Assembly (NCBI GenBank): GCA_030710605.1
Contig: CP092870.1
Span: 49,755,061 to 49,819,060, forward strand
Direction: 5' to 3'
Length of the DNA: 64,000 nucleotides
Source: Cordylochernes scorpioides
Lineage: Eukaryota; Arthropoda; Arachnida; Pseudoscorpiones; Chernetidae
The stretch's first letter is position 1. Each line of letters begins with the position of its first letter. The notes below the pieces were generated by a model. That model searched no databases. It was given only the letters and a program-made list of their open reading frames with translations, and was not told where the DNA came from. The position numbers were made by a program, and so were the translations under genes. Shown here piece after piece: positions 1 to 64,000 of this stretch.

Positions 1-60
1 ATTACCATATGTATATATATATATATACAAATCGAAAACAACAAAAAAAAAACGGAAGAC

Positions 61-470
61 AACTGATTGGCCAATCTAAAGTGATTGCGCAAGGCTTGGT
101 GCTGGCGGCTTTCTGATTGGCTAACCAACCATGACCGTTCTGAAAAGATCTACTCCGGGATATATAGGGATGAGGAACTCATGCAAGTAGGTTGAAGAAC
201 AAGATGCTGTACTCCAAGCAAGCTGCTGTCTCAAGAGGTCGGACTGCTGCTTACCGCCGACGCCGGTGTACTTCCTGGAAGATTCTAGAAGGTTCTACCA
301 ACTTCTGTCTCCTGTTCTGATAAAATAATTTTTATCTTTTATTTTTTCTTTTCTTTTTTCATATATATGTCATAATATATGCTCTTCCAGGAATAATAAA
401 GAAAACCTACAGTCAACCCAGAGAGAGAGGGCGGGTAAGGATCGGTCACTTGAGACAGAGCGACATTCCA
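61..470 (+). promoter_or_regulatory. Promoter- or LTR-like segment
   Basis: The segment has CCAAT-type boxes in both orientations at about 65-75 and 112-118, a TATATA at 161-166, and an AATAAA at 395-400. The spacing is like the core promoter and polyadenylation signal of an LTR. No partner copy with clear ends was found in the window, so an LTR, a host promoter or chance are all open. No convincing coding region follows. Confidence 0.25.
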
Positions 471-1225
471 TGAGGCGACCACAGGGGCCGTTACTTGGAA
501 CCTCAGGACTAATTAAGACAGTTGAGGATTGTGTGCGATACGAACGGCCGGCCGCTCAGCGGTGGCCGGGCCGTCTCTCTCTCTCTCTGGTTGTCTGGGT
601 TCATCTACCAAATTGTGGTGTGATTATTTCACTTTCCTCACCTTATTATTATATTGTCACATTGAAAGTCGACAGGATCTTATCACATATACATATATAG
701 TATGTTATTTAACGGTGTGATATCATTGTACTCCTGTAGAAGGGCTACGAAAGCTAGAATTGCCAATAAAATTAACTAAGAAACCCATCTCCAGAGACTT
801 ATTGACTTTTTAAATTAATATTTAGCGAGATTTAAATAATTTTAAAGAGATTTAAATATATTAGATAATAAAAGGCATATATTGGATTTTATAAAATATT
901 TATTTTGCCAATATTGCTCTATTTTTAAAACGATTTAAATATATAACATATATTTTCTAAAATCCGATAATATATCAAATATTAAACGAGAAAAATAAAC
1001 CATTTAAAAATCGTTTGGCTTGTTTTTCTGCTAGACTAATTTACCTTTACAAATTATAGTTAGAAAAAATCTATTAGGGATAAGTTAATAATGATTTTTT
1101 TTGCTTCGTTCTGTAATTAGCACAGTCGGGGCTTAATGGGCTTCAATAATTGTGGCTAGATTCCAATTATAGCATTAATGAAATAATTTCAGTTCTAAAA
1201 TAGTTATAAATCGTATAAACACATA
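471..1225. other. AT-rich DNA without a gene
   Basis: Mostly AT-rich. At about 728-765 lies a short piece of a dispersed repeat (CTCCTGTAGA ... CGAAAGCT) seen again near 5.8, 6.3, 13.65 and 18.35 kb. The short ORFs at 470-720 carry no recognisable domain. Confidence 0.4.
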
Positions 1226-1969
1226 TTTCCTCACAGTGATGTAACCAGGTATTGTACATTTCAGGTTTACATTGAGCTTGGTTTCCTGGAGACATGCTTC
1301 ATTGTTACGCTAGATTTCAGCTTTGCAGGGTAATCGACCTTTATTTCCTCTTTATTGGTATTGTATTGAAAATAGAGCAATCCATATTTAATTCATTAGA
1401 TAGTAAAGAGGCATATAATGGATTGAATAAAAGATTTATTTGTCAATATTTCAGTTGGCTGAACGCCAACCTTTATAAAGGCATTACATTTTTGTATAAA
1501 TAAACTCAGCGCCGTATAGTGTTATAATATCACAGTTGAAATAATATTATAAATACAAAGTAGGTGGGAAAATTTGTGTAAGAAAAATGGTAACTTTTAT
1601 AATAATTTTTGCGTACAGAAATTTCTTCCACTTACTTTATATTTTAAAAATTATTTCAACTGTGATATTATAACACTATGCGGCTCTGAGTTTATTTATA
1701 CAAAAATGTAATGCCTTTATAAAGGTTGGCTTTCAGCCAACTGAAATATTGGCAAATAAATCTTTTATTAAATCCAATATATGTCTTTTTATTATCTAAT
1801 GAATTAAATATGGATTGCTCTATTTTCAATACAATACCAATAAAGAGGAAATAAAGGTCGATTACCCTGCAAAGCTGAAATCTAGCGTAACAATATAGCA
1901 TGTCTCCAGGAAACCAAGGTCAATGAAAACGTGAAATGTTCAATACCTGGTTACATCACTGTGAGGAAA
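1226..1969. repeat. Long near-palindrome (foldback element)
   Basis: The left arm starts at 1226 (TTTCCTCACAGTGATGTAAC) and recurs as its reverse complement ending at 1969. The arms are about 330 bp each, differ only by scattered substitutions, and meet near 1597 with a short centre. The matching ORFs on opposite strands at 1294-1503 and 1692-1901 are just the two arms translated. Arm sequence (CATATAATGGATTGAATAAAAG and the GTTGGCTGAACGCCAACC motif) recurs at 36.0, 37.0, 46.2 and 48.1 kb, so this is a dispersed foldback family. Confidence 0.85.
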
Positions 1970-2059
1970 GATCGTGAGCGGGGAGATGATGACGGGCTCG
2001 CCTTCATAATAAAAAACCAAACCATAAAATATAAAGAAATTAACGTAGACACCATCAGA

Positions 2060-2350
2060 GATAAGACAACTCTTCTTTCTTATCTTCACTCAATCATATT
2101 AGGGTATGAAGTTGTGACCCTTTATGGTGTCTGTTTGACAACCATCATGACTGGGTGAAGTAGAATGTCTTTGTCATTAAGACTGGGAGCACTACTCAAT
2201 GGCAGGCTGACTTGGCTCCAAAAGAAATGGCCACCTCTGACATGAGGAACAGACACCGTCTGCAGCTGCTCCTAACATGGAGTACAAACGCTGCTCATCC
2301 TGTATCCCTGGAGCCCTTACAGGGTACTATCAGCATGGCCAGCTGAACCA
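2060..2350 (-). repeat. Dispersed repeat family G, minus copy
   Basis: Reverse-oriented copy of the repeat at 2780-3280 and 55034-55430. It shares the segments for tracked blocks such as CACCATCAAGGGTCACAACT, the CCCAGTCATGATGG block and the CCCTGTAAGGGCTCC block. No coding capacity was recognised. Confidence 0.6.
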
Positions 2351-2399
2351 AGTAAGTTAAGTAGACACCATCAAAGACAACTGAATTTCAAGTCATTAA

Positions 2400-2775
2400 A
2401 ATATTTCTAAAGAACGAAAAAACATTTAAAATAATAAATTCCTATCACCTAGACCTCACTCTAATATCTAATTGGTATTGTATGTGTTTCCTGATCGGGT
2501 TTCTATAATAAAGGTAAATTATAAAAAAGTAAATAATGAAATAGTTACCTTCAGAAGTCGCTAAGTTTATTTTTTTGTTGTGTCGTCCTCGTAGTTGTCT
2601 TCCACGTAGTCTTCACGTCTCCATTGTTCTATCCTCTTTCCTATCTTTAAAACATGTGAAGTTCCATTATTGCCAAATATACATAATAATAGAAATAAAT
2701 ACTCTTTTGAAATATAATACATAATCATTGAAACCCTAATTCATATTATTATTTAAATCAATTATAAAAATATTA
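2400..2775. other. AT-rich DNA, nothing recognised
   Basis: No ORF, RNA or clear repeat structure was identified in this stretch. Confidence 0.4.
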
Positions 2776-2777
2776 TA

Positions 2778-3280
2778 ACTCCGCGTTTGCCGGTCCCAAG
2801 CCCGGATGAAAAAGGAGGAGGGGGAGCAGTAACAAGCTCACTAAACAACCTGGGCTCAGCTGGCCATGCTGATAGTACCCTGTAAGGACTCCAGGGATAC
2901 AGGATGTACTCCATGTTAGAAGTGCCTGCACATGGTGTCTGTTCCTAATGTCAGAGAAGGAGAAGCAGTAACAAGCTCGTTAAAAAACCTGGGTTCAGCT
3001 GGCCATGCTGATAGTACCCTGTAAGGGCTCCTGATACAACGATAATGAGATGAGGAGAGTTTGTACTCCATGTTAGGAGCGGCTGCTGTTCCTCATATCA
3101 GAGGCGACTATTTCTTTTGGAGCTAAGTCATTGGCCTGCCACTGAGTAGTGCTCCCAGTCTTAATGACAAAGGCAGACGCATTCTACTTCACCCAGTCAT
3201 GATGGTTGTCAAACAGACACCATCAAGGGTCACAACTTGATACCATAATATGATTGAGTGGAGATAAGGAAAAAGAAGAA
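2778..3280 (+). repeat. Dispersed repeat family G, plus copy with internal duplication
   Basis: It begins with GCCGGTCCCAAGCCCGGATG and ends near the CAACTTGATACC block. The middle part (AGCAGTAACAAGCTC ... GATAGTACCCTGTAAGG) occurs twice, at about 2825-2890 and 2960-3030. A third copy at 55034 interrupts a Tc1 gene. The opening GCCGGTCCCAAGCCCGG can form a small hairpin. It may be the 3' part of a LINE or a SINE; the class is not settled. Confidence 0.6.
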
Positions 3281-3403
3281 GATAAAAATATTATAATTTT
3301 GATGACAAAAAGGTATATACATAATGATGTAGAAATATAATCAAAGAATAATGTGAAATCATTATTATGTGTGTATGGAAATGTAATCAATATATTATAT
3401 TGT

Positions 3404-4332
3404 TGCACCAGGCTGCAGTTTGGCAGATTCTTCAGTCTTGATTCTCTCCTCAGACGCGTCTTGCATCTTTCCAGAATGTGTCTCAACCATTCTACAAGGT
3501 TAAACCAGTCAATAATAAGACAACTATATATTTAGGTAGCACCTAGAATCTCTCTTTATTTATCACATCCAAGTTTAAAGCAGGTGGTGTATTTAGTGTA
3601 TTAAAATATTATTATTTATTTAAGTAACCCAGGTTCCTGGAGCGTACAGAAGTCGCCAACTACCCGGGATGTCCTTCTGACCTAAGTCTTCTTGGATTTA
3701 TATACAATGCCAGTGGAAGTCCAATTAATGAGGTGTCGCCAGGCAGGTTTCTTTCTTGGTAGATTTTCTAGGGATGCTGGACATATGTTGGTGATACCTA
3801 GGAGAGTGGCTGTCTGGAATCTTTGGTATTGGAAGGTTGGGCAAGTGAAGAGGAGGTGGTCTACGGTTTGGTCTTCATCTTGGCAGTGGGGGCAAGTTGG
3901 GTCTTCTTTTGATACCGTTGCAAGGTCTACCTGAATGTAGCCATGTCCGGTCAGGATTGTTGTGGAGGTGGATCCATGCTTGATGTTTCGAAGCATTTGG
4001 AGGAGTAGTTTTGGGGTAGCAGCAAATCTTCGTAGATTTCTGGTGGAGTAATCTTGGATGTAGAGGTCTGTCCACATTTTGAGGGCTATCTGTTCTTTTT
4101 TACCTCGCGCGACGCTCTTTGGGAGGGTGGTAAAGGATAGTGGCAGATTAGAATGTGCTGCAGCCTTTGCCGCCTGATCCGCCAGTATTAAAATACAAAT
4201 GTTTTATAGTACATAATATTTTATAGTAATAATCTGTTTTATAAAAATAAATAAATATATAATTTAAATTTTTAATATATTTAAAATAACATTATAAATA
4301 ATTTATAAAATACGCGCATTAATCATGATGCA
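3404..4332 (-). mobile_element. Solo LTR of the Gypsy family, split by a LINE
   Basis: The two outer parts, 3404-3608 and 4196-4332, match the LTR next to the Gypsy pol fragment at about 42787-43125. In minus orientation the LTR starts TGCATCATGATTAATGCG and ends GGTGCA, giving the usual TG...CA ends and a length of about 345 bp without the insert. No internal Gypsy coding region adjoins it, so it is a solo LTR. A target-site duplication for the LTR itself could not be confirmed. Confidence 0.75.
3609..4185 (-). mobile_element. 5'-truncated LINE inserted in the LTR; RNase H to C-terminus
   Basis: The minus strand encodes the end of a LINE ORF2. It opens with the final RNase H helix (ADQAAKAAA, about 4150-4180). 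The C-terminal region carries the TGHG motif and a zinc-knuckle-like C-P-H-C ... H ... C pattern near 3850-3900, and the frame stops at 3682. The element is flanked by the 10-bp duplication TATTAAAATA (3599-3608 and 4186-4195) and ends in an A/T-rich tail. An RNase H followed by this C-terminus is known from I/R1-group LINEs. The open frame is uninterrupted, so the insertion is fairly young; it is 5'-truncated and cannot move by itself. Confidence 0.85.
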
Positions 4333-4406
4333 ATGATTTTCTACCACAAACATTACTATAACATAGCTATATGCAAATATAAGACTAATAAAATCATAAG
4401 TAATTA

Positions 4407-4833
4407 AAGGGGTTCGGTGGAAGGATGGTCTAAACCGATGGTTCGATTCCCGCATTGGAAACCTTTTTTCTGATTGAAAAAAAATACTCCAATGGCCCCC
4501 GATTCTCGCAAAGGTTCAACACCACCAGCGAGTGCAAGTAACCAAAAGGGGCTCTGGCATATTTGTAAGTGCAAAATTCGAACTGCTTTCCATATGGGTA
4601 GACATGTGGTGTACTTACAGTAAAAGCAGTCGCCTACTTCTACCCACCATGATTATAATGACCTGTACCGTGTGTAGACATGTGATGTACTTACAGTAAA
4701 AGCAGTCGCCTACTTCTGCCCACCATGATTATCTTGGACTGTACCATGTGTAGACATGTGGTATACTTACAGTAAAAAGCAGTCGCCTACTTCTGCCCAC
4801 CATGATTATCTTGGCCTGTACCATGTGTAGACA
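4407..4833 (+). mobile_element. tRNA-headed SINE, family A, with tandem tail
   Basis: The head contains an A-box-like GTGGAAGGATGGTCTAAA and a B-box GGTTCGATTCC, followed by a conserved body (CACCAGCGAGTGCAAGTAACC). The tail unit (GTAGACATGTGGTGTACTTACAG ... CCTGTACC) is repeated three times at about 4594-4833 with a period of about 83 bp, and continues at 5589 after an insertion. Copies with single tails occur at 18.0, 31.4, 48.4 and 51.6 kb. Confidence 0.8.
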
Positions 4834-5588
4834 ATTAATCATTATTTATTGTATCTTAGACAATCGGCAATGGCCTCTGTTGGCCAGCCCCAGGAGTTGG
4901 TGGCCGTTTACCTTGGAGACTTGGACGACTCCGGCGGTTCCTCCAAGTAGCCTGTCCAGCGCCCTCAGGTAATGGAAGGGCTGCAGTTCGGGGCCGTGTT
5001 CCAGGTAGACGCAGTGCTCCTCAGCAGAGGACGCCTGCCGCGCCCGGGCCTCCGCGATGTGGGCCCTGGTTGTCGGGATCTCCTGCGCCCGCGGCACCGA
5101 ATGCGCCGATGGTTGAGGTCGGCGAATGGTCCTAGAGCCTCCGGGATTGGAGGATGGTGCAGCCGCCGTAGGCGAATTTGCCGAGCCACGGCGCCTCTTC
5201 CTACCCTGGACGAGGGTGAATCCTTCCTCAGCTCCAGGATTCACCTCTTCTGTGATGTCAGCCCAGTTTCTCTGGACTTGAGCAGCGGCGTTAGAAGTTG
5301 GAATAGCCGCAAGAGGTCGACTGGCGCGGCAGAATTTGCATCCTGGCTGCCGGCGGGCAAATTTGCATAGTTTTGATTTTTAGCCAAAACTATTGGATTT
5401 TTGTTCTGCAGATCTTGTTTTGCAGATATTTCTGCACATGGTTGTGCTTTCAAGCCGTGCCTTACAGGCTTTTGCTCGGCTTTTGACGGGCTTTCAGCCC
5501 GTATGAAATTTGTCGCCATCCGCGACACTTTTCGCCCGCCAGAGGTGAAAAACTCAGGAGCTCGCGCGACGCGTGGCCGCACGGCCGA
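4834..5588 (-). mobile_element. GC-rich half-LINE: ORF1-like protein plus 3' tail
   Basis: A 755-bp insert lies between two copies of GTGTAGACA (4825-4833 and 5589-5597), a 9-bp target duplication, within the SINE tail. On the minus strand it starts in a GC-rich leader and ends in an AT-rich tail (CAATAAATAATGATTAAT). It carries two overlapping frames, 5582-5241 (113 aa) and 5244-4846 (132 aa). The second begins after a WADI...EE segment, has a basic patch (GRKRRR), a Pro/Ser/Ala-rich linker and a C-terminal block (PFHYLRALDRLLGG) like the gag-type ORF1 of I-group LINEs. No ORF2 is present, so ORF1 appears joined directly to the 3' tail. The base composition is far above that of its surroundings. 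This is inferred to be an internally deleted or HAL1-type element. Confidence 0.7.
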
Positions 5589-5680
5589 GTGTAGACATGT
5601 GGTGTAGTTACAGTAAAAGCAGTCTCCAACTTTTACCTACCATGTTTATCATGGTCTGTACCATGTGTACTAGGGATAAA
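5589..5680 (+). repeat. Tail remnant of SINE family A
   Basis: This is the fourth unit of the roughly 83-bp SINE tail, displaced by the half-LINE insert, and it ends in GTGTACTAGGGATAA as in the other family A copies. Confidence 0.75.
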
Positions 5681-5799
5681 ATCATCATCAATTAAAGACC
5701 AGCATACCATACTCATCATTAACAGTACTCTTAAATATGAATAGATTTAAATCTACTGGATATCAATCAAAGAATACCACAGGTTTCTGGAGATGTGTT

Positions 5800-5880
5800 T
5801 ATTTATCTTTATTAAACGTAATCTCGAGCTTTCGGGCATCTCTGTCCTTCTACAGGAATGCGTAGTTACATATCTATTTA
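5800..5880 (-). repeat. Dispersed GAAAGCTCGAGAT repeat fragment
   Basis: An inverted copy of the segment at 6300-6365 (CTCCTGTAGA ... GCCCGAAAGCTCGAGAT ... TTTAATAAAGATA). The two copies flank the hammerhead unit in inverted orientation, which fits a composite element of about 560 bp. Related pieces occur at 0.73, 13.65 and 18.35 kb. Confidence 0.55.
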
Positions 5881-5896
5881 TGAAAAAAGGGCCAGC

Positions 5897-5950
5897 AGAT
5901 GAGGGCCAAGAGCCCGAAACGTGTCCGTGGTTAGCTTTTCTTGATTAATC
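5897..5950 (+). pseudogene. Degenerate hammerhead ribozyme (upstream copy)
   Basis: Stem II and GAAAC-GTGTC with the cleavage site are intact, but the core reads CAGATGA instead of CTGATGA, and the 5' strand of stem I (CCACG) is missing because the repeat is cut by a junction. It is probably inactive. Confidence 0.65.
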
Positions 5951-6222
5951 AAGAATGGGTATTTGGCCAATTCTGGAAAATTAAAAATCAACGAGAACTG
6001 TTGATATTTATTCCGATAGATAGCGCAAGCCATCAGCAACTTTCAATTGCACGATGTGGAGATGCTTTTTTTAAAATCAATTATGCACTTTATCCCAGTA
6101 CAAAATAACATTTGTACTATTTTTTCACATTGTGTCGCGGTCTCACGCAATTCTGGCCTTAACTACCCGTTTCATTATTTTTCAGGATGCCTGAATGACC
6201 AGTTTTTTGGTCGTTGAGGTAC

Positions 6223-6276
6223 AGCTTTCACCACGCTGATGAGGGCCAACAGCCCGAAACGTGTCCGTGGTTAGCT
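6223..6276 (+). ncRNA. Type I hammerhead ribozyme, well formed
   Basis: The parts in order are: stem I outer strand AGCT (6223-6226), inner strand CCACG (6231-6235), core CTGATGA (6236-6242), stem II GGGC/GCCC with loop CAACA, GAAA, a very short palindromic stem III (ACGTGT), cleavage site GTC at 6263-6265, then CGTGG (6266-6270) and AGCT (6273-6276) closing stem I. The internal loop in stem I is where known natural hammerheads contact loop II. The two-pair stem III suggests it may act best as a dimer, as reported for newt satellite and Penelope hammerheads. All invariant positions are present. Confidence 0.85.
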
Positions 6277-6427
6277 TTATTTGATTAATACGTTTTTATG
6301 TACTCCTGTAGACGGACAGAGATACCCGAAAGCTCGAGATGACGTTTAATAAAGATAAAATAAACTCTATTCCAGAAACCTTTAGCATTCTCTCTCTCTC
6401 TTTGAGTACTCTTATCTACAAGGGTTA

Positions 6428-7465
6428 CTACAAAAGTGTTTGTAAACACCTATTTTTATTAAAGATGCAACTTTCAAATTTCCAGAGCTTCTCAAAGTAT
6501 TCACCCTCAGTACTTATACAAGATTTTATCTGTGAAAACCAATTATCGAAGCACTTACACCAGTCATCTTCGGGGATGGAATTTACGGCATTGATAAAGG
6601 CTTGCAGTGCTTCATCATCAGTGTCAAATTTTATCCCTGTCAACAATAACTTTTGGAAATGAAAAAAAGTCACAAAGTGCTAGGTCTGATGAATATGGTG
6701 GATGAGTGACTAATTGGACTCCAGAGTTGGCTAAAAGGTCTAATGTTTGGGCTGAGATGTGCGGTCTTATATTGTTATGGTGAAGAAGAACTTCTCTAAG
6801 TTGAGCTCTCGGTCTGCTTTGCTTGATTTTTTTCAAATACTGCTGGAAGGAATTTTGTTGTATACCAGTCACTATTAACTGTCTTTCGATCTTATAACTT
6901 CACAATATCAATGAAACCACTTTTTCTAAAAAAAAAACAAGTGACCATTTGTTTTCCAACTCTTCGAGCTCTGCGAACTTTCTTAGTAGAAGGTGATTTG
7001 AAGAGCACAAAGTGTAGATTGCCGTTTTGTTTTTTTTTAAACATGATATTAAACCATTAAACAACGACCAAGGTTTTGGTCTTCAGTCAAGCTGTGAGGT
7101 ACCCATCTACTAACAAGTTTTCTGTATTTTAAATGATCATCAATGATGGTGTTGATTGCTAACGATCCAATGCCCACACTTTTCTCTAACTGCTGATACG
7201 TAATTATTCAATCTTCTCTAAGTAAAAATCTTACCATCTCAATTCTTTCTTGGATCACTGCTGTTGGTAGTCGACCTGAACAAGGTTCATCTTCAAGGTT
7301 GGTTTTTCCAAATTTAAAAAAATTAATTAAACCAATTAAAAACTGTTCTAATAGAAGGAGCTTTATCTCCTAAAGCTTTCATCAATATTTCATGGGATTC
7401 TTTAGATGTTAAATTACCTTTATAATCATAAAAGATCATGGCGCGTAAACTTTCTCTAGTCAACT
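6428..7465 (-). pseudogene. Decayed mariner transposase
   Basis: On the minus strand the frame starts near 7465 with an FYDYKGNL-type opening and the phrase GDKAPS, followed by a helix-turn-helix region. After several frameshifts it reaches the catalytic part: H-H-N-N-x-R-P-H near 6760, Y-S-S-D-L-A-x-C-D near 6700, and the C-terminal WCKCFDNWF block near 6560. The second catalytic Asp of the usual HDN motif is Asn (HNN), and many stops and shifts exist, so it is dead. The layout matches DD34D mariner elements. TIRs were not recognised. Confidence 0.75.
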
Positions 7466-7719
7466 CCATAGAGTCTGATGCAATGTTTAGAAATTACCGC
7501 TGCCGTTGTAAACAAAGTCGCGCCCTCTATGAATCATTGTTGTTACAATTTTATGAAAATGTTTATGTTAGGTCAAAAATACATGTAGATTTTAATGATA
7601 TAATTTATTTTTTAATTATTCAATTATTTAATATTGATTGTAAAAACTTTTAGAATGACCCTTGTTTTATATAATTTTTAAACAATCAAATTCTTTGAAA
7701 GACCTCCCTAGGTATGGAA

Positions 7720-7990
7720 CACGATGCTTTCCATATTGTAAAACGACATTTGAAAATTATCCCGCATGTGTTTCTTTTGAACGAAAAATCGAAAATTTAT
7801 TTTTAAGGAGAAATAACAATTATTTCTAACCCAAGGGATGAAGTATGAAAGGATGAATTGTGAAGAGTAATGATAAACGGAAAAATAAAAGTGTCCAGGG
7901 ATGGGAATCGAACCCACCGTGTTCCGCTCACCGGGCATATGCGGGATAATTTTCAAATGTCGTTTTACAATCATAAGCCGCATTATATTG
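7720..7990 (-). mobile_element. SINE family B, rearranged copy
   Basis: Minus-strand SINE with a partial tRNA-like head (GTCCAGGGATGGGAATCGAACCCA in the plus strand at 7895-7918) and the typical body (TTTTTCCGTTTATCATTACTC ... CATACTTCATCC). Its end is fused to an inverted tail piece (ATAATTTTCAAATGTCGTTTTAC), so the copy is partly palindromic. Confidence 0.7.
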
Positions 7991-8689
7991 TATTATAAAT
8001 AGCTTCACATATTGTTAAGCTGGTCAGTGTTACCCCAATCAATGTTTTACTTTTAATTCATTGACAGGTATTCGTCTGGGATTTTATTCAGTTCGCCGCC
8101 ATTACGGTCTCAATGCAGTGATTTGATCTGGCAATTAGGTTGATTAAATATCTGCTAATTGGAACCTGAGGTTCTTAATTAACTCTGATGGCCGACAATT
8201 ATATCTCAGGAGGGAATTTAAAGCCGTCTTTTTATTTATTCATCTAATCACACATTGCGAATTGATGGTCACAAAATACATTTTAAACGCCATACATCTA
8301 AATCAACGAGTACATATTAATATATATGTTATATTAAAATATTATTTCATTTAGGATTATATTTCATAGATTCAAATACTCTGTTAAATCGACGGCCAGA
8401 GGTCACGCTTTCCCTATAAAAACTCATTGTTGTTGTTTCCCGATGGCCGACTCAAAACTTTTGTCCATTATGTAAATAGGTTTTCCCTTTTTTATTCTTA
8501 TGCCTTAAGCCAGGCAGTACTTTTATCAAATTATGTTTTTTATATATTCCTTTAGCGCAATTAAAGCTATTTTTGATAACTAATTTTATTATAATCTTTT
8601 CCACTACTGCTACCAAAATCAAGCAACAGCTAATAATTCTATATAAATAACAATCAAAATACAACAGAAATCTTATCATTTCTAAAAGC
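7991..8689. other. AT-rich DNA, nothing recognised
   Basis: No supported gene or RNA was found. The ORF at 8452-8679 has no recognisable domain. Confidence 0.4.
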
Positions 8690-9300
8690 TTTTATTTAAC
8701 TTGCCTCCATGTCTGTCTGTCTGGATGTCTGTCGCCAAATCTTGTAATCAATTTTTAATATACTTATAGGGCACCTAGAAATATGAAATTTGGTACACAT
8801 GTTCAAACCTGATGACAATGCTAGCTGACCAATTTTCAGACTTCTGGGTTGTCAGGTTGGCCAAGAACGGACAAATTTCCAAATTTCCTTTCAAATTTTG
8901 TATATTTAATTTAATTTTATTTATTTTGTTTTGCCAATATCTCGCGAACCGTTCGTTTTTAGCGATTTTCCTTCGATTTCTCCTTCATTGGTTAAGATTT
9001 TTACGCTCTTTCTAATGGTACCATTTTCATTGAGATTGGTCGACTTTTTTATTTATTTAAAAACTTTTATTTAACTTGCCTCCATGTCTGTCTGTCTGGA
9101 TGTCTGTCGCCAAATCTTGTAATCAATTTTTAATATACTTATAGGGCACCTAGAAATATGAAATTTGGTACACATGTTTAAACCTACTGACAATGCTAGC
9201 TGACCAATTTTCAGACTTCTGGGTTGTCAGGTTGGCCAAGAACGGACAAATTTCAAAATTTCCTTTCAAATTTTGTATATTTAATTTTAATATGCTTCCA
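8690..9300 (+). repeat. Direct repeat pair of about 230 bp
   Basis: The block starting AACTTGCCTCCATGTCTGTC is present at about 8697-8925 and again at about 9070-9290, 372 bp apart, with few differences. The block includes TTGGTACACATGTT and CTTCTGGGTTGTCAGG. It is a tandem or nested dispersed repeat; ORFs in it are chance. Confidence 0.75.
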
Positions 9301-10073
9301 GACCATAAAGAATAATGAAACTCCCAATACTCGCTCAGTCCAATTAACAATGCAAGTGTACTAATTTTCCGACTTCTGGGTGGTCGGGAAGGCGGGAAAT
9401 GAACCATTATCTATATATATATATTTAATATTATGTGTTGCATTATATCTACTCGGAAAATGCTGGAGGTTGCGAAAGGAATTTTTCAATAAATGTTCAT
9501 GACATGGAAGGAATTAGAAATCCAAATATTCAGATTCCTATCTAAAACGTCCTTGGAATTACAAGCAAATAAATGAGAAAAACCCACAAATATATTAATT
9601 TTATCTGTTATAATTTAGTCATCTTATTCCAATATCATCACGCATATATTTATATTCATTATATATATATATATAGGTGTGTGTGTAACAATATACCACC
9701 ATACATTTCACGACACCTTTTTAAATAGTTCCCCTTTTTCAATTAGTATATTGTTACTTTTAACTATTTAATCAATTGTTTAATTATAATTCAAGTTTTA
9801 TATGTACCAATTATCCCCTAACAATAATCCACTGGGTGTCTCTAACTTTGTAATATAATTCAATAAATTTAGGGTTCCCAAAAGCAAAGAGACGCAGTTC
9901 TGTTAGTAACGGATTTTGCTTACGTCACTTCCGCCCTCCCACGAGGAATTGACCAATCTGCTACGAGCAGGCTTGCAGCTATTTAAGGCCAACGTCGTCT
10001 CAGTGATAAGGATTTTTTTTTTTTTTTTTGGATTGGCATATATACGACTAAAAATTGCGTGAATAATTAATTA
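9301..10073. other. Non-coding stretch with simple repeats
   Basis: Contains TA runs at 9410-9424 and 9661-9674 and a T-run at 10011-10029. The part 9880-10000 is less AT-rich (TTACGTCACTTCCGCCCTCCC) and could be promoter-like, but nothing confirms it. Confidence 0.35.
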
Positions 10074-10465
10074 TAAAAAAACACTTTTAAAAAAAGCTTT
10101 TATTTAAAATGCACTAAAAATAACAAAATGAATATTTCTGAAGTATTGCTTTTTTTTTCTGAAGGTACCATTTAACAAATAAAATAATAGACTTAGAAAT
10201 AAAAGCGGTGGGGTACAATAATAATAAATTTGAGATCAATGTGATTTTACATGAAGCAAATGATTAGCAAGATTATGCCTTTCATTAAATTTATACCTAT
10301 TTGCTGCATAAATGATTATCATCCCCCACCGATTTTATTTCTAAGTCTATTATTTTATTTGTTAAATGGTACCTTCAGAAAAAAAAAGCAATACTTCAGA
10401 AATATTCATTTTGTTATTTTTAGTGCATTTTAAATGAAAGCCTTTTTTAAAAAGTGTTTTTATAA
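10074..10465. repeat. Foldback element, about 390 bp
   Basis: Inverted arms of about 140 bp (10074-10215 and 10320-10465) share CACTTTTAAAAAAAGCTTT, GCAATACTTCAGAAATATTC and AAATGGTACCTTCAGAA. A spacer of about 100 bp separates them. No ORF is meaningful; it looks like a MITE or foldback transposon. Confidence 0.8.
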
Positions 10466-10534
10466 TTAATTAAAATATAATATATATTTTTATGAAAATT
10501 AGAAACTATCATAGACACGTATGATTCTTAAAAA

Positions 10535-10672
10535 AAAAACAATTTCTACTGCCTTTAGTGCAATGGAAAAATTAATGGGAATACCTGGCTAATCAGTGAT
10601 GAACCCTCCCAGCGGTTTCGCCAGTTTAATCTACCATACCGCTGTTATATTGCATTTTTGGAACTTTTAAAA
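10535..10672. repeat. MITE family M fragment
   Basis: A partial copy of the family whose ends read AATTTCTACTGTCCTTACTGCAATGG, with the GAACCCTCCCAGCGGTTTCGCC interior. Related copies lie at 18.5, 18.9, 32.35, 45.1, 53.3 and 53.5 kb. Confidence 0.6.
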
Positions 10673-10903
10673 GAATCCTGCACGTCTAAAATAGTTTCGT
10701 ATTTTGAAAACAGATGGCGCGCTAATGCATCATAAAAATAAAAACAACTAAAAATAATTAAAAAGCATTATTTGATATGTTAATTACACCAGATGGTTAA
10801 GCTAGTCAATAAAAATAATTTTAACGCTTCACCTAATTTTTTATACCTTTTTATCCAGCTATAAAATTCTATTTAAGCAACATTTCTTCCGTTTTATCTA
10901 TCC

Positions 10904-11907
10904 ATGGAACGTCATAGATGTTTAGAAGACTCATTGAAGTGGAGGGACATTGGTAGAATAGCGGCAGGCCAGTCCCAAGCAGAAGTTGCAAGATGGCTTG
11001 AAACGTCAAGAAAAGTGGTTTTGAATCTATGGAAACAATTTCAACAAACAGGAGACATCTCCAGAAGAGAAGGACAAGGTCGCCCCAGAATCACAACCTC
11101 ATCAGAAGAACGTTATCTGAAGTTAACGGCCAAACGTAACAAAACCATGACAGCCAGACAGCTAAGAATTGAGCTCTCTTCGGCCACAGTAACCATAATA
11201 TCAAGGCAAACAGTTTACAGAAGACTCAACGCGAGAGGGATGTATGCAAGGTGGCGGAAGGTTTGGATCCCTCTCACTGCCATCCAAAAAAGGGCCCGTC
11301 TAAATTGGTGCAGACAACATCAGTCTTGGACCCAAAACCATTAGGCTCCTGTTCTTTTTAGTCAAGAGTCAAGGTTTAGTCTTAACACGGATTCTGGACG
11401 TGTACTGATCTGGAGAGAAACCGGGACTCGAAACCATTCCTCAAACATCAGAGAAAGGGACCGTTACGGTGGCCAAAGTGTCATGGTCTGGGGTGGTATC
11501 ATGTTATACGCACGCACGCCACTTCATGTGTTTGAAAGCGGCACCCTGACTTCTCAGTGGTACAGAGACGAGATACTGGAGCCCTATGTAAGGTTATTTT
11601 AGGGGTGGGGTCGGACTTTCGTTCATCTTTATGGATGATAATGCTCGTCCTCATAAAGTCCTAATGGTATACAAATATATTTAAAGTGGCCCTATTCAAA
11701 TGATGTAAAGACCTGTCAGATCACCAGACCTCAATCCTATAGAACATGTTTTGGATGCCTTGGAGAGACGAACTGAAAGAACTGAAAACTGCTTTGGTTG
11801 AAGAGTGGGATTTGTTGCCTCAAGAGCTCTTCAATTGCCTAATAAACAGCATGAAATATCGTTGTGACAGCTGTTTAGCTGTTAGAGACAACCACAAACC
11901 CTATTAA
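10904..11907 (+). pseudogene. Tc1-like transposase, frameshifted
   Basis: The first 146 codons (10904-11341) are open and encode the paired HTH region: WRDIGRIAAGQSQAEVARWL, a GRP-type hook (GQGRPRITT), and a second helix set (SRQTVYRRLNARGM). After a shift the catalytic domain continues: the SQESRF block near 11362, then the VMVWGGI block near 11482 and a DNARPHK-like block near 11638 in other frames, ending in PDLNPIEHV near 11730. At least three breaks and stops make it dead. The SQESRF reading replaces the usual SDESRF catalytic Asp. Clear TIRs were not seen. Confidence 0.8.
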
Positions 11908-12068
11908 GTCAACAAATATTAGTCAAAATCTACCTGACTTTTGGTCTAATCAACATATATTTGCATAACCTTGTGAAAATTATTTCAATAATAAATTCAT
12001 TCTGTCAACTTTATTTGTTATAGTTTTGTCCATCTACCTACAAATATTCTTTTAAAACAATTCTATAT

Positions 12069-12540
12069 TGTAACGTGGACGAAAAGGCCAAGATACCAGA
12101 GTAAAGTTGAGGAAAGAGGGGTGGACTCTAGCGGCCCCCGCTGCCATGTGGCAGGCGCCAAAAACAGCATTCCTGTGTGGGGGAGGACAGAGTCTGGTTA
12201 CATCTGCGGTGAGGAGAAGACGTGGCGACTTACCTCCGGGCGTGTGGATGATCCTACAAGACGGTGCCAGGAGAGACTGACATCGGAGCGGCCTACAAGC
12301 CGGTGTAGTCCAGGCTGGACATGTACAGTGTGGAGCGGAACGCTTCACAAAAGAACGTCCACGGCCCCAAGGATTCTTCTGACAGGGAGGTTGAAGACAA
12401 GTCCCACTGTTGTATTCCTTCTGTTAAGTGAGATACATTAAAGCGCTAACTTTAGCTACAATCCCTTCGAACTACCAGTGTATATTTGTGGTATCCTGAG
12501 TAGACAAAGTACACGAATAGCGTCTGGGTACGACATAACA
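12069..12540 (+). mobile_element. Solo LTR, family L
   Basis: A 472-bp segment with TG...CA ends (TGTAACGTGGAC to CGACATAACA), flanked by ATAT on both sides (12065-12068 and 12541-12544), a 4-bp target duplication. A polyadenylation-type ATTAAA precedes GCGCTAACTTTAGCT. Homologous copies are at 21.5-21.93 kb and 49744-50223. No internal retrotransposon sequence adjoins, hence a solo LTR. ORFs read through it are chance. Confidence 0.75.
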
Positions 12541-12544
12541 ATAT

Positions 12545-12925
12545 ATTATTAAGAAAACTATCATCAAGTGTTTGTTACCCAATTTTGGAGACCAGTATAT
12601 TAGTTTCACAGGTAGCAGAGTGTGGTCTTCCTGATATATCTGCCACACTACCGGTAGTTTTAAATTTTAAATTATTCTTGTTACAGTTGATTTAGAAGGT
12701 GCATAAAACTCAGAATGCTTTGACCATTGACGTCGTAGAGTTGTGACCATGTTGATAATAGAGTTTGATAATTCTTTCTTTAATATCGAGGGATGACATT
12801 TTCTGAATTAAACTTGGATGGAATCTGAACACACACTATGTTATAACCAAATTTTGGTTCCAGAGGCTTCCTGGTAAATCAAGAAATAAGTATTTAAGGC
12901 CAATTTTGTGTAAAAATCGTAGATG
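12545..12925. other. Unassigned DNA
   Basis: No coding region or RNA was recognised. The last part (about 12840-12925) belongs to the hammerhead repeat family lead-in (CCAGAGGCTTCCTGGTAAATC). Confidence 0.4.
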
Positions 12926-12930
12926 AACAG

Positions 12931-12985
12931 TCTGCACCTCGCTGACGAGGCCCAACATCCCGAAACGCGTACGTGGTTGACTTTT
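12931..12985 (+). pseudogene. Degenerate hammerhead ribozyme
   Basis: Core CTGACGA at 12942-12948, GAAAC and cleavage site GTA are present, and stem I can still pair with a wobble. Stem II is damaged (GGCC ... TCCC, only two pairs likely). Confidence 0.6.
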
Positions 12986-13346
12986 CTTGATGAATAACAT
13001 GTGAAGGTTATTCACATATTAAACAAAATGTTAACCCGGGATACAATCCCAGTTCATGACTGTCGGGAATCGAAGGTTTTACCAACTTGTCCACCGACGT
13101 TATTTTCATTCAAGTATCCATTTAGAGAAAGTGTATCTACACATGTTTGGATAAAAATAAGGCATATATTGGGTTCAATAACAAGAATATTCCAATATAT
13201 GCAATATGAAAAAAAAAATATATATATATATATATAACAATATTTTTTTCACATGAAAATCGTATTTACGCAAACTTGGCCTTAAATACTTATTTCTTGA
13301 TTTCTCAGGAAGCCTCTGGGACCAAAAATTGGTCGTAGAGGTACAG

Positions 13347-13400
13347 TCTGCTCCACGCTGACTAGGGCCAACAGCCCGAAACGCGTAGGTGGGTGAATTT
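13347..13400 (+). pseudogene. Degenerate hammerhead ribozyme
   Basis: Stem II (GGGC/GCCC) and GAAACGCGTA are intact, but the core is CTGACTA (13358-13364), losing an invariant G. It lies 416 bp after the previous hammerhead in the same orientation, with a foldback-family segment between them. Confidence 0.6.
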
Positions 13401-13577
13401 TCTTGAATTAGCAAGACATTGGGTTGGCCAAATATTTTTAGAACAATCTAAATCAACGTTTAGTTGAGTTTTATTCCACTAGATGGCGCTTTGCCAACTA
13501 AAATGCTCATGCAAGCTGTCAGGAAATTATGTTTTTTCAAATAAATAATCCATTGTACGGATATAGAGTAAACATAT

Positions 13578-13748
13578 CAGGCCTCCAGGGAAAAGTATCT
13601 TTACAAAAACCTTTGTTGTCTGTAGATTTCAGGCACAAACGCCCTTCTACAAGGGAATTGTACTATGTTTTCTCCTGTAGAGGGCTTCCATGCCTGAAAG
13701 CTAGAGATTAAAAAGTTTTTAAAAAGATACTTTTCCCTGGAGACCTGA
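13578..13748. repeat. Inverted repeat with about 28-bp arms
   Basis: The arm CAGGCCTCCAGGGAAAAGTA near 13578 recurs inverted at about 13720-13748 (TACTTTTCCCTGGAGACCTG). Between them is a dispersed repeat with CTCCTGTAGAGGGC and GAAAGCTAGAGAT. Confidence 0.6.
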
Positions 13749-14059
13749 TGTTTTTACTCAATTTTGTTTTTAATATCAACACCTGACCAGTTCTCAATTT
13801 TTCCTTCTTTTTTTTACATAAAACATATTATTAAATAGACGGAATATACACTGAGTTTATATAGCAGTGGTATACAGGTGTGTTCGAGCCTCCATCTCAA
13901 CACGAAAATCTGGCCTAACATGATTCATGAGATTTGGTATTCGAGAAGTACTAAAAAAATAAAATATATTACGTCGTCACCATTTGAATTTTAGTTTTAT
14001 CAACGTATATAATCTTTTTAGGGATGTCCTTCCTCAGCTAAACTGTCATACTATCAAGA

Positions 14060-14850
14060 TGTTTTTCGAATTGTTGTTGTCGTGTCCAATGAAGAGCCTC
14101 AGATGTCTCCATACATCTCTATCACAGCAATGTCCTCTATCTTGGGTGTGTAAAGCTGCTGTTCTGGGTCCATGTCAATTTTCTGTTGTTGTTGTGTCCA
14201 ATGAAGAGCCTCAGATGTCTCCATACATCTCTATCACAGCAATGTCCTCTATCTTGGGTGTGTAAAGCTGCTGTTCTGGGTCCATGTCAATTTTCTGTTG
14301 TTATTGTGTCCAATGAAGAGTCTCAGATGTCTCCATACATCTCTATCACAGCAATGTCCTCTATCTTGGGTGTGTGAAGCTGCTGTTCTGGGTCCATGTC
14401 AATTTTCTGTTGTTGTGTCCAATGAAGAACCTCAGATGTCTCCATACATCTCTATCACAGCAATGTCCTCTATCTTGAGTGTGTAAAGCTACTGCTCTGG
14501 GTCAATGTCAATTTTCTGTTGTTGCTGTCGTGTCAAATGAAGAACCTCAGATGTCTCCATACATTTCTATCGCAGCAATGTCCTCTATCTTGGGTGTGTA
14601 AAGCTGCTGTTCTGGGTCCATGTCGATTTTATGTTGTTGTCGTGTCCAATGAAGAGCCTCAGATGTCTCCATACATCTCTATCACAGCAATGTCCTCTAT
14701 CTTGAGTGTGTAAAGCTACTGCTCTGGATCAATGTCAATTTTCTGTTGTTGCTGTCGTATCAAATGAAGAACCTCAGATGTCTCCATACATCTCTATCAC
14801 AGCAATGTCCTCTATCTTGGGTGTGTAAAGCTGCTGTTCTGTGTCATTTC
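14060..14850. repeat. 112-bp tandem repeat array
   Basis: Seven or so units, each with AATGAAGAGCCTCAGATGTC, ATCACAGCAATGTCCTCTAT and AAGCTGCTGTTCTGGGTCC. Most are 112 bp, with small changes in the TTG run that shift unit length. Neighbouring units are nearly identical. The repeated short ORFs are translations of the unit and stop within each unit. Confidence 0.9.
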
Positions 14851-15004
14851 ATTTTTCAGTACTTATGTAAATCAACCATCGGCTGACGTATGGGAAAGCT
14901 ATGTATAATCTTTTATTTTTACAAAAAAATGTTTCTAACATATAGGTATGCAATTTATTCAAGACATAGCATGACACAATGAAGCCACAGTCATGTTGGA
15001 GAGA

Positions 15005-15520
15005 GAATCACAACAGCAACCGGCAACAGGTATTTTAACATATTTAATATTGTAGGAAGGAAATATCTTTGTTAAAAAATGGTGTCAAGCAGATATCGTC
15101 TGCGACCTTTGGAATATGAAATTTACCATTTAATTCCAAAGCTCAACTAACCTGTAATCACAGGATTTCAACATCAAGTCCCATTTTCCACCTGGCTCCC
15201 AGTATTGTACACTCCTGGTAAAGCGGTGACATTGATTGGAATAGAGAAAAATTATAAAAGTTTCGGAATTACACAAATTTTTATTTTCATCTTTAATCCA
15301 TATTATATAAGAAATCAAATATCAATTAACAGGTATTTACACTAATTTACATCCCAGAGTCAATATAAACAGTTATTTACAGTCATTAGCCCCAGGAAAC
15401 AGGAGCACAGCAGTAGGCGACTCCCACACCAGTCCCAGAACAGAAATAGACTACAGCGCCATCTATTGGCTGTGGTTGTAACTATTTTCAGGCCGACACT
15501 CTTGACAATATAAAATAAGC
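15005..15520. repeat. Dispersed LTR-like repeat, family K
   Basis: It shares with 37905-38170 the blocks AGCAACCGGCA, GCCCCAGGAAA and GCGCCATCTATTGGC in the same order. The length and the absence of coding suggest an LTR or a non-autonomous element; ends are not defined. Confidence 0.5.
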
Positions 15521-16034
15521 TTATAGAAAGAATCACTAGGTAGAGAGCGCAGTACAATCAGTTAGCTTTGCCGTTTTTAGACGCTATTTTTCGAACAGAC
15601 TTCCAAACAAAACATCCAATTACCGTCTGCTAATCAATATCTCTCTCTCTCTCGATAATAACTTAATTAATTAAGAAATTTATTAAATCAAGGGCTTCAC
15701 GCCCCTCTCATTAACCTTCTTTTTGATAATGAACAAAACTATATCAAGTTTAATTTTTACATTTTATAATTTAAAGAGAATTAACCCGATCTAAATTTTC
15801 TCATTAATTTCATATTTAATTAGGGAATTTACTCTTTAAATCTATTTTATAAATACATGGGAGAAATTGTGCCTCTTAAATAGAAACCTCATTATCTCAA
15901 ACTTTATACCATTTTAATATTTAATGTATTTTGGCTTTATATAAAATTTTTCTTGAGGTTTTTCTGTTCTCATTTTTCATGCATATAAGATTATTAGATA
16001 TGTATTTATAGGGTAAAAACACGCCCCCTATATA
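15521..16034. other. AT-rich DNA, nothing recognised
   Basis: Contains a short CTCTCTCT run at 15641-15652. No gene, RNA or element end was seen before the Tc1 TIR. Confidence 0.4.
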
Positions 16035-17452
16035 CACTGCGTGACATTGAAAATGGAACACCAAGAAATAGTGGCCAGAAAATTATGCAAATTTCAGGGT
16101 AGACGCGCCTAACCGAGTTATGCAAATGATGTAAAATGCGCAGCTCTCGTGCGCACATGAAGTAAGATATAAGGGAAGGAACTTGCAGAAAGGACAGTAT
16201 TCGTGTCGTTATTTCTTCAAGGAAAATCATTGTAGAAATTTTGTTCTAGTGTCAAAAGACACGTGTAATAACAGAGAATGCCAGGTCATCGTAAACGGAG
16301 GCAGTTCAAGCAGACAGACGCTTTTACGAGGGGCATGGTGATCGGACTGAAAAGGGCAGGTTGGTCCATACGTCAAATCGCAGCTGATACACACCTTGGT
16401 GCGTCCACGGTGCACCGACTGTGGAGAAGATTTTGGAACAAGGAAATGTGGCAATTTATAGGAATGCCGGTGCAACCAGAGTGACGTCAGCACGTGTGGA
16501 TCGGCGTATCCTTCGACAAGCAGTGGCGGCCCCACAAGCCACTTGAACCGCCATCCTGCAACATGTGCAAGACACCCTAGATCATTCCATCTCGACCAGA
16601 ACCATTTCCCGTCGATTGGTTGCTAATGGCTTGCACTCATGCCGTCCGCTAAGAAGACGGCCATTGACCCCACCGAATAGGCGCCAACGTTTGGAATGGT
16701 GCCGGGCTAGATCGACGTGGATGACGGAATGGCACAGTGTCGTGTTCTCAGATGAGTCGCGTTTCTGCTTGTCCAGTGATAGTCGCCGTGTACGCGTGTG
16801 GCGTCGGCGTGGAGAAAGGTCCAATCCGGCAGCAATTGTGGAACGCCCCACCGTGCGACAACGTGGAATCATGGTTTGGGGCGCAATCGCGTATGATTCC
16901 AGGTCACCTTTACTTCGTATTCAGGGCACTATGACGGCCCAACGATACGTTGATGATGTGCTGCGACTGGTGACAATCCCCTACCTTCAGGGGGTACCCA
17001 ATGCCCTTTATCAGCAGGATAACGTCCGACCGCACACTGCTCGCATTAGCCAACAAGCTCTGCAAGATGTACAGATGCTTCCCTGGCCACCGTACTCTCC
17101 TGATCTCTCACCAATCGAGCACGTCTGGGACATCATTGGACGCCGTTTGCATGCCTTGCCACAGCCGCGTTCAGAAGACGAACTGTGGCAAATGGTTGAG
17201 AGGGAATGGAGAGCCATCCCTCAGGACGCCATCCGTACTCTGATTGACTCTCTACCTAGACGTGTTGCTGCGTGCATCGCCGTCCGCGGTGGTCCTACTT
17301 GCTACTAAGCCGACGCCGTTCTCGCTCTGTATTATGACTATCATTTTGAAATAAAGATCACTTATTGTTCGTCCCTGTCTCTCTCTGTCTGCCGAGTTTC
17401 ATCACTTTCTGGCCACTATTTCTTGGTGTTCCATTTTCAATGTCACGCAGTG
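16035..17452 (+). mobile_element. Young Tc1-like transposon with perfect 47-bp TIRs
   Basis: The ends CACTGCGTGACATTGAAAAT (16035) and its reverse complement (to 17452) are identical over at least 47 bp and are flanked by TA on each side, the usual Tc1/mariner target duplication. The element is 1418 bp and holds one transposase gene with two lesions. Identical TIRs and an almost open gene indicate a recent insertion. Confidence 0.95.
16278..17308 (+). pseudogene. Tc1-like transposase with one frameshift and one stop
   Basis: The start at 16278 gives a basic N-terminus and a paired-type helix-turn-helix (about residues 10-50; SIRQIAADTHLGASTVHRLW). One base appears lost near 16432; the next frame continues until a TGA at 16544-16546, and the catalytic part then stays open from 16565 to 17308. 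Motifs: first Asp in VFSDESRF, second Asp in YQQDNVRPHTA, Glu in SPDLSPIEHVWD. Between the second Asp and the Glu there are 32 residues rather than the 34 of classic Tc1, so the signature is DD32E-like. The C-terminus ends ARGGPTCY-like (VRGGPTCY). With only two lesions, it was active recently. Confidence 0.92.
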
Positions 17453-17529
17453 TATAAGACAAGAGAACATTTAATCATGCACGTCTCTTTTAAAACATAA
17501 AACACATTTATACTACACGTTTGATAAGT

Positions 17530-17975
17530 TTTACCGCAAATGTTTCTTTTGAACGAAAAATCGTAATTTATTTTAAGGAGAAATAACGACTATTTCTATC
17601 CTTAGAGATGAAGTATGAAAGGATGAATTGTGAAGAGTAATAATAAACGGAAAAATAAAAGTGTCTAGGTATGGAAATCGTTCATCATTACTCTTCACAA
17701 TTCATCCTTTCATACTTCATCCCTAAGGTTAGAAATAATCGGCATTTTCCTTAAAATAAATAAAATGATGAACGGAAAAATAAAGTGTCCAGGTATGGAA
17801 ATCGTTCATCATTACTCTTCACAATTCATCCTTTCATACTTCATTCCTAAGGATAGAAATAGTCGTTATTTCTCCTTAAAATAAATTACGATTTTTCGTT
17901 CAAAAGAAACATTTGCTGTAAGACTTGTTAAACTTGTCGTTCTGCAATCATAAGCCGCATTATATTTTATTATAA
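17530..17975. mobile_element. SINE family B, inverted multi-copy cluster
   Basis: Body segments of family B occur as a plus and minus mosaic: CGAAAAATCGTAATTTATTT near 17548 is mirrored near 17885, and ATTACTCTTCACAATTCATC occurs at about 17690 and 17810. The tRNA-like head is almost gone (GTGTCTAGGTATGGAAATCG). It is a partly palindromic array of about 430 bp. Confidence 0.7.
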
Positions 17976-18000
17976 ACACACTTATACTTTTTAAATAATT

Positions 18001-18300
18001 AAAGGGGGTCGGTGGAAGGATGATCTAAAACTTTGGTTTTCGACCGCTGCGATCCGAGTTCGATTCCCGCATTGGGCACTTTTTTCTGTTAAAAAAAAAT
18101 GTTCCAATGGCCCCCGATTCTTGCAAAAGTCCAACCCCACCAGCGAGTGCAAGTAACCAAAACGGGGCTCTCGCATATTTTAAAGTGCAAAGTCGAACTG
18201 CTTTTCACATGTGTAGACATATGGTGTACTTAGAGTAAAAGCAGTCGCCTACTTCTACCCACCATGATTATCATGGCCTGTACCTCGTGTACTAGGGTTA
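18001..18300 (+). mobile_element. SINE family A, full-length copy
   Basis: Head with GGTCGGTGGAAGGATGATCT and the B-box GTTCGATTCC near 18060, body with CACCAGCGAGTGCAAGTAACC, and one tail unit ending GTGTACTAGGGTTAA. The length of about 300 bp and the pol III boxes fit a tRNA-derived SINE. Confidence 0.85.
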
Positions 18301-18329
18301 AGCAAAGTAATTAAAATGGTTATCAGAGA

Positions 18330-18425
18330 TGAGTTTTTTTTTTATTTCAAAAACCATCTCCAGCTTTCAGACATCTCTACCCTTCTACATGAGAAAATAT
18401 ACAATGAATAAAAAACTGCCTGATA
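18330..18425 (-). repeat. Dispersed CTCCTGTAGA/GAAAGCT repeat fragment
   Basis: A diverged inverted copy of the segment that flanks the 6-kb hammerhead unit (CATCTCCAGCTTTCAGACATCTC). Confidence 0.45.
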
Positions 18426-18494
18426 CCAAACTATAGTTAAACTTTTCAATTTTTTAATGAATATCCAGAAAACTTGAATTAATTGACACTTATT

Positions 18495-18625
18495 ATGTCT
18501 TTACTGCGATGAAAAATATAGAGAGGGCTTGGCTCAACAGTGGTGTATTGGCGAAACCGCTGGGAGGGTTCACCACTGAGGAACAAAGTCCTCCCAAAAT
18601 ATCTTTTCATCGCAGTAAGGACAGT
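18495..18625. repeat. MITE family M copy
   Basis: Inverted ends built on TTACTGCGATGAAAAATAT and ATATCTTTTCATCGCAGTAA, with the GGCGAAACCGCTGGGAGGGTTC interior. Confidence 0.65.
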
Positions 18626-18889
18626 AGAAGTTTGTTTTATGCTTTAAAGAAAGTTGCATGCTTAAAATATTATTAGAGTTTCGCTTCTATAGTGAACATA
18701 ACAACTAAATAAGGAAGGCAATATAAAATATAGTTTTTGATTTATATACAACAGATCTCTATTTAACGTTTCATTTTTGCCGTGGGAGTTGTTTACACAA
18801 AGTGCCTTTTAAAAATCAAATTTTTAACTGAAAAATGTATGAATACATCAAGTATTATGATACATTAGCTCGCCATCTATTATGAAGAA

Positions 18890-19072
18890 ACGAAACTATT
18901 TCAGACGCATATGATTCTTTTAACAATTAGCAATTTACACTGTCCTTACTGCAATGGAAAATTATTGGGAGGGTTCACCAATGATGAGCTAAGCCCTAAT
19001 TTTTCCATTACAGTAAGGACAGTAGAAATTGTTTATTTTTTAAAAGAATCATACGCGTCTATAGTAGTTTCG
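18890..19072. mobile_element. MITE family M, copy with about 75-bp TIRs
   Basis: The left end runs CGAAACTATTTCAGACGCAT ... CTGTCCTTACTGCAATGG and the right end is its reverse complement (CAGTAAGGACAGTAGAAATT ... ACGCGTCTATAGTAGTTTCG). The element is about 180 bp, non-coding and folds almost completely on itself. Confidence 0.8.
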
Positions 19073-19261
19073 AATTTTCATACATAAGATGTATTGAAGG
19101 ATTCAGCACGATGAGATATAATATTGTAACAAATTATTTATTAATTTTATTATTTTTATTAACAGAGTGGTCATTTTTATGTTTATATTTTGCTACTCTG
19201 TAAATTTCTCTGGCTACCTTTGGTTTATCACTCATAGTTTGTTCTTGCTGAAATAAATTGC

Positions 19262-21055
19262 TGTGTTATCCCGGAATTGGTCTTCTCTAATTTTCTACGT
19301 GGCAATTTTTTTTCAAAAATGCTTAGATTTAAATTATTATCCGAATGAATGGAAAAAATCTGAGGTAATAATTATTCCCAAACCAGGTAAAACAGACATG
19401 AAAATTTATAAAAGCTACAGACCCATTTGTCTCAACTCAAACACTTCCAAAATATTTGAAAAAACAATTAACAACAAACTAATAAAATTTTATGAAGACT
19501 CGAATCTGCTCAACAATCGTCAACATGGATTGAGAAGATCAATATATACTATCTCTGCATTAAATTAAATTGTCGAAATAGCTCTAGAACATAAAAACAA
19601 AGAATATACAGCTATAATTGCAGTTGATATAAGTGGAGCGTTCGACAATGCTTGGTGGCCGATGGTGCTGAAAAGACTAGATGAGGACAACGTTCAAGCT
19701 TCAATAATAAAACTATTACAGTCTTTTCTTAATAATAGAAGAGTGAGATTTAGATACTCATCAAATGAAACCCATAAAAAATTAAGCAAGGGATGTCCAC
19801 AGGGTGGGCCTATATCCCCTACAATATGGAATATTATTCTAAACGATTTATTGAATAACTATTCAGAACCAAACAGTGAAATCATTGCTTATGCGGATGA
19901 TATAACTGTGATATGTTGGGGAAACAACTTGACAGAACTTCGGAATACAACAGGAAAGGTCATGGGGAGAATATTAGACTGGTGTGGGAACAATAAGTTG
20001 ACCGTATCTAAAGAGAAAACGAAAATCTTATACTTGTTTAATAGCAAAATAGCTGCAAAAATTCCGAACACTCTCACTGCCAATCGGGTGGAAAAACTGA
20101 AGATTATGGGAATAACTTTTAAAAATCATAGAAATAAAAACTAATTGGATTTTGTGCCCCATATTGATGAGATTATTACTAAGACAAATAGAGCTAGTGG
20201 ATACCTAATTGGATTAACCGGGAAAGCATGGGGACTGGACAGTAAAAGAAGAATAGAACTCTATAAGACACTGTTTCGAAGTTCACTAACTTATGGTTCC
20301 ACGATCTGGTACAACTTTATACCCAAAAAAGTCAAAGATATATTAAACTCTCTGCAGTACAAAATTTTGAAGCACAGTACACAGGTTTATAATTCAACAT
20401 CTTCAAACTGTACTCGTATTGTTGCTAGAACACCAAAGCTCACGGATTTTATTGAAACAAATATACTAAAAATAAAAATTGGATACAAAAAATCAGATCC
20501 AACTAAAAGAAAAATTATATCTAATTTTATAAACCAGAAATTTGAGGAATACTATGGAGGTGCCAATGATAATTTCAAGGGATTCTTTGATACTTCAAGA
20601 ATTCCTAACTATGTTCAACCCAACTTCTATAACGTTCAATCTTTTACTGGACATGGTGACTTCAACACATATTTGTTTAGAATTGGCAAAATTGGTTCAC
20701 CTGCATGCACTTGTGGAAACGAACAACAAACCCCTGAACACCTTCTGAAAACTGTCCATTAACTTCTGATCTAAGGGAAGAAAACCAACTTTACCTGACT
20801 AATACAAAACAAGCTGCTTGCAATAAAGACCAATACATCAAGTTTAATAGATTCAGCAGGATGTACATTTTGAGGCGAAAGTGTTGACTGTACATATTTC
20901 AAGCTACTACTTATAATTACTATATGTAAAATTTGACATCGAACGTTTAATTTTAATGATTTCCAATGTTCAATTGTATTAATTGTATATAATTTAAAAT
21001 ATACACGCAATTTTAAATTGTGGATATGGCGTGTCTCTCCCAACTGTTAAATAAA
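19262..21055 (+). mobile_element. I/R1-like LINE, 5'-truncated
   Basis: This is the 3' part of a non-LTR retrotransposon: reverse transcriptase, thumb and C-terminal region, then a short 3' UTR ending in ATAAATAAAATTG. The 5' part (ORF1, endonuclease and RT start) is missing. A 3'-end fragment of the same family lies at 61985-62130 (minus). Confidence 0.85.
19263..20888 (+). pseudogene. LINE ORF2: reverse transcriptase, broken
   Basis: RT motifs appear in order: IIPKPGKTD ... YRPI (about 19370-19430), NRQHGLR (about 19515), AVDISGAFDN (about 19622), KGCPQGGPISP (about 19789) and the catalytic YADD at about 19889-19900. The C-terminal part has SFTGHGDFNTYL and a Cys-His pattern (C-T-C-G ... 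EHLLK). TAA at 19566-19568 interrupts the frame, TAA at 20142 stops it again, and a shift near 20750 moves the final 45 codons (to TGA at 20886-20888) to another frame. The TGHG plus Cys-rich end is typical of the I/R1/Jockey group. It is not functional. Confidence 0.88.
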
Positions 21056-21059
21056 TAAA

Positions 21060-21400
21060 ATTGAAGAAATGATTTGATACACAAATATTTGAACCAGAGC
21101 TGTTATCTATAAGTTAGTTACAGGACTACACACCTTTTTCCCGCAAAGAAAGCTTGATCAATCGCTTATCAGTTTGCTTCTATAATTTCTTGCCCAAACA
21201 TTGCCAATCCATTCAATAAATACATCAAAATTCTTATTGAGAGTTCAGAAAAGAACTGGAGAATCAGTTATCTTTATATTATATTTATTTCAAACTAACC
21301 GCCGAATAATTCCGGCATTGTTCTTTTTTACATATTTTCTTAAACTTCACAGAAGCACTTGAAACGGTGCAGTAAAGAAGATGAAGAGATGTAGGCAAGC
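21060..21400. other. AT-rich DNA, nothing recognised
   Basis: No gene or repeat was recognised between the LINE and the LTR-like segment. Confidence 0.4.
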
Positions 21401-21544
21401 CAAGAAAAGAAGGTATGCAGGGCCCCCTCCACAAGGAAGTGTTGATTGACAGATTCCAGAGCAGGGGTGGCAGACAAATAGTCCAGCTGGTGCCGTAGTG
21501 AAGGAAGGAGCCGAGATAGCAGTCGGCCTGAAGGATGTTTGTGC

Positions 21545-21930
21545 GCCGAGAGGATACGGTAGTCTGGGGGAGAAGTCAGTCTGGTGACATCAAGATCTGC
21601 GGCAAGGAGAAGACGGCGGTAAGTTACCTCCGGGGCGTGTGGATGATCCTACAAGACGGTGCCAGGAGAGACTGACATCGGAGCGGCCTACAAGACAGTA
21701 TAATCCAAGCTGCATGTGTATAGTGTGGAGCGAAGCGCTTCACTAGCGAACATCCACGGCGCCTAGGATTCTTCTGACGGGGAGGTTGAAGGCAAGTCCC
21801 ACTGTTGTATTCCTTCTGTTAAGTGAGATACAATAAAGCGCTAACTTTAGCTGCAATCCCTTCGAACTCACATGTGTATCTTTGTGGCATCCTGAGTAGA
21901 CAAAGTACAGCGTCTGGTTACGACGTAAAA
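21545..21930 (+). mobile_element. LTR family L, partial copy
   Basis: It matches the LTR at 12069-12540 from about the CGGGGCGTGTGGATGATCC block to the CGTCTGGTTACGACGTAA end, including AATAAAGCGCTAACTTTAGC. The upstream part (21400-21545) is different, so the copy is recombined or 5'-diverged. Confidence 0.65.
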
Positions 21931-22109
21931 CACTTAATAAAAAATATGTCTCCGGCCATCCTTCCGAGCTTTTATCTCAGGAAAAAAAAACTTTTTAAAT
22001 AATTTCTCTAAGTACAATTACATATTTGTACTATTTTTCCCAATAAACATTGTGTTAATCATCGGAACCAGAGAGATACTGCGTGTAATGATATTTTAAA
22101 CCAAATTAT

Positions 22110-22560
22110 CCCAGAGATTTATAATGCTAATTATACAATTCTCACTATTTTTCCAAACTGAATTCCTACACAGTTCCATCCAAATTTTACAGTCACTCAA
22201 TTTTTCACATCACACGGCCAGAAATACTTACATAAAAGAGGTCTATCAGAAACACCAAATTGTTCCTGCGGAGAAACTGAACAAACTTCACCTTATCTAT
22301 GACTGTCCGAACTTTACAGAAGTGAGATTGTTCCCTGATCTAAATGGTTTAACTCTCTTACATCAGCAACTTCGTCTATATAAATTTTATGAATTATGTC
22401 GATTAATACATGTAAATTTGTAAATATTTACTACCAAGTTCTAATTTGTTTGTTTTGTTTCCTCTGTAATAGGCGCAAATATTTTAATATCGTGCTTTTT
22501 TAAAATTCTATTTCAATTTAAAGCGCTTTGTCCCCTTATGGACACTTGCGTTATCATACA
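22110..22560 (+). mobile_element. LINE 3' fragment, family N (C-terminus and 3' UTR)
   Basis: The coding remnant 22124-22423 encodes a C-terminal domain with the C-G-E-T/HLIYDCPNF-type finger (IYDCPNFTEVR) and ends RLIHVNL before a TAA. The same sequence, more complete, is at 39920-40560 on the minus strand. It is strongly 5'-truncated and frameshifted upstream of 22250. Confidence 0.7.
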
Positions 22561-22659
22561 TGTATGTCTTTAGATTTGTCTATACATTAATATATACAAG
22601 TATCAGAGTCTCAATCAACAATCAATCAACAATTCTGTCACCGTTTGCTTTTGTGAATG

Positions 22660-22862
22660 GAATAATTTGGATTATAGATTATAAACACAAGGTAATAAGA
22701 CCAAATCCAATGATAAGGCACAATTTGGGTTATAGATTATAAACACATGGTAATAAGACCAAATCCAATGATAAGGTACAATTTGTATTATAGATTAAAA
22801 CACAAGGTAATAAGACCAAATCCAATGATAAGGTACAATTTGGATTATTCTATATACAGTTA
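22660..22862 (+). repeat. 58-bp minisatellite, plus orientation
   Basis: Three to four units built on ATAAACACAAGGTAATAAG, CCAAATCCAATGATAAGG and ACAATTTGGATTATAG. This family recurs in many blocks up to 30.7 kb. The ORFs over it are translations of the unit. Confidence 0.9.
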
Positions 22863-22959
22863 CGAGCGTCATGCGTTCTTAATTCTTCAGTTTTCATCTA
22901 TGTCACCGTTTGCTTTTTTTTTTGGAATGGCGCTCTCCTATTGGTTGGCTACGATCACG

Positions 22960-22988
22960 CCACCTTTGCCCCCCCCCCCCCCCCCCCA
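22960..22988 (+). repeat. Poly-C run
   Basis: A run of about 17 C residues follows GCCACCTTTG. It is a simple repeat near CCTATTGGTTGG, which could be a CCAAT-type box. Confidence 0.7.
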
Positions 22989-23034
22989 CTCGCTTCTTGG
23001 TTTTTGTAACTATTGTGTTGGAGCGGGTCGCTCC

Positions 23035-23178
23035 TTAAATAAATGCATATATTAGTTAATAACTAAATGGAATCCTCTCTTTCTTTTTCCTAGTAAGAGA
23101 CGCCTACGGAAGCCAACAGTACATAGATAGATAAAGCACATAGGCTATAGTTATTAACTAACATATGCATTTATTTAA
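23035..23178. repeat. Inverted repeat
   Basis: AAATGCATATATTAGTTAAT (from about 23040) is mirrored by ATTAACTAACATATGCATTT (to about 23173), with a spacer of about 85 bp. Confidence 0.7.
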
Positions 23179-23266
23179 GGCGCCAATTTATAATTTTAAC
23201 AAATAGTATTTGATTCAAAACATTTAATCGGGTAAAACACGGGCGTTACCCGGGTCATTCGGCTAG
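23178..23266 (+). mobile_element. Helitron-like 3' end fragment
   Basis: Carries the hairpin ACGGGCGTTACCCGGGT followed by CATTCGGCTAG and then T of the minisatellite, the 3' end structure of the Helitron-like family described at 23492. Its 5' part is missing. Confidence 0.65.
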
Positions 23267-23384
23267 TAGATTATAAACACAAGGTAATAAGACCAAATCC
23301 AATGATAAGGCACAATTTGGATTATAATATATACAGTTATCAGCGTCATGCACACTTCTATCTTAATTCTGTCACCGATTGCTT

Positions 23385-23450
23385 TTGGTTCAGTGGTAGA
23401 ATGCTCGCCTGCCACGCGGGCGCCCCGGGTTCGATTCCCGACCTATGCAT
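23385..23450 (+). pseudogene. Partial tRNA-Gly(GCC) copy
   Basis: From GGTTCAGTGGTAGAATGCTC on, it follows a tRNA-Gly with the GCC anticodon loop CTGCCAC and B-box GGTTCGATTCC, then a T-run. The 5' acceptor strand is replaced by CCGATTGCTTTT, so it cannot fold completely. Confidence 0.8.
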
Positions 23451-23491
23451 TTTTTTTTTTTTTTTACAATTTTTAAAACTCATTTATATTA

Positions 23492-23855
23492 TCCCTATAT
23501 ATATAAAAGCGAGTGTATGTATGTATGTTTGTCGGCTCTACATGTCCAAATACGTAACTAATCTGACTGAAATTTAACAGTATATAGAGTAGAATATGTT
23601 TAAACTTATAGTGAAAATTTCAGTTCTCTATCCCGAATATTCGTCGAGTTATTTGTAAATTTGCCCTTTCGCTCGCGAGCAGCGCCTCTAGCGGTGAGAT
23701 GGGAGGTAATATCAGCTGACCTAATGTACATGTAAAGTTTGGAGCGGGACACAAGAGTGACATCCACGGCGCCAATTTATAATTGTAACAAATTGTATTT
23801 GAATAAAAACATTCAATCGGGTAAAACACGGGCGTTGCCCGGGTCATTCAACTAG
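23492..23855 (+). mobile_element. Non-autonomous Helitron-like element
   Basis: The 364-bp element begins TCCCTATATATATAAAAGC after an A and ends with the hairpin ACGGGCGTTGCCCGGGT, then CATTCAACTAG before a T. A 5' TC, a GC-rich hairpin about 8-10 nt before a 3' CTAG, and insertion between A and T are the hallmarks of Helitrons. Related copies are at 27001-27369 and 52387-52792. No Rep/helicase gene is present. Confidence 0.7.
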
Positions 23856-24150
23856 TAGATTATAAACACAAGGTAATAAGACCAAATCCAATGATAAGGT
23901 ACAATTTGGATTATAGATTAAAACACAAGGTAATAAGACCAAATCCAACGATAAGGTACAATTTGGATTATAGATTATAAACACAAGGTAATAAGACCAA
24001 ATCCAATGATAAGGTACAATTTGGATTATAGATTAAAACACCAGGTAATAAAACCAAATCCAATGATAAGGTACGATGTGGATTATAGATTAAAACACAA
24101 GGTAATAAGACCAAATCCAATGATAAGGTACAATTTGGATTATTATAAAT
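23856..24150 (+). repeat. 58-bp minisatellite, plus orientation
   Basis: About five units with the ACAAGGTAATAAGACCAAAT core, starting directly at the 3' end of the Helitron-like element. Confidence 0.9.
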
Positions 24151-24249
24151 ACAAGTATCAGAATCATCAATCAACAATCAATCAACAATTCTGTCACCGT
24201 TTGCTTTTGTGAATAGAATAAATACCCAAATATGGCGATTTTTTTATAA

Positions 24250-24321
24250 GCATTGGTGGTTCGGTGGTAGAATGCTCTGCCTGCCACGCGGGCGGCCCGG
24301 GTTCGATTCCCGGCCGATGCA
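24250..24321 (+). tRNA. tRNA-Gly(GCC)-like gene with one inserted base
   Basis: Acceptor strands GCATTGG/CCGATGC pair (one G-T), the anticodon loop is CTGCCAC (GCC), the T arm CGGGT-TCGATTC-CCGG is intact, and a long T-run follows as pol III terminator. The anticodon stem reads CTCTGC where the 27415 copy has CTCGC, an insertion of one base that disturbs the stem. It is either a drifted gene or part of an amplified repeat. Confidence 0.7.
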
Positions 24322-24419
24322 TTTTTTTTTTACAATTTTTAAAACTCATTTATATTATTATTAAAATATACAATCAGAGTCGTCAATTCTGTCATCGTTT
24401 GCTTTTGTGAATGGAATGC

Positions 24420-25072
24420 CTTTACGTAATATACGTAAAATAGGTAACTAATATGACTGAAATCTTCGCAGTATGTATAGTAGAATCTGGAAAAACTTAT
24501 ATTGGATATTTCAGGTCTCTATCCCGAATATTCTTCGAGTTATTTGCAAATTTGAGTTGCAAATTTGCTCTTTCGCTCGCAAGCAGCACCTCTAGCGGTG
24601 AAGATGGGAGGTAATATCAGATGACCTAATGTACATGTAAAACGTGTTTTAACAGGACATAGAAAAAATATGGAAGATATATTTGTCGCATTTTTAGCCA
24701 AGAAAAATTGAAATTGACAGGTTCTGGGCAAAAATAGTTGGTTTTTTTTAGTCATAAAATGATTATGACAATATTGCTGTATCATATTTGATTATCAGAT
24801 ACAAAATTATATCCTGAAAAATTCCAAAAAGCAGAGACCACATGTGAAACCAGTTCATTTTTAGTATGCAGGAACAAAATTCTAACAGAAAAAAATTCAT
24901 TCGAGCAGAAGACACAAAGCCAGATCATCTCTTTATAAAAATATCGCTTCTCATACACAGTTTGGAGCGGGACGTTTCACAAGAATGACATCCACGGCGC
25001 CAATTTATAATTGTATCGAATAGTATTTGAATAAAAGCATTTAATCGGGCGTTGTCCGTGTCATTCGGCTAG
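24420..25072 (+). mobile_element. Helitron-like element with internal insert
   Basis: Both sides match the 23492 and 52387 elements, with the 3' hairpin and CATTCGGCTAG ending at 25072. About 320 bp (24640-24958), absent from the other copies, sit between GTACATGTAAA and TTTGGAGCGGGACG. The insert is AT-rich and non-coding. The TCCC start was not found. Confidence 0.6.
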
Positions 25073-25084
25073 TACATATATATG

Positions 25085-25600
25085 TGGAATTTTGCCGACT
25101 CTCTGTTTACTCTGTGGTAGTTGTGACAGCGAAGGTGCTGTCAACTGGAAGTTGAATTTGGGGTGAATTTGCAGTCGTGATGACAGGAGTGAGGACACAG
25201 GATAGGTTGGTCAAGGGAACCGATGCTGACAGACAGAGAGCATGGAGGAGAGTGAGCTTACACCCCGCGATTTACGTTGGATCAGAAGACACGTCTAGTA
25301 CTCATGAGACTCGGAGACGCTACTGAGACTTCCCCAGTCGGGTGGTGTCACGTGACCTGTATTGGAATTTTGATTGGTCATTCATTACATCATGGAGATG
25401 AAGAATCGCCTTGATTGGTCCAAACGACTGGGAAGCCATCTTTGATAGTTATAGCAGAAAATGTGAGGATGGAGCATTGACCTAAATAAAATTGTTTTCA
25501 GCGAATTTAACTCCGGGGTCCTTTGTCTGGAGTTCCCTGGAATAAAAGTGTTGTTGACCTAGCGCTAATGATGTGTGAGATGGGAATCTTTCCTCTTAAC
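25085..25600 (+). promoter_or_regulatory. Possible LTR or promoter segment
   Basis: Less AT-rich than its surroundings, with two GATTGG (CCAAT) boxes near 25373 and 25415 and an AATAAA near 25484. The order of elements resembles 61-470. No second copy or coding sequence supports a firm call. Confidence 0.25.
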
Positions 25601-26105
25601 TCTAGGCCTAACTGCAATCGTTTATGAATATCTATAATCGTATTATCTCCTTGTTTTTCTCTGTCTGTCTGACATACAGTCCGTATTTTATTTGGCTCTT
25701 AACAGTACATCATGTTATACAGTAGCTATAAGTTTGGTACAGGATGCAAGGTGGTGAGGCATATTCAGGGACATGGTAGAATGACTGGGATTTTAAATTA
25801 TCAGATATACAATAATATAGAGCCTTGCTAATTATAAATAAATGGAAATAAAATATCCTAGAAATTATTCCAATTAAGCCAAGTATTTTCAGTCACAGGG
25901 CAAAAAAGACGACCCAATATAAATACAAGCACAGACGAAACCTTAGAGGTAACAATTGAAGAGAGAAAAAACCTTACTTATCAGAGTCCTTTGTTTTCCC
26001 TTCCAGTCTCCATTGTTCTCTCCATGTCTCCACGGTGTTGCTGCCTTTCTATAGAGGGAGATATTTAGAAAAACATTGCGATATTTGTTTCTTGTAGGAT
26101 TTCCA
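25600..26105. other. Unassigned DNA
   Basis: No gene recognised. A TCTGTCTGTCTG run is at 25661-25671. Confidence 0.35.
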
Positions 26106-27000
26106 CTCACATTTATTTGTTTATAAACACAAGGAAATAAGACCAAATCCAAATAAATAGTATGTGACAGAAACAGCGTTGTTACCGAAACGTCACACAC
26201 TATTTATTTATATTTGGTCTCATTTCATTGTGTTTATAATCTATAATCCAAATTGTACCTTATCATTGGATTAGGTCTTATTACCTTGTGTTTATAATCT
26301 ATAATCCAAATTGTACCTTATCATTGGATTTGGTCTTATTACCTTGTGTTTATAATCTATAATCCAAATTGTACCTTATCATCGGATTAGGTCTTATTAC
26401 CTTGTGTTTATAATCTATAATCCGTATTGTAGCTTATCATTGGATTTGTGTCTTATTACCTTGTGTTTATAATCTATAATCCAAATTGTACCTTATCATT
26501 GGATTTGGTATTATTACCGTGTGTTTATAATCTATAATCCAAATTGTACCTTATCATTGGATTTGGTCTTATTACCTTGTGTTTATAATCTATAATCCAA
26601 ATTGTACCTTATCATCGGATTTGGTCTTATTACCTTGTGTTTATAATCTATAATCCAAATTGTACCTTATCATTGGATTTGGTCTTATTTCCTTGTGTTT
26701 ATAATCTATAATCCAAATTGTACCTTATCATTGGATTTGGTCTTATTACCTTGTGTTTATATTCTATAATCCAAATTGTACCTTATCATTGGATTTGGTC
26801 TTATTACCTTGTGTTTATAATCTATAATCCAAATTGTACCTTATCATTGGATTTGTGTCTTATTACCTTGTGTTTATAATCTATAATCCAAATTGTACCT
26901 TATCATTGGATTTGGTCTTATTACCTTGTGTTTATTATTCTATAATCCAAATTGTACCTTATCATTGGATTAGGTCTTATTACCTTGTGTTTATAATCTA
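26106..27000 (-). repeat. 58-bp minisatellite, long minus-orientation array
   Basis: About fourteen units with the cores ATAATCCAAATTGTACCTTA and GGTCTTATTACCTTGTG. Units differ by single substitutions. The orientation is opposite to the blocks before 24.2 kb. Confidence 0.92.
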
Positions 27001-27369
27001 CTAGCCGAATGACCCGGGCAACGCCCGTGTTTTACCCGATTGAATGTTTTTATTCAAATACTATTTGTTACAATTATAAATTGGAGCCGTGAATGTCACT
27101 CTTATGAAACGTCCCGCTCCAAACTTTACATGTACATTAGGTCAGCTGATATTATCCCTCATTTTCACCGCTAGAGGCGCGAGCGAAAGAGCAAATTTGC
27201 AAATAACACGACGGATATTCGGGATAGAGACCTGAAATTTTCACTAAGAGTTTTTCCAGATTCTACTTTATATACTGTTAAAATATCAGTCATATTAGTT
27301 ACGTATTGTGGACGTGTATAGTTGACAAAAAAACATACATACATACGCTGACTTTTATATATATAGGGA
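27001..27369 (-). mobile_element. Non-autonomous Helitron-like element
   Basis: Minus-oriented 369-bp copy: starts TCCCTATATATATAAAAGTC at 27369 after ATTATTA and ends with the GCCCGGGT hairpin and CTAG at 27001, inserted in the minisatellite. Same family as 23492-23855. Confidence 0.72.
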
Positions 27370-27414
27370 TAATAATATAAATGAGTTTTAAAAATTGTAA
27401 AAAAGAAAAAAAAT

Positions 27415-27484
27415 GCATCGGCCGGGAATCGAACCCAGGCCGTCCGCGTGGCAGGCGAGCATTCTACCACTGAACCACCGATGC
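27415..27484 (-). tRNA. tRNA-Gly(GCC)
   Basis: Exactly 70 nt before the discriminator A. Acceptor GCATCGG/CCGATGC is fully paired, the D arm is GTTC ... GAAT, the anticodon loop CTGCCAC gives GCC, and the T loop is TTCGATT. A T-rich stretch follows as terminator. One mismatch sits at the outer end of the anticodon stem. It is the best-preserved of five Gly copies; function is plausible but it lies in a repeated module next to a Helitron end. Confidence 0.8.
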
Positions 27485-27696
27485 TTATAAGAAATGGCCC
27501 TATTTGGGTATTTATTCCATTCTCAAAAGCAAACGATGACAGAATTGTTGATGACTCTGATACTTGTATTTATAATTATGTTAGCATAATGAATTAGTCA
27601 GTATTCCCATGGTCTCCAGCGAAGAGGTGTGAATTGACTTTTTGAAAATATACATAATTATAAAGATAGAAGCTTCTATAGAAATAAATAAAATAA

Positions 27697-27769
27697 GCCG
27701 AAATAGCTCAGTTAGGAGAGCGTTAGACTGAATATCTAAAGGTCTCTGGTTCGATCCCGGGTTTCGGCA
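27697..27769 (+). tRNA. tRNA-Phe(GAA)
   Basis: Acceptor GCCGAAA/TTTCGGC, D arm GCTC/GAGC, anticodon stem TTAGA/TCTAA with loop CTGAATA (anticodon GAA), T loop TTCGATC, then A and a T-run terminator. The stems are intact; the T stem has G-T pairs. Position 37 is T where tRNA-Phe normally has a purine (wybutosine site), which is odd. A second copy is at 29367. Confidence 0.82.
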
Positions 27770-27869
27770 TCTTTTTTTTAATTTTTAAATTTCTACTTAC
27801 CGTAACTTGACACGTGACTTAACGTGACAGAATTGTGCATGACGCTGATAACTGTATTAAATATAATCC

Positions 27870-27997
27870 AAATTGTGCCTTATCACACACTATTTATTTA
27901 TTTGGATTAGGTCGTATTACCTTGAGTTTATAATCTATAATCCAAATTGTGCCTTATCACACACTATTTATTTATTTGGCCTTATTACCTTGTGTTT
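27870..27997 (-). repeat. Minisatellite fragments
   Basis: Two shortened units with the ACACACTATTTATTTATTTGG variant, in minus orientation, ending at a Helitron-like 3' end. Confidence 0.75.
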
Positions 27998-28120
27998 ATA
28001 ATCTACTAGCCGAATGACCCGGGCAAACGCCCGGGGTTTACCCGATTAAATGCTTTTATTCAAATACTATTCGTTACAATTATAAATTGGCGCCGTGGAT
28101 GTCATTCTTGTATAATATAT
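27998..28120 (-). mobile_element. Truncated Helitron-like 3' end
   Basis: CTAGCCGAATGACCCGGGCA and the following hairpin and body to about 28112; it is then joined to the TTTTAAAAATTGT sequence of the tRNA-Gly module. Confidence 0.65.
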
Positions 28121-28154
28121 AAATGAGTTTTAAAAATTGTAAAAAAAAAAAAAA

Positions 28155-28218
28155 TGCATCGGCCGGGAATCGAACCCGGACGCCCGCGTGGCAGGCGAGC
28201 ATTCTACCACTGAACCAA
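28155..28218 (-). pseudogene. Partial tRNA-Gly(GCC) copy
   Basis: Minus-strand tRNA-Gly from the GGTTCAGTGG segment to the 3' end and T-run; the 5' acceptor strand is replaced by GTTTGCTTTT, as in the 23385 copy. Confidence 0.8.
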
Positions 28219-28317
28219 AAGCAAACGGTGACAGAATTAAGAACGCATGACGATGATAACTGTATATTATCCGTGACAGAGGCGGCCGATGAGGAAAGAC
28301 GGTCGTGACTATATATA

Positions 28318-28837
28318 GTAATAATCCAAACTGTACCTTATCATGGATGTGGTCTTGTTACCTTGTGTTTATAATCTATAATCCAAATTGTACCTTATCA
28401 TGGATGTGGTCTTGTTACCTTGTGTTTATAATCTATAATCCAAATTGTACCTTATCATGGATGTGGTCTTATTACCTTGTGTTTATAATCTATATTCCAA
28501 ACTGTACCTTATCATGGATGTGGTCTTGTTACCTTGTGTTTATAATCTATAATCCAAATTGTACCTTATCGTGGATATGGTCTTGTTACCTTGTGTTTAT
28601 AATCTATAATCCAAATTGTACCTTATCATGGATGTGGTCTTATTACCTTGTGTTTATAATCTATATTCCAAACTGTACCTTATCATGGATGTGGTCTTGT
28701 TACCTTGTGTTTATAATCTATAATCCAAATTGTACCTTATCATGGATGTGGTCTTGTTACCTTGTGTTTATAATCTATAATTCAAATTGTGCCTTATCAT
28801 GGATGTGGTCTTATTACCTTGTGTTTATAATCTACAA
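28318..28837 (-). repeat. 57-bp variant minisatellite array
   Basis: Nine units, each 57 bp, with ATGGATGTGGTCTTGTTACC in place of the 58-bp ATTGGATTTGG form. Because 57 is a multiple of three, one frame stays open over the array (28305-28859) and gives a 19-residue repeat, which is not evidence of a gene. Higher-order order is visible: the same three-unit variant pattern is used more than once. Confidence 0.92.
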
Positions 28838-28930
28838 CGCCCGGGGTTTACCCGATTAAATGCTTTTATTCAAATACTATTCGTTACAATTATAAATTGG
28901 CGCTGTGGATGTCATTCTTGTATAATATAT
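28838..28930 (-). mobile_element. Helitron-like fragment
   Basis: Starts inside the 3' hairpin (ACGCCCGGGGTTTACCCG) directly after a minisatellite unit and runs to the same join with the tRNA-Gly module as at 28112. Confidence 0.6.
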
Positions 28931-28966
28931 AAATGAGTTTTAAAAAGTGTAAAAAAAAAAAATGCA

Positions 28967-29030
28967 TCGGCCGGGAATCGAACCCGGAGCGCCCGCGTGG
29001 CAGGCGAGCATTCTACCACTGAACCAAAAG
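28967..29030 (-). pseudogene. Partial tRNA-Gly(GCC) copy
   Basis: Nearly identical to the 28155 copy, including the lost 5' acceptor strand, which shows that a module of about 800 bp was duplicated. Confidence 0.8.
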
Positions 29031-29125
29031 CAAACGGTGAAAGAATTAAGAACGAATGACGATGATAACTGTATATTATCCGTGACAGAGGCCACGACAG
29101 ACGGTCGTGACTATATATATTAATG

Positions 29126-29215
29126 ACGTAATGCCCCCCCCCCCCTGCCGGCGGCCCGCGCCCGTTGGCTGCCGGCGAGCACGTGACCTCCCTATGCGCG
29201 CGCATCCGTGACAAA
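29126..29215. repeat. GC-rich islet, copy 1
   Basis: Poly-C followed by CTGCCGGCGGC and GTTGGCTGCCGGCGAGCACG. Repeated at 29606-29690 and inverted inside the Helitron-like element at 30120-30215. Confidence 0.75.
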
Positions 29216-29253
29216 GGCGGCCGATTAGGAAAGACGGTCGTGACTATATATAT

Positions 29254-29530
29254 TAATAATGAATTAGTCAGTATTCCCATGGTCTCCAGCGAAGAGGTGT
29301 GAATTGACTTTTTGAAAATATACATAATAATAAAGATAGAAGCTTCTATAGAAATAAATGAAATAAGCCGAAATAGCTCAGTTAGGAGAGCGTTAGACTG
29401 AATATCTAAAGGTCCCTGGTTCGATCCCGGGTTTCGGCTTTTTTTTTTAATTTTTAAATTTCTACTTACCGTAACTTGACACGTGACTTAACGTGACAGA
29501 ATTGTGCATGACGCTGATAACTGTATTAAA
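29254..29530 (+). repeat. Duplicated tRNA-Phe module
   Basis: Matches 27585-27850 over about 270 bp, from GAATTAGTCAGTATTCCCAT through the tRNA-Phe to GTGACAGAATTGTGCATGAC. It is a segmental duplication with very few changes. Confidence 0.85.
29367..29439 (+). tRNA. tRNA-Phe(GAA), second copy
   Basis: As the 27697 gene, with a better T stem (CCTGG/CCGGG). It has the same T37 in the anticodon loop CTGAATA, and the discriminator base is T instead of A, which argues against normal function. Confidence 0.78.
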
Positions 29531-29605
29531 TATAATCCAAATTGTGCCTTATCACACACTATTTATTTATTTGGATTAGGTCTTATTACCTTGTGTTTAT
29601 AATCT
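29530..29605 (-). repeat. Minisatellite fragment
   Basis: A short minus-orientation unit with the ACACACTATTTATTTATTTGG variant, ending at GC-rich islet 2. Confidence 0.7.
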
Positions 29606-29690
29606 ATGACGTAATCCCCCCCCCTGCCGGCGGCGCGCGCCCGTTGGCTGCCGGCGAGCACGTGACCTCCCTGTGCGCGCATTGTGACAG
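29606..29690. repeat. GC-rich islet, copy 2
   Basis: Same sequence as 29126-29215 with a shorter C-run. Confidence 0.7.
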
Positions 29691-29729
29691 AGGCGGCCGA
29701 TGAGGAAAGACGGTCGTGACTATATATAT

Positions 29730-29848
29730 TAATAATCCAAATTGTACCTTATCATTGGATTTGGTCTTAATACCTTGTGTTTATAATCTATAATCCAAAT
29801 TGTACCTTATCATTGGATTTGGTCTTATTACCTTGTGTTTATAATCTA
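29730..29848 (-). repeat. 58-bp minisatellite, two units
   Basis: Two minus-orientation units with ATAATCCAAATTGTACCTTA, interrupted by the following Helitron-like element. Confidence 0.88.
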
Positions 29849-30425
29849 CTAGATGAATGACCCGGGCAACGCCCGGGTTTACACGATTAAATGTATTATT
29901 CAAACACATAAAACATAGCAAAATAAAACATAGCAAATATAGCAAGAGCAGTTATTTTAAACGGCGAATTATATAAGTTATAGCAAAAAATGAAAATATA
30001 TATGTAAATATGTGAAATAGTTATAAATTAGAAAACCTGTAAATATAGTTAAGGACTTGCATTGTAATTAAGTAAAGCTTCTCGTCTAGAACGCTGAGGC
30101 GATCGCGTGGAACAGCCCTAGCCGAAAGCCATGCGCGCGCACAGGGTAGTCACGTGCTCGCCGGCAGCCAACGGGCGCGCGCCGTCGGCAGGTCGCTTGA
30201 GTGTTCTAGAGGGCGCTGCTCGTGAGCTAAGTCGAATAATTTGAATATATAGTTTTAATAATTGATTTATATATTTTTTAAAATAGCCTATCGTCATCCC
30301 CGTTATTATTTACCTATGTATGAAAATTTTGGTTTGAATTAGTGAACTACTGCGAATTTGTATACCGGAGATACAAACCAACAAACAAACAGACAAACAT
30401 ACAAACATTCATTTATATATATAGA
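29849..30425 (-). mobile_element. Non-autonomous Helitron-like element, long form
   Basis: 577 bp: starts TCTATATATATAAATGAATG at 30425 after an A of the minisatellite and ends with the CCCGGGCGTTGCCCGGGT hairpin and CATTCATCTAG at 29849. Inside are the inverted GC-rich islet and an ATACCGGAGATACAAACC... block shared with 46983-47344. No protein is encoded. Confidence 0.75.
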
Positions 30426-30735
30426 TAATCAAAATTGTACCTTATCATTGGATTTGGTCTTATTACCTTGTGTTCATAATCTATAATCCAAATTGTACCT
30501 TTTCATTGGATTTGGTCTTATTACCTTGTGTTTATAATCTATAATCCAAATTGTACCTTATCATTGGATTTGGTCTTATTACCTTGTGTTTGTAATCTAT
30601 AATCCAAATTGTACCTTATCATTGGATTTGGTGTTATTACTTTGTGTTTATAATCTATAATCCAAATTGTACCTTATCATTGGATTTGATCTTATTACCT
30701 TGTGTTTATAATCTATAATCCAAATTGTACCTTAC
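30426..30735 (-). repeat. 58-bp minisatellite array
   Basis: Five to six minus-orientation units, continuing the array interrupted by the Helitron-like element. Confidence 0.9.
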
Positions 30736-31435
30736 TGTAAAACAGTAAGAACTCTTCTAACTCCATCTTGCTCTTAGCTCGACTTTTATCTGTTCACGGA
30801 ACTTTCCTACTTCAACTGTGTCACTTCGTTTTTTGTGTGTGGACATTCCCAAGCTTTCCACTCTGCCTCGACCACGACTGCCTGTACTCTGTGAAAACTG
30901 TTAAAGGTCTTCCAAAGTGCAGAGAGGTACTGGAAAACTCTCCACGCCCTGACTGTCCCTCTCGGTTACTACAGGTTTGACCCTCGGTTACCACATATAT
31001 TTATCAATTATTTTATCTATTTATATCTATTTATTCATATATCTATCATTATTAATCTTATTTATTCATTTTATGTATTTAACCTTATATAATCCTATAT
31101 GGGCATTTTAATAAATCAGTTTCAATCTCAATCTCTCTCTATCTCTTTTCTGTATTTAACTTTATACCTATTTCCTCATCTAAATTTATTCAATATAAAA
31201 AAGACTTTGATTATTTATAGAAAAAATCAATATGTATTGTTGGGATAATGCTCTTCCTGGCAAATAATGAAAAAGTTAACAACACAGACGCTGTATCTGA
31301 CAGCTATTGTCAATTATTGCCATGGGGCTTTACTACGCGGTGGTAAATATTTATTTGAGGAAATCTAAATTTATTTACAAATTTGGGGTAGAAAATTGCT
31401 TTATAATACTTGTGTGTTTTACCGGCTCTATTTTT
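30736..31435. other. Unassigned DNA with a possible 3' end
   Basis: A less AT-rich part (30740-30980, ORF 30768-30980) has no recognised domain. It is followed by ATTTAT runs and TTTTAATAAATCAGTTTCAATC at about 31106, which looks like the 3' end of a retroelement. Confidence 0.3.
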
Positions 31436-31440
31436 ATATT

Positions 31441-31735
31441 GGGGGTTGGTGGAAGGATGGTATACACTGTTGGTTTTCGACTGCTACGACCCGGGTTCGA
31501 TTCCCGCATTAGACACTTTTTTCTGATAAAAAATATCTTCAATGGTTACCGATTCTTGCAAAAGTCCAATCCCACCAGCGAGTGCAAGTAACAAAACAGG
31601 GCTCTGACACATTTGTAAGTGCAAAGTCGAACTGCTTTTCACATGTGTATACATGTGGTGCACTTACAGTAAAAGCAGTCGCCTACTTCTACCCACCATG
31701 ATTATCATGGCCTGTACCATGTGTACTAGGGATAG
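31441..31735 (+). mobile_element. SINE family A, full-length copy
   Basis: Head GGTTGGTGGAAGGATGGTAT, B-box GGTTCGATTCC near 31493, body with CACCAGCGAGTGCAAGTAAC, one tail unit, ending GTGTACTAGGGATAG. Confidence 0.85.
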
Positions 31736-31799
31736 ATGAAATATATATATATATTTATACCTAATTATTCGTTTTAAAGGAGAATATTTAGACTTGAAC

Positions 31800-32190
31800 T
31801 AATCTAAGAAAAAGGCATCACCTGATCGTGCAAATAAAAGTTGCTGATGGCTTGCTCCATCTATCGGAATAAATATCAACTAATCGTTGAATTCAAATTA
31901 TTCCAGAATTGATCAAATACCTATTCGTTATAAATCAAGAAAAGATAACCACGTAAGCGTTTCGGGCTGTTGGCCCTCATCAGCGTGATGCAAGCTGTAC
32001 CTCAACTACCAAAACTGGTCTTTTAGGTATCCTGAAAATGTGGTTAGCTTTTTTTGGTTAATTAAGAATGAGTATTTGGTCAATTATAGAATGATTTAAA
32101 AATCAACGATTAGTTGATATGTATTCCGATAGATGGCGCAAGCCATCAACAACTTTTACTTGCATCATCAGGAGATGCCTTTATCTTAAT
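31800..32190. mobile_element. Hammerhead repeat with inverted ends
   Basis: The two ends (GTTGCTGATGGCTTGC...ATCTATCGGAAT near 31840 and its mirror near 32130) are inverted copies, and a minus-strand hammerhead lies between them. The left half has the complete hammerhead; the right half starts again at GTGGTTAGCTTTTTTTGG, i.e. just after the cleavage point. No ORF is meaningful. Confidence 0.65.
31945..31999 (-). ncRNA. Hammerhead ribozyme, slightly degenerate
   Basis: Core CTGATGA (31977-31983), stem II GGGC/GCCC and GAAAC are intact, and stem I TCACG/CGTGG pairs. The cleavage region reads CTTA instead of GTA/GTC, so the pair next to the cleavage site is lost and activity is doubtful. Confidence 0.65.
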
Positions 32191-32324
32191 TCATCCACCT
32201 GATCAAATCCAGCAATTTCCCTGTTCTGCTATCTTTCCATCTGATACTGATATGTTTGAAAGAATTAACAGTTTCCTGTCAGATTGTCAAATTATATTGA
32301 AAAAACATGAGCTGTTTATTTTAA

Positions 32325-32395
32325 TTAAACAATTTCTACTGCCCTTACTGCAATGGAAAAATTAATGATAGGGCCTGGCTCATAATACAGTAGAA
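32325..32395 (+). repeat. MITE family M end
   Basis: AACAATTTCTACTGCCCTTACTGCAATGG, one end of the family, joined directly to the following satellite. Confidence 0.55.
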
Positions 32396-33110
32396 CTACC
32401 TCTCTGAAATGGAGACTTAATTGCAGAACCAAAGTGTCCTTTAAGGAGAGGTGTCCTCTTACCGGAGAGTTGCTAAATACAGTAGAACTACCTCTCTGTA
32501 AAGGACACCTAATTACAGAGCCAAAGTGTCCTTTAGGGAGAAGTGTCCTCTTACCGGAGAATTTCTAAATACAGTAGAACTACCTCCCTGTAAAGGACAC
32601 CTAATTGCAGAGCCAAAGTGTCCTTTAGGGAGAGGTGTCCTCTTACCGGAAAGTTGCTGAATACAGTAGAACTACCTCCCTGTAAAGAACAACACCTAGT
32701 TACAAAGCCAAAGTGTCCTTTAGGGAGAGGTGTCCTCTTACCGGAGAGTTGCTAAATACAGTAGAACTACCTCTCTGTAAAGGACACCTAATTACAGAGC
32801 CAAAGTGTCCTTTAGGGAGAAGTGTCCTCTTACCGGAGAGTTGCTAAATACAGTAGATCAACCTCTCTGTAAAGGACGATACCTAGTTACAAAGCCAAAG
32901 TGTCCTTTAGGGAGAGGTGTCCTCTTACCGGGGAGTTACTAAATACAGTAGAACCTCCCTGTAAAGGACACCTAATTGCAGAGTCAAAGTGTCCTTTAGG
33001 GAGAGGTGTCCTCTTACCATCGAGTTGCTAAATAGCAAAAATAGTAATTTTGCAAATGAAAACTGTCCTTGTGTAAAGAGGTGTCCGCTAAAGGTTTTAC
33101 TGTATATTGT
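32388..33110 (+). repeat. About 93-bp tandem satellite
   Basis: Seven units with CAGTAGAACTACCTCTCTG, GAGCCAAAGTGTCCTTTAGG and GGTGTCCTCTTACCGG. Units are 90-98 bp. The last unit ends with GCTAAAGGTTTTACTGTA, which mirrors the TACAGTAGAAC start, so each unit may be half of a TIR. A minus-strand array is at 62757-63112. Confidence 0.88.
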
Positions 33111-33490
33111 TATTTTATACACAGAAGTGGAATCTTTTTAACGGCTTTAGATTTTAATTCTTGTGAAACTCTTAAAATTTTCCCCATTTTAAATATATAA
33201 TTAGTTCGTATATATGTGAAATGATTAATTTTTAATGATACGCTTCTATAAGAAATAATTTGGTTTAATCGGTTTAGTTTCTAGGTAGAACTATTGAAAC
33301 ATTTCTCTCAAACGTCTTTGATTTGATTTGGTATCTTATTTGACGATACCTTTGATGTTCCACAGCTATATATGGTATTAATCAACGCCATATCAGAGTA
33401 ATTGCGACCGGGAAAATCAGCAAAGAGCTTTCAACTCTATCGATTCGCATTTAGAACACATTTTATGTATCATTTTAACAAGCGAGTATA
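33111..33490. other. AT-rich DNA, nothing recognised
   Basis: No gene or repeat was recognised between the satellite and the inverted single satellite unit. Confidence 0.35.
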
Positions 33491-33492
33491 AC

Positions 33493-33608
33493 ACTCATGG
33501 ACAATACTTATCTCGCAGGTCTTCAATAAAGGTCACTCTTATATCTTTCAGAGTTATTGTTTTAATCTCGATATACATGCTAAAAGGTACAACTCCTTAA
33601 GTTTTGCC
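33493..33608 (-). repeat. Single inverted unit of the 118-bp satellite
   Basis: In reverse complement it matches the unit of the 60.2-61.2 kb array: GTACCTTTTAGCATGTATAT, TATCTTTCAGAGTTATTGTT mirrored, and CTCATGGACAATACTTA at the end. It is more diverged than the array units. Confidence 0.75.
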
Positions 33609-33669
33609 TATTTAATTAAAGAAACAGAGGCAATTTTGTCCACATTTGGTTACCACGTGTGTCCACCGC

Positions 33670-34979
33670 ACAAGTATCGCGAATTTTGAATTGTCGCGGG
33701 TTACGTATATTCGAATTTCGATCTTCTTGTGGCTTTATGTTGGTACTCATGTCTCTCACTTATGCCGACAAGCTCGGCCATTTTGAATATTCACTTAATT
33801 GTTGACAGCTGCTTTGCTTGCAGGTGTTTTGGATCGTCTTCGATTTTTACCTATTAAAAAAAATGGATCAAAGAACCTGTATCAAATTTTGTGTGAAAAA
33901 CGAAATTAAGTGCGCGGATGCATTCCGAATGTTGACTGTGGCATACGGAGAAGCTACCTTGGACCTAAGCAACGTTTATCGGTGTTACAAAATGTTCTCA
34001 GAAGGCCGAGAAGATGTGAACGACGAAGAGCGTGCCGGACGCCCGAGCACTTAAACAACAGACGAAAAAATTAATGAAGTGGGGAAAATGATATTGGTCA
34101 ATCGTCGAATCATCGTTAGAGAAGTTGCTGAGGACCTAAACATATCGATTGGCGCGTGCCATTCGATTTTTATCAATGATTTGGGCATGAGACGGGTCGC
34201 CGCGAAACTCGTACCAAAATTGCTCAATTGCGACCAAAAACAGCATCGCATGAACATTGCTAATGAGATGTTGGACTCTGTCCGCGACGACCCAAATTTG
34301 CTCCAGAGGGTCATAACTGGTGACGAAGCGTGGGTTTATGGTTATGACGTGGAAACCAAAGCTCAATCATCTCAATTGAAGCTGCCGCACGAACCAAGAC
34401 CGAAAAAAGCGCGCCAAGTTCGGTCGAATGTGAAAGTTTTGCTGACAGTTTTCTTCGATTGCAGGGGCGTGGTGCATCATGAGTTCTTGCCACAGGGTAG
34501 AACGGTCAATAAGGAATATTACCTGCAAGTTATGCGCAATTTGCGCAAAGCAATCCGCCAGAAACGCCCGGATTTGTGGAAGAACAAAAATTGGCTTTTG
34601 CACCACGATAACGCCCCTGCTCACACATCGTTGTTTGTGCGCGACTTTTTGGCCAAAAACAACACACTAATGATGCCGCAGCCACCGTATTCCCCAGATC
34701 TGGCCCCCTGTGACTTTTTCTTGTTCCCTAAACTGAAGAGGCCCATGAAAGGACGACGTTAAGCTACGCTTGACGAGATAAAGACGGCATCGAAGGAGGA
34801 GCTGAAAAATATTTTTTAAAAATGATTTTTTGAAGTGCTTCGAAGATTGGAAAAACCGTTGGCACAAGTGTATAATATCTCATGGGGATTACTTCGAAGG
34901 GGACAAAATAGGTATTCATGAATAAATAAATAATTTTTGAAAAAACACAAAAGTCGCGATACTTTTTGAACACACCTCG
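33670..34979 (+). mobile_element. Mariner transposon, nearly complete
   Basis: The right TIR is at about 34939-34979 (GTCGCGATACTTTTTGAACA ...). The left end keeps part of the matching sequence (AAGTATCGCGAATTTTG near 33678) but its outermost part is lost or diverged. One transposase gene with a few stops lies between them. Confidence 0.85.
33863..34872 (+). pseudogene. Mariner (DD34D) transposase with few stops
   Basis: The start ATG at 33863 opens a helix-turn-helix N-terminus (residues 1-63) with the GRPST hook, then TAA at 34052-34054. The rest is open from 34055 to the TAA at 34760-34762: second HTH (VREVAEDLNISIGACHSIF), first Asp in TGDEAWVYGYD, second in HHDNAPAHTS, third in YSPDLAPCDFFLFPKLK. 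Exactly 34 residues separate the second and third Asp, the DD34D signature. After the stop the C-terminal sequence goes on (ATLDEIKTASKEEL) with further breaks. The few lesions suggest a moderately recent insertion. Confidence 0.93.
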
Positions 34980-35039
34980 TATTTAGAGTAATTTTTAATT
35001 GCGTTGACAAATCTATAGCTCACACCTATATCAGTAAGT

Positions 35040-35880
35040 TTTTTTCCCATAAGAGCGAATAAGGAACTGTATCGAACGCTAATTTTTATCAACAAAGAAT
35101 GTATAAAATGTTCCTCTTTTTCTTATAAGTGTCAGCTGGATTAGAGAAACCAAAGATATGATCTTGACATGCGTTCTACTTTTTAAACCCCTCCTGAATT
35201 CCAGCAATTATTCTTCTTTTTCCAGTCCAATTAACTAGTCTGATGTTGAGTATAGTAGTGAATAGTTTTGCCAAATTACTCAAAAATGCTATACTCCGGT
35301 AATTCGAAGAATTATCTCAATCTCTCTTCTTTAATATAGGAGAGATGAATTATAGACTTTATCAAAATTGAGGGGAATACGGAAGTCTTTAATAGGCTGT
35401 TATATATTATTCAGAGAAATCAGGTATTTCAGGGGCAAAGCTTTAAATGCTTCATTTATAACTTCATCCGTGCTAGTTGCCTTGCTGCACTTTAACTGAG
35501 AAATACCTCTTGTTATTTCCCGCATTGATATTTCAGAGTTCATCTCACACTTTCTGCAAAGGTGAAAGTCATTGGAAGAGAGAAATATTCAGATATTGTA
35601 TCTATTGCTGGAAGTTTGTTGTAAAATATCTGCCATTTTGAAATTGAAATATTGCCCTGAATGTTTCTTTTTGTACAAGACTATTTGTATCGGATACGAT
35701 CACTGCCTCACTTACTAAGCTCGGAAAGCTTGCCGCATCCTGGATATGTCTGGCCTTATCTAAATAGTTATGGCAGAGCTTGACTGTATCTTCTTGCCAG
35801 ACTTCTTCTGGTCTCCAAACGAAGCCTATTTGCTTCCTTAAAAATGCCCACAACACACTGATGACACTAATAATTCACCA
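35040..35880 (-). pseudogene. Decayed LINE ORF2: reverse transcriptase part
   Basis: In several minus-strand frames: a pre-RT segment (EITRGISQLKCSKATSTDEVINEAFK, split in two here, at about 35440-35530) and RT motifs 1-2 (NYRSIAFLSNLAKLF near 35290 and the following helix with a GFKK turn near 35190). Many shifts exist. It is probably the continuation of the endonuclease at 37260-38570, separated by the foldback cluster at 36024-37050. Confidence 0.65.
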
Positions 35881-36278
35881 ACACCCGATTGTTACTGACA
35901 CACTTTTATTAAACTTACACATCCTTATATACAGAATTATATTTACAAATATGTAAATCTTCTCGCTGAATAAGCAAATAAATAATTGTATTGAGAAGGA
36001 TCTTGAGCATATACTAATATTTTAATTAAAAAGACATATATTGGATCAAAATATCATTTATTTTACCAATATTTCAGTTGGCTGAACGCCAACCTTTATC
36101 AAGGTATTATAACATATTTATGTGTAAAACAACACTTAAAGTTTCACCGCATAAGTTTCTTTTTTGTGAAAAATCAACATTTATTTCAAAGAGAAATATT
36201 TACTATTTCTAACTTTTTTGGATGAAGTATGAAAGGGTGAAAATATGAAGAGTAATGGCGAACGGAAAAATAAAAGTG

Positions 36279-36351
36279 TCCAGGGATGGGAATCGAACCC
36301 ACAACGTTCCGCTTACCGGGCAGATGCCATGTCCACTAGGCTACCCTGGAC
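36279..36351 (-). other. tRNA-like head of SINE family B
   Basis: The acceptor ends GTCCAGG/CCTGGAC pair, and the B-box GGTTCGATTCC is perfect. The stem TCTGC/GCGGA closes a loop CCGGTAA, which would give GGT (Thr) but with C at position 33. It is a SINE promoter head, not a normal tRNA. Confidence 0.7.
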
Positions 36352-36684
36352 GCATTTTTCCGTTCGTAAATAATACTTAAAGTAACTTATATTACATTAT
36401 AAAGGACTGCGGCGTATGATTATAAAACAACACTTAAAGTTTCACCGCATAAGTTTCTTTTCTCTGAAAAATCAACATTTATTTCAAAGAGAAATATTTA
36501 CTATTTCTGACTTTTTTGGATGAAGTATGAAAGGGTGAAAATATGAAGAGTAATGGCGAACGGAAAAATAAAAGAAAAGAAACTTATGCGGTGAAACTTT
36601 AAGTGTTGTTTTATAATCATACGCCGCAGTCCTTTATAATGTAATATAAGTTACTTTAAGTATTATTTACGAACGGAAAAATGC

Positions 36685-36759
36685 GTCCAGGGTAGCCTAG
36701 TGGACATGGCATCTGCCCGGTAAGCGGAACGTTGTGGGTTCGATTCCCATCCCTGGACT
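36685..36759 (+). other. tRNA-like head of SINE family B, plus copy
   Basis: Same sequence as the 36279 head in opposite orientation, at the centre of the palindromic cluster, with intact A- and B-box regions. Confidence 0.7.
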
Positions 36760-37259
36760 CTTCATTACCATTACTCTTCATATTTTCACCCTTTCATACT
36801 TCATCCAAAAAAGTTAGAAATAGTAAATATTTCTCTTTGAAATAAATGTTGATTTTTCACAGAAAAGAAACTTATGCGGTGAAACTTTAAGTGTTGTTTT
36901 ATAATCATACGCAGCAGTCCTTTATAATGTAATATTTATGTGTGTCAACAACAGATTAATATAATACCTTGATAAAGGTTGGCGTTCAACCAACTGAAAT
37001 ATTGGTAAAATAAATGATATTTTGATCCAATATATGTCTTTTTAATTAAAGATTTATTTATGGATTGATCTATTTTTAAATGTCATTAATACATAGTATC
37101 ACTTTCTGCCTATAACATATATATTGAAGTTCGTATCCCTATTAGATCTCTTGTATAACATTAAAGAGATTTCAAGGTCTTCTTGGATTCATAGCAAGCA
37201 GAGTAAACCATGGTTTCAACCTTAGTTTGTCAGCTTTTGTCACCATTCGTATTCCCGTT

Positions 37260-38570
37260 ATGTCCATTGCGTTTCTATTCTGTTTAATGAAATTATTCGT
37301 AAAATTGTCAATCGAATTATTCCAGGATTCGTACAAATTCCCCAGTGTCTGAGTAAATTGAGTAGCTTTTTCAGAATTCTATTTGTATTTTTCCAGGCTT
37401 TTTGGGGTGAAGATTCTTTCTCGCCTTTGTCCAGGGTGAGCATCTAAGCTAATTATCAGAGGTAGGAGGTTTGAGTATGTAAGTTCCCCAAACTTTAAAT
37501 TTAAGATGTTTTCCAAAATATTGTTTGACACAATACAATATTCCACTACAGAGAAGCCCTGTTCGGATATAAATGTATAATTACCAATTTTATCTCCCTT
37601 AGTTATTCCATTTATAATTGTGCGAATATTGTTACCCAGAAATTCCTTAAATTGTTCTGCGGGTGTAGATATTGTCGCGTTTGACCCTTCCCGGTTCTTC
37701 GCGACGTCGCCGCTTCCTCCTTCATGGATCACCTACCCGGACTCCCGTTGATTTCCTCTGAAGCTCTACCCTGCAGAACACCCAAAGACCTCCGAGAACC
37801 ACCACTCAAGTAGATCTCCTTTCCTCTGGCAGTATCTCTACCACTGGTGGGGGGACACGAGAGACTTACCAGAAGAGTAGCGACTGTGGCGTTGGCGGGA
37901 GAGTCATAACAGCAACCGGCATCAAGACTTCTAACACTTCTACTTTTATTGTCATCTTTAAACCACATTAAATATAACTCGAATAACAGTTAACGGATAT
38001 TTATATTTTTTACACACCAAAGCCAATATAAACGTGTATTTACAAACATTTGCCCCAGGAAATAGGACCACAGCAGTCGGCGATTCCCACACCAGTTCCA
38101 GACCGGAAATAGGCGAAAGCGCCATCTATTGGCGGAGGTTGTAGGTGTTTTTCAGGCCCATATACGCCACAATATTATATAGTCTCTGGAGTTGCGTATT
38201 TTAATAGATGGTAGATATTTCCCGTCTCACCTACACGGATATTCAAATCGCCAGTTAACACTATTGCATATCCTTCCGTTTTATTCCATTTTGGTGAGAA
38301 GATTATTACGATGAGTAATATTCAATATTAATATGCGAACAGAATGCTTTATTTTAGAAACAATTATAAAGCAGACTGAAATCCAGTGACTCACTATTTC
38401 CACCCTTTCTATTTTTTCCTGAATGTTGTTTCGTATGCCGACAATTCTGCCTGATCCTCTATCCCTCTTTTTGTCTTCAGTAGCAAGCCATTCGTAAAGA
38501 TGAACATCTTTAGGTTTATTGAATAATTGGCGATCTTTCCATGTTTCTAGAAACCTACAATTATACTACA
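37260..38570 (-). pseudogene. LINE APE-type endonuclease, interrupted
   Basis: Minus-strand pieces of an AP-endonuclease-like domain: an upstream part at 38180-38560 with LTGDLNIRVGE (about 38222-38262, the catalytic GDxN motif), and a downstream part at 37380-37735 with GNYTFISEQGFSVVEYCIVS and LPLIISLD. About 430 bp (37740-38170) of other DNA, including repeat family K, splits the domain. A short helix region follows at 37258-37380. Frameshifts make it non-functional. The RT that should follow is at 35040-35880. Confidence 0.72.
37905..38170. repeat. Repeat family K inside the endonuclease
   Basis: Shares AGCAACCGGCA, GCCCCAGGAAATAGGA and GCGCCATCTATTGGCGG with 15005-15520; it splits the LINE endonuclease. 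Confidence 0.55.
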
Positions 38571-38745
38571 TTTTTCCGTTTATCATTACTCTTCACAATT
38601 CATCCTTTCATACTTCATCCCTAAGGTTAGAAATAATCGTTATTTCTCCTTAAAATAAATTTCATTTTTCGTTCAAAAGAAACACATGCGGGATAATTTT
38701 CAAATGTCGTTCAACAATCATAAGCCGCATTATATTGTATTATGT
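38570..38745 (+). mobile_element. SINE family B, 5'-truncated
   Basis: Body and tail only (TTTTTCCGTTTATCATTACT ... AATCATAAGCCGCATTATAT); the tRNA-like head is missing. Confidence 0.75.
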
Positions 38746-38984
38746 ATGCTACATGTTTCCAACAGGTCAAATAAAGAGCAGTCTGTCATCAACCGATCCA
38801 GTCCATTGACCTTCCAGCCAATAAGTGTCATCTGTTTATTATCTGAATATTTACATTTATTTACAGAAATCGGTTGGTCTGCCATTAGCTATATTGTCTC
38901 TTTTAGCATTCCTCATCTGTCCATCAACTACCATGTAGTAAATGCCATTTAGGAAGTGTTTATTATCCTTCAAGTTAGTTCTGA

Positions 38985-39595
38985 TTCATTTTTTGCAAAA
39001 GTCTTTTCTCTTTTCTATTAAAACTCTTCGCTGCTCTCTGATCTGGAATCTCTAATCCCTGCTTACAAGAAAACCAAGTTCTCTAAGTTTGGAAGACTCT
39101 TTTAGGAGACTTACTCTTGACTCGTGATCAGGGATTTCAATTAGGATAGGCGTTTTTGGTCCCCTAGCCAGACGGTACATATGGCGATTGCCTTTTGTAA
39201 AGGTCTCTTATCTATTAAAATTCTTCGTTTCTCTCTGATCTGTAAACTGTAATCCTTACTTACAAAAATACCAAGCTTTCTAAGTTTGGAAGAATATTTT
39301 AGGAGACCCATTCTGGACTCGTGATTGAGGATTTCAATTAGGATAGGTGCTTTTGGCCTCCTAGACCGACAGTAACATATGGCGATTGCCTTTTGTAAAA
39401 GTCTTTTCTATTAAAATTATTCGCTTGTCTCTGATCTGTAATCTCTAATCCCAGCTCAGAAGAATACCAAATTCTCTAAGTTTGGAAGAATTTTTAGAAG
39501 ACGCATTTTGGACTCGTGATGAGGGATTTCGATTAGGATAGGTGCTTTTGGTCTCCTAGACTGACGGTGACATATGATTGCCACATCTTCAGTAA
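38985..39595 (+). repeat. Three direct repeats of about 190 bp
   Basis: The block with CTCTCTGATCTG, AAGTTTGGAAGA, GGACTCGTGATGAGGGATTT and TAGGATAGGTGCTTTTGG occurs three times (about 39000, 39200 and 39400). No coding was recognised. Confidence 0.8.
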
Positions 39596-39919
39596 TTTGC
39601 ATACCTTACATATTATCTTCTCAACCTTTGGGGTAGCAGCAAATTCCGATTCTCTGACTTTTCCGAGTCGATGTCTTATAGTATTCGATTTTTTTCACGG
39701 GTTCGTCTCTCCAAAGCCTCCGCGTGTTCTTCTATCTTTCTTATTTTTAGAGTAATAAGGGAAATTTACTTCGTGTTGTTCACCATTGCATCTATGCACG
39801 AGGCTATAGATCACTCTATTCCGGCAATTATTCTGCCCCAGTTTTCTGTTCAATGTCAAGCATCCTTGCATCCAGTTTCTCTTACAATCTATTTACTTCA
39901 GACGACAATTTTTTCATTT

Positions 39920-40550
39920 CATTTTATTAATCAACGAGGTGCGATATTGAAATATTTGCGTCTATTACAGAGGAAACAAACAAAACAACAAATTAGAACT
40001 TAGAATTAAATATTTACAAATTTACATGTATTAATCGACAGAGTTCATAGATTTTATATAGACAAAGATGTAAGAGAGTTAAATCATTTAGATCGGAGGA
40101 CAATCTCACTTCTGTAAAGTTCGGACAGTCATAGATAAGGTGAAGTTTGTTCAGTTTCTCCGCAGGAACAATTTGGCGTCTCTGATAGACCTCCTAATGG
40201 AATTTTCCGTGTGATGTGACAAATTGAGTGACTATAAAATTTGAATGGAACTGTGTAGGAATTCCGTTTGTTATCAGTAACTTTAGATCGTTCACTGGAA
40301 CCTGATTCAGAGTTGGATAGGGCATCAATGTGGGTTGTCTCTTCGGCCCTGGATTTATAATTCTTTCCCACCGATTATCAGTAAGGCAATAATCATCTTC
40401 AGCCAAGAAATCCAACCAACAATCCACCCGTAGTATTTCATCTTATTCAGTTCAATTTTAAAATCGGTAAAATTTAACCGTAATCTGTATGGGTTTGTTA
40501 TGGAAATAAGCATGTATAAATACTGAATTGTATCAAATCCTCCAAACAAA
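39920..40550 (-). pseudogene. LINE ORF2 C-terminus, family N
   Basis: Minus-strand frames encode a post-RT region (FGGFDTIQYLYMLIS near 40530, a segment with WLDFLAEDDYCLT near 40400, FVTSHGKFH near 40210) and a Cys-rich end (NCSCGETEQTSPYL, then IYDCPNFTEVR). Frames change three times. The end and 3' UTR match 22110-22560. Confidence 0.75.
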
Positions 40551-40882
40551 AAAGACCTCTGGGAAAACCCCAGGACTATAATAGAAAAGCTGAGACAACG
40601 GAACCTAATGGAGATCGTTTAAACGACTTGAGGAATAAGCAACAACAACAACACAACGGACAGCATGTAAATAACAATCATCAGATATGTTGCTTATGTT
40701 GTTGCTTATTTATTTAATGTATATGTTTATTTAATGCTCTTTTTCTTAATTGTTTATTTTCTTTTTGACAATTCTGTTACCTACTCTACTACAATTATTG
40801 TAAATAGTTTCACGCGCAATTATCCAGATCGGATATAGCGTGTCTTATTTGCAACTGGGAATAAATAAATTATATTTCTATT
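40535..40882 (+). mobile_element. LINE 3' end on the plus strand
   Basis: An ORF2 end (NKKDLWENPRTIIEKLRQRN) stops at TAA near 40620, followed by a 3' UTR with CGGATATAGCGTGTCTTATT and AATAAATAAATT. The 3' UTR resembles that of the 19262-21055 LINE (GGATATGGCGTGTCTCTCCC). It abuts the minus-strand LINE above. Confidence 0.65.
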
Positions 40883-41570
40883 ATATATATATATCAATGC
40901 ATTATTAATATATATATATATTATTTTGGATAAAAGGTATCTCCTGAAAAAATAAACTTTTATCCGGCAGAGTTTCCTCACCACTCTGGAAGTACCTGCC
41001 TCGGCGCGTTACCCTTTTTGGCGGTTCACCCCCCAGGAGCCCTAAATAGTCCTGAGAAGTCCTATTCCACTTCTAGCTTTTACTAACCCCACCATCGGAT
41101 CTGACCTGATGGCGCCAGCAAAGCTAGGGCCCTAGAACTGACCATTGTTGAAGACTCGTGTCCCAGGAAACTGAATAATTTTACAAATTAAAATAAATTT
41201 GATATATATATTTAAAATGTTATAAGCTATGAAAATAAGAAATTCATGTTCACAATTTCATATGATGTTGGGATATGATTGATTTATAATTCCAGAAATT
41301 AAACATTTTTTTACAAAGTTAATTTAATGATTCACCTATGATAGAGATGATATCTGACAAGATTCTCAAGGAAAATTATTAAGAATATAAGGTTGATTGT
41401 ATTTGATGACTGTGTGGTGATATTCCAACATGTAGTTCTTGAAATTCTGGTAGCTGGATAGCAATTGGACTCTGTTTCTTAAAATTATTTCCTATACGGC
41501 GACTTGATAATATCAGTGTAATATTGATTCAAAGTGATTGTCGTAAAGATAGAGGCTGCCTGGCCGGCAT
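40883..41570. other. Unassigned DNA with TA repeats
   Basis: TA runs at 40883-40920. A less AT-rich part at 40960-41150 (CTCCCCAGGAGCCC-like, CACCATCGGATCTGACCTGA) has no recognised identity. Confidence 0.35.
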
Positions 41571-41573
41571 TCA

Positions 41574-41651
41574 TTGTTCTTCAAATATAAGACACTTCGA
41601 CCAGTAAATCCTTTTATTGTCTGTCCGAAGTGTCTTTTATTTGAAGAACAA
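41574..41651. repeat. Hairpin with 26-bp arms
   Basis: Arms 41574-41599 and 41626-41651 (TTGTTCTTCAAATATAAGAC and mirror) with a 26-nt loop and one mismatch. AAAGTGATTGT stands on both sides (41531 and 41651), which may be a target duplication. Confidence 0.75.
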
Positions 41652-41919
41652 AGTGATTGTGTATGTGTAAAAGGTATATTTTGTTTTTACTTCTTGTACA
41701 TACAGTACTGGTCATGAAAATCACGGCGGTAAGAGGTTTGTGACTACTCATACTTTAGGTACACCAAATGTCTTTACTAGTAATATCAGGCAATAGAACC
41801 ATGGGGTTAATGTCTGGATATACGTATAAGCCAATAAAGAGAGTGGTTTATGCTTAAATTGGAAACTTCCTTAAGATATGTTAATGTGTGAGTGTGTGTG
41901 TATATAGTATATAATACGG

Positions 41920-42340
41920 CTTGTGATTGTAAAACGACATTTAAAAATTATCCCTCTTTTTTTTTTTCTTTTAAACGAAAAATCGAAATTTATTTTTAAG
42001 AAGAAATAACGATTATTTACAACCTTAGAGATGAGGTATGAAAGGATGAATTGGGAAGAGTAATGATAAACGGAAAAATAAAAGTGTCCAGGGATGGGAA
42101 TCGAACCCATGCCTAGTGGACATGGCATCTGCCCAGTAAGCGGAAAACTGTGGGTTCGATTCCCATCCCTGGACACTTTATTTTTCCGTTTATCATTACT
42201 CTTCACAATTCACCCTTTCATACCTCATCTCTAAGGTCGGAAATCATCGTTATTTCTCCTTAAAAATAAATTTCGATTTTTCGTTTAAAAGAAACTCATG
42301 CGGGATAATTTTCAAATGTCGTTTTACATATATAGTATAT
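41920..42340. mobile_element. Head-to-head SINE family B palindrome
   Basis: A minus copy (41920-42106) and a plus copy (42106-42335) meet at their tRNA-like heads. The plus head has B-box GGTTCGATTCC near 42152; the minus head is cut after GAATCGAACCCA. Arms are about 190 bp. Confidence 0.75.
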
Positions 42341-42390
42341 ATATATATTATATATAAATAAAAATTACTAGTTCGCCAGCGCGTGTAGAG

Positions 42391-42726
42391 TCACGAGAAT
42401 GGTCGTGTAATAAAGTCGGAACAATCTGTGAGAAAAGCCATACTTTTTAATGATATCTGTCTGGGAAAACATATTGACCTAATCTTGTATGTACACTCAT
42501 GGACTAAATAATGAGAAAACTTCGGGAATTGATGTACAATTTGCTCGGCCTCCCCATAATCATATTCTCCTGATTTGGGAAACATAGACTTCCAACTCTT
42601 CCCGCACCTGAATACATTTGTTTCTGGATAGTGTTGAGAGGGCAGTAGATTAATATTGTAACGTACAAAATTGGGAAAGACAAACTTCAGGATGTGGCAC
42701 AGAAATTTATTGAAGACAAGCACCAA
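42391..42726 (-). pseudogene. LINE ORF2 C-terminal fragment
   Basis: The open 111-codon frame has a Cys-rich start (ETNVFRCGKSWKS) and HQFPKFSHYLVHECTYKI, as at the C-terminal finger of RNase H-bearing LINEs. It is isolated from any RT; identification is tentative. Confidence 0.45.
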
Positions 42727-42786
42727 TTGATATTAATAAAATACAAGATGAGAAATAGGGAAGTTTATATATATATATATACTTTT

Positions 42787-43125
42787 CACCAAGCTGCGGT
42801 TTGGCAAATTCTTCAGTCTTGATTATCTCCTCAGACGCGTCTTGCATCTTTCCAGAACGTGTCTCAACCATTCTAAAAGGTTAAACCAGTCAATAATAAG
42901 ACAACTATATTTTTAGGTAGCCCCTAGAATCTATCTTTATTTATCACATCAAAGTTTAAAGCAGGTGGGTTACTTAGTGTATCAAAATACAAATGTTTTA
43001 TAGTACATAATATTTTATAGTAATAATCTGTTTTATAAAAATGAATAAATATATAATTTAAATTTCGAATATATTAAAAATAATATTATAAATAATTTTA
43101 AAATACGCGCATTAATCATGATGCA
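42787..43125 (-). repeat. 3' LTR of the Gypsy element
   Basis: Begins TGCATCATGATTAATG at 43125 directly after the purine-rich tract and runs to about 42787. Same sequence as the two parts of the LTR at 3404-4332. Confidence 0.8.
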
Positions 43126-43189
43126 AAATTTCCCCCTCTCCAGAGGTCGTCACGTCCTCGTGAGTGGCCTCATCAATTCTTTCAAAATA

Positions 43190-44620
43190 GGGTTTGAGTC
43201 TTGAGACATGGACAATCAATGGGTCTTGGCCAAGGATTATCTTTCGGCTCAATTAAGTAATTTACGTTGGACAGCTTCTTTAATATTCGATATGGGCCAA
43301 AATAATTTCTCAATAGTTTTTCACATTTTACGATTTTCCTGACTGGTGTCTAAACTGCCACTAAATGTCCCGGTTCATAGATTTTCTCATTGTGTTTTCT
43401 GTCATAGTTTCTTTTCATTCTTTCCTGAGTCTTCTTTGTGTTGTTAACGACTACCTGTCTTGTCCTTGCTATTTTATCTAAGTAATTTTCTATATATTCG
43501 TCGTAATCGTCCATGTTACTGTCCATTGGGATATTCTCGTCGTCTAAGAGGGACATGGGTTCCCTCCCAAACAACAGGAAAAATGGAGAGTAGCCTGTGG
43601 TTTCTTGAATCGTGGTATTATACTCGTGGGTGATAAAAGGTAGTATTTCGTCCCAGTTCTTCTGATCCGTATTCACATACATGCTGATCATATTGATTAA
43701 AGTTCTATTTAGCCGTTCCGTTAGTCTGGGGGTGGTAACTCGTCGTGAATCAATGTTTATTTTTGCACATTTTCATAACCTCCTTCATCAAATTGCTAGT
43801 GAATTGTTAACCTCTGTCGCTGATAAGAAATCTTGGGGCCCCGTGACGTAAAATAATATGTGCGATTAAAAATTTAGAGACTTCTTTCACGGTTGCTTCT
43901 GGTACTGCCTTTGTTTCAGCATACTTGGTATAATAATCCATCAACACAATTATCCACTTCTTTCTTCTTTTCGTTGATGGCAAGGGGCCAACAAAGTCAA
44001 TTCCGATTCTTTCAAAAGGGTAGTTAGCTGGGGGAATAGGTTGTAAAAGTCCAGAAGGCAAGTGATTTGAACCTTTCCGAATTTGGCAAAGATGGCACGT
44101 CTTTAAAAATTCGGAAACATCTTTCAGCATGGAGGCCAATAGTATTTATTCTTCAATCGGTAAGTGGTTCTGGTGACGCCCAGAAGGCCATTCAGCAAAT
44201 GGTTGTGGTATTCACTCATGATTTCCTTCCTTCTCTTCTTTGGCACTACCAGCAACCATGCCCTACCTTCAGGATTTGGATTTTTCTTGTATATACACTC
44301 ATTTTCTTCTTTAAAGTTCTGTGCAATTGAACGCTTGTTTCCACTAAGGTTCTCCTTAATATTCTCAATAAAATCATCCTTTTCGTCTATTATTTGATTC
44401 AGAAATAGTTTTTCATAATCTTCGTCCCATTCGTTTTCTGGTAAGGGTCCTCTAGATAGACCATCAGCGTCCAGATGTTTTTTTTCCCGATTTGTGTATG
44501 ATGTCGAAATTATATTCCTGAATTTTCAGTGCCCATCGTGCTAATCGACCACCACAGGAAGGAAGCATAGATGGAGCTCCTATACTCCAGGCAGCACAGA
44601 ACCCAACAACAGCCTTCAGG
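43190..44620 (-). pseudogene. Gypsy pol: RNase H end and integrase
   Basis: Read from high to low coordinates: a GRLARWALKIQEY segment closing the RNase H/tether region (about 44500-44560), an H-H-C-C zinc region ending in CHLCQIRKG (about 44080-44110), the integrase core with first Asp in GIDFVGPLP (about 44000) and second in FLISDRG (about 43810), and the rest of the core with the third acidic residue region near 43600-43700 (NTTIQETTGYSPFFLLFGREP follows it). Several shifts and at least one stop (near 43805 and 43345) break the frame. The described order is that of Ty3/Gypsy pol. A C-terminal segment to 43190 follows the basic region RMKRNYDRKH. Confidence 0.85.
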
Positions 44621-44765
44621 TCCGGGGTATTGTACCCAAACACATACAGCTTTATTAAGACCACCGGTCTTATACAGATTCACCACAGGAAGGAAGCATA
44701 GATGGAGCTCCTATACTCCAGGCAGCACAGAACCCAACAACAGCCTCCAGGTCTGACGCATGTCC
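44545..44765 (+). repeat. Direct repeat of about 83 bp
   Basis: The block CACCACAGGAAGGAAGCATA ... CAACAACAGCC occurs at about 44549-44630 and 44680-44760, 131 bp apart. It marks the 5' break of the Gypsy fragment. Confidence 0.75.
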
Positions 44766-45110
44766 AGTGGCTACAGAAATCACAGTGCATAGGTTAGCGT
44801 ATCACTGAAAACAATAGGAATAAGGCCACTTAGGCATAAATTAATACAAAACAATAACGAGCCATCTGTATATAACAATGAAATAGATAGATGGCGAGTT
44901 ATTGCTTTGTACTAATTTATGCCTTAACTAGCTATGTATTTATTGTTTGCGGAAAAGCATTGCCCGATGCAAATATTTATATATAATTCTGGTGTCCTAA
45001 AAGCTTATATCCATAGTTTACTTAAATACCATTTCTAAGATTCCATCCTTCAGTGTAACATATATAAACAGAATGATCCAATACAGTATTAGAATTCTAA
45101 AGAAGCTGTC
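44766..45110. other. Unassigned AT-rich DNA
   Basis: The part 44960-45050 is related to 53350-53430 (AAAGCTTATATCCATAGTTT), a low-copy repeat. No gene was seen. Confidence 0.35.
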
Positions 45111-45114
45111 TGGT

Positions 45115-45215
45115 AGATTAAATTGGCGAAACCGCTGGGAGGGTTTACCACTGATGAACCAAGCCCTCTCAACATTTTTTCTTCGCAGTAAGGACAGTAG
45201 AAGTTTGTTTTCTAT
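45115..45215 (+). repeat. MITE family M fragment
   Basis: GGCGAAACCGCTGGGAGGGT interior and the CGCAGTAAGGACAGTAGAAG end. Confidence 0.6.
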
Positions 45216-45357
45216 ATAAAAGAAACATTCATTCTTTAATTATTTCATTTCTTATATCGTATATGTGTGTGTTTTGAAAATAGATCAATCCATATTTAAA
45301 TCTTTAGACAATACAAAGGCATATATTGGATTGAACATATTGAAAAATATTATATAT

Positions 45358-45740
45358 AATAAAAAAGACATATCCTGACCGTGTTTACATGAGCAGTTCT
45401 AGATAGCAGAGCGCCATCTAGTGGAACCAAAATAAACTAAACGTTTATTAAACTTTTTCCTTGATATTTGCCCAACCCAATTTCTTGATAAATCAAGAAA
45501 AGTCAACTACAAACGCATTTCGGGCTGTTGGCCCTCGTCAGCGTGGTGCAAGATGTATCTCTACGACCAGAATTTAGCCCCAGAGGCTTCCTGAAAAATC
45601 AAGAAATAGGTATTTAAGGCCAAGTTTGCGTAAATACGATTTTCATCTGAAAAATATTGTTATATATTTTTTTATTTTTATTATTTTTTCATATTGCATA
45701 TATTGATATATTCTTGTTATTGAACCCAATATATGCCTTA
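45358..45740 (-). mobile_element. Hammerhead-bearing repeat
   Basis: Starts with AAAAAAGACATATCCTGACC and the GAGCGCCATCTAGTGGAAC block, passes a minus-strand hammerhead, and continues with CAGAGGCTTCCTGAAAAATC. It is related to 46564-46975 but lacks its inverted right end. Confidence 0.6.
45501..45555 (-). pseudogene. Degenerate hammerhead ribozyme
   Basis: Core CTGACGA and stem II are intact, but GAAAT and a damaged stem I (CCACG opposite TGTAG) make activity unlikely. Confidence 0.6.
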
Positions 45741-45799
45741 TTTTTATCTAAACATGTGTAGATACACTTTCTCTAAATCGATACTTGAATGAAAAAAAC

Positions 45800-46160
45800 G
45801 TCGGAGGACAAGTTGGTAAAACCTTCGATTCCCGACAGTCATGAAGCGGGATTGAATCCCGCGTTGGAACCTTTGTTTTAATATGTGAATAACCTTCATA
45901 TATTATTCATTGTTGTAAATATCATAAACTAGGTTGCTCTTGTTGAGTGGTACCTAATATAGTGATTTAGGAAGCGAATGGATGCTTGATGAGTAGATTC
46001 CCAACAGCCATGGATCGAATCCCGCATTGGACCCTTTCTTTTTTAATGAAGAACCTGCATATAGAGAGTTAAAAACGAATCATAGCATAGGTTCAGAGAA
46101 TAGCTAAGTATACACATTTCCCAGTAATGGAATTATATATTTACAGTTGTTGACACACTT
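45800..46160. other. Degenerate B-box-bearing repeats
   Basis: GATTGAATCCCGCGTTGG near 45852 and GATCGAATCCCGCATTGG near 46014 resemble the T-arm part of SINE A heads in decayed form; upstream is related to 13010-13090. No gene. Confidence 0.35.
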
Positions 46161-46265
46161 TATAATGTTATAATACCTTGATAACAACTGAATATTTCAG
46201 CCAACTGAAATATTGGTAAAATAAATGATTTTTTGATCCGATATATGCCTTTTTGATTGAATATC
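46160..46265 (-). repeat. Foldback-family arm, single
   Basis: One arm of the family seen at 36951-37050 (CAACTGAAATATTGGTAAAATAAATG, CGATATATGCCTTTTTGATT). Confidence 0.6.
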
Positions 46266-46563
46266 TATATACGTTTTTAAGATATGTAAAATAGATTTTA
46301 TCATATATATATCTGAACTTGTATTTAAATCGGGCGTGTTATAATTGGCTACAAGTAATACTGATTGTATTTTAAATATTTAGAGTCACGATATTGTCCC
46401 GTAGATTGATCTCTATATCTGTTAGGATATATTTATACTTTAAAATAAACACATATCTTGCATTAACCTAAATTTATTTTATAACAGAATGGAATATTTT
46501 TACATATTAGGAAAAAACAATAGAAAAAAAATAATAAAAAGGTCAGGGGTTGATATTAAAAAT

Positions 46564-46975
46564 AAAAAAGGCATATCCTGACCAGGAGCACATGTGCTTT
46601 TCAGAAGGCAGAGCGCCATCTGGTGGAACAGAAATCAACTAAGCATTGATTTAGCCTGTTCCCTGATATTTGACCAAACCAATTTCTTGATAAATCAAGA
46701 AAAGCCATCCACGAACGCGTTTCGCGCTGTTGGCGCTCGTCAGCGTGGTGTAGGCTGTACCACTGCGACCAAAAAGAATTTTGGTCCCAGAGGCTTCTTG
46801 AGAAACCAAGAAATGGGTATTTAAGGCCAAACTTGCGTAAATACGCTTGGCCAAATTGGGTTGGCCAAATATCAAGGAACAGGCTAAATCCATGATGAGT
46901 TGATTTCTGTTCCACCAGATGGCGCTCTGCCTTCTGAAAAGCACATGTGCTCCTGGTCAGGATATGCCTTTTTTA
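46564..46975 (-). mobile_element. Hammerhead element with about 127-bp terminal inverted repeats
   Basis: The ends start AAAAAAGGCATATCCTGACC on both strands and are nearly identical for about 127 bp (GCACATGTGCTTTTCAGAAG, GAGCGCCATCTGGTGGAACA). The middle contains one hammerhead and the CAGAGGCTTCTTGAGAAACC block. The element is 412 bp and non-coding; ORFs on both strands are chance. It may be a head-to-head pair of Penelope-type LTRs. Confidence 0.75.
46703..46756 (-). ncRNA. Hammerhead ribozyme with compensatory changes
   Basis: Stem I outer AGCC/GGCT, inner CCACG/CGTGG, core CTGACGA, stem II GCGC/GCGC with loop CAACA, GAAAC, stem III ACGCGT, cleavage site GTT. Compared with the 6223 copy, stem II (GGGC/GCCC to GCGC/GCGC) and outer stem I (AGCT/AGCT to AGCC/GGCT) changed on both strands with pairing kept. 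This covariation is direct evidence for selection on the fold. GTT is an allowed but slower cleavage triplet. Confidence 0.85.
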
Positions 46976-46982
46976 TTTTTAA

Positions 46983-47344
46983 CTAGACGGGTGACCCGGG
47001 CTTCGCCCTGGGATTGACCCGTGAGCATATCTACCCGAGTGATATATATTTAGATAAGATTTTTTTTGTAATTGTTTGTTATTAGCAATATCTATTTGTT
47101 TGCATCAGCATAATTTAATCTAATCATTGATAGAGGGCGATGTTCGTGAGCTAAGTTGAATAATTTGAATATATAGTTTTAATAATTGATTTATATATTT
47201 TTTTTAAAATAGCCTATCGTCTTCCCCGTATTTTTTTACCTATGTATGGAAATTTTGGTTTGAATTTAGTGAACTACTGCGAATTTGTATACCGGACATA
47301 CAAACAAACAAACATACAAACATTGATTTTTATATATATATAGA
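46983..47344 (-). mobile_element. Non-autonomous Helitron-like element
   Basis: Starts TCTATATATATATAAAAATC at 47344 after an A and ends with the CAGGGCGAAGCCCGGGT hairpin and CACCCGTCTAG at 46983 before a T. It shares its 5' half with 29849-30425 (GTATACAAATTCGCAGTAG). Confidence 0.72.
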
Positions 47345-47527
47345 TATTAATATATGTGAAAAAATAGTACAAATGTGATATTGTACTGGGATAAGGTGCG
47401 TACATTATAAAAAAAAGGCATCTCCTTATCGTGCAACTGAAAGTTTTTGATGGCTTGCGCCATCTATCGGAATAAATATAAACTTATTCCAGAATTGGTA
47501 AATACCCATTCTTGATAAATAAAAAAA

Positions 47528-47572
47528 GCTAACCATGTACGCGTTTCGGGCTGTTGGCCCTCATCAGCGTTG
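47528..47572 (-). pseudogene. Hammerhead ribozyme missing stem I 5' strand
   Basis: Core CTGATGA, stem II and GAAACGCGTA are perfect, but the sequence upstream of the core (ACAACG) cannot pair with CATGG; the element is joined here to unrelated sequence. Confidence 0.65.
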
Positions 47573-47662
47573 TTTCGCGGTCTCGCGCAATTCTGGCCTT
47601 AAATACCCGTTTCGTGATTTTCCAGGATATTTGAATGACCAGTTTTTTAGTCGTTGAGGTAC

Positions 47663-47716
47663 AGCTTACACCACGCTGATGAGGGCCAACAGCCTGAAAT
47701 ATGTACGTGGTTAGCT
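47663..47716 (+). ncRNA. Hammerhead ribozyme, nearly intact
   Basis: Stem I AGCT/AGCT and CCACG/CGTGG, core CTGATGA (47676-47682), stem II GGGC/GCCT with a G-T pair, GAAAT and cleavage site GTA. The T next to GAAA would form a wobble with the G before TA. Probably still able to fold. Confidence 0.75.
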
Positions 47717-48059
47717 TTTCTAGATTAATCAAGAATGGGTATTTGGCCAATTCTGGAATAATTAAAAATAAACGAGAACAGTTGATATTTATTCCGATAG
47801 ATGGCGCAAGCCATCAGCAACTTTCAGTTACACGATAAGGAAATGCCTTTTTCTTTTTCATATTAACCTATGTTGCATTATTAGAAATTAAATACAAAAC
47901 ATAACATACCAAATAGAGGCAGAAAACTCTCTCAATAAAAATAAACGAAAGTTTTAAATATAGCAATTATAATGTTGCCTTATCCAATTCCACAAAATAT
48001 AATCAGAGAAATATGTATATTTAAATATATTTTTTGTTCTTAAAATATAGCCATCCATA

Positions 48060-48245
48060 CTTAAACCATTAGATAGTAAAAATGCATATATTGGATTGAA
48101 TAAAAGATTTATTTGCCAATATTAATAATAATTATTAGGAGTTTGTGTATATAAAAATGTAATGCCTTGATAAAGGTTGGCGTTCAGCCAACCAAAATAT
48201 TGGCAAATAAATCTTTTATTCAATCCAATATATGACTTTTTACTA
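48060..48245. repeat. Foldback element, short form
   Basis: Arms about 48068-48122 and 48183-48240 are inverted (GCATATATTGGATTGAATAAAAG ... and mirror), with the GTTGGCGTTCAGCCAACC palindrome before the right arm. Confidence 0.75.
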
Positions 48246-48422
48246 TCTAATCTAAATATATATTTTTTCATAATCTGTACAGAAGCTGGATTCCAACTAA
48301 TATATTTCTAGGTCTCCCTGTTGAAGGGCCTGAAGTCTCGAGAAATAAAAGAATTGTAAGAAACCAAACCCTAGATTCCTTATTGGTTTTGTCAAAATTG
48401 TTTTGTTTTTTTTTTGCTTATC

Positions 48423-48716
48423 CCTAGTACACGTAGTACAAGTCATGATAATCATGGTGGGTAGAAGTAGGCGACTGCTTTTACTGTAAGTACACCACAT
48501 GTCTACACATGTGGAAAGCTGTTCGACTTTGCACTTACAAATATGCCAGAGCCCCGTTTGGTTACTTGCACTTGCTGGTGGGGTTGGACTTTTTCAAGAA
48601 TCGGGGGCCATTGGAGCATTTTTTTAAATCAGATAAAAGTGGCCAATGTGGGAATCGAACCCGGGTCGTAGCGGTCGAAAACCAAAGTTTTAGACCATCC
48701 TTCTACCGACCCCCGT
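48423..48716 (-). mobile_element. SINE family A, full-length, minus
   Basis: In reverse complement: head with GGTCGGTAGAAGGATGGTCT, B-box GGTTCGATTCC, body with AGCAAGTGCAAGTAACC and one tail unit ending GTGTACTAGGGATAAGC. Confidence 0.85.
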
Positions 48717-48719
48717 CGT

Positions 48720-49180
48720 TGTGAATAACATAAGCAAAGTTGCTCCTTGTGAGAGGTACCTAATAAAGTTATCTTAAAAAAGGAATGGATACTTGCCTTC
48801 GTATTTGGATGAGCCTTCGCTTAGCCTTCTTTAGGTCCTGTAGATAATCGGCCACATGGGAAGAAACCTCCCGTTTGTCTCCTACGGCAGCACCGATGTC
48901 ACCACGTACTGTCCAGTCCGGCTTGGGCGACACTTTCTCGCATTGACAGCCTGGAATGTGCTCCTCAACATCGACTGTCCTGTGTCACTAGTGAAAGACA
49001 CGGACGTTTACTTGGGGAAACTCCCGTTGTTTTACTTAGTACTAGCGGCGAAGCACGCGATCTACGTATTCTTCGTAGATCGCTAAATACGTGGTATCGC
49101 TTGAGACCCGCTGGTGATTCTCCACCAAACTCTGCTGAGGTGGTAGAGGCGTCATGTTCTTTGTACACAGTATAATGCAT
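48720..49180. other. Less AT-rich unassigned DNA
   Basis: About 48840-49140 is closer to 50% GC with overlapping short ORFs on both strands (48856-49086 plus, 48965-49180 minus). Neither shows a recognisable domain. It could be an old coding fragment. Confidence 0.25.
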
Positions 49181-49183
49181 ATA

Positions 49184-49360
49184 CAGTTAAACCTGTCTAT
49201 AGCGCCCCCGCTTGGGACTCACCAAAATAGGGTGCTATAGAGAGGGGGTGCTATAGGCAGGTCACTTTTAATGTAAAATGTTTACATTTTAATGTTTAAA
49301 ATCGGGCGCTATAGAGAGGAAGGCGCTATTTAGAGGGGGCGCTATAGACAGGTTTAACTG
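49184..49360. mobile_element. MITE with perfect 25-bp TIRs (pogo/Tigger-like)
   Basis: The 177-bp element starts CAGTTAAACCTGTCTATAGC, ends with the mirror sequence, and is flanked by TA on both sides. GCGCTATAGAGAGG motifs repeat inside. CAGT-type ends with TA duplication are known for pogo/Tigger elements; no transposase is present. Confidence 0.85.
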
Positions 49361-49364
49361 TATA

Positions 49365-49740
49365 TAAATATAATTATATATTTTAAAATAGTACAGACTG
49401 TGTACTTTTGCATGTATTGACAAGATGTCAATAAAATTATTTTAATCGTCAATTGTCTACTTGGTACTTCCAAGTACTATATGCCGTTGCTGTCTTCTAA
49501 CGTCGCCGTTCCTGTGGCTTGACCTAGTACAAGCAACAAACCGATAGGTTTAAGCTGAAAAGTAAATTGTTTCATTCAAATTCGGAATGAAAATCATAAA
49601 CTTATTTAAGCGAAAATAATACAATTAAAATACCTGATTGCATGAGGGTGACCTCTCTCTCTTTTTAAAAAGTAGAATAGAAAAGTGAATATATATGGAA
49701 GAACAACAAAATACATATTGTGAAATGGATAGTCATCTCT
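49365..49740. other. AT-rich DNA, nothing recognised
   Basis: No supported gene or element. Confidence 0.35.
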
Positions 49741-49743
49741 TTC

Positions 49744-50223
49744 TGTATGACAAGATATCCAAGAGGCCAAGATCCCAGGGTGACGGTGTGGAAAGATGAA
49801 TGGACTCCAGCTGTGGGAGGATGTGTATGGGGCGGCAGGCGCCACAAACAGTATTATCCTGTGGGGGAAAACAGCGGACAGCCTGGTCACATCTGCGGCA
49901 AGTAGAAGACGTAGGGAGTTGTCTCCGGGGCGTGTGGATGATCCTACAAGGCGGTGCCAGCAGAGCCTGACATCGGAGCGGCCTACAAGCCTGTGTAGTC
50001 AAGGCTGGACATGTACAGTGTGAAGCGGGACACAAGAGTGAAATCCACGACGCCAAGAATCCTTCTGACGGTGAAGTTGAAGGCAAGTCCCACTTATACT
50101 ATTTCTTCTAGTCAGTGCTATGTATAATAAAGCGCCAACTTTAGCTGCATCCCTTCGAACTCACGTGTGTATCTTTGTGCCATCCTGATCAGACAAATAA
50201 TTGTGTCTGGGTACGACGTAGCA
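49744..50223 (+). mobile_element. Solo LTR, family L
   Basis: About 480 bp matching 12069-12540 throughout (GGCGTGTGGATGATCCTACA, AATAAAGCGCCAACTTTAGC, GTCTGGGTACGACGTAGCA). A target duplication was not confirmed. Confidence 0.7.
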
Positions 50224-50384
50224 GTATTTAAAGCGTGCACATGCGCATAAATAGATCCTTTCTTTCTCTCTTCTAATGTAACTCATTCATGACTCCCTTG
50301 TCGAATATTAAAGCCCGATTAAGATACTCTGCCTACTGAAATAACTGTTACAACACCCAACTCACTCCGGACCATATATACCCG

Positions 50385-50940
50385 GCCATCCTTGCAGCCC
50401 TCTATATGGCAGACATCAATCCAGAAGAGGACATACATACAGACAAGGCTCCTCAGTTGGCCGGTATTGTGATCAGGGTGCATGGACCGATCTGATCTGC
50501 TCCATGGACAAAACACCACCACCACTCTAAGAGAGCTTGCATTCCTCTTTATGGCATACATCAATCCAGAGGACATCCATACGGCACCTCAGTTGGCCGG
50601 TATTGTGATCAGGGTGTATGGACCGATCTGATCTCCAGGGACAAGACACCGCCACTCTAAGAGAGTTTGCAGCCCTCTATATGGCAGACATCAATCCAGA
50701 AGAGGACATCCATACGGACACCTCAGTTGGCGGTATTGTGATCAGGGTGCATGGACCGATCTGATATGCTCCAGGGACAAGACACCGCCACTCTAAGAGA
50801 GCTTGCAGCCCTCTATATGGCAGACATCAATACAGAAGTGGACATCCATACGGACACCTCAGTTGGCGGTATTGTGATCAGGGTGCATGGACCGATCTGA
50901 TATGCTCCAGGGACAAGACACCGCCACCACCATGATACTC
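50385..50940 (+). repeat. Tandem repeat, four units, coding-like
   Basis: Units of about 120-150 bp with TATGGCAGACATCAATCCAG, GGACATCCATACGGACACC, TTGTGATCAGGGTGCATGG and GGACAAGACACCGCCACTC. In one plus frame the better units read LRELAALYMADIN..VDIHTDTS and VGGIVIRVHGPI before a stop. The translation looks protein-like but is not recognised. Confidence 0.7.
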
Positions 50941-51590
50941 TACCATTCGAAGTCCGTGTTCTGTATAATGAGGAAAAGGAATAGTCGACACACATTTAAG
51001 TGTTAAATAATTCATTTATTAAAATGTATAATATAATGGTACAGGACCTTGTAATAACATGACAAAAGTGCTACATCTAAGCTAGCTAACAAAGAGGCTC
51101 CATAACAAAGTGGGCGTAAAGCATAGCTCCAGTTACATGACACGGGCAGTACAATAATAGATAAGAAAGAAGGAGAATATCAAAGGAAAGAGGGGAGGGT
51201 ACCCTGCCTGGTCCGATCACAGATGTGCTTTTCCCAACAAGTCGCTCCACAATGCACGCCACAAGCCACAGCTGCCACCAACCACCCTGTTAGACTTCAC
51301 ACATGCTGAGGTAGCTTTCCATGTCGCGTCACCCCGCTCCAGCTTAGCTTCATTTTTTCCGAATAAAGATTTCAACTCAACTAGATTTTTTGTAAACAAG
51401 CTGCGAACGAATTTTCGCTTCTATCCAACTCGCAGCATGAAAGAATTCGCGGATTGAGATTGTTAAACGGAAATTTCAAAAGTCACAAAAATTCTAAAGT
51501 TATTCGGAATCGAACTTCTTAATGATTGTGTTTTCGAGAGGCCAAAATAAATTACATTTATTGTTCGACTTCAATTGACTCCTTTCAAAC
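50941..51590. other. Unassigned DNA
   Basis: The minus ORF 51217-51399 has no recognisable domain. No RNA or element ends seen. Confidence 0.3.
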
Positions 51591-51597
51591 TTTTTTT

Positions 51598-51740
51598 TTT
51601 GATTATCACTAGTACACGTGGTACAGGCTATGATAATCATGGTGGGTAGAAGTAGACGACTGCTTTTACTGTAAGTACACCACATATCTACACATGTGAA
51701 AAGCAGTTCAACTTTGCACTTACAAATTTGCCAGAGCCTC
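51598..51740 (-). mobile_element. SINE family A, 5'-truncated
   Basis: Only the tail unit and end of the body remain (GTACACGTGGTACAGGC ... GCAGTTCAACTTTGCACTTA). Confidence 0.75.
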
Positions 51741-52300
51741 TCAAACATCCACGAAATATACAATCAATTGAACTCTGTCTTAGGAATATTGTATTCGAAT
51801 TTCCAGCGTGTTGTTAACTAAAGTCTAAAGGGGTGACGCGACTCCTGGCCACACAGAAGGTCGGGGATGTTGCATCCATGGGGAAAGGTACAAGTACAGT
51901 TGCATCAAGAGAGAACATTTTAAATATAGAAAAGATGACAAGCTTCAACAGAACGTAAAAGTTCACATTCACATAGTAGCATTTAGTACATAACAGTCAT
52001 AGGAAGGGGTTTGACATTGATAAATGATATATAGTATAATTTATTCATTGTATAATCACAAAACAGACCAGATATATTCCCATACTCGTAACCAGAAACT
52101 TAAGTATTGACTTGTCTTAGGTAGTCATGTCTTAGGTATTGACCATCGTTGCATAATGCATATGTTACTGCGCTCTTTAGAAGTTCAAAAGATCAATTAG
52201 GTGATGATTTTGTATCCTTTCAGTTGAGCTAATTTATAAACGTGACATGCACGCTATAGCCTGATCATATAGATGAGTTCTATCCGATATCTCTATAGAG
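51741..52300. other. Unassigned DNA
   Basis: No supported feature. Confidence 0.3.
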
Positions 52301-52307
52301 AGAAATA

Positions 52308-53191
52308 CACTCGACTCTCCATAATTTGAAACTCGTTAATTTGAATCTCTCGATAATTTGAAATGTTTTCCCGGTCCCTTGAAAATTCCCTATATATATA
52401 TATATATAAGTCAGTCTTTTCTATGTATGTATTTATGTATTTTTGTCGGCTATACACGTCCACAATGCGTAACTAATCTGATTGAAAATATAACAGCATA
52501 TAGAGTAGAATCTGGAAAAAACTTATAGTGAAAATTTCAGGTCTCTATCCCGAATATTCTTTGAGTTATTTTCTAATTTGCGTTGCAAATTTGCCCTTAC
52601 GCTCGCAAGCAGCGCCTCTAGCGGTGGAGATGGTAGGTAATATCAGTTGACCTAATGTACATGTAAAGTTTGAAGTGGGACGTTTCACAAAAGTGACATC
52701 CACGGCGCCAATTTAAAATTGTAACGAATAGTATTTGTAATAAAAACATTTAATCGGGTAAAACCCGGGCGTTGCCCGGGTCATTCGGCTAGTGCTCGAT
52801 AAAAATTGAATAAAAATAAATATTAATTGATCCCCTCGGTAATTTGAAGTTGAAGGAATATTATCTTGCCACAAATAAATATTAGTGAATAATTTTACAA
52901 ATTTTTAAAATAATAAATCACGAATTTTGATCAAAATCTTGTTTTAGAAAAGGCAATAGCAGAAAGCTCCCAATAAATGTATTACTTTAAAAACTTGCAG
53001 TAAGTCACTTATTTAATCGTGTATCAACATAGTATGTATATCCCGAAACTGCTAAAACTTCAAACTTTTGTTTACTTGATTTTTTTATATCCCTGTTTGT
53101 TGTTTAAACTCCTGTTATTTTTATCCTCTTGATAAATTGAAATATTTCTCTGGTGTCCCTTGAGTTTCAAATTATCGAGAGTCGAATGTAC
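52308..53191. mobile_element. Tigger-like non-autonomous element split by a Helitron
   Basis: The ends ACACTCGACTCTCCATAATT (52308) and AATTATCGAGAGTCGAATGT (to 53191) are inverted and continue with GATAATTTGAAAT-type repeats (52345-52370; 52829-52850; 53130-53150). Without the Helitron-like insert the element is about 480 bp. No ORF. Confidence 0.65.
52387..52792 (+). mobile_element. Non-autonomous Helitron-like element, complete
   Basis: 406 bp from TCCCTATATATATATA to ACCCGGGCGTTGCCCGGGTC and CTAG. It contains the full body shared with 23492-23855 and 27001-27369. It is nested in the Tigger-like element, so it inserted later. Confidence 0.75.
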
Positions 53192-53254
53192 ATTCATATT
53201 ATGATGCATTAGAGAGCCATCTGTTTTGAAAATTCGAAACTATTATAGAAGGGT

Positions 53255-53600
53255 ATGATTCTTTTAAAAATTGAACAATTTCTACTGTCCTTGCTGCAAT
53301 GGAAACATTGATGGGAGGGCCTGGCTCATCAAGAGCGATTGCTCGAAGCATATTATATATTTATAATTATATGTAATTCTACTGTCCTCAAAGCTTATGT
53401 CCATAGTTCATCTTAATACCCATTCCAAGAGTCTAGCATCAGTATCACTATAAAAGGAAAATCGAAAAATGCCATATAACAGCGGTATGGTAGATTAAAC
53501 TGGCAAAACCGCTGGGAGGGTTCACCACTGATGAGTCAGGCCCTCCCATTAATTTTTCCATTGCAGTAAGGGCAGTAGAAATTGTGTATTCATCATAAAT
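53255..53600. repeat. MITE family M, inverted pair
   Basis: A left half (CAATTTCTACTGTCCTTGCTGC, 53275) and a right half (CCATTGCAGTAAGGGCAGTAG, to 53585) face each other, with a low-copy repeat (53345-53440) between them. Confidence 0.65.
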
Positions 53601-53850
53601 TATCGATAGCTTATATTGATGGTATTTCAAATTGATATAAAGTTATTTGACAGGCTTAAAGGGCTGAGGCACGGTCAGACAATCAGCAACAAGCTGGTAA
53701 CTCTATCATACATCTAAAGAGACAAGGGTTGCCTCTCCCGTCAAAATAGACGTCTAAACCCAGACGCCAACTATTGACCGTCGCCGCAACTAGTGGCCTC
53801 GGGTCGGTTACAAAGCCACAACACCAGCTTTGGCAAACTGAAAAGCGTCA

Positions 53851-53896
53851 ACCTAGAGACCATGGTTTCAGGCTAATGGCCCTCGTCAGTCTAGGG
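53851..53896 (-). ncRNA. Hammerhead ribozyme, second family
   Basis: Minus strand: stem I CCTAGA/TCTAGG (six perfect pairs), core CTGACGA, stem II GGGC/GCCT with loop CATTA, GAAAC, palindromic stem III ACCATGGT and cleavage site GTC between 53858 and 53857. All conserved core positions are present. The stems differ from the first family while the fold is the same. Confidence 0.82.
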
Positions 53897-54008
53897 CGAA
53901 CTTTAGTCCATGAGATCCACACGGGATCTAATGGAATCTTGACAATCTGCTAAAGAGGTGTTTAGCTGGCAAAGTGGCTGGGCCATATCTATGGCTAAAA
54001 TGTAAATG

Positions 54009-54151
54009 GAAATTTTGCCGGGAGGATATTGATCTAAAGAAACAAAGGTCGCCTCTCCCGTCAAAATAGACGTCAAAATCAGATGCCATCTATTTTGACG
54101 GGAGAGGCGACCTTTGTCTCTTTAGATCAATATCCTCCCGGCAAAATTTTC
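54009..54151. repeat. Near-perfect 63-bp hairpin
   Basis: Arms 54009-54071 and 54089-54151 (GGGAGGATATTGATCTAAAG and mirror) are separated by about 17 nt and differ at one or two positions (AAGAAAC against GAGACAA). Confidence 0.88.
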
Positions 54152-54164
54152 ATCTATCATGCAG

Positions 54165-54650
54165 GTCCAATTTCTACCCATCCATATGTCCAATGAACTA
54201 AACCCATACATTACTTTGTCCCAAGATAAAAATGGACATACATAACTCTGTACTATACAGAGTATATACCCCAATGTATATATAAGGATCATACTTCACA
54301 TTTTTGAGATATTCGATCTTTTGCCTTTACATTATTAAAACTTCTATATTTTCTGATAATCTGTTAATATATGGCGTTCATGATGAAGTAGAACAGTGAT
54401 AAGATTCCAATGAGGGAAACTGTGTAAAGATATACAGCTCTCTGAACATTAAAATTATCACACCATGAAAGCGGTACATGAAAAACATACAGTTTTCCTG
54501 CAAGATTTAACATAATTGATATGTAAAGGATTCAAATAATAACGCCAATATGCAAATGCAGGTAGAAGAAACGTCAACTTTTATATGTCTATAAAGTCTT
54601 TTCTCTTATAGAAATCGTATTTATATTCTGGTTGCTTTTGAAAAGGTTAT
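54165..54650. other. AT-rich DNA, nothing recognised
   Basis: No supported feature. Confidence 0.3.
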
Positions 54651-54654
54651 GCCT

Positions 54655-55890
54655 CGTGCAAAATGAGGAGACTTTACAGAACGCAACAGAATTGATCACG
54701 TTGAATAGTAGACTTGAGAAACTGCGGTTTATTCTACTGTCATATAGCTGCTCGGGTTGGTCAAAACGTTAATAAAATATTTATTTGTGGGCCAAGGAGT
54801 GCCATAGAGAAGGTCAGGACGTTCAACTTTTACGTCTCAACGGTTCTATGTTGCTACTGCTCGAGAGGACATACTCGAATAACCAATCAAGATCGTACAG
54901 TCATATCACCTTTCCTGAGTCAGGAACTCAAAGTTGATGCCATGATTATAAATCTCATCAAGAACAGTGCGATGTCTGTAGCACAATTGGATATCAGCAT
55001 GGCGAATATTGATTCTCGACACTACTGTTTCAGATAACTCCGCCTTTGCCGGTCCCAAGCCCGGATGAAAAAGGAGGATGGGTAGCAGTAACTAGCTCAC
55101 TAAAAGACCTGGGTTCAGCTGGGCCAGCTGATAGTACCCTGTAAGGACTCCTAATCCAGGGATACAGGATGAGCAGCGTTTGTACTCCATGTTAGGAGCG
55201 GCTGCACATGGTGTCTGTTCCTCATGTCAGAGGCGGCCATTTCTTTTGGAGCTAAGTCTGCCTGCCACTGAGTAGTCTCTCAGTTTTAATGAGACAAAGG
55301 CAGACGCATTCTACTTCACCCAGTCATGATGGTTGTCAAACAGACACCATCAAGGGTCACAACTTGATATCCAAATATGATTGAGTGAATATAAGAAAGA
55401 AGAAGAATATCTCATCTTACTGGCCAATTACTTAGAGAGATGGTATGCCATTGGGTACATATTACGGTCATCATAGCTCATCATAATACCATCACTAGTT
55501 CACATAGCTGGTAATTTGGACAGCCGCTGTTATATATACATAGCTGAAATGTTATGACACTTCATCTTTGCCCATTGGCCTTTTTTCTTCGAAACCTCTT
55601 TATATTACTTTTCAACAAGGCAATGCACGTCCTGATTTTTCTCATGCTGTTCAAATCTTTCTCGATATAGAGTATGCTAATCTGCTGTCCTGGACAGAAC
55701 GTATTTCGGATCTCACACCAATTGGAAAAGTCTGGTCAATGGATGCTCAGAGACTATATACCAACACATTCGATTGATCAAATAAGGCATAGAGATAAAG
55801 TCAAATGGACTTCTGTACCAGCAACTGCCATCCAAACTGTGTTACACTCGATGGATAGCAGAATCTGTAATAGCAGCCAGAGGTACTGAT
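54655..55890 (+). pseudogene. Tc1-like transposase split by a family G repeat
   Basis: The N-terminal part (about 54665-55030) shows SYCHIAARVGQN-like HTH sequence (read as LFYCHIAARVGQN), a hook region (GHTRITNQDR) and SQELK. The catalytic end is at 55568-55889: QQGNARPDFSHAVQIFLDIE in place of QQDNARPH, then SDLTPIGKVWSMDAQRL in place of SPDLSPIE. Catalytic Asp and Glu are both replaced by Gly. The 55034-55430 repeat separates the halves. Both parts are strongly decayed. Confidence 0.75.
55034..55430 (+). repeat. Dispersed repeat family G, longest single copy
   Basis: Runs from CGCCTTTGCCGGTCCCAAGC to the ATGATTGAGTGAATATAAG block. It is inserted in the Tc1 gene, so its outer limits here should define the family ends. 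Confidence 0.7.
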
Positions 55891-56144
55891 TTCTGCTACA
55901 CTATATTCAAAATTACTTGCAAATTGATTCAATATACTTAGATCACATTATGCATCATTCAATAAATATGATTATGCTATTTGCCTTTTTTTCTTGGCAT
56001 AGCAACCAGAAGTTTAAATTAACGCACCCATAAAGAGAACAGCTAGTAGTTTACAATATATATCGCATCAATGCTCCCTCTCTAGACGTCGTCAATTCCT
56101 GAGACGTGATATTAATATAATCCCTTGACATATATACGTACCCA

Positions 56145-57344
56145 TTAGTATGGTCTGTCTTTGGTCTTCTTAAGTTGAACCTTGAGTCTCTTGTCGCTGA
56201 TCTGGAAGCCGTTCATGTTCTGGATGGCCTTTTGCGCAGAAGCTGGATCGTCAAAGCTCACGAACCCTAAAATACGAAGGATAATAATAAAATTTGCATA
56301 TTACACCCCGGGATAGGTTTTTGCAATATAATGATAGAAATGAAACAAACCGAAGCACTTGCTCCTGTTGGTTTTAAGGTCGATGTACACTTTGGCAGAG
56401 AGCACCTTGCCGAAGGGACTAAACATCTGGATTAAATCCGGATCTTCAAAATCAGGAGGGAGGTGGTATATGAAGAGGTTAGCTCCATCTGGTCCTATCT
56501 CTGTAGGCAAGCACACCAATCAGACCGTTTATCACAAAGATGGCTCGGCTTACTTTGTGTCGATCGATCCGTGTTCAGGAGGTCCGTCAGTGAGGTCCTT
56601 TTCATCACTGGCAGAAGTCCTGAAGGCCAACCATAAACATCAGCAGGTTGACAGGATGATCCAAGACCTACCTGTTGCGGCGTACGGCGAGTTGGACGAA
56701 TTGAAATAGGAGGCCGATGTTGTGGATCCGTATCCATTCAAAGAACTGAATCTGAAATCAAAGCGTAAATAATCATTCACTTCTCTCATACAATGAAGAG
56801 GTACAGTTAGATCAAGGATTTGTTGAGAATACGTACGAGTTGAAAGAGGATAATGGGTTACTAGCTGCTGTTTGTGGCGAGGCAATTGGAGATGGACTTC
56901 CACTTCCTAGAAAGATACTGTTATAAGCGATACTTACATTCCAACACAGTTGTTACCTGTGAAACTGAAGTTTCCGGAAGCACTGTTAGTTGTGGTGGAG
57001 ACTCCAAGAATGTTTTGAAGGACATTGGAATTAAGAGGAACTGTAAGTCAGAGTTGAGATTACCAGATATCTGGATGTTTAGAGAGATATTACCGGTGTT
57101 GGATGAAGTCAGTAATGGGGTGGTTTGGTTAGTGAGGCCTGCAAACAGGCAGAGTTATCATATCTTCTTGATGCTTAGATATTAAAACTCACTTGGATTG
57201 GCTCCCAGGAGTTGCTGAAGAGTGAGAGCAGATAGATTCAGGTTGGTAGCTGCTACACCAAACATGGAGACTGTGACAGTAGTGTAAGTGCGGGTACTTA
57301 CTTCCATAGGGCAGCCAGTTGTACGCCAAACCTCCAGAATGGCC
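56145..57344 (-). CDS. CELF/Bruno-like RNA-binding protein, 3' exons
   Basis: Minus-strand exons with GT/AG borders and agreeing phases: 57193-57270, 57094-57138, 56957-57040, 56837-56906, 56672-56751, 56351-56500 and 56145-56266, the last ending in TAA (56145-56147). 57302-57344 may be a further exon, but the 31-bp gap makes it uncertain. The first exons encode a Ser/Thr/Asn-rich linker; the last two encode one RRM with RNP2 LFIYHLP and RNP1 KCFGFVSF, the latter split by the last intron. [10 protein letters not shown] at the start and the short basic tail LKKTKDRPY match RRM3 and the C-terminus of CELF proteins, which bind GU/AU-rich RNA in splicing, translation and decay. RRM1, RRM2 and the start codon lie outside or beyond the LINE at 57.5 kb. 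Introns are 50-171 bp. Confidence 0.85.
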
Positions 57345-57572
57345 CTGCACGCCACACCATCACTCGATATTGCTACATCAATGCGTCTTACATTTATTCA
57401 AAATATTCTATCATATTTAATATTTATTTAAAACAGATTATTTAGATTATCATCATCCTTTTTTATAGTTTCATTCCTTTTGTAATATTTTTATTGTACA
57501 TATATCGAATAAACAGTACGTGCAGCACCGCTCCGGTAAATATAGTTATATTACTAATATTTCAGTGTATAT

Positions 57573-58544
57573 TTGCCTTATACTATGAAAGGGATAATAC
57601 GGTTACTCTTAATACTTGTGGTATGCAACACTAAATATGTAAATTTACTCAAGGTAACGCACTATGCAAAAATCTCAGTACGAAGGGATAATGATGGACA
57701 ATGTGGTCAAAATATAAACTTACCATCTGGGAATATATCTGGTAACCAAAAAAGACTGCTATGTATCATTCTGGCTCTATTATTTATCTCAGGCATTGAA
57801 CAAAACCCAGGCCCCCCAACCAAAAGGCAAACTACATTGACTGCGCCAGTACACTCAGGAGAGAGAGAATCAATAGATAGCGAGCTAAAAATGCTAATCT
57901 TAAACATGGCGGCGGAAATAAAGAGTCTAGGAGAGAGAATTGACATCAGACTTACCAAAATAGAGACTCGAATGGACGATTGGGATATGCGATTCTGCAA
58001 TATGGAGGAGAAGCTAACTAAATGTACAGAGTCTCAACAAGCTACCGAAAAAATGGCTTCATGTAATTCGTTAAAGGTAAATGAACTGGAGGCTAGAGTC
58101 GAATTTTTTGAGACGAGACTGCGTGAGCCCAATCTAGTGTTCTATGGTATTGAGAGGGAGGGTGACGAAAACCAGGCAGATTGTGACTTAAAGATTCAAA
58201 ACGTAATTAGAGATAAAATGGAAATCGGAGATGATTTAAAAATAACAAAATGTCACCGACTTTCACGCGGATCCAATGCACCAGTTCTTGTTGTGGTGCC
58301 TGATTATGCTGATAGAGCAAAAATATTTAAAAATGCCTACAAACTCAGAGATACTAAAATTTCGATAAGCAAAGATTATAGTAAAAATGTTAGAGAGCAG
58401 CGGCGCATCCTAATTGCAAAAAGGAAAGAATTGGGTGAAAGAGGAATAAAATCGAAGTTGAGAGATAACAAGCTTTTTGTAAATGATAAAGTCTGTAAAG
58501 TGATGAATGGCCAAGTTGTTGATAGCACAGGAGCTGCTATATAG
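57573..58544 (+). CDS. LINE (CR1/L2-like) ORF1 with 2A-like motif
   Basis: 323 codons, intact. Residues 5-25 are hydrophobic. Residues 62-81 read as a leucine-rich stretch leading to GIEQNPGP (74-81), the 2A-type ribosome-skipping motif (D/G-x-E-x-NPGP), which would split the chain between Gly80 and Pro81. Then comes a charged coiled-coil-like region (about 95-180) and an RRM-like and C-terminal domain (NLVFYGIEREGDE at about 182; KCHRLSR, VVVPDYADRAKIF), the pattern of L1/CR1-type ORF1 RNA chaperones. 2A motifs near the ORF1 N-terminus are known from CR1/L2-group elements in marine invertebrates. ORF2 follows in the same frame after a single TAG. Confidence 0.9.
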   Translation: MPYTMKGIIRLLLILVVCNTKYVNLLKVTHYAKISVRRDNDGQCGQNINLPSGNISGNQKRLLCIILALLFISGIEQNPGPPTKRQTTLTAPVHSGERESIDSELKMLILNMAAEIKSLGERIDIRLTKIETRMDDWDMRFCNMEEKLTKCTESQQATEKMASCNSLKVNELEARVEFFETRLREPNLVFYGIEREGDENQADCDLKIQNVIRDKMEIGDDLKITKCHRLSRGSNAPVLVVVPDYADRAKIFKNAYKLRDTKISISKDYSKNVREQRRILIAKRKELGERGIKSKLRDNKLFVNDKVCKVMNGQVVDSTGAAI

Positions 58545-59450
58545 CAACAACCTCGTAGAAACAATTGTGTAAATAGAAGAAATACGACATCAAAATCACA
58601 AATTAATTCTCCACCCAACAATCAAATAACGGAAAGTTACTTCGACACAAATACATGTAAATTCGATTTTCAAGACGTTGACAATGCAATTTTTTCTGAA
58701 AATTCGCGAGACATCGCGGAAAAAATAATATGTTGGAATATAAATGGTTTCTATAGGATTCTTTCGATATTTCCACTCCTCGAGCACATAAAGAATTATG
58801 AAATTTTTGCTCTACTTGAAACATGGTGCCTGAAAATTCAGAAAAGGATGGCACTTGGTTATCTATTTTCTTATTAACAAACACAAGAGCCCTCCAACAT
58901 GTTATCTGTTTGATATTTGTATACCTTCCTCCAAACCAAATACAGCTGCATAACTTAGATAAACTGTCTCCATATATTCAAAAGCAAATAGCAGATGAAA
59001 AATTTTTAGAGAAAACCACACCAAGATGCTCTGCGGTGAGGACCCGATTTGTACCTTCTGTAATTCAAAACTAAAAAATGAAATCACTCACTATATTTTT
59101 GATTGCTATGCTCTGAAAGAAGAACCCTTATGCTCAAAACTGGGCAACTCTGTGCTTCACTTCCATCAATAATTGACAATATAACCCAGAATAAGTATAT
59201 TGCTACGGCGTTTTATGGTTTCCACAAGTCCATATCTCAGAAGAAGGCCAAGTGACACTCACTCCTCACTTTCTTACTGCTACTCTTTTTGTGTTGTTTT
59301 TCTTGCTTCCCTCTTTCTCTTTCTTGTTTTTTTCCTTTTCTTCTGTATATATCGCTATTTCCTTTGTCTCACTGCTTTGTTCTTATGCATACCTCTGGTG
59401 AATCCTGTATAGGGTCAGTGACCCTGAATAAAGGCTTTTTGTTGTTATTG
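58545..59450 (+). pseudogene. LINE ORF2, internally deleted, and 3' end
   Basis: In frame with ORF1 after TAG, an open stretch (58545-58877) leads into the start of an APE endonuclease (IICWNINGF ... IFALLETW, about 58728-58822). The RT is missing. Downstream, other frames hold the C-terminal finger (CGEDPICTFCNSKLKNEITH ... DC, about 59030-59105) and end near 59165. The 3' UTR ends with GGGTCAGTGACCCTGAATAAAG, a small hairpin, and a TTG-type tail at 59433-59450. The element is thus an internally deleted copy that keeps both ends. Confidence 0.8.
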
Positions 59451-59459
59451 TACATATAT

Positions 59460-60165
59460 CTTGATTAGTTATTGGAGCGAGAGAGGACCTAGACTGCGGA
59501 TCGCGACCAACGAGGCAGACAACGAATAAATAAACACAAAACCTTTAAAAAGTAATTTATTTTTATTTACTTTTATTTATTTTCTTTGAATATGGAAACC
59601 CGCTCGGGAAACGTGTATAACACCAAGAAGGAAGAAACCAAGGTCGACGACCCTGCAAAGCTGCAACTTGGTGCAACAATATACCGAACTGTATATCTAT
59701 AAAAAAGGTGAAACTTGTATAAGCTCACGATTTTGCTTTGTTTTAAAAATGAATCCATGTTGGTTCCTTATGTTTGAATTGAATATTACACCTTAGTTCT
59801 ATATCTTTTATTGATTAAAAAGGAACACAACAAAAAAGAAACTACAATTGCAAATGTTTTAATAACTATCGATCTAAAAAAATAAATAAATAAATAATAT
59901 CCAAAATGATGATGATAAAAAATTGAATATGTCTGCCAGAAAAATGCTTCTATGAATTAAAAAATAAGAATAATTACAAAATCAACATATGAACTTCAAA
60001 CAGTATATAAAAGCAAGTTATGACTTACTTAAATATAGGATAACGGTTTTAGCACTTTTTAAATTTATAAAAACAGCAGAGAAATATGTGAATACGTTCA
60101 AATTCGATTTATCTTTGATATGTGTTAATTCGAAAATCTACCTATACAAATTCTCAAGCAAACTA
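59460..60165. other. AT-rich DNA, nothing recognised
   Basis: No supported feature. ORFs at 59573-59758 and 59989-60225 are chance or run into the satellite. Confidence 0.35.
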
Positions 60166-60171
60166 ATATCT

Positions 60172-61200
60172 ACTCATGGACAGAACTTAAGGAAGTTGTA
60201 CCTTTTAGCATGTATATCGGATTGAGACAATAACTCTGAAAGATATTACAGTGACCTTTATTGGAGACATACGAGATAACCAATATACACTCATGGACAA
60301 AACTTAAGAAAGTTGTATCTTTTAGCATGTATATCGGGATTGAGACAATAACTCTGAAAGATATTACAGTGACCTTTATTGAAGACACACGAGATAACCA
60401 ATATACACTCATGGACAAAACTTAAGAAAGTTGTATCTTTTAGCATGTATATCGGGATTGAGACAATGACTCTGAAAGATATTACAGTGACCTTTATTGA
60501 AGACACGCGAGATAACCAATATCTATTCATGGGCAGAACTTAAGGAAATTGTACCTTTTAGCATGTATATCGGGATTGAGACAATAACTCTGAAAGATAT
60601 TACAGTGACCTTTATTGAAGACACACGAGATAACCAATATCTACTCATGGACAAAACTTAAGAAAGTTGTATATTTTAGCATGTATATCGGGATTGAGAC
60701 AATAACTCTGAAAGATATTACAGTGACCTTTATTGAAGACACACGAGTTAACCAATATACACTCATGGACAAAACTTAAGAAAGTTGTATCTTTTAGCAT
60801 GTATATCGGGATTGAGACAATATCTCTGAAAGATATTACAGTGACCTTTATTGAAGACACACGAGATAACCAATATACACTCATGGACAAAACTTAAGAA
60901 AGTTGTATCTTTTAGCATGTATATCGGGATTGATACAATAACTCTGAAAGATATTACAGTGACCTTTATTGAAGACACACGAGATAACCAATATACACTC
61001 ATGGACAAAATTTAAGAAAGCTGTATCTTTTAGCATGTATATCGGGATTGAGACAATGACTCTGAAAGATATTACAGTGACCTTTATTGAAGACACACGA
61101 GATAACCAATATACACTCATGGACAAAACTTAAGAAAGCTGTATCATTTAGCATGTATATCGGGATTGAGACAATGACTCACAGTGACCTTTATTGAAGA
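60172..61200 (+). repeat. 118-bp tandem satellite, about nine units
   Basis: Units contain CTCATGGACAAAACTTAAG, TTTTAGCATGTATATCGGGA, CTCTGAAAGATATTACAGTG and GAAGACACACGAGATAACC. Most units are 118 bp and over 95% alike by eye. The minus-strand 81-residue ORFs that recur every unit are translations of it. A single inverted unit is at 33493-33608. Confidence 0.93.
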
Positions 61201-61439
61201 CGCACTAAGACACTCATAATATTAACGAGAGTGCTTCTGCTATCATAGTAAATTGCTCCCCAGACTATACCACCTATAGTAACACACTATGACACCTGTA
61301 GTAGGGTCAGTATGACTACGTCAAAAGACAACTTGCTTTCATACGTTCGTTTGGCCCTTGTCTAACCACTACACGGTTATCACTGGAACAAAATTGTCTT
61401 CTAATCTGATAATACAATAGATCTCCACTCATCTCTCTA

Positions 61440-61770
61440 ACCAGCTATAGTTTAACACCACTGAGGTCGCTGTAGCAGTCATTTTGAGCTAGTGTCATGA
61501 ACTGGAGGTGCTCCTCAAGAAATGGTGCCAACAAAAGCTCGAATTTCTGCTGCAGATGCAGTACGATATGCTTCACCCAATCCGCACTGAATATCTTCAG
61601 TCTCAGTAGTGCATGTTTGCAGCCAGACTTATTGTGCTTATCTTCCATTGTCTACTGCTATCGGTCGATATATCGTTACAAGTCGTTTTGCAATATCATC
61701 AAAAGAAAATCCACCTTCACCTAGCTCTATTTCAAAGCCAGTGAGTATCTTTAACTACTGTCTTCATCTT
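61440..61770 (-). other. Coding-like minus-strand segment, unidentified
   Basis: The ORF 61648-61445 (LLRLKIFSADWVKHIVLHLQ and on) and an upstream frame at about 61735-61640 (GFEIELGEGGFSFDDIAKRL) both look protein-like in composition. They overlap out of frame, so a spliced gene or an old transposase is possible. No family was recognised. Confidence 0.3.
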
Positions 61771-61984
61771 CTTGAAAGCAGTCTGAATACTCGACTGGGT
61801 TACGATGTCCAATCACGAGAGTAAATAATCTTCACAAAGTTTACATCGCTCATTTAAAGCAACATGGGTTTCATTTTTTTTATAGTGGTGCTAATACCTT
61901 TAGACTTATTAGTTTTTGTTAAATTGGAAGTAAAACATATTATTGAAATAAGCCATTAATTAAACATTACACATTCGATGTCAA

Positions 61985-62130
61985 ATATTTGGACCACAGT
62001 CAATACTTAAAATATACAGCCTGAAGAATCTATTAAACTTGATGTATTGGTCTTTATTGTAAACAACTTGTTTTGTATTTGTCAGGTAAAGTTGGTTTTC
62101 TTCCCTTAGATCAGAAGCTAACGGACGTAA
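61985..62130 (-). mobile_element. LINE 3' fragment
   Basis: Minus-strand match to the C-terminal codons of the 19262-21055 LINE (GATCTAAGGGAAGAAAACCA ... AAGTTTAATAGATTC). Strongly 5'-truncated. Confidence 0.75.
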
Positions 62131-62755
62131 GCCATTGAAATACGGCATGTTAAGTAGATTAACATTTATATCAACGTGGTAAGAGAGAAAGAAGGTGTGT
62201 GTTAACTAGAAACCTTTAAAAAATGAATATATAAATAAATATAAAAAATGATAAAACTTACCAACATTAAAGGTTGAAGCTGCTAAAGCGTACACCAAGG
62301 AAGAAGAAAAACACAAAAATAAAAGGTAAAATAAAAATAACAATAATAAACAAAGAGAGAGTTTCAAAATAATAGTTAAAACCACCAACAAAAAAGTAAA
62401 TTAAAAGGTAATGAAGGCCGGGTGTCACCATTGATTTAACATTATACGTTTCATGATACTTCATCCATCAAGCTGCTGCTGGAAGAAAGAAAAAACATTA
62501 AATATAGACCTCTCAAACTATGTAAAACTATTTTAAAATATTCCCCTACTTTTTAAAAATGAAAACCTCTCAAAATTGACATTTTTTTCTTTTTCAAAAA
62601 AGCGCACAGGAAGAGAACAAAGATAAACTTTCTAAAAATATTGGCAAAATGCGCATTACTTTAATAGTTGCATTTTCTGGGTTTCTTCTTAAAAGTATAT
62701 ATAAAGAGGGTAAATAAATACATATGATTAAATAGTTTCCTTCTATATAAATCTC
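62131..62755. other. AT-rich DNA, nothing recognised
   Basis: A-rich stretches; no supported feature. Confidence 0.35.
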
Positions 62756-62756
62756 T

Positions 62757-63112
62757 GCTACAGTAGAACAACCTTCACGAGAGGACATTCCCGCTAGAGG
62801 ACACCTCTCTACAAAAAACAGTTTTCATTTGTAAAATTGCTGTTATTACTATTTAGAAACTCTCCGGTAAGAGGACATCTCTCCCTAAAGAACACTTTGG
62901 TTCTGCAATTAGGTATCCTTTACAGGGAGATTCTACTGTAGCAACTCTCTGGTAAGAGGACACCTCTCCCTGAAGGACACTTTGGCTCTGCAATTAGGTG
63001 TCCTTTACAGGGAGGTTCTACTGTAGTAACTCTCTGGTAAGAGGACACCTCTCTCTAAAGGACACTTTGGCTCTGCAATTAGGTGTTGTCCTTTAGAGGG
63101 AGGTTCTACCAT
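62757..63112 (-). repeat. About 93-bp satellite, minus array
   Basis: Three to four minus-orientation units of the 32.4-33.1 kb family (GAGGACACCTCTCCCTGAAG, CAATTAGGTGTCCTTTACAG). Confidence 0.85.
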
Positions 63113-64000
63113 ATCTGTATATAAACATGTTAGCGTCCAAGTCTAGTTCAACTCTTGGTGGCTATGTGGACAAATATTTTCCAATATTTGATGCCTCAAC
63201 GTAGCAAAGGGGTATTCCTAGGCGAATTACGTCTGGGCCTTAGGATCCTTGTAAGACCAACCAAGGGGTGAAGGCTCCTCACGAGGTATGGGGGCCAGTA
63301 GGCCACCCCAGCTAATTTCCAGCAGATCTGTGGAAGGGACCTTGCCATAGAATTCCTATTCCCGCCCATTGTATCAATGTCGAACCAACAACATGAACTA
63401 TGCGATCCGGGTATCCTCCGGCGCAATGGGTTAAGGCCCATAAGTGTAAAATAAGATGGCTGGCGTCGTGTTTGGAATGCAGTACGTACAGTGAACGATA
63501 ACGTTTGATCGCGGAGAATATGATATTACTATATGAACCTGAATAATTCCCACTTACTATATATACAGCAGTGGATGGACACTCTTTTGGAGACGAGATC
63601 CGAGCAATTCTCAGCGAGGATGAAGAGAACATATAAACCAGGGGATCTATTGCAAAAGCTAATATCTAGAAAGGTTTTCTCTTTTTACTTGCTACTATGT
63701 GTTGCTTAGTGTCATTGTTGTTTCTTATCATCTTGTGAAAATATTACACGAATTCCATGAGTTAATTCTTTTCCAGCTGTTTATAGACATTGTTGTTTCT
63801 TATCCCCTTGTGTAAATATTACACGAATTCCATCAGTTCATGCACCTCAAGCTGATCTCATGGAATGGAGTGTAGAGGTGCAGCTTTCGTTGATCATGGC
63901 ACCATGATCCAGGCACACTTTGGTGAAAGTCTGACTCTAATTTGAGGCCGTTTCTAACATGGAAGCTATTGCTGCCGACTCTAACATGAGTACAGACCTC
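63113..64000. other. Unassigned DNA with a 78-bp direct repeat
   Basis: CATTGTTGTTTCTTATC ... AAATATTACACGAATTCCAT occurs at about 63712 and 63790. The part 63190-63450 is less AT-rich and has overlapping minus ORFs without a recognised domain. Confidence 0.3.

What the first reader, a model, noticed from the sequence alone, without database searches (positions are those of the whole stretch)
46564..46975. Hammerhead inside a 412-bp element with long inverted ends, with compensatory base changes
The minus hammerhead at 46703-46756 differs from the 6223 copy by paired changes in stem II (GGGC/GCCC to GCGC/GCGC) and outer stem I (AGCT/AGCT to AGCC/GGCT). Paired change in two stems indicates selection on the fold. 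The about 127-bp inverted ends are unusual for retrozymes and suggest head-to-head copies.
Basis: partly seen in the sequence, partly recalled or inferred. Interest (0 to 1): 0.85.

Follow-up and report, generated by a model that had tools for sequence, protein, structure and literature searches.

The report
Ribozyme retroelement copied head-to-head, Penelope-style
A tiny non-coding element that carries a self-cutting RNA sits in this animal genome as two mirror-image partial copies, and its ends show the same unusual insertion scar as Penelope retrotransposons, which suggests that Penelope enzymes move it.

Summary
A type I hammerhead lies on the minus strand at 46703-46756, between inverted arms of 130 nt (95%). 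The insert is about 46511-46981 (471 bp): a ~350-nt retrozyme unit joined head-to-head to a shortened second copy of itself.

Chance nesting does not explain it. The genome (2.6 Gb, unnamed) holds 31,661 exact copies of the hammerhead core. In a genome-order sample, adjacent units are head-to-head 32 times and tail-to-tail twice, with 28 different junctions in 29 copies.

Outer (RNA 3') ends fall on two sites about 48 nt apart. In 22 of 24 head-to-head copies with both ends classed, each end uses a different site (21 of 23 without a duplicate); in a later set, 4 of 4. Repeats here with the minimal hammerhead typical of Penelope-like elements (PLEs) show the same in 14 of 14. Papers call the extra stretch the PLE "tail" and tie it to two reverse-transcription start sites.

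Best reading: a metazoan retrozyme moved in trans by PLE enzymes, each insertion made by reverse transcription from both ends of one break. Covariation of the ribozyme rests on few family-level events. Ribozyme cleavage leaves no detectable mark at the copies' 5' ends.

The parts
46511..46981 (-). whole insertion: head-to-head pair of partial family-A retrozyme units (sense strand of the longer, ribozyme-bearing arm = window minus)
   Evidence: alignment to the 350-nt unit taken from a tandem array; outer ends at unit positions 235 and 180; length 471 bp
46511..46848 (-). longer arm: unit with hammerhead, ending at the distal RNA 3' site s2 (with tail)
   Evidence: 46511-46851 - A[240-235], 91% identity; arm end refined by reading the junction
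46853..46981 (+). shorter arm: inverted second copy of the unit's 3' part, ending at the proximal RNA 3' site s1 (no tail)
   Evidence: 46853-46975 + A[58-180], 94%; inverted repeat
46703..46756 (-). type I hammerhead ribozyme (very short stem III, predicted cleavage after GUU before CGUGG)
   Evidence: core and stems read directly; sub-threshold Rfam HH9 hit 46694-46759; pair counts on 72 relatives
46511..46556 (-). tail: stretch between s1 and s2, present at the left end only
   Evidence: a one-sided stretch of the same kind in PLE copies
46541..46583 (-). 7-bp stem (sense GGUCAGG/CCUGACC) that encloses s1
   Evidence: a 7-bp stem in the geometry of the PLE site, shuffle p 0.001 (window element), 0.0046 (family B); suggestive only
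46849..46852 (.). inner head-to-head junction: GGCC between the arms
   Evidence: left-arm 5' end at unit 243, right-arm 5' end at unit 58, gap 4; positions read
   Evidence: families A and B 68% identical
31805..32204 (.). another head-to-head insertion, family B (ends at 180 and 196, both classed s1)
47354..47855 (.). another head-to-head insertion, family B, ends at s2 (232) and s1 (179)

Best explanation
This is one insertion of a non-autonomous metazoan retrozyme (family A: 350-nt unit, no long ORF, type I hammerhead), moved in trans by the reverse transcriptase/GIY-YIG machinery of Penelope-like elements (PLEs). Shown by sequence: units occur in tandem and head-to-head; the RNA 3' ends point outward and fall on two sites about 48 nt apart, s1 and s2; within an insertion one end mostly uses s1 and the other s2; inner 5' ends vary. 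Repeats of the same genome with the PLE-type minimal hammerhead show the same orientation and the same one-tail rule. Inferred: the enzyme cuts both strands of an AT-rich target; each 3'-OH primes reverse transcription inside the RNA, one at s1 and one at s2; the two cDNAs stop at variable points and are joined in the middle, giving a palindrome with a variable centre. The template crosses the hammerhead site (tandem units with 0-1 differences), as expected of a circular or uncut multimeric RNA. The hammerhead presumably makes unit-length and circular RNA beforehand, as reported for other metazoan retrozymes; that step was not tested here.
For: Orientation of adjacent same-family pieces in a genome-order sample of 45 loci: -+ 32, +- 2, same strand 12; hammerhead neighbours within 1 kb among the first 100 sites: -+ 7, +- 2, same strand 16. 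End rule: 29 head-to-head copies, 24 with both ends classed, 22 of 24 mixed s1/s2 (p 1.8e-5 against independence); L085 and L088 are a segmental duplicate of one insertion, leaving 21 of 23 (p 3.3e-5). The site windows were set; 8 further loci with the same windows gave 4 of 4 classed (5 copies in all). PLE-type: 14 of 14 head-to-head minimal-hammerhead pairs have the tail on one arm only by reading; by score 13 of 14 at my cut-off of 18, the last 17 against 8. Their neighbours within 1 kb are 14 of 14 -+; within 5 kb -+ 17, +- 1, ++ 1. GIY-YIG neighbours within 5 kb: 11 of 11 -+. The motif lies near GIY-YIG hits in 3 of 10 such loci read. A 7-bp stem encloses s1 at matching offsets in the window element, B and PLE, with unrelated sequences. 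Target duplications: near-boundary shared words average 7.9 against 5.0 in re-paired flanks, highest of 200 re-pairings 6.0. Tandem units: L100, four full units identical; L104 differences 0, 0, 1, 1. Two of 22 family-A pairs have arms from different subfamilies (L028, L072) and 2 of 14 PLE-type pairs differ at the loop base: two RNAs, not one cDNA folding back. One insertion (L121) joins a PLE-type repeat and another ribozyme unit. Literature: an Anolis PLE protein cleaves and extends both strands and starts at two internal sites that explain the tail (PMC11167929, parts 1 and 2 of 4 read); inverted, mostly head-to-head repeats with a tail on one of them are described for Penelope (PMC3846280, passages).
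Against: No similarity between A or B and two PLE-repeat pieces (117 and 220 nt, plus strand, E up to 0.1), so recognition would have to rest on structure. No enrichment of copies starting at the hammerhead cleavage site: 138 matches there (33 of the 100 listed look like a 6-nt deletion) against 171 five bases downstream and 32 five bases upstream. The window copy has no clear target duplication; many long ones elsewhere are AT-microsatellite. The L100 version of the s1 stem has only 5 Watson-Crick pairs in the tested geometry (p 0.048), and without fixing the geometry B's stem is not rare (0.115). Exceptions to the end rule: 1 s1/s1 and 1 s2/s2 of 24, 5 more copies with an unclassed end; in the similarity-chosen set 17 of 20 classed are mixed (14 of 16 with one per junction); in the window 2 of 3. 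In the similarity-chosen set three junctions recur in different copies (L015/L022, L016/L020, L026/L027), which independent joining does not explain unless junctions have hot spots or head-to-head sources re-transposed. No complete RT-bearing PLE was read. One genome only, no RNA data.
Confidence: 0.8

Rival explanations
1. Head-to-head arms come from one cDNA that folds back and copies itself (self-priming), as proposed for Penelope palindromes on an antisense template.
For: Arms usually carry the same subfamily alleles (465 of 525 against 0.68 shuffled, 0 of 5000); short overlaps at some junctions; self-priming proposed in PMC3846280 (passages).
Against: Fold-back copying should reproduce the start site and tail at both ends, but one end has the tail and the other does not in 22 of 24 and 14 of 14 PLE-type pairs. 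L028 and L072 have arms from different subfamilies; L108 and L110 differ at the loop base.
Confidence: 0.12
2. A foldback or MITE-like DNA transposon with about 127-bp terminal inverted repeats that happens to contain a hammerhead.
For: Long inverted ends, TTAA words at both ends of the arms, high copy number.
Against: The ends are not fixed: two alternative 3' sites, variable arm length and centre, head-to-tail tandem units, copies without a second arm.
Confidence: 0.03
3. Mobilised by another retrotransposon class (LINE) with twin priming rather than by PLE.
For: Twin priming also gives inverted 5' parts (recalled); a reverse transcriptase frame, recalled as LINE-like, is in the window (19662-20141, RVT_1).
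Against: Twin priming (recalled) inverts a different, more 5' part of the RNA; here both arms carry the same 3' part with 3' ends outward. The PLE one-tail rule is matched. I did not search for shared LINE 3' ends.
Confidence: 0.06
4. Chance nested insertion of one solo unit beside another.
For: High copy number; L028 and L072 could be such cases.
Against: -+ 32 against +- 2 (p 3.5e-8) and complementary ends.
Confidence: 0.02

Closest known systems
Metazoan non-LTR retrozymes (Cervera and de la Pena 2020, PMC7229834, parts 1-4 of 6 read)
   Same: 350/338-nt units, type I hammerhead, tandem copies, about 40% GC, no RT, coexistence with minimal PLE-type hammerheads; weak helix III like the axolotl/newt kind.
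   Different: The word 'inverted' does not occur in the main text, and the parts read do not describe head-to-head pairs, two 3' sites or a one-tail rule; circRNA not tested here.
Penelope-like elements, Penelope/Poseidon type (PMC3846280 passages; PMC11167929 parts 1-2 of 4)
   Same: Head-to-head inverted repeats, tandem copies, optional tail on one of the inverted repeats, two RT start sites downstream of a hammerhead, AT-rich targets.
   Different: No ORF for RT or GIY-YIG, no similarity found to the PLE-repeat pieces of this genome, other hammerhead (longer stem I, CAACA loop).
Newt satellite 2 / axolotl Rtz_331 and Rtz_353 retrozymes
   Same: Unit length and a helix III with almost no stem and a palindromic loop, by the description in PMC7229834.
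   Different: Sequences not compared here.

Membership tests
metazoan non-LTR retrozyme | type I hammerhead in the unit | tested here: met
   core and stems read; standard pairs in 94.9% of 1080 cells on 72 sequences
metazoan non-LTR retrozyme | unit of about 170-400 nt, low GC | tested here: met
   350 and 338 nt; 40.0% and 41.1% GC
metazoan non-LTR retrozyme | tandem dimers to multimers | tested here: met
   L100, L104, L073; the window copy itself is not a direct tandem
metazoan non-LTR retrozyme | no protein of its own | tested here: met
   longest ATG frame 33 aa (A dimer), 44 aa (B dimer), 80 aa in the window insert
metazoan non-LTR retrozyme | expressed as linear and circular RNA; ribozyme self-cleaves | not testable with these tools
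   no RNA data for this genome
Penelope-like element (as member) | ORF with RT and GIY-YIG | tested here: not met
   no frame over 80 aa in the 471-bp insert; works like, is not, a PLE
Penelope-like element (insertion pattern) | head-to-head inverted repeats with tail on one end | tested here: met
   22 of 24 (21 of 23 without a duplicate) and 4 of 4; PLE-type yardstick 14 of 14
Penelope-like element (insertion pattern) | target-site duplication | tested here: inconclusive
   raised over re-paired flanks, >=8 nt in 26 of 53; absent in the window copy
foldback/MITE DNA transposon | fixed terminal inverted repeats | tested here: not met
   ends and centre vary

The most novel reading that the evidence does not exclude
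Every PLE-machinery insertion, of PLEs and of their ribozyme parasites alike, is built by two reverse-transcription events, one from each end of a double-strand break, and the enzyme enforces asymmetry: one start must be at s1 and the other at s2. That would mean an asymmetric dimer carrying two RNAs, with an s1-enclosing stem as the shared recognition structure. Retrozymes would then be to PLEs what SINEs are to LINEs, mimicking a folded start site and not a sequence.
Probability: 0.45. Interest if true: 0.78.

Novelty: new variant of a known kind. Interest (0 to 1): 0.64.

Why it matters
Who mobilises animal retrozymes has been open: the papers seen name PLEs as a strong but unproven candidate (PMC7229834 discussion; PMC7761336 passages). 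The end pattern gives a genomic test that can be run in any species, and the one-start-each rule makes a specific prediction about how the PLE enzyme inserts DNA, testable with the published in vitro Anolis system.

Tried and rejected
Tested and not found: a footprint of ribozyme cleavage. If cleaved linear RNA were the usual template, copies should begin at CGTGG; genome-wide counts show no excess there, although 7 of 120 arm ends in hand lie at 28-31.

Arm identity as proof of one template was inconclusive: mean 7.7 differences within against 12.7 between, but the partner is (co-)nearest in only 7 of 22.

Similarity of A and B with two PLE-repeat pieces: none found. Dimer energy of the hammerhead could not be evaluated because the structure is not nested. 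R-scape was not available; the count of structure pairs was used. In one search the chance figure for family A used a threshold stricter than A's own stem and is not used. The animal could not be named: the family search for an arthropod marker did not complete. Family C, a third unit, showed head-to-head pairs, but its ends were too mixed to test the rule.

Rows left out: L059, L066, L074, L086 and L087; these and L011, L019, L035; L001-L008 (which repeat other loci) and the GIY-YIG loci L048-L057.

Full report
WHAT IS THERE. Window 46564-46975 was read. Inverted arms of 130 nt, 95% complementary, lie 167 nt apart, and a type I hammerhead lies on the minus strand at 46703-46756. Rfam lists it below threshold (HH9, 25.5 bits against 52; the 6220-6285 copy 28.1 bits). 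The window lies in a 2.62-Gb, 24-contig genome without a name, and the 412-bp query has 117 matches among only 40 scored of 4,772 candidates.

THE UNIT. Copies fetched with flanks fall into two groups: 20 that match the whole query and 19 that match only positions 1-285. In 13 of the 19 no inverted piece was found nearby; 6 (L032, L037, L039, L040, L042, L045) have one placed differently. In several of the 19 the sequence instead runs on into the start of the same unit. The right arm is therefore a second, inverted, shortened copy. Tandem arrays give the unit length: 350 nt for family A (L100, four full units identical) and 338 nt for family B (L104; 0, 0, 1 and 1 differences, one of the four being the reference). 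A and B are 68% identical. The core pattern CTGANGAGNNNNAANNNNNNGAAACGNGTNCGTGG occurs 31,661 times, 0 in the reversed control.

ARCHITECTURE. Coordinates below are on the sense unit, 0 at the C of CTGA. I took loci in genome order from the start of contig 1 (L058-L107; 45 after leaving out 5 that repeat others), so the choice does not depend on inverted arms, but it does require an intact core. Adjacent same-family pieces are -+ 32, +- 2, -- 5, ++ 7. The - then + order means 5' sides inside and RNA 3' ends outside. Inner junctions vary: 60 were read over all loci, from overlaps of 15 nt to gaps of 17 nt. The 29 genome-order copies have 28 distinct junctions, the one shared being a segmental duplicate (L085/L088); the 24 similarity-chosen copies have 19, with two duplicates and three junctions that recur in other copies. 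The recurring ones are unexplained.

THE TWO SITES. Outer 3' ends cluster near 173-200 (s1) and 214-250 (s2) in both families; the class windows were set. Of 29 head-to-head copies, 24 had both ends classed: 11 s1-left/s2-right, 11 s2-left/s1-right, 1 s1/s1, 1 s2/s2. The binomial chance of 22 or more mixed is 1.8e-5; without the duplicate it is 21 of 23, 3.3e-5. Eight more loci fetched later (8 of 20 that I had asked for) and classed with the same windows gave 4 of 4 (a fifth copy had an unclassed end). In the similarity-chosen loci 17 of 20 classed copies are mixed, 14 of 16 with one per junction. In the window, 2 of 3 are mixed, the element in question among them (s2 left, s1 right).

PLE YARDSTICK. 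GIY-YIG hits in this genome (146 listed of 150 scored, 17,015 candidates) have 11 neighbours within 5 kb, all - then +. Three of 10 loci around such hits (L049, L051, L052) hold a minimal hammerhead of the kind CTGACGA.GACAAAAG.TTTTTGTCGAAACGTCGA (L051's is divergent, and in L049 it lies opposite to the GIY-YIG frame). The exact pattern occurs 4,639 times. In its first 100 sites, neighbours within 1 kb are 14 of 14 - then +; within 5 kb -+ 17, +- 1, ++ 1. All 14 close pairs were fetched. In each, one arm ends near ...CAAGAAA and the other runs about 33 nt further, through GCCGGCCAGGCAGCCTCTATCTTCACGAT. By score, 13 of 14 are one-tailed at my cut-off of 18, and the fourteenth (L111) has 17 against 8, with a small deletion. 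PMC11167929 (parts 1 and 2 of 4 read) reports that an Anolis PLE protein cleaves and extends both strands, that reverse transcription starts at two adjacent internal sites, and that the stretch between them is the genomic tail; it saw no difference in start site between the two strands. PMC3846280 (passages read) describes inverted repeats, head-to-head most often, with the tail optionally on one of them. So the insertion pattern of the ribozyme unit is that of PLEs.

A POSSIBLE SHARED START STRUCTURE. Around s1, A, B and PLE each can form a 7-bp stem whose arms begin 24-27 nt before and end 14-16 nt after the site, with unrelated sequences: GGUCAGG/CCUGACC (window), GAUAAGG/CCUUAUC (B), CUGGCCG/CGGCCAG (PLE). 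With the geometry fixed from PLE, shuffles reach the same stem in 0.001 (window) and 0.0046 (B) of trials; the L100 version of A has 5 Watson-Crick pairs (0.048). Without fixing the geometry the figure is 0.006 for PLE and 0.115 for B. Other positions of these units can form stems of 6-7 bp in this geometry too. This is suggestive only.

TEMPLATES. Allele concordance between the two arms of 22 family-A pairs is 465 of 525, shuffled mean 0.68, 0 of 5000 as high. So arms usually come from the same source, yet L028 (9 of 21) and L072 (9 of 24) join different subfamilies, and PLE-type L108 and L110 differ at the loop base. That speaks for two RNA molecules per insertion at least in those cases. 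L028 and L072 could also be nested insertions.

TARGET SITES. For 53 head-to-head copies the longest word shared by the two boundaries averages 7.9 nt, against 5.0 (sd 0.32, highest 5.96 of 200 re-pairings); 26 of 53 have 8 nt or more (18% expected). Several are plain, such as ATTATGATTTATA in L014 and ATAGTGTTCTTTAT in L018; others are AT-repeats. The window copy has none that convinces; its right edge abuts what looks like another repeat.

THE RIBOZYME. On 72 hammerheads 94.9% of cells pair (slid structures 25-41%), and 59 cells have changes on both sides against 24.0 shuffled (0 of 500); pairs with such a change are 5 against 3.1 (36 of 500), further pair types 20 against 17.0 (8 of 500). 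Most double changes come from two pairs fixed between families (columns 15-62: CG 41, UA 24; 33-43: CG 36, GC 29). The lone 70-mer does not prefer the hammerhead fold, as expected for a helix III of one or two pairs; PMC7229834 (parts 1-4 of 6 read) reports that retrozymes with such a helix cleave better as dimers. A genome-wide look for copies that begin at the cleavage site found no excess. The reverse transcriptase therefore seems to copy across the site, from circular or uncut RNA.

WHAT IS NEW. Searches that paired retrozyme, hammerhead or Penelope with inverted, head-to-head, palindromic, tail or pseudo-LTR listed no title or abstract start that reports head-to-head retrozymes or their 3' sites. 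I read no listed paper in full, one search listed 8 of 2,503, and subscription papers are not in the library. PLEs as movers of retrozymes are proposed in print (PMC7229834, PMC7761336, PMC11722881 passages), and the tail on one of the two PLE repeats is described qualitatively (PMC3846280). What this adds is an insertion-pattern test that agrees with the proposal, and a count for the one-tail rule. Shown: architecture, end sites, complementarity of ends, PLE parallel. Inferred: PLE enzyme acting in trans, double-ended priming, circular template, role of the hammerhead.

Noticed in passing
window 2772-2826 + and 55031-55085 +: Sub-threshold twister-P1 ribozyme hits (48.1 and 44.7 bits), each within the same repeat (84% over 199 nt). 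PMC7761336 (passage) mentions twister at the 5' end of RTE retrotransposons, so these may be RTE ends.
   Followed up: partly
L121:522-893; window 44830-45230, 18488-18641, 53277-53583: A third tandem unit (family C, 372 nt), with no similarity found to A and B, holds hammerhead pieces in the order stem III strand, C, stem I strand, GAAAC, then CACCA-CTGATGAG: by eye a non-circularly permuted hammerhead, a kind discussed in PMC10085705 (passages). It too occurs head-to-head.
   Followed up: partly
L121 (C1:6288180-6289540): One head-to-head insertion whose arms run from a PLE-type repeat straight into family C, with the same joint in both arms: a PLE/ribozyme-unit chimera.
   Followed up: partly
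L053, L048: L053 has an ORF with GIY-YIG near the N-terminus (16-96 of 483 aa) and no other Pfam match; in L048 the GIY-YIG hit overlaps the start of a 402-aa ORF without Pfam match. Could be PLEs with permuted domains (recalled).
   Followed up: no
window 46983-47030: CTAGACGGGTGACCCGGGCTTCGCCC, by look the start of another repeat, lies directly against the element's right end; a similar motif is seen in L118.
   Followed up: no
window 23386-42166: Ten tRNA matches, several alike, and in 28305-28859 an ORF of repeated PNCTLSWMWSCYLVFIIY units.
   Followed up: no
L100 (C1:5645400-5650800): A large recent palindrome: about 2.5 units on one arm and about 5.1 on the other, four full units identical, tail on the left end only.
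   Followed up: partly
L015/L022, L016/L020, L026/L027: Pairs of head-to-head copies that share the same inner junction (within 4 nt); for L016/L020 and L026/L027 the similarity stops near the element's edges, so they are different sites (L015/L022 flanks not compared). Hot-spot junction or re-transposed head-to-head source; unexplained.
   Followed up: no
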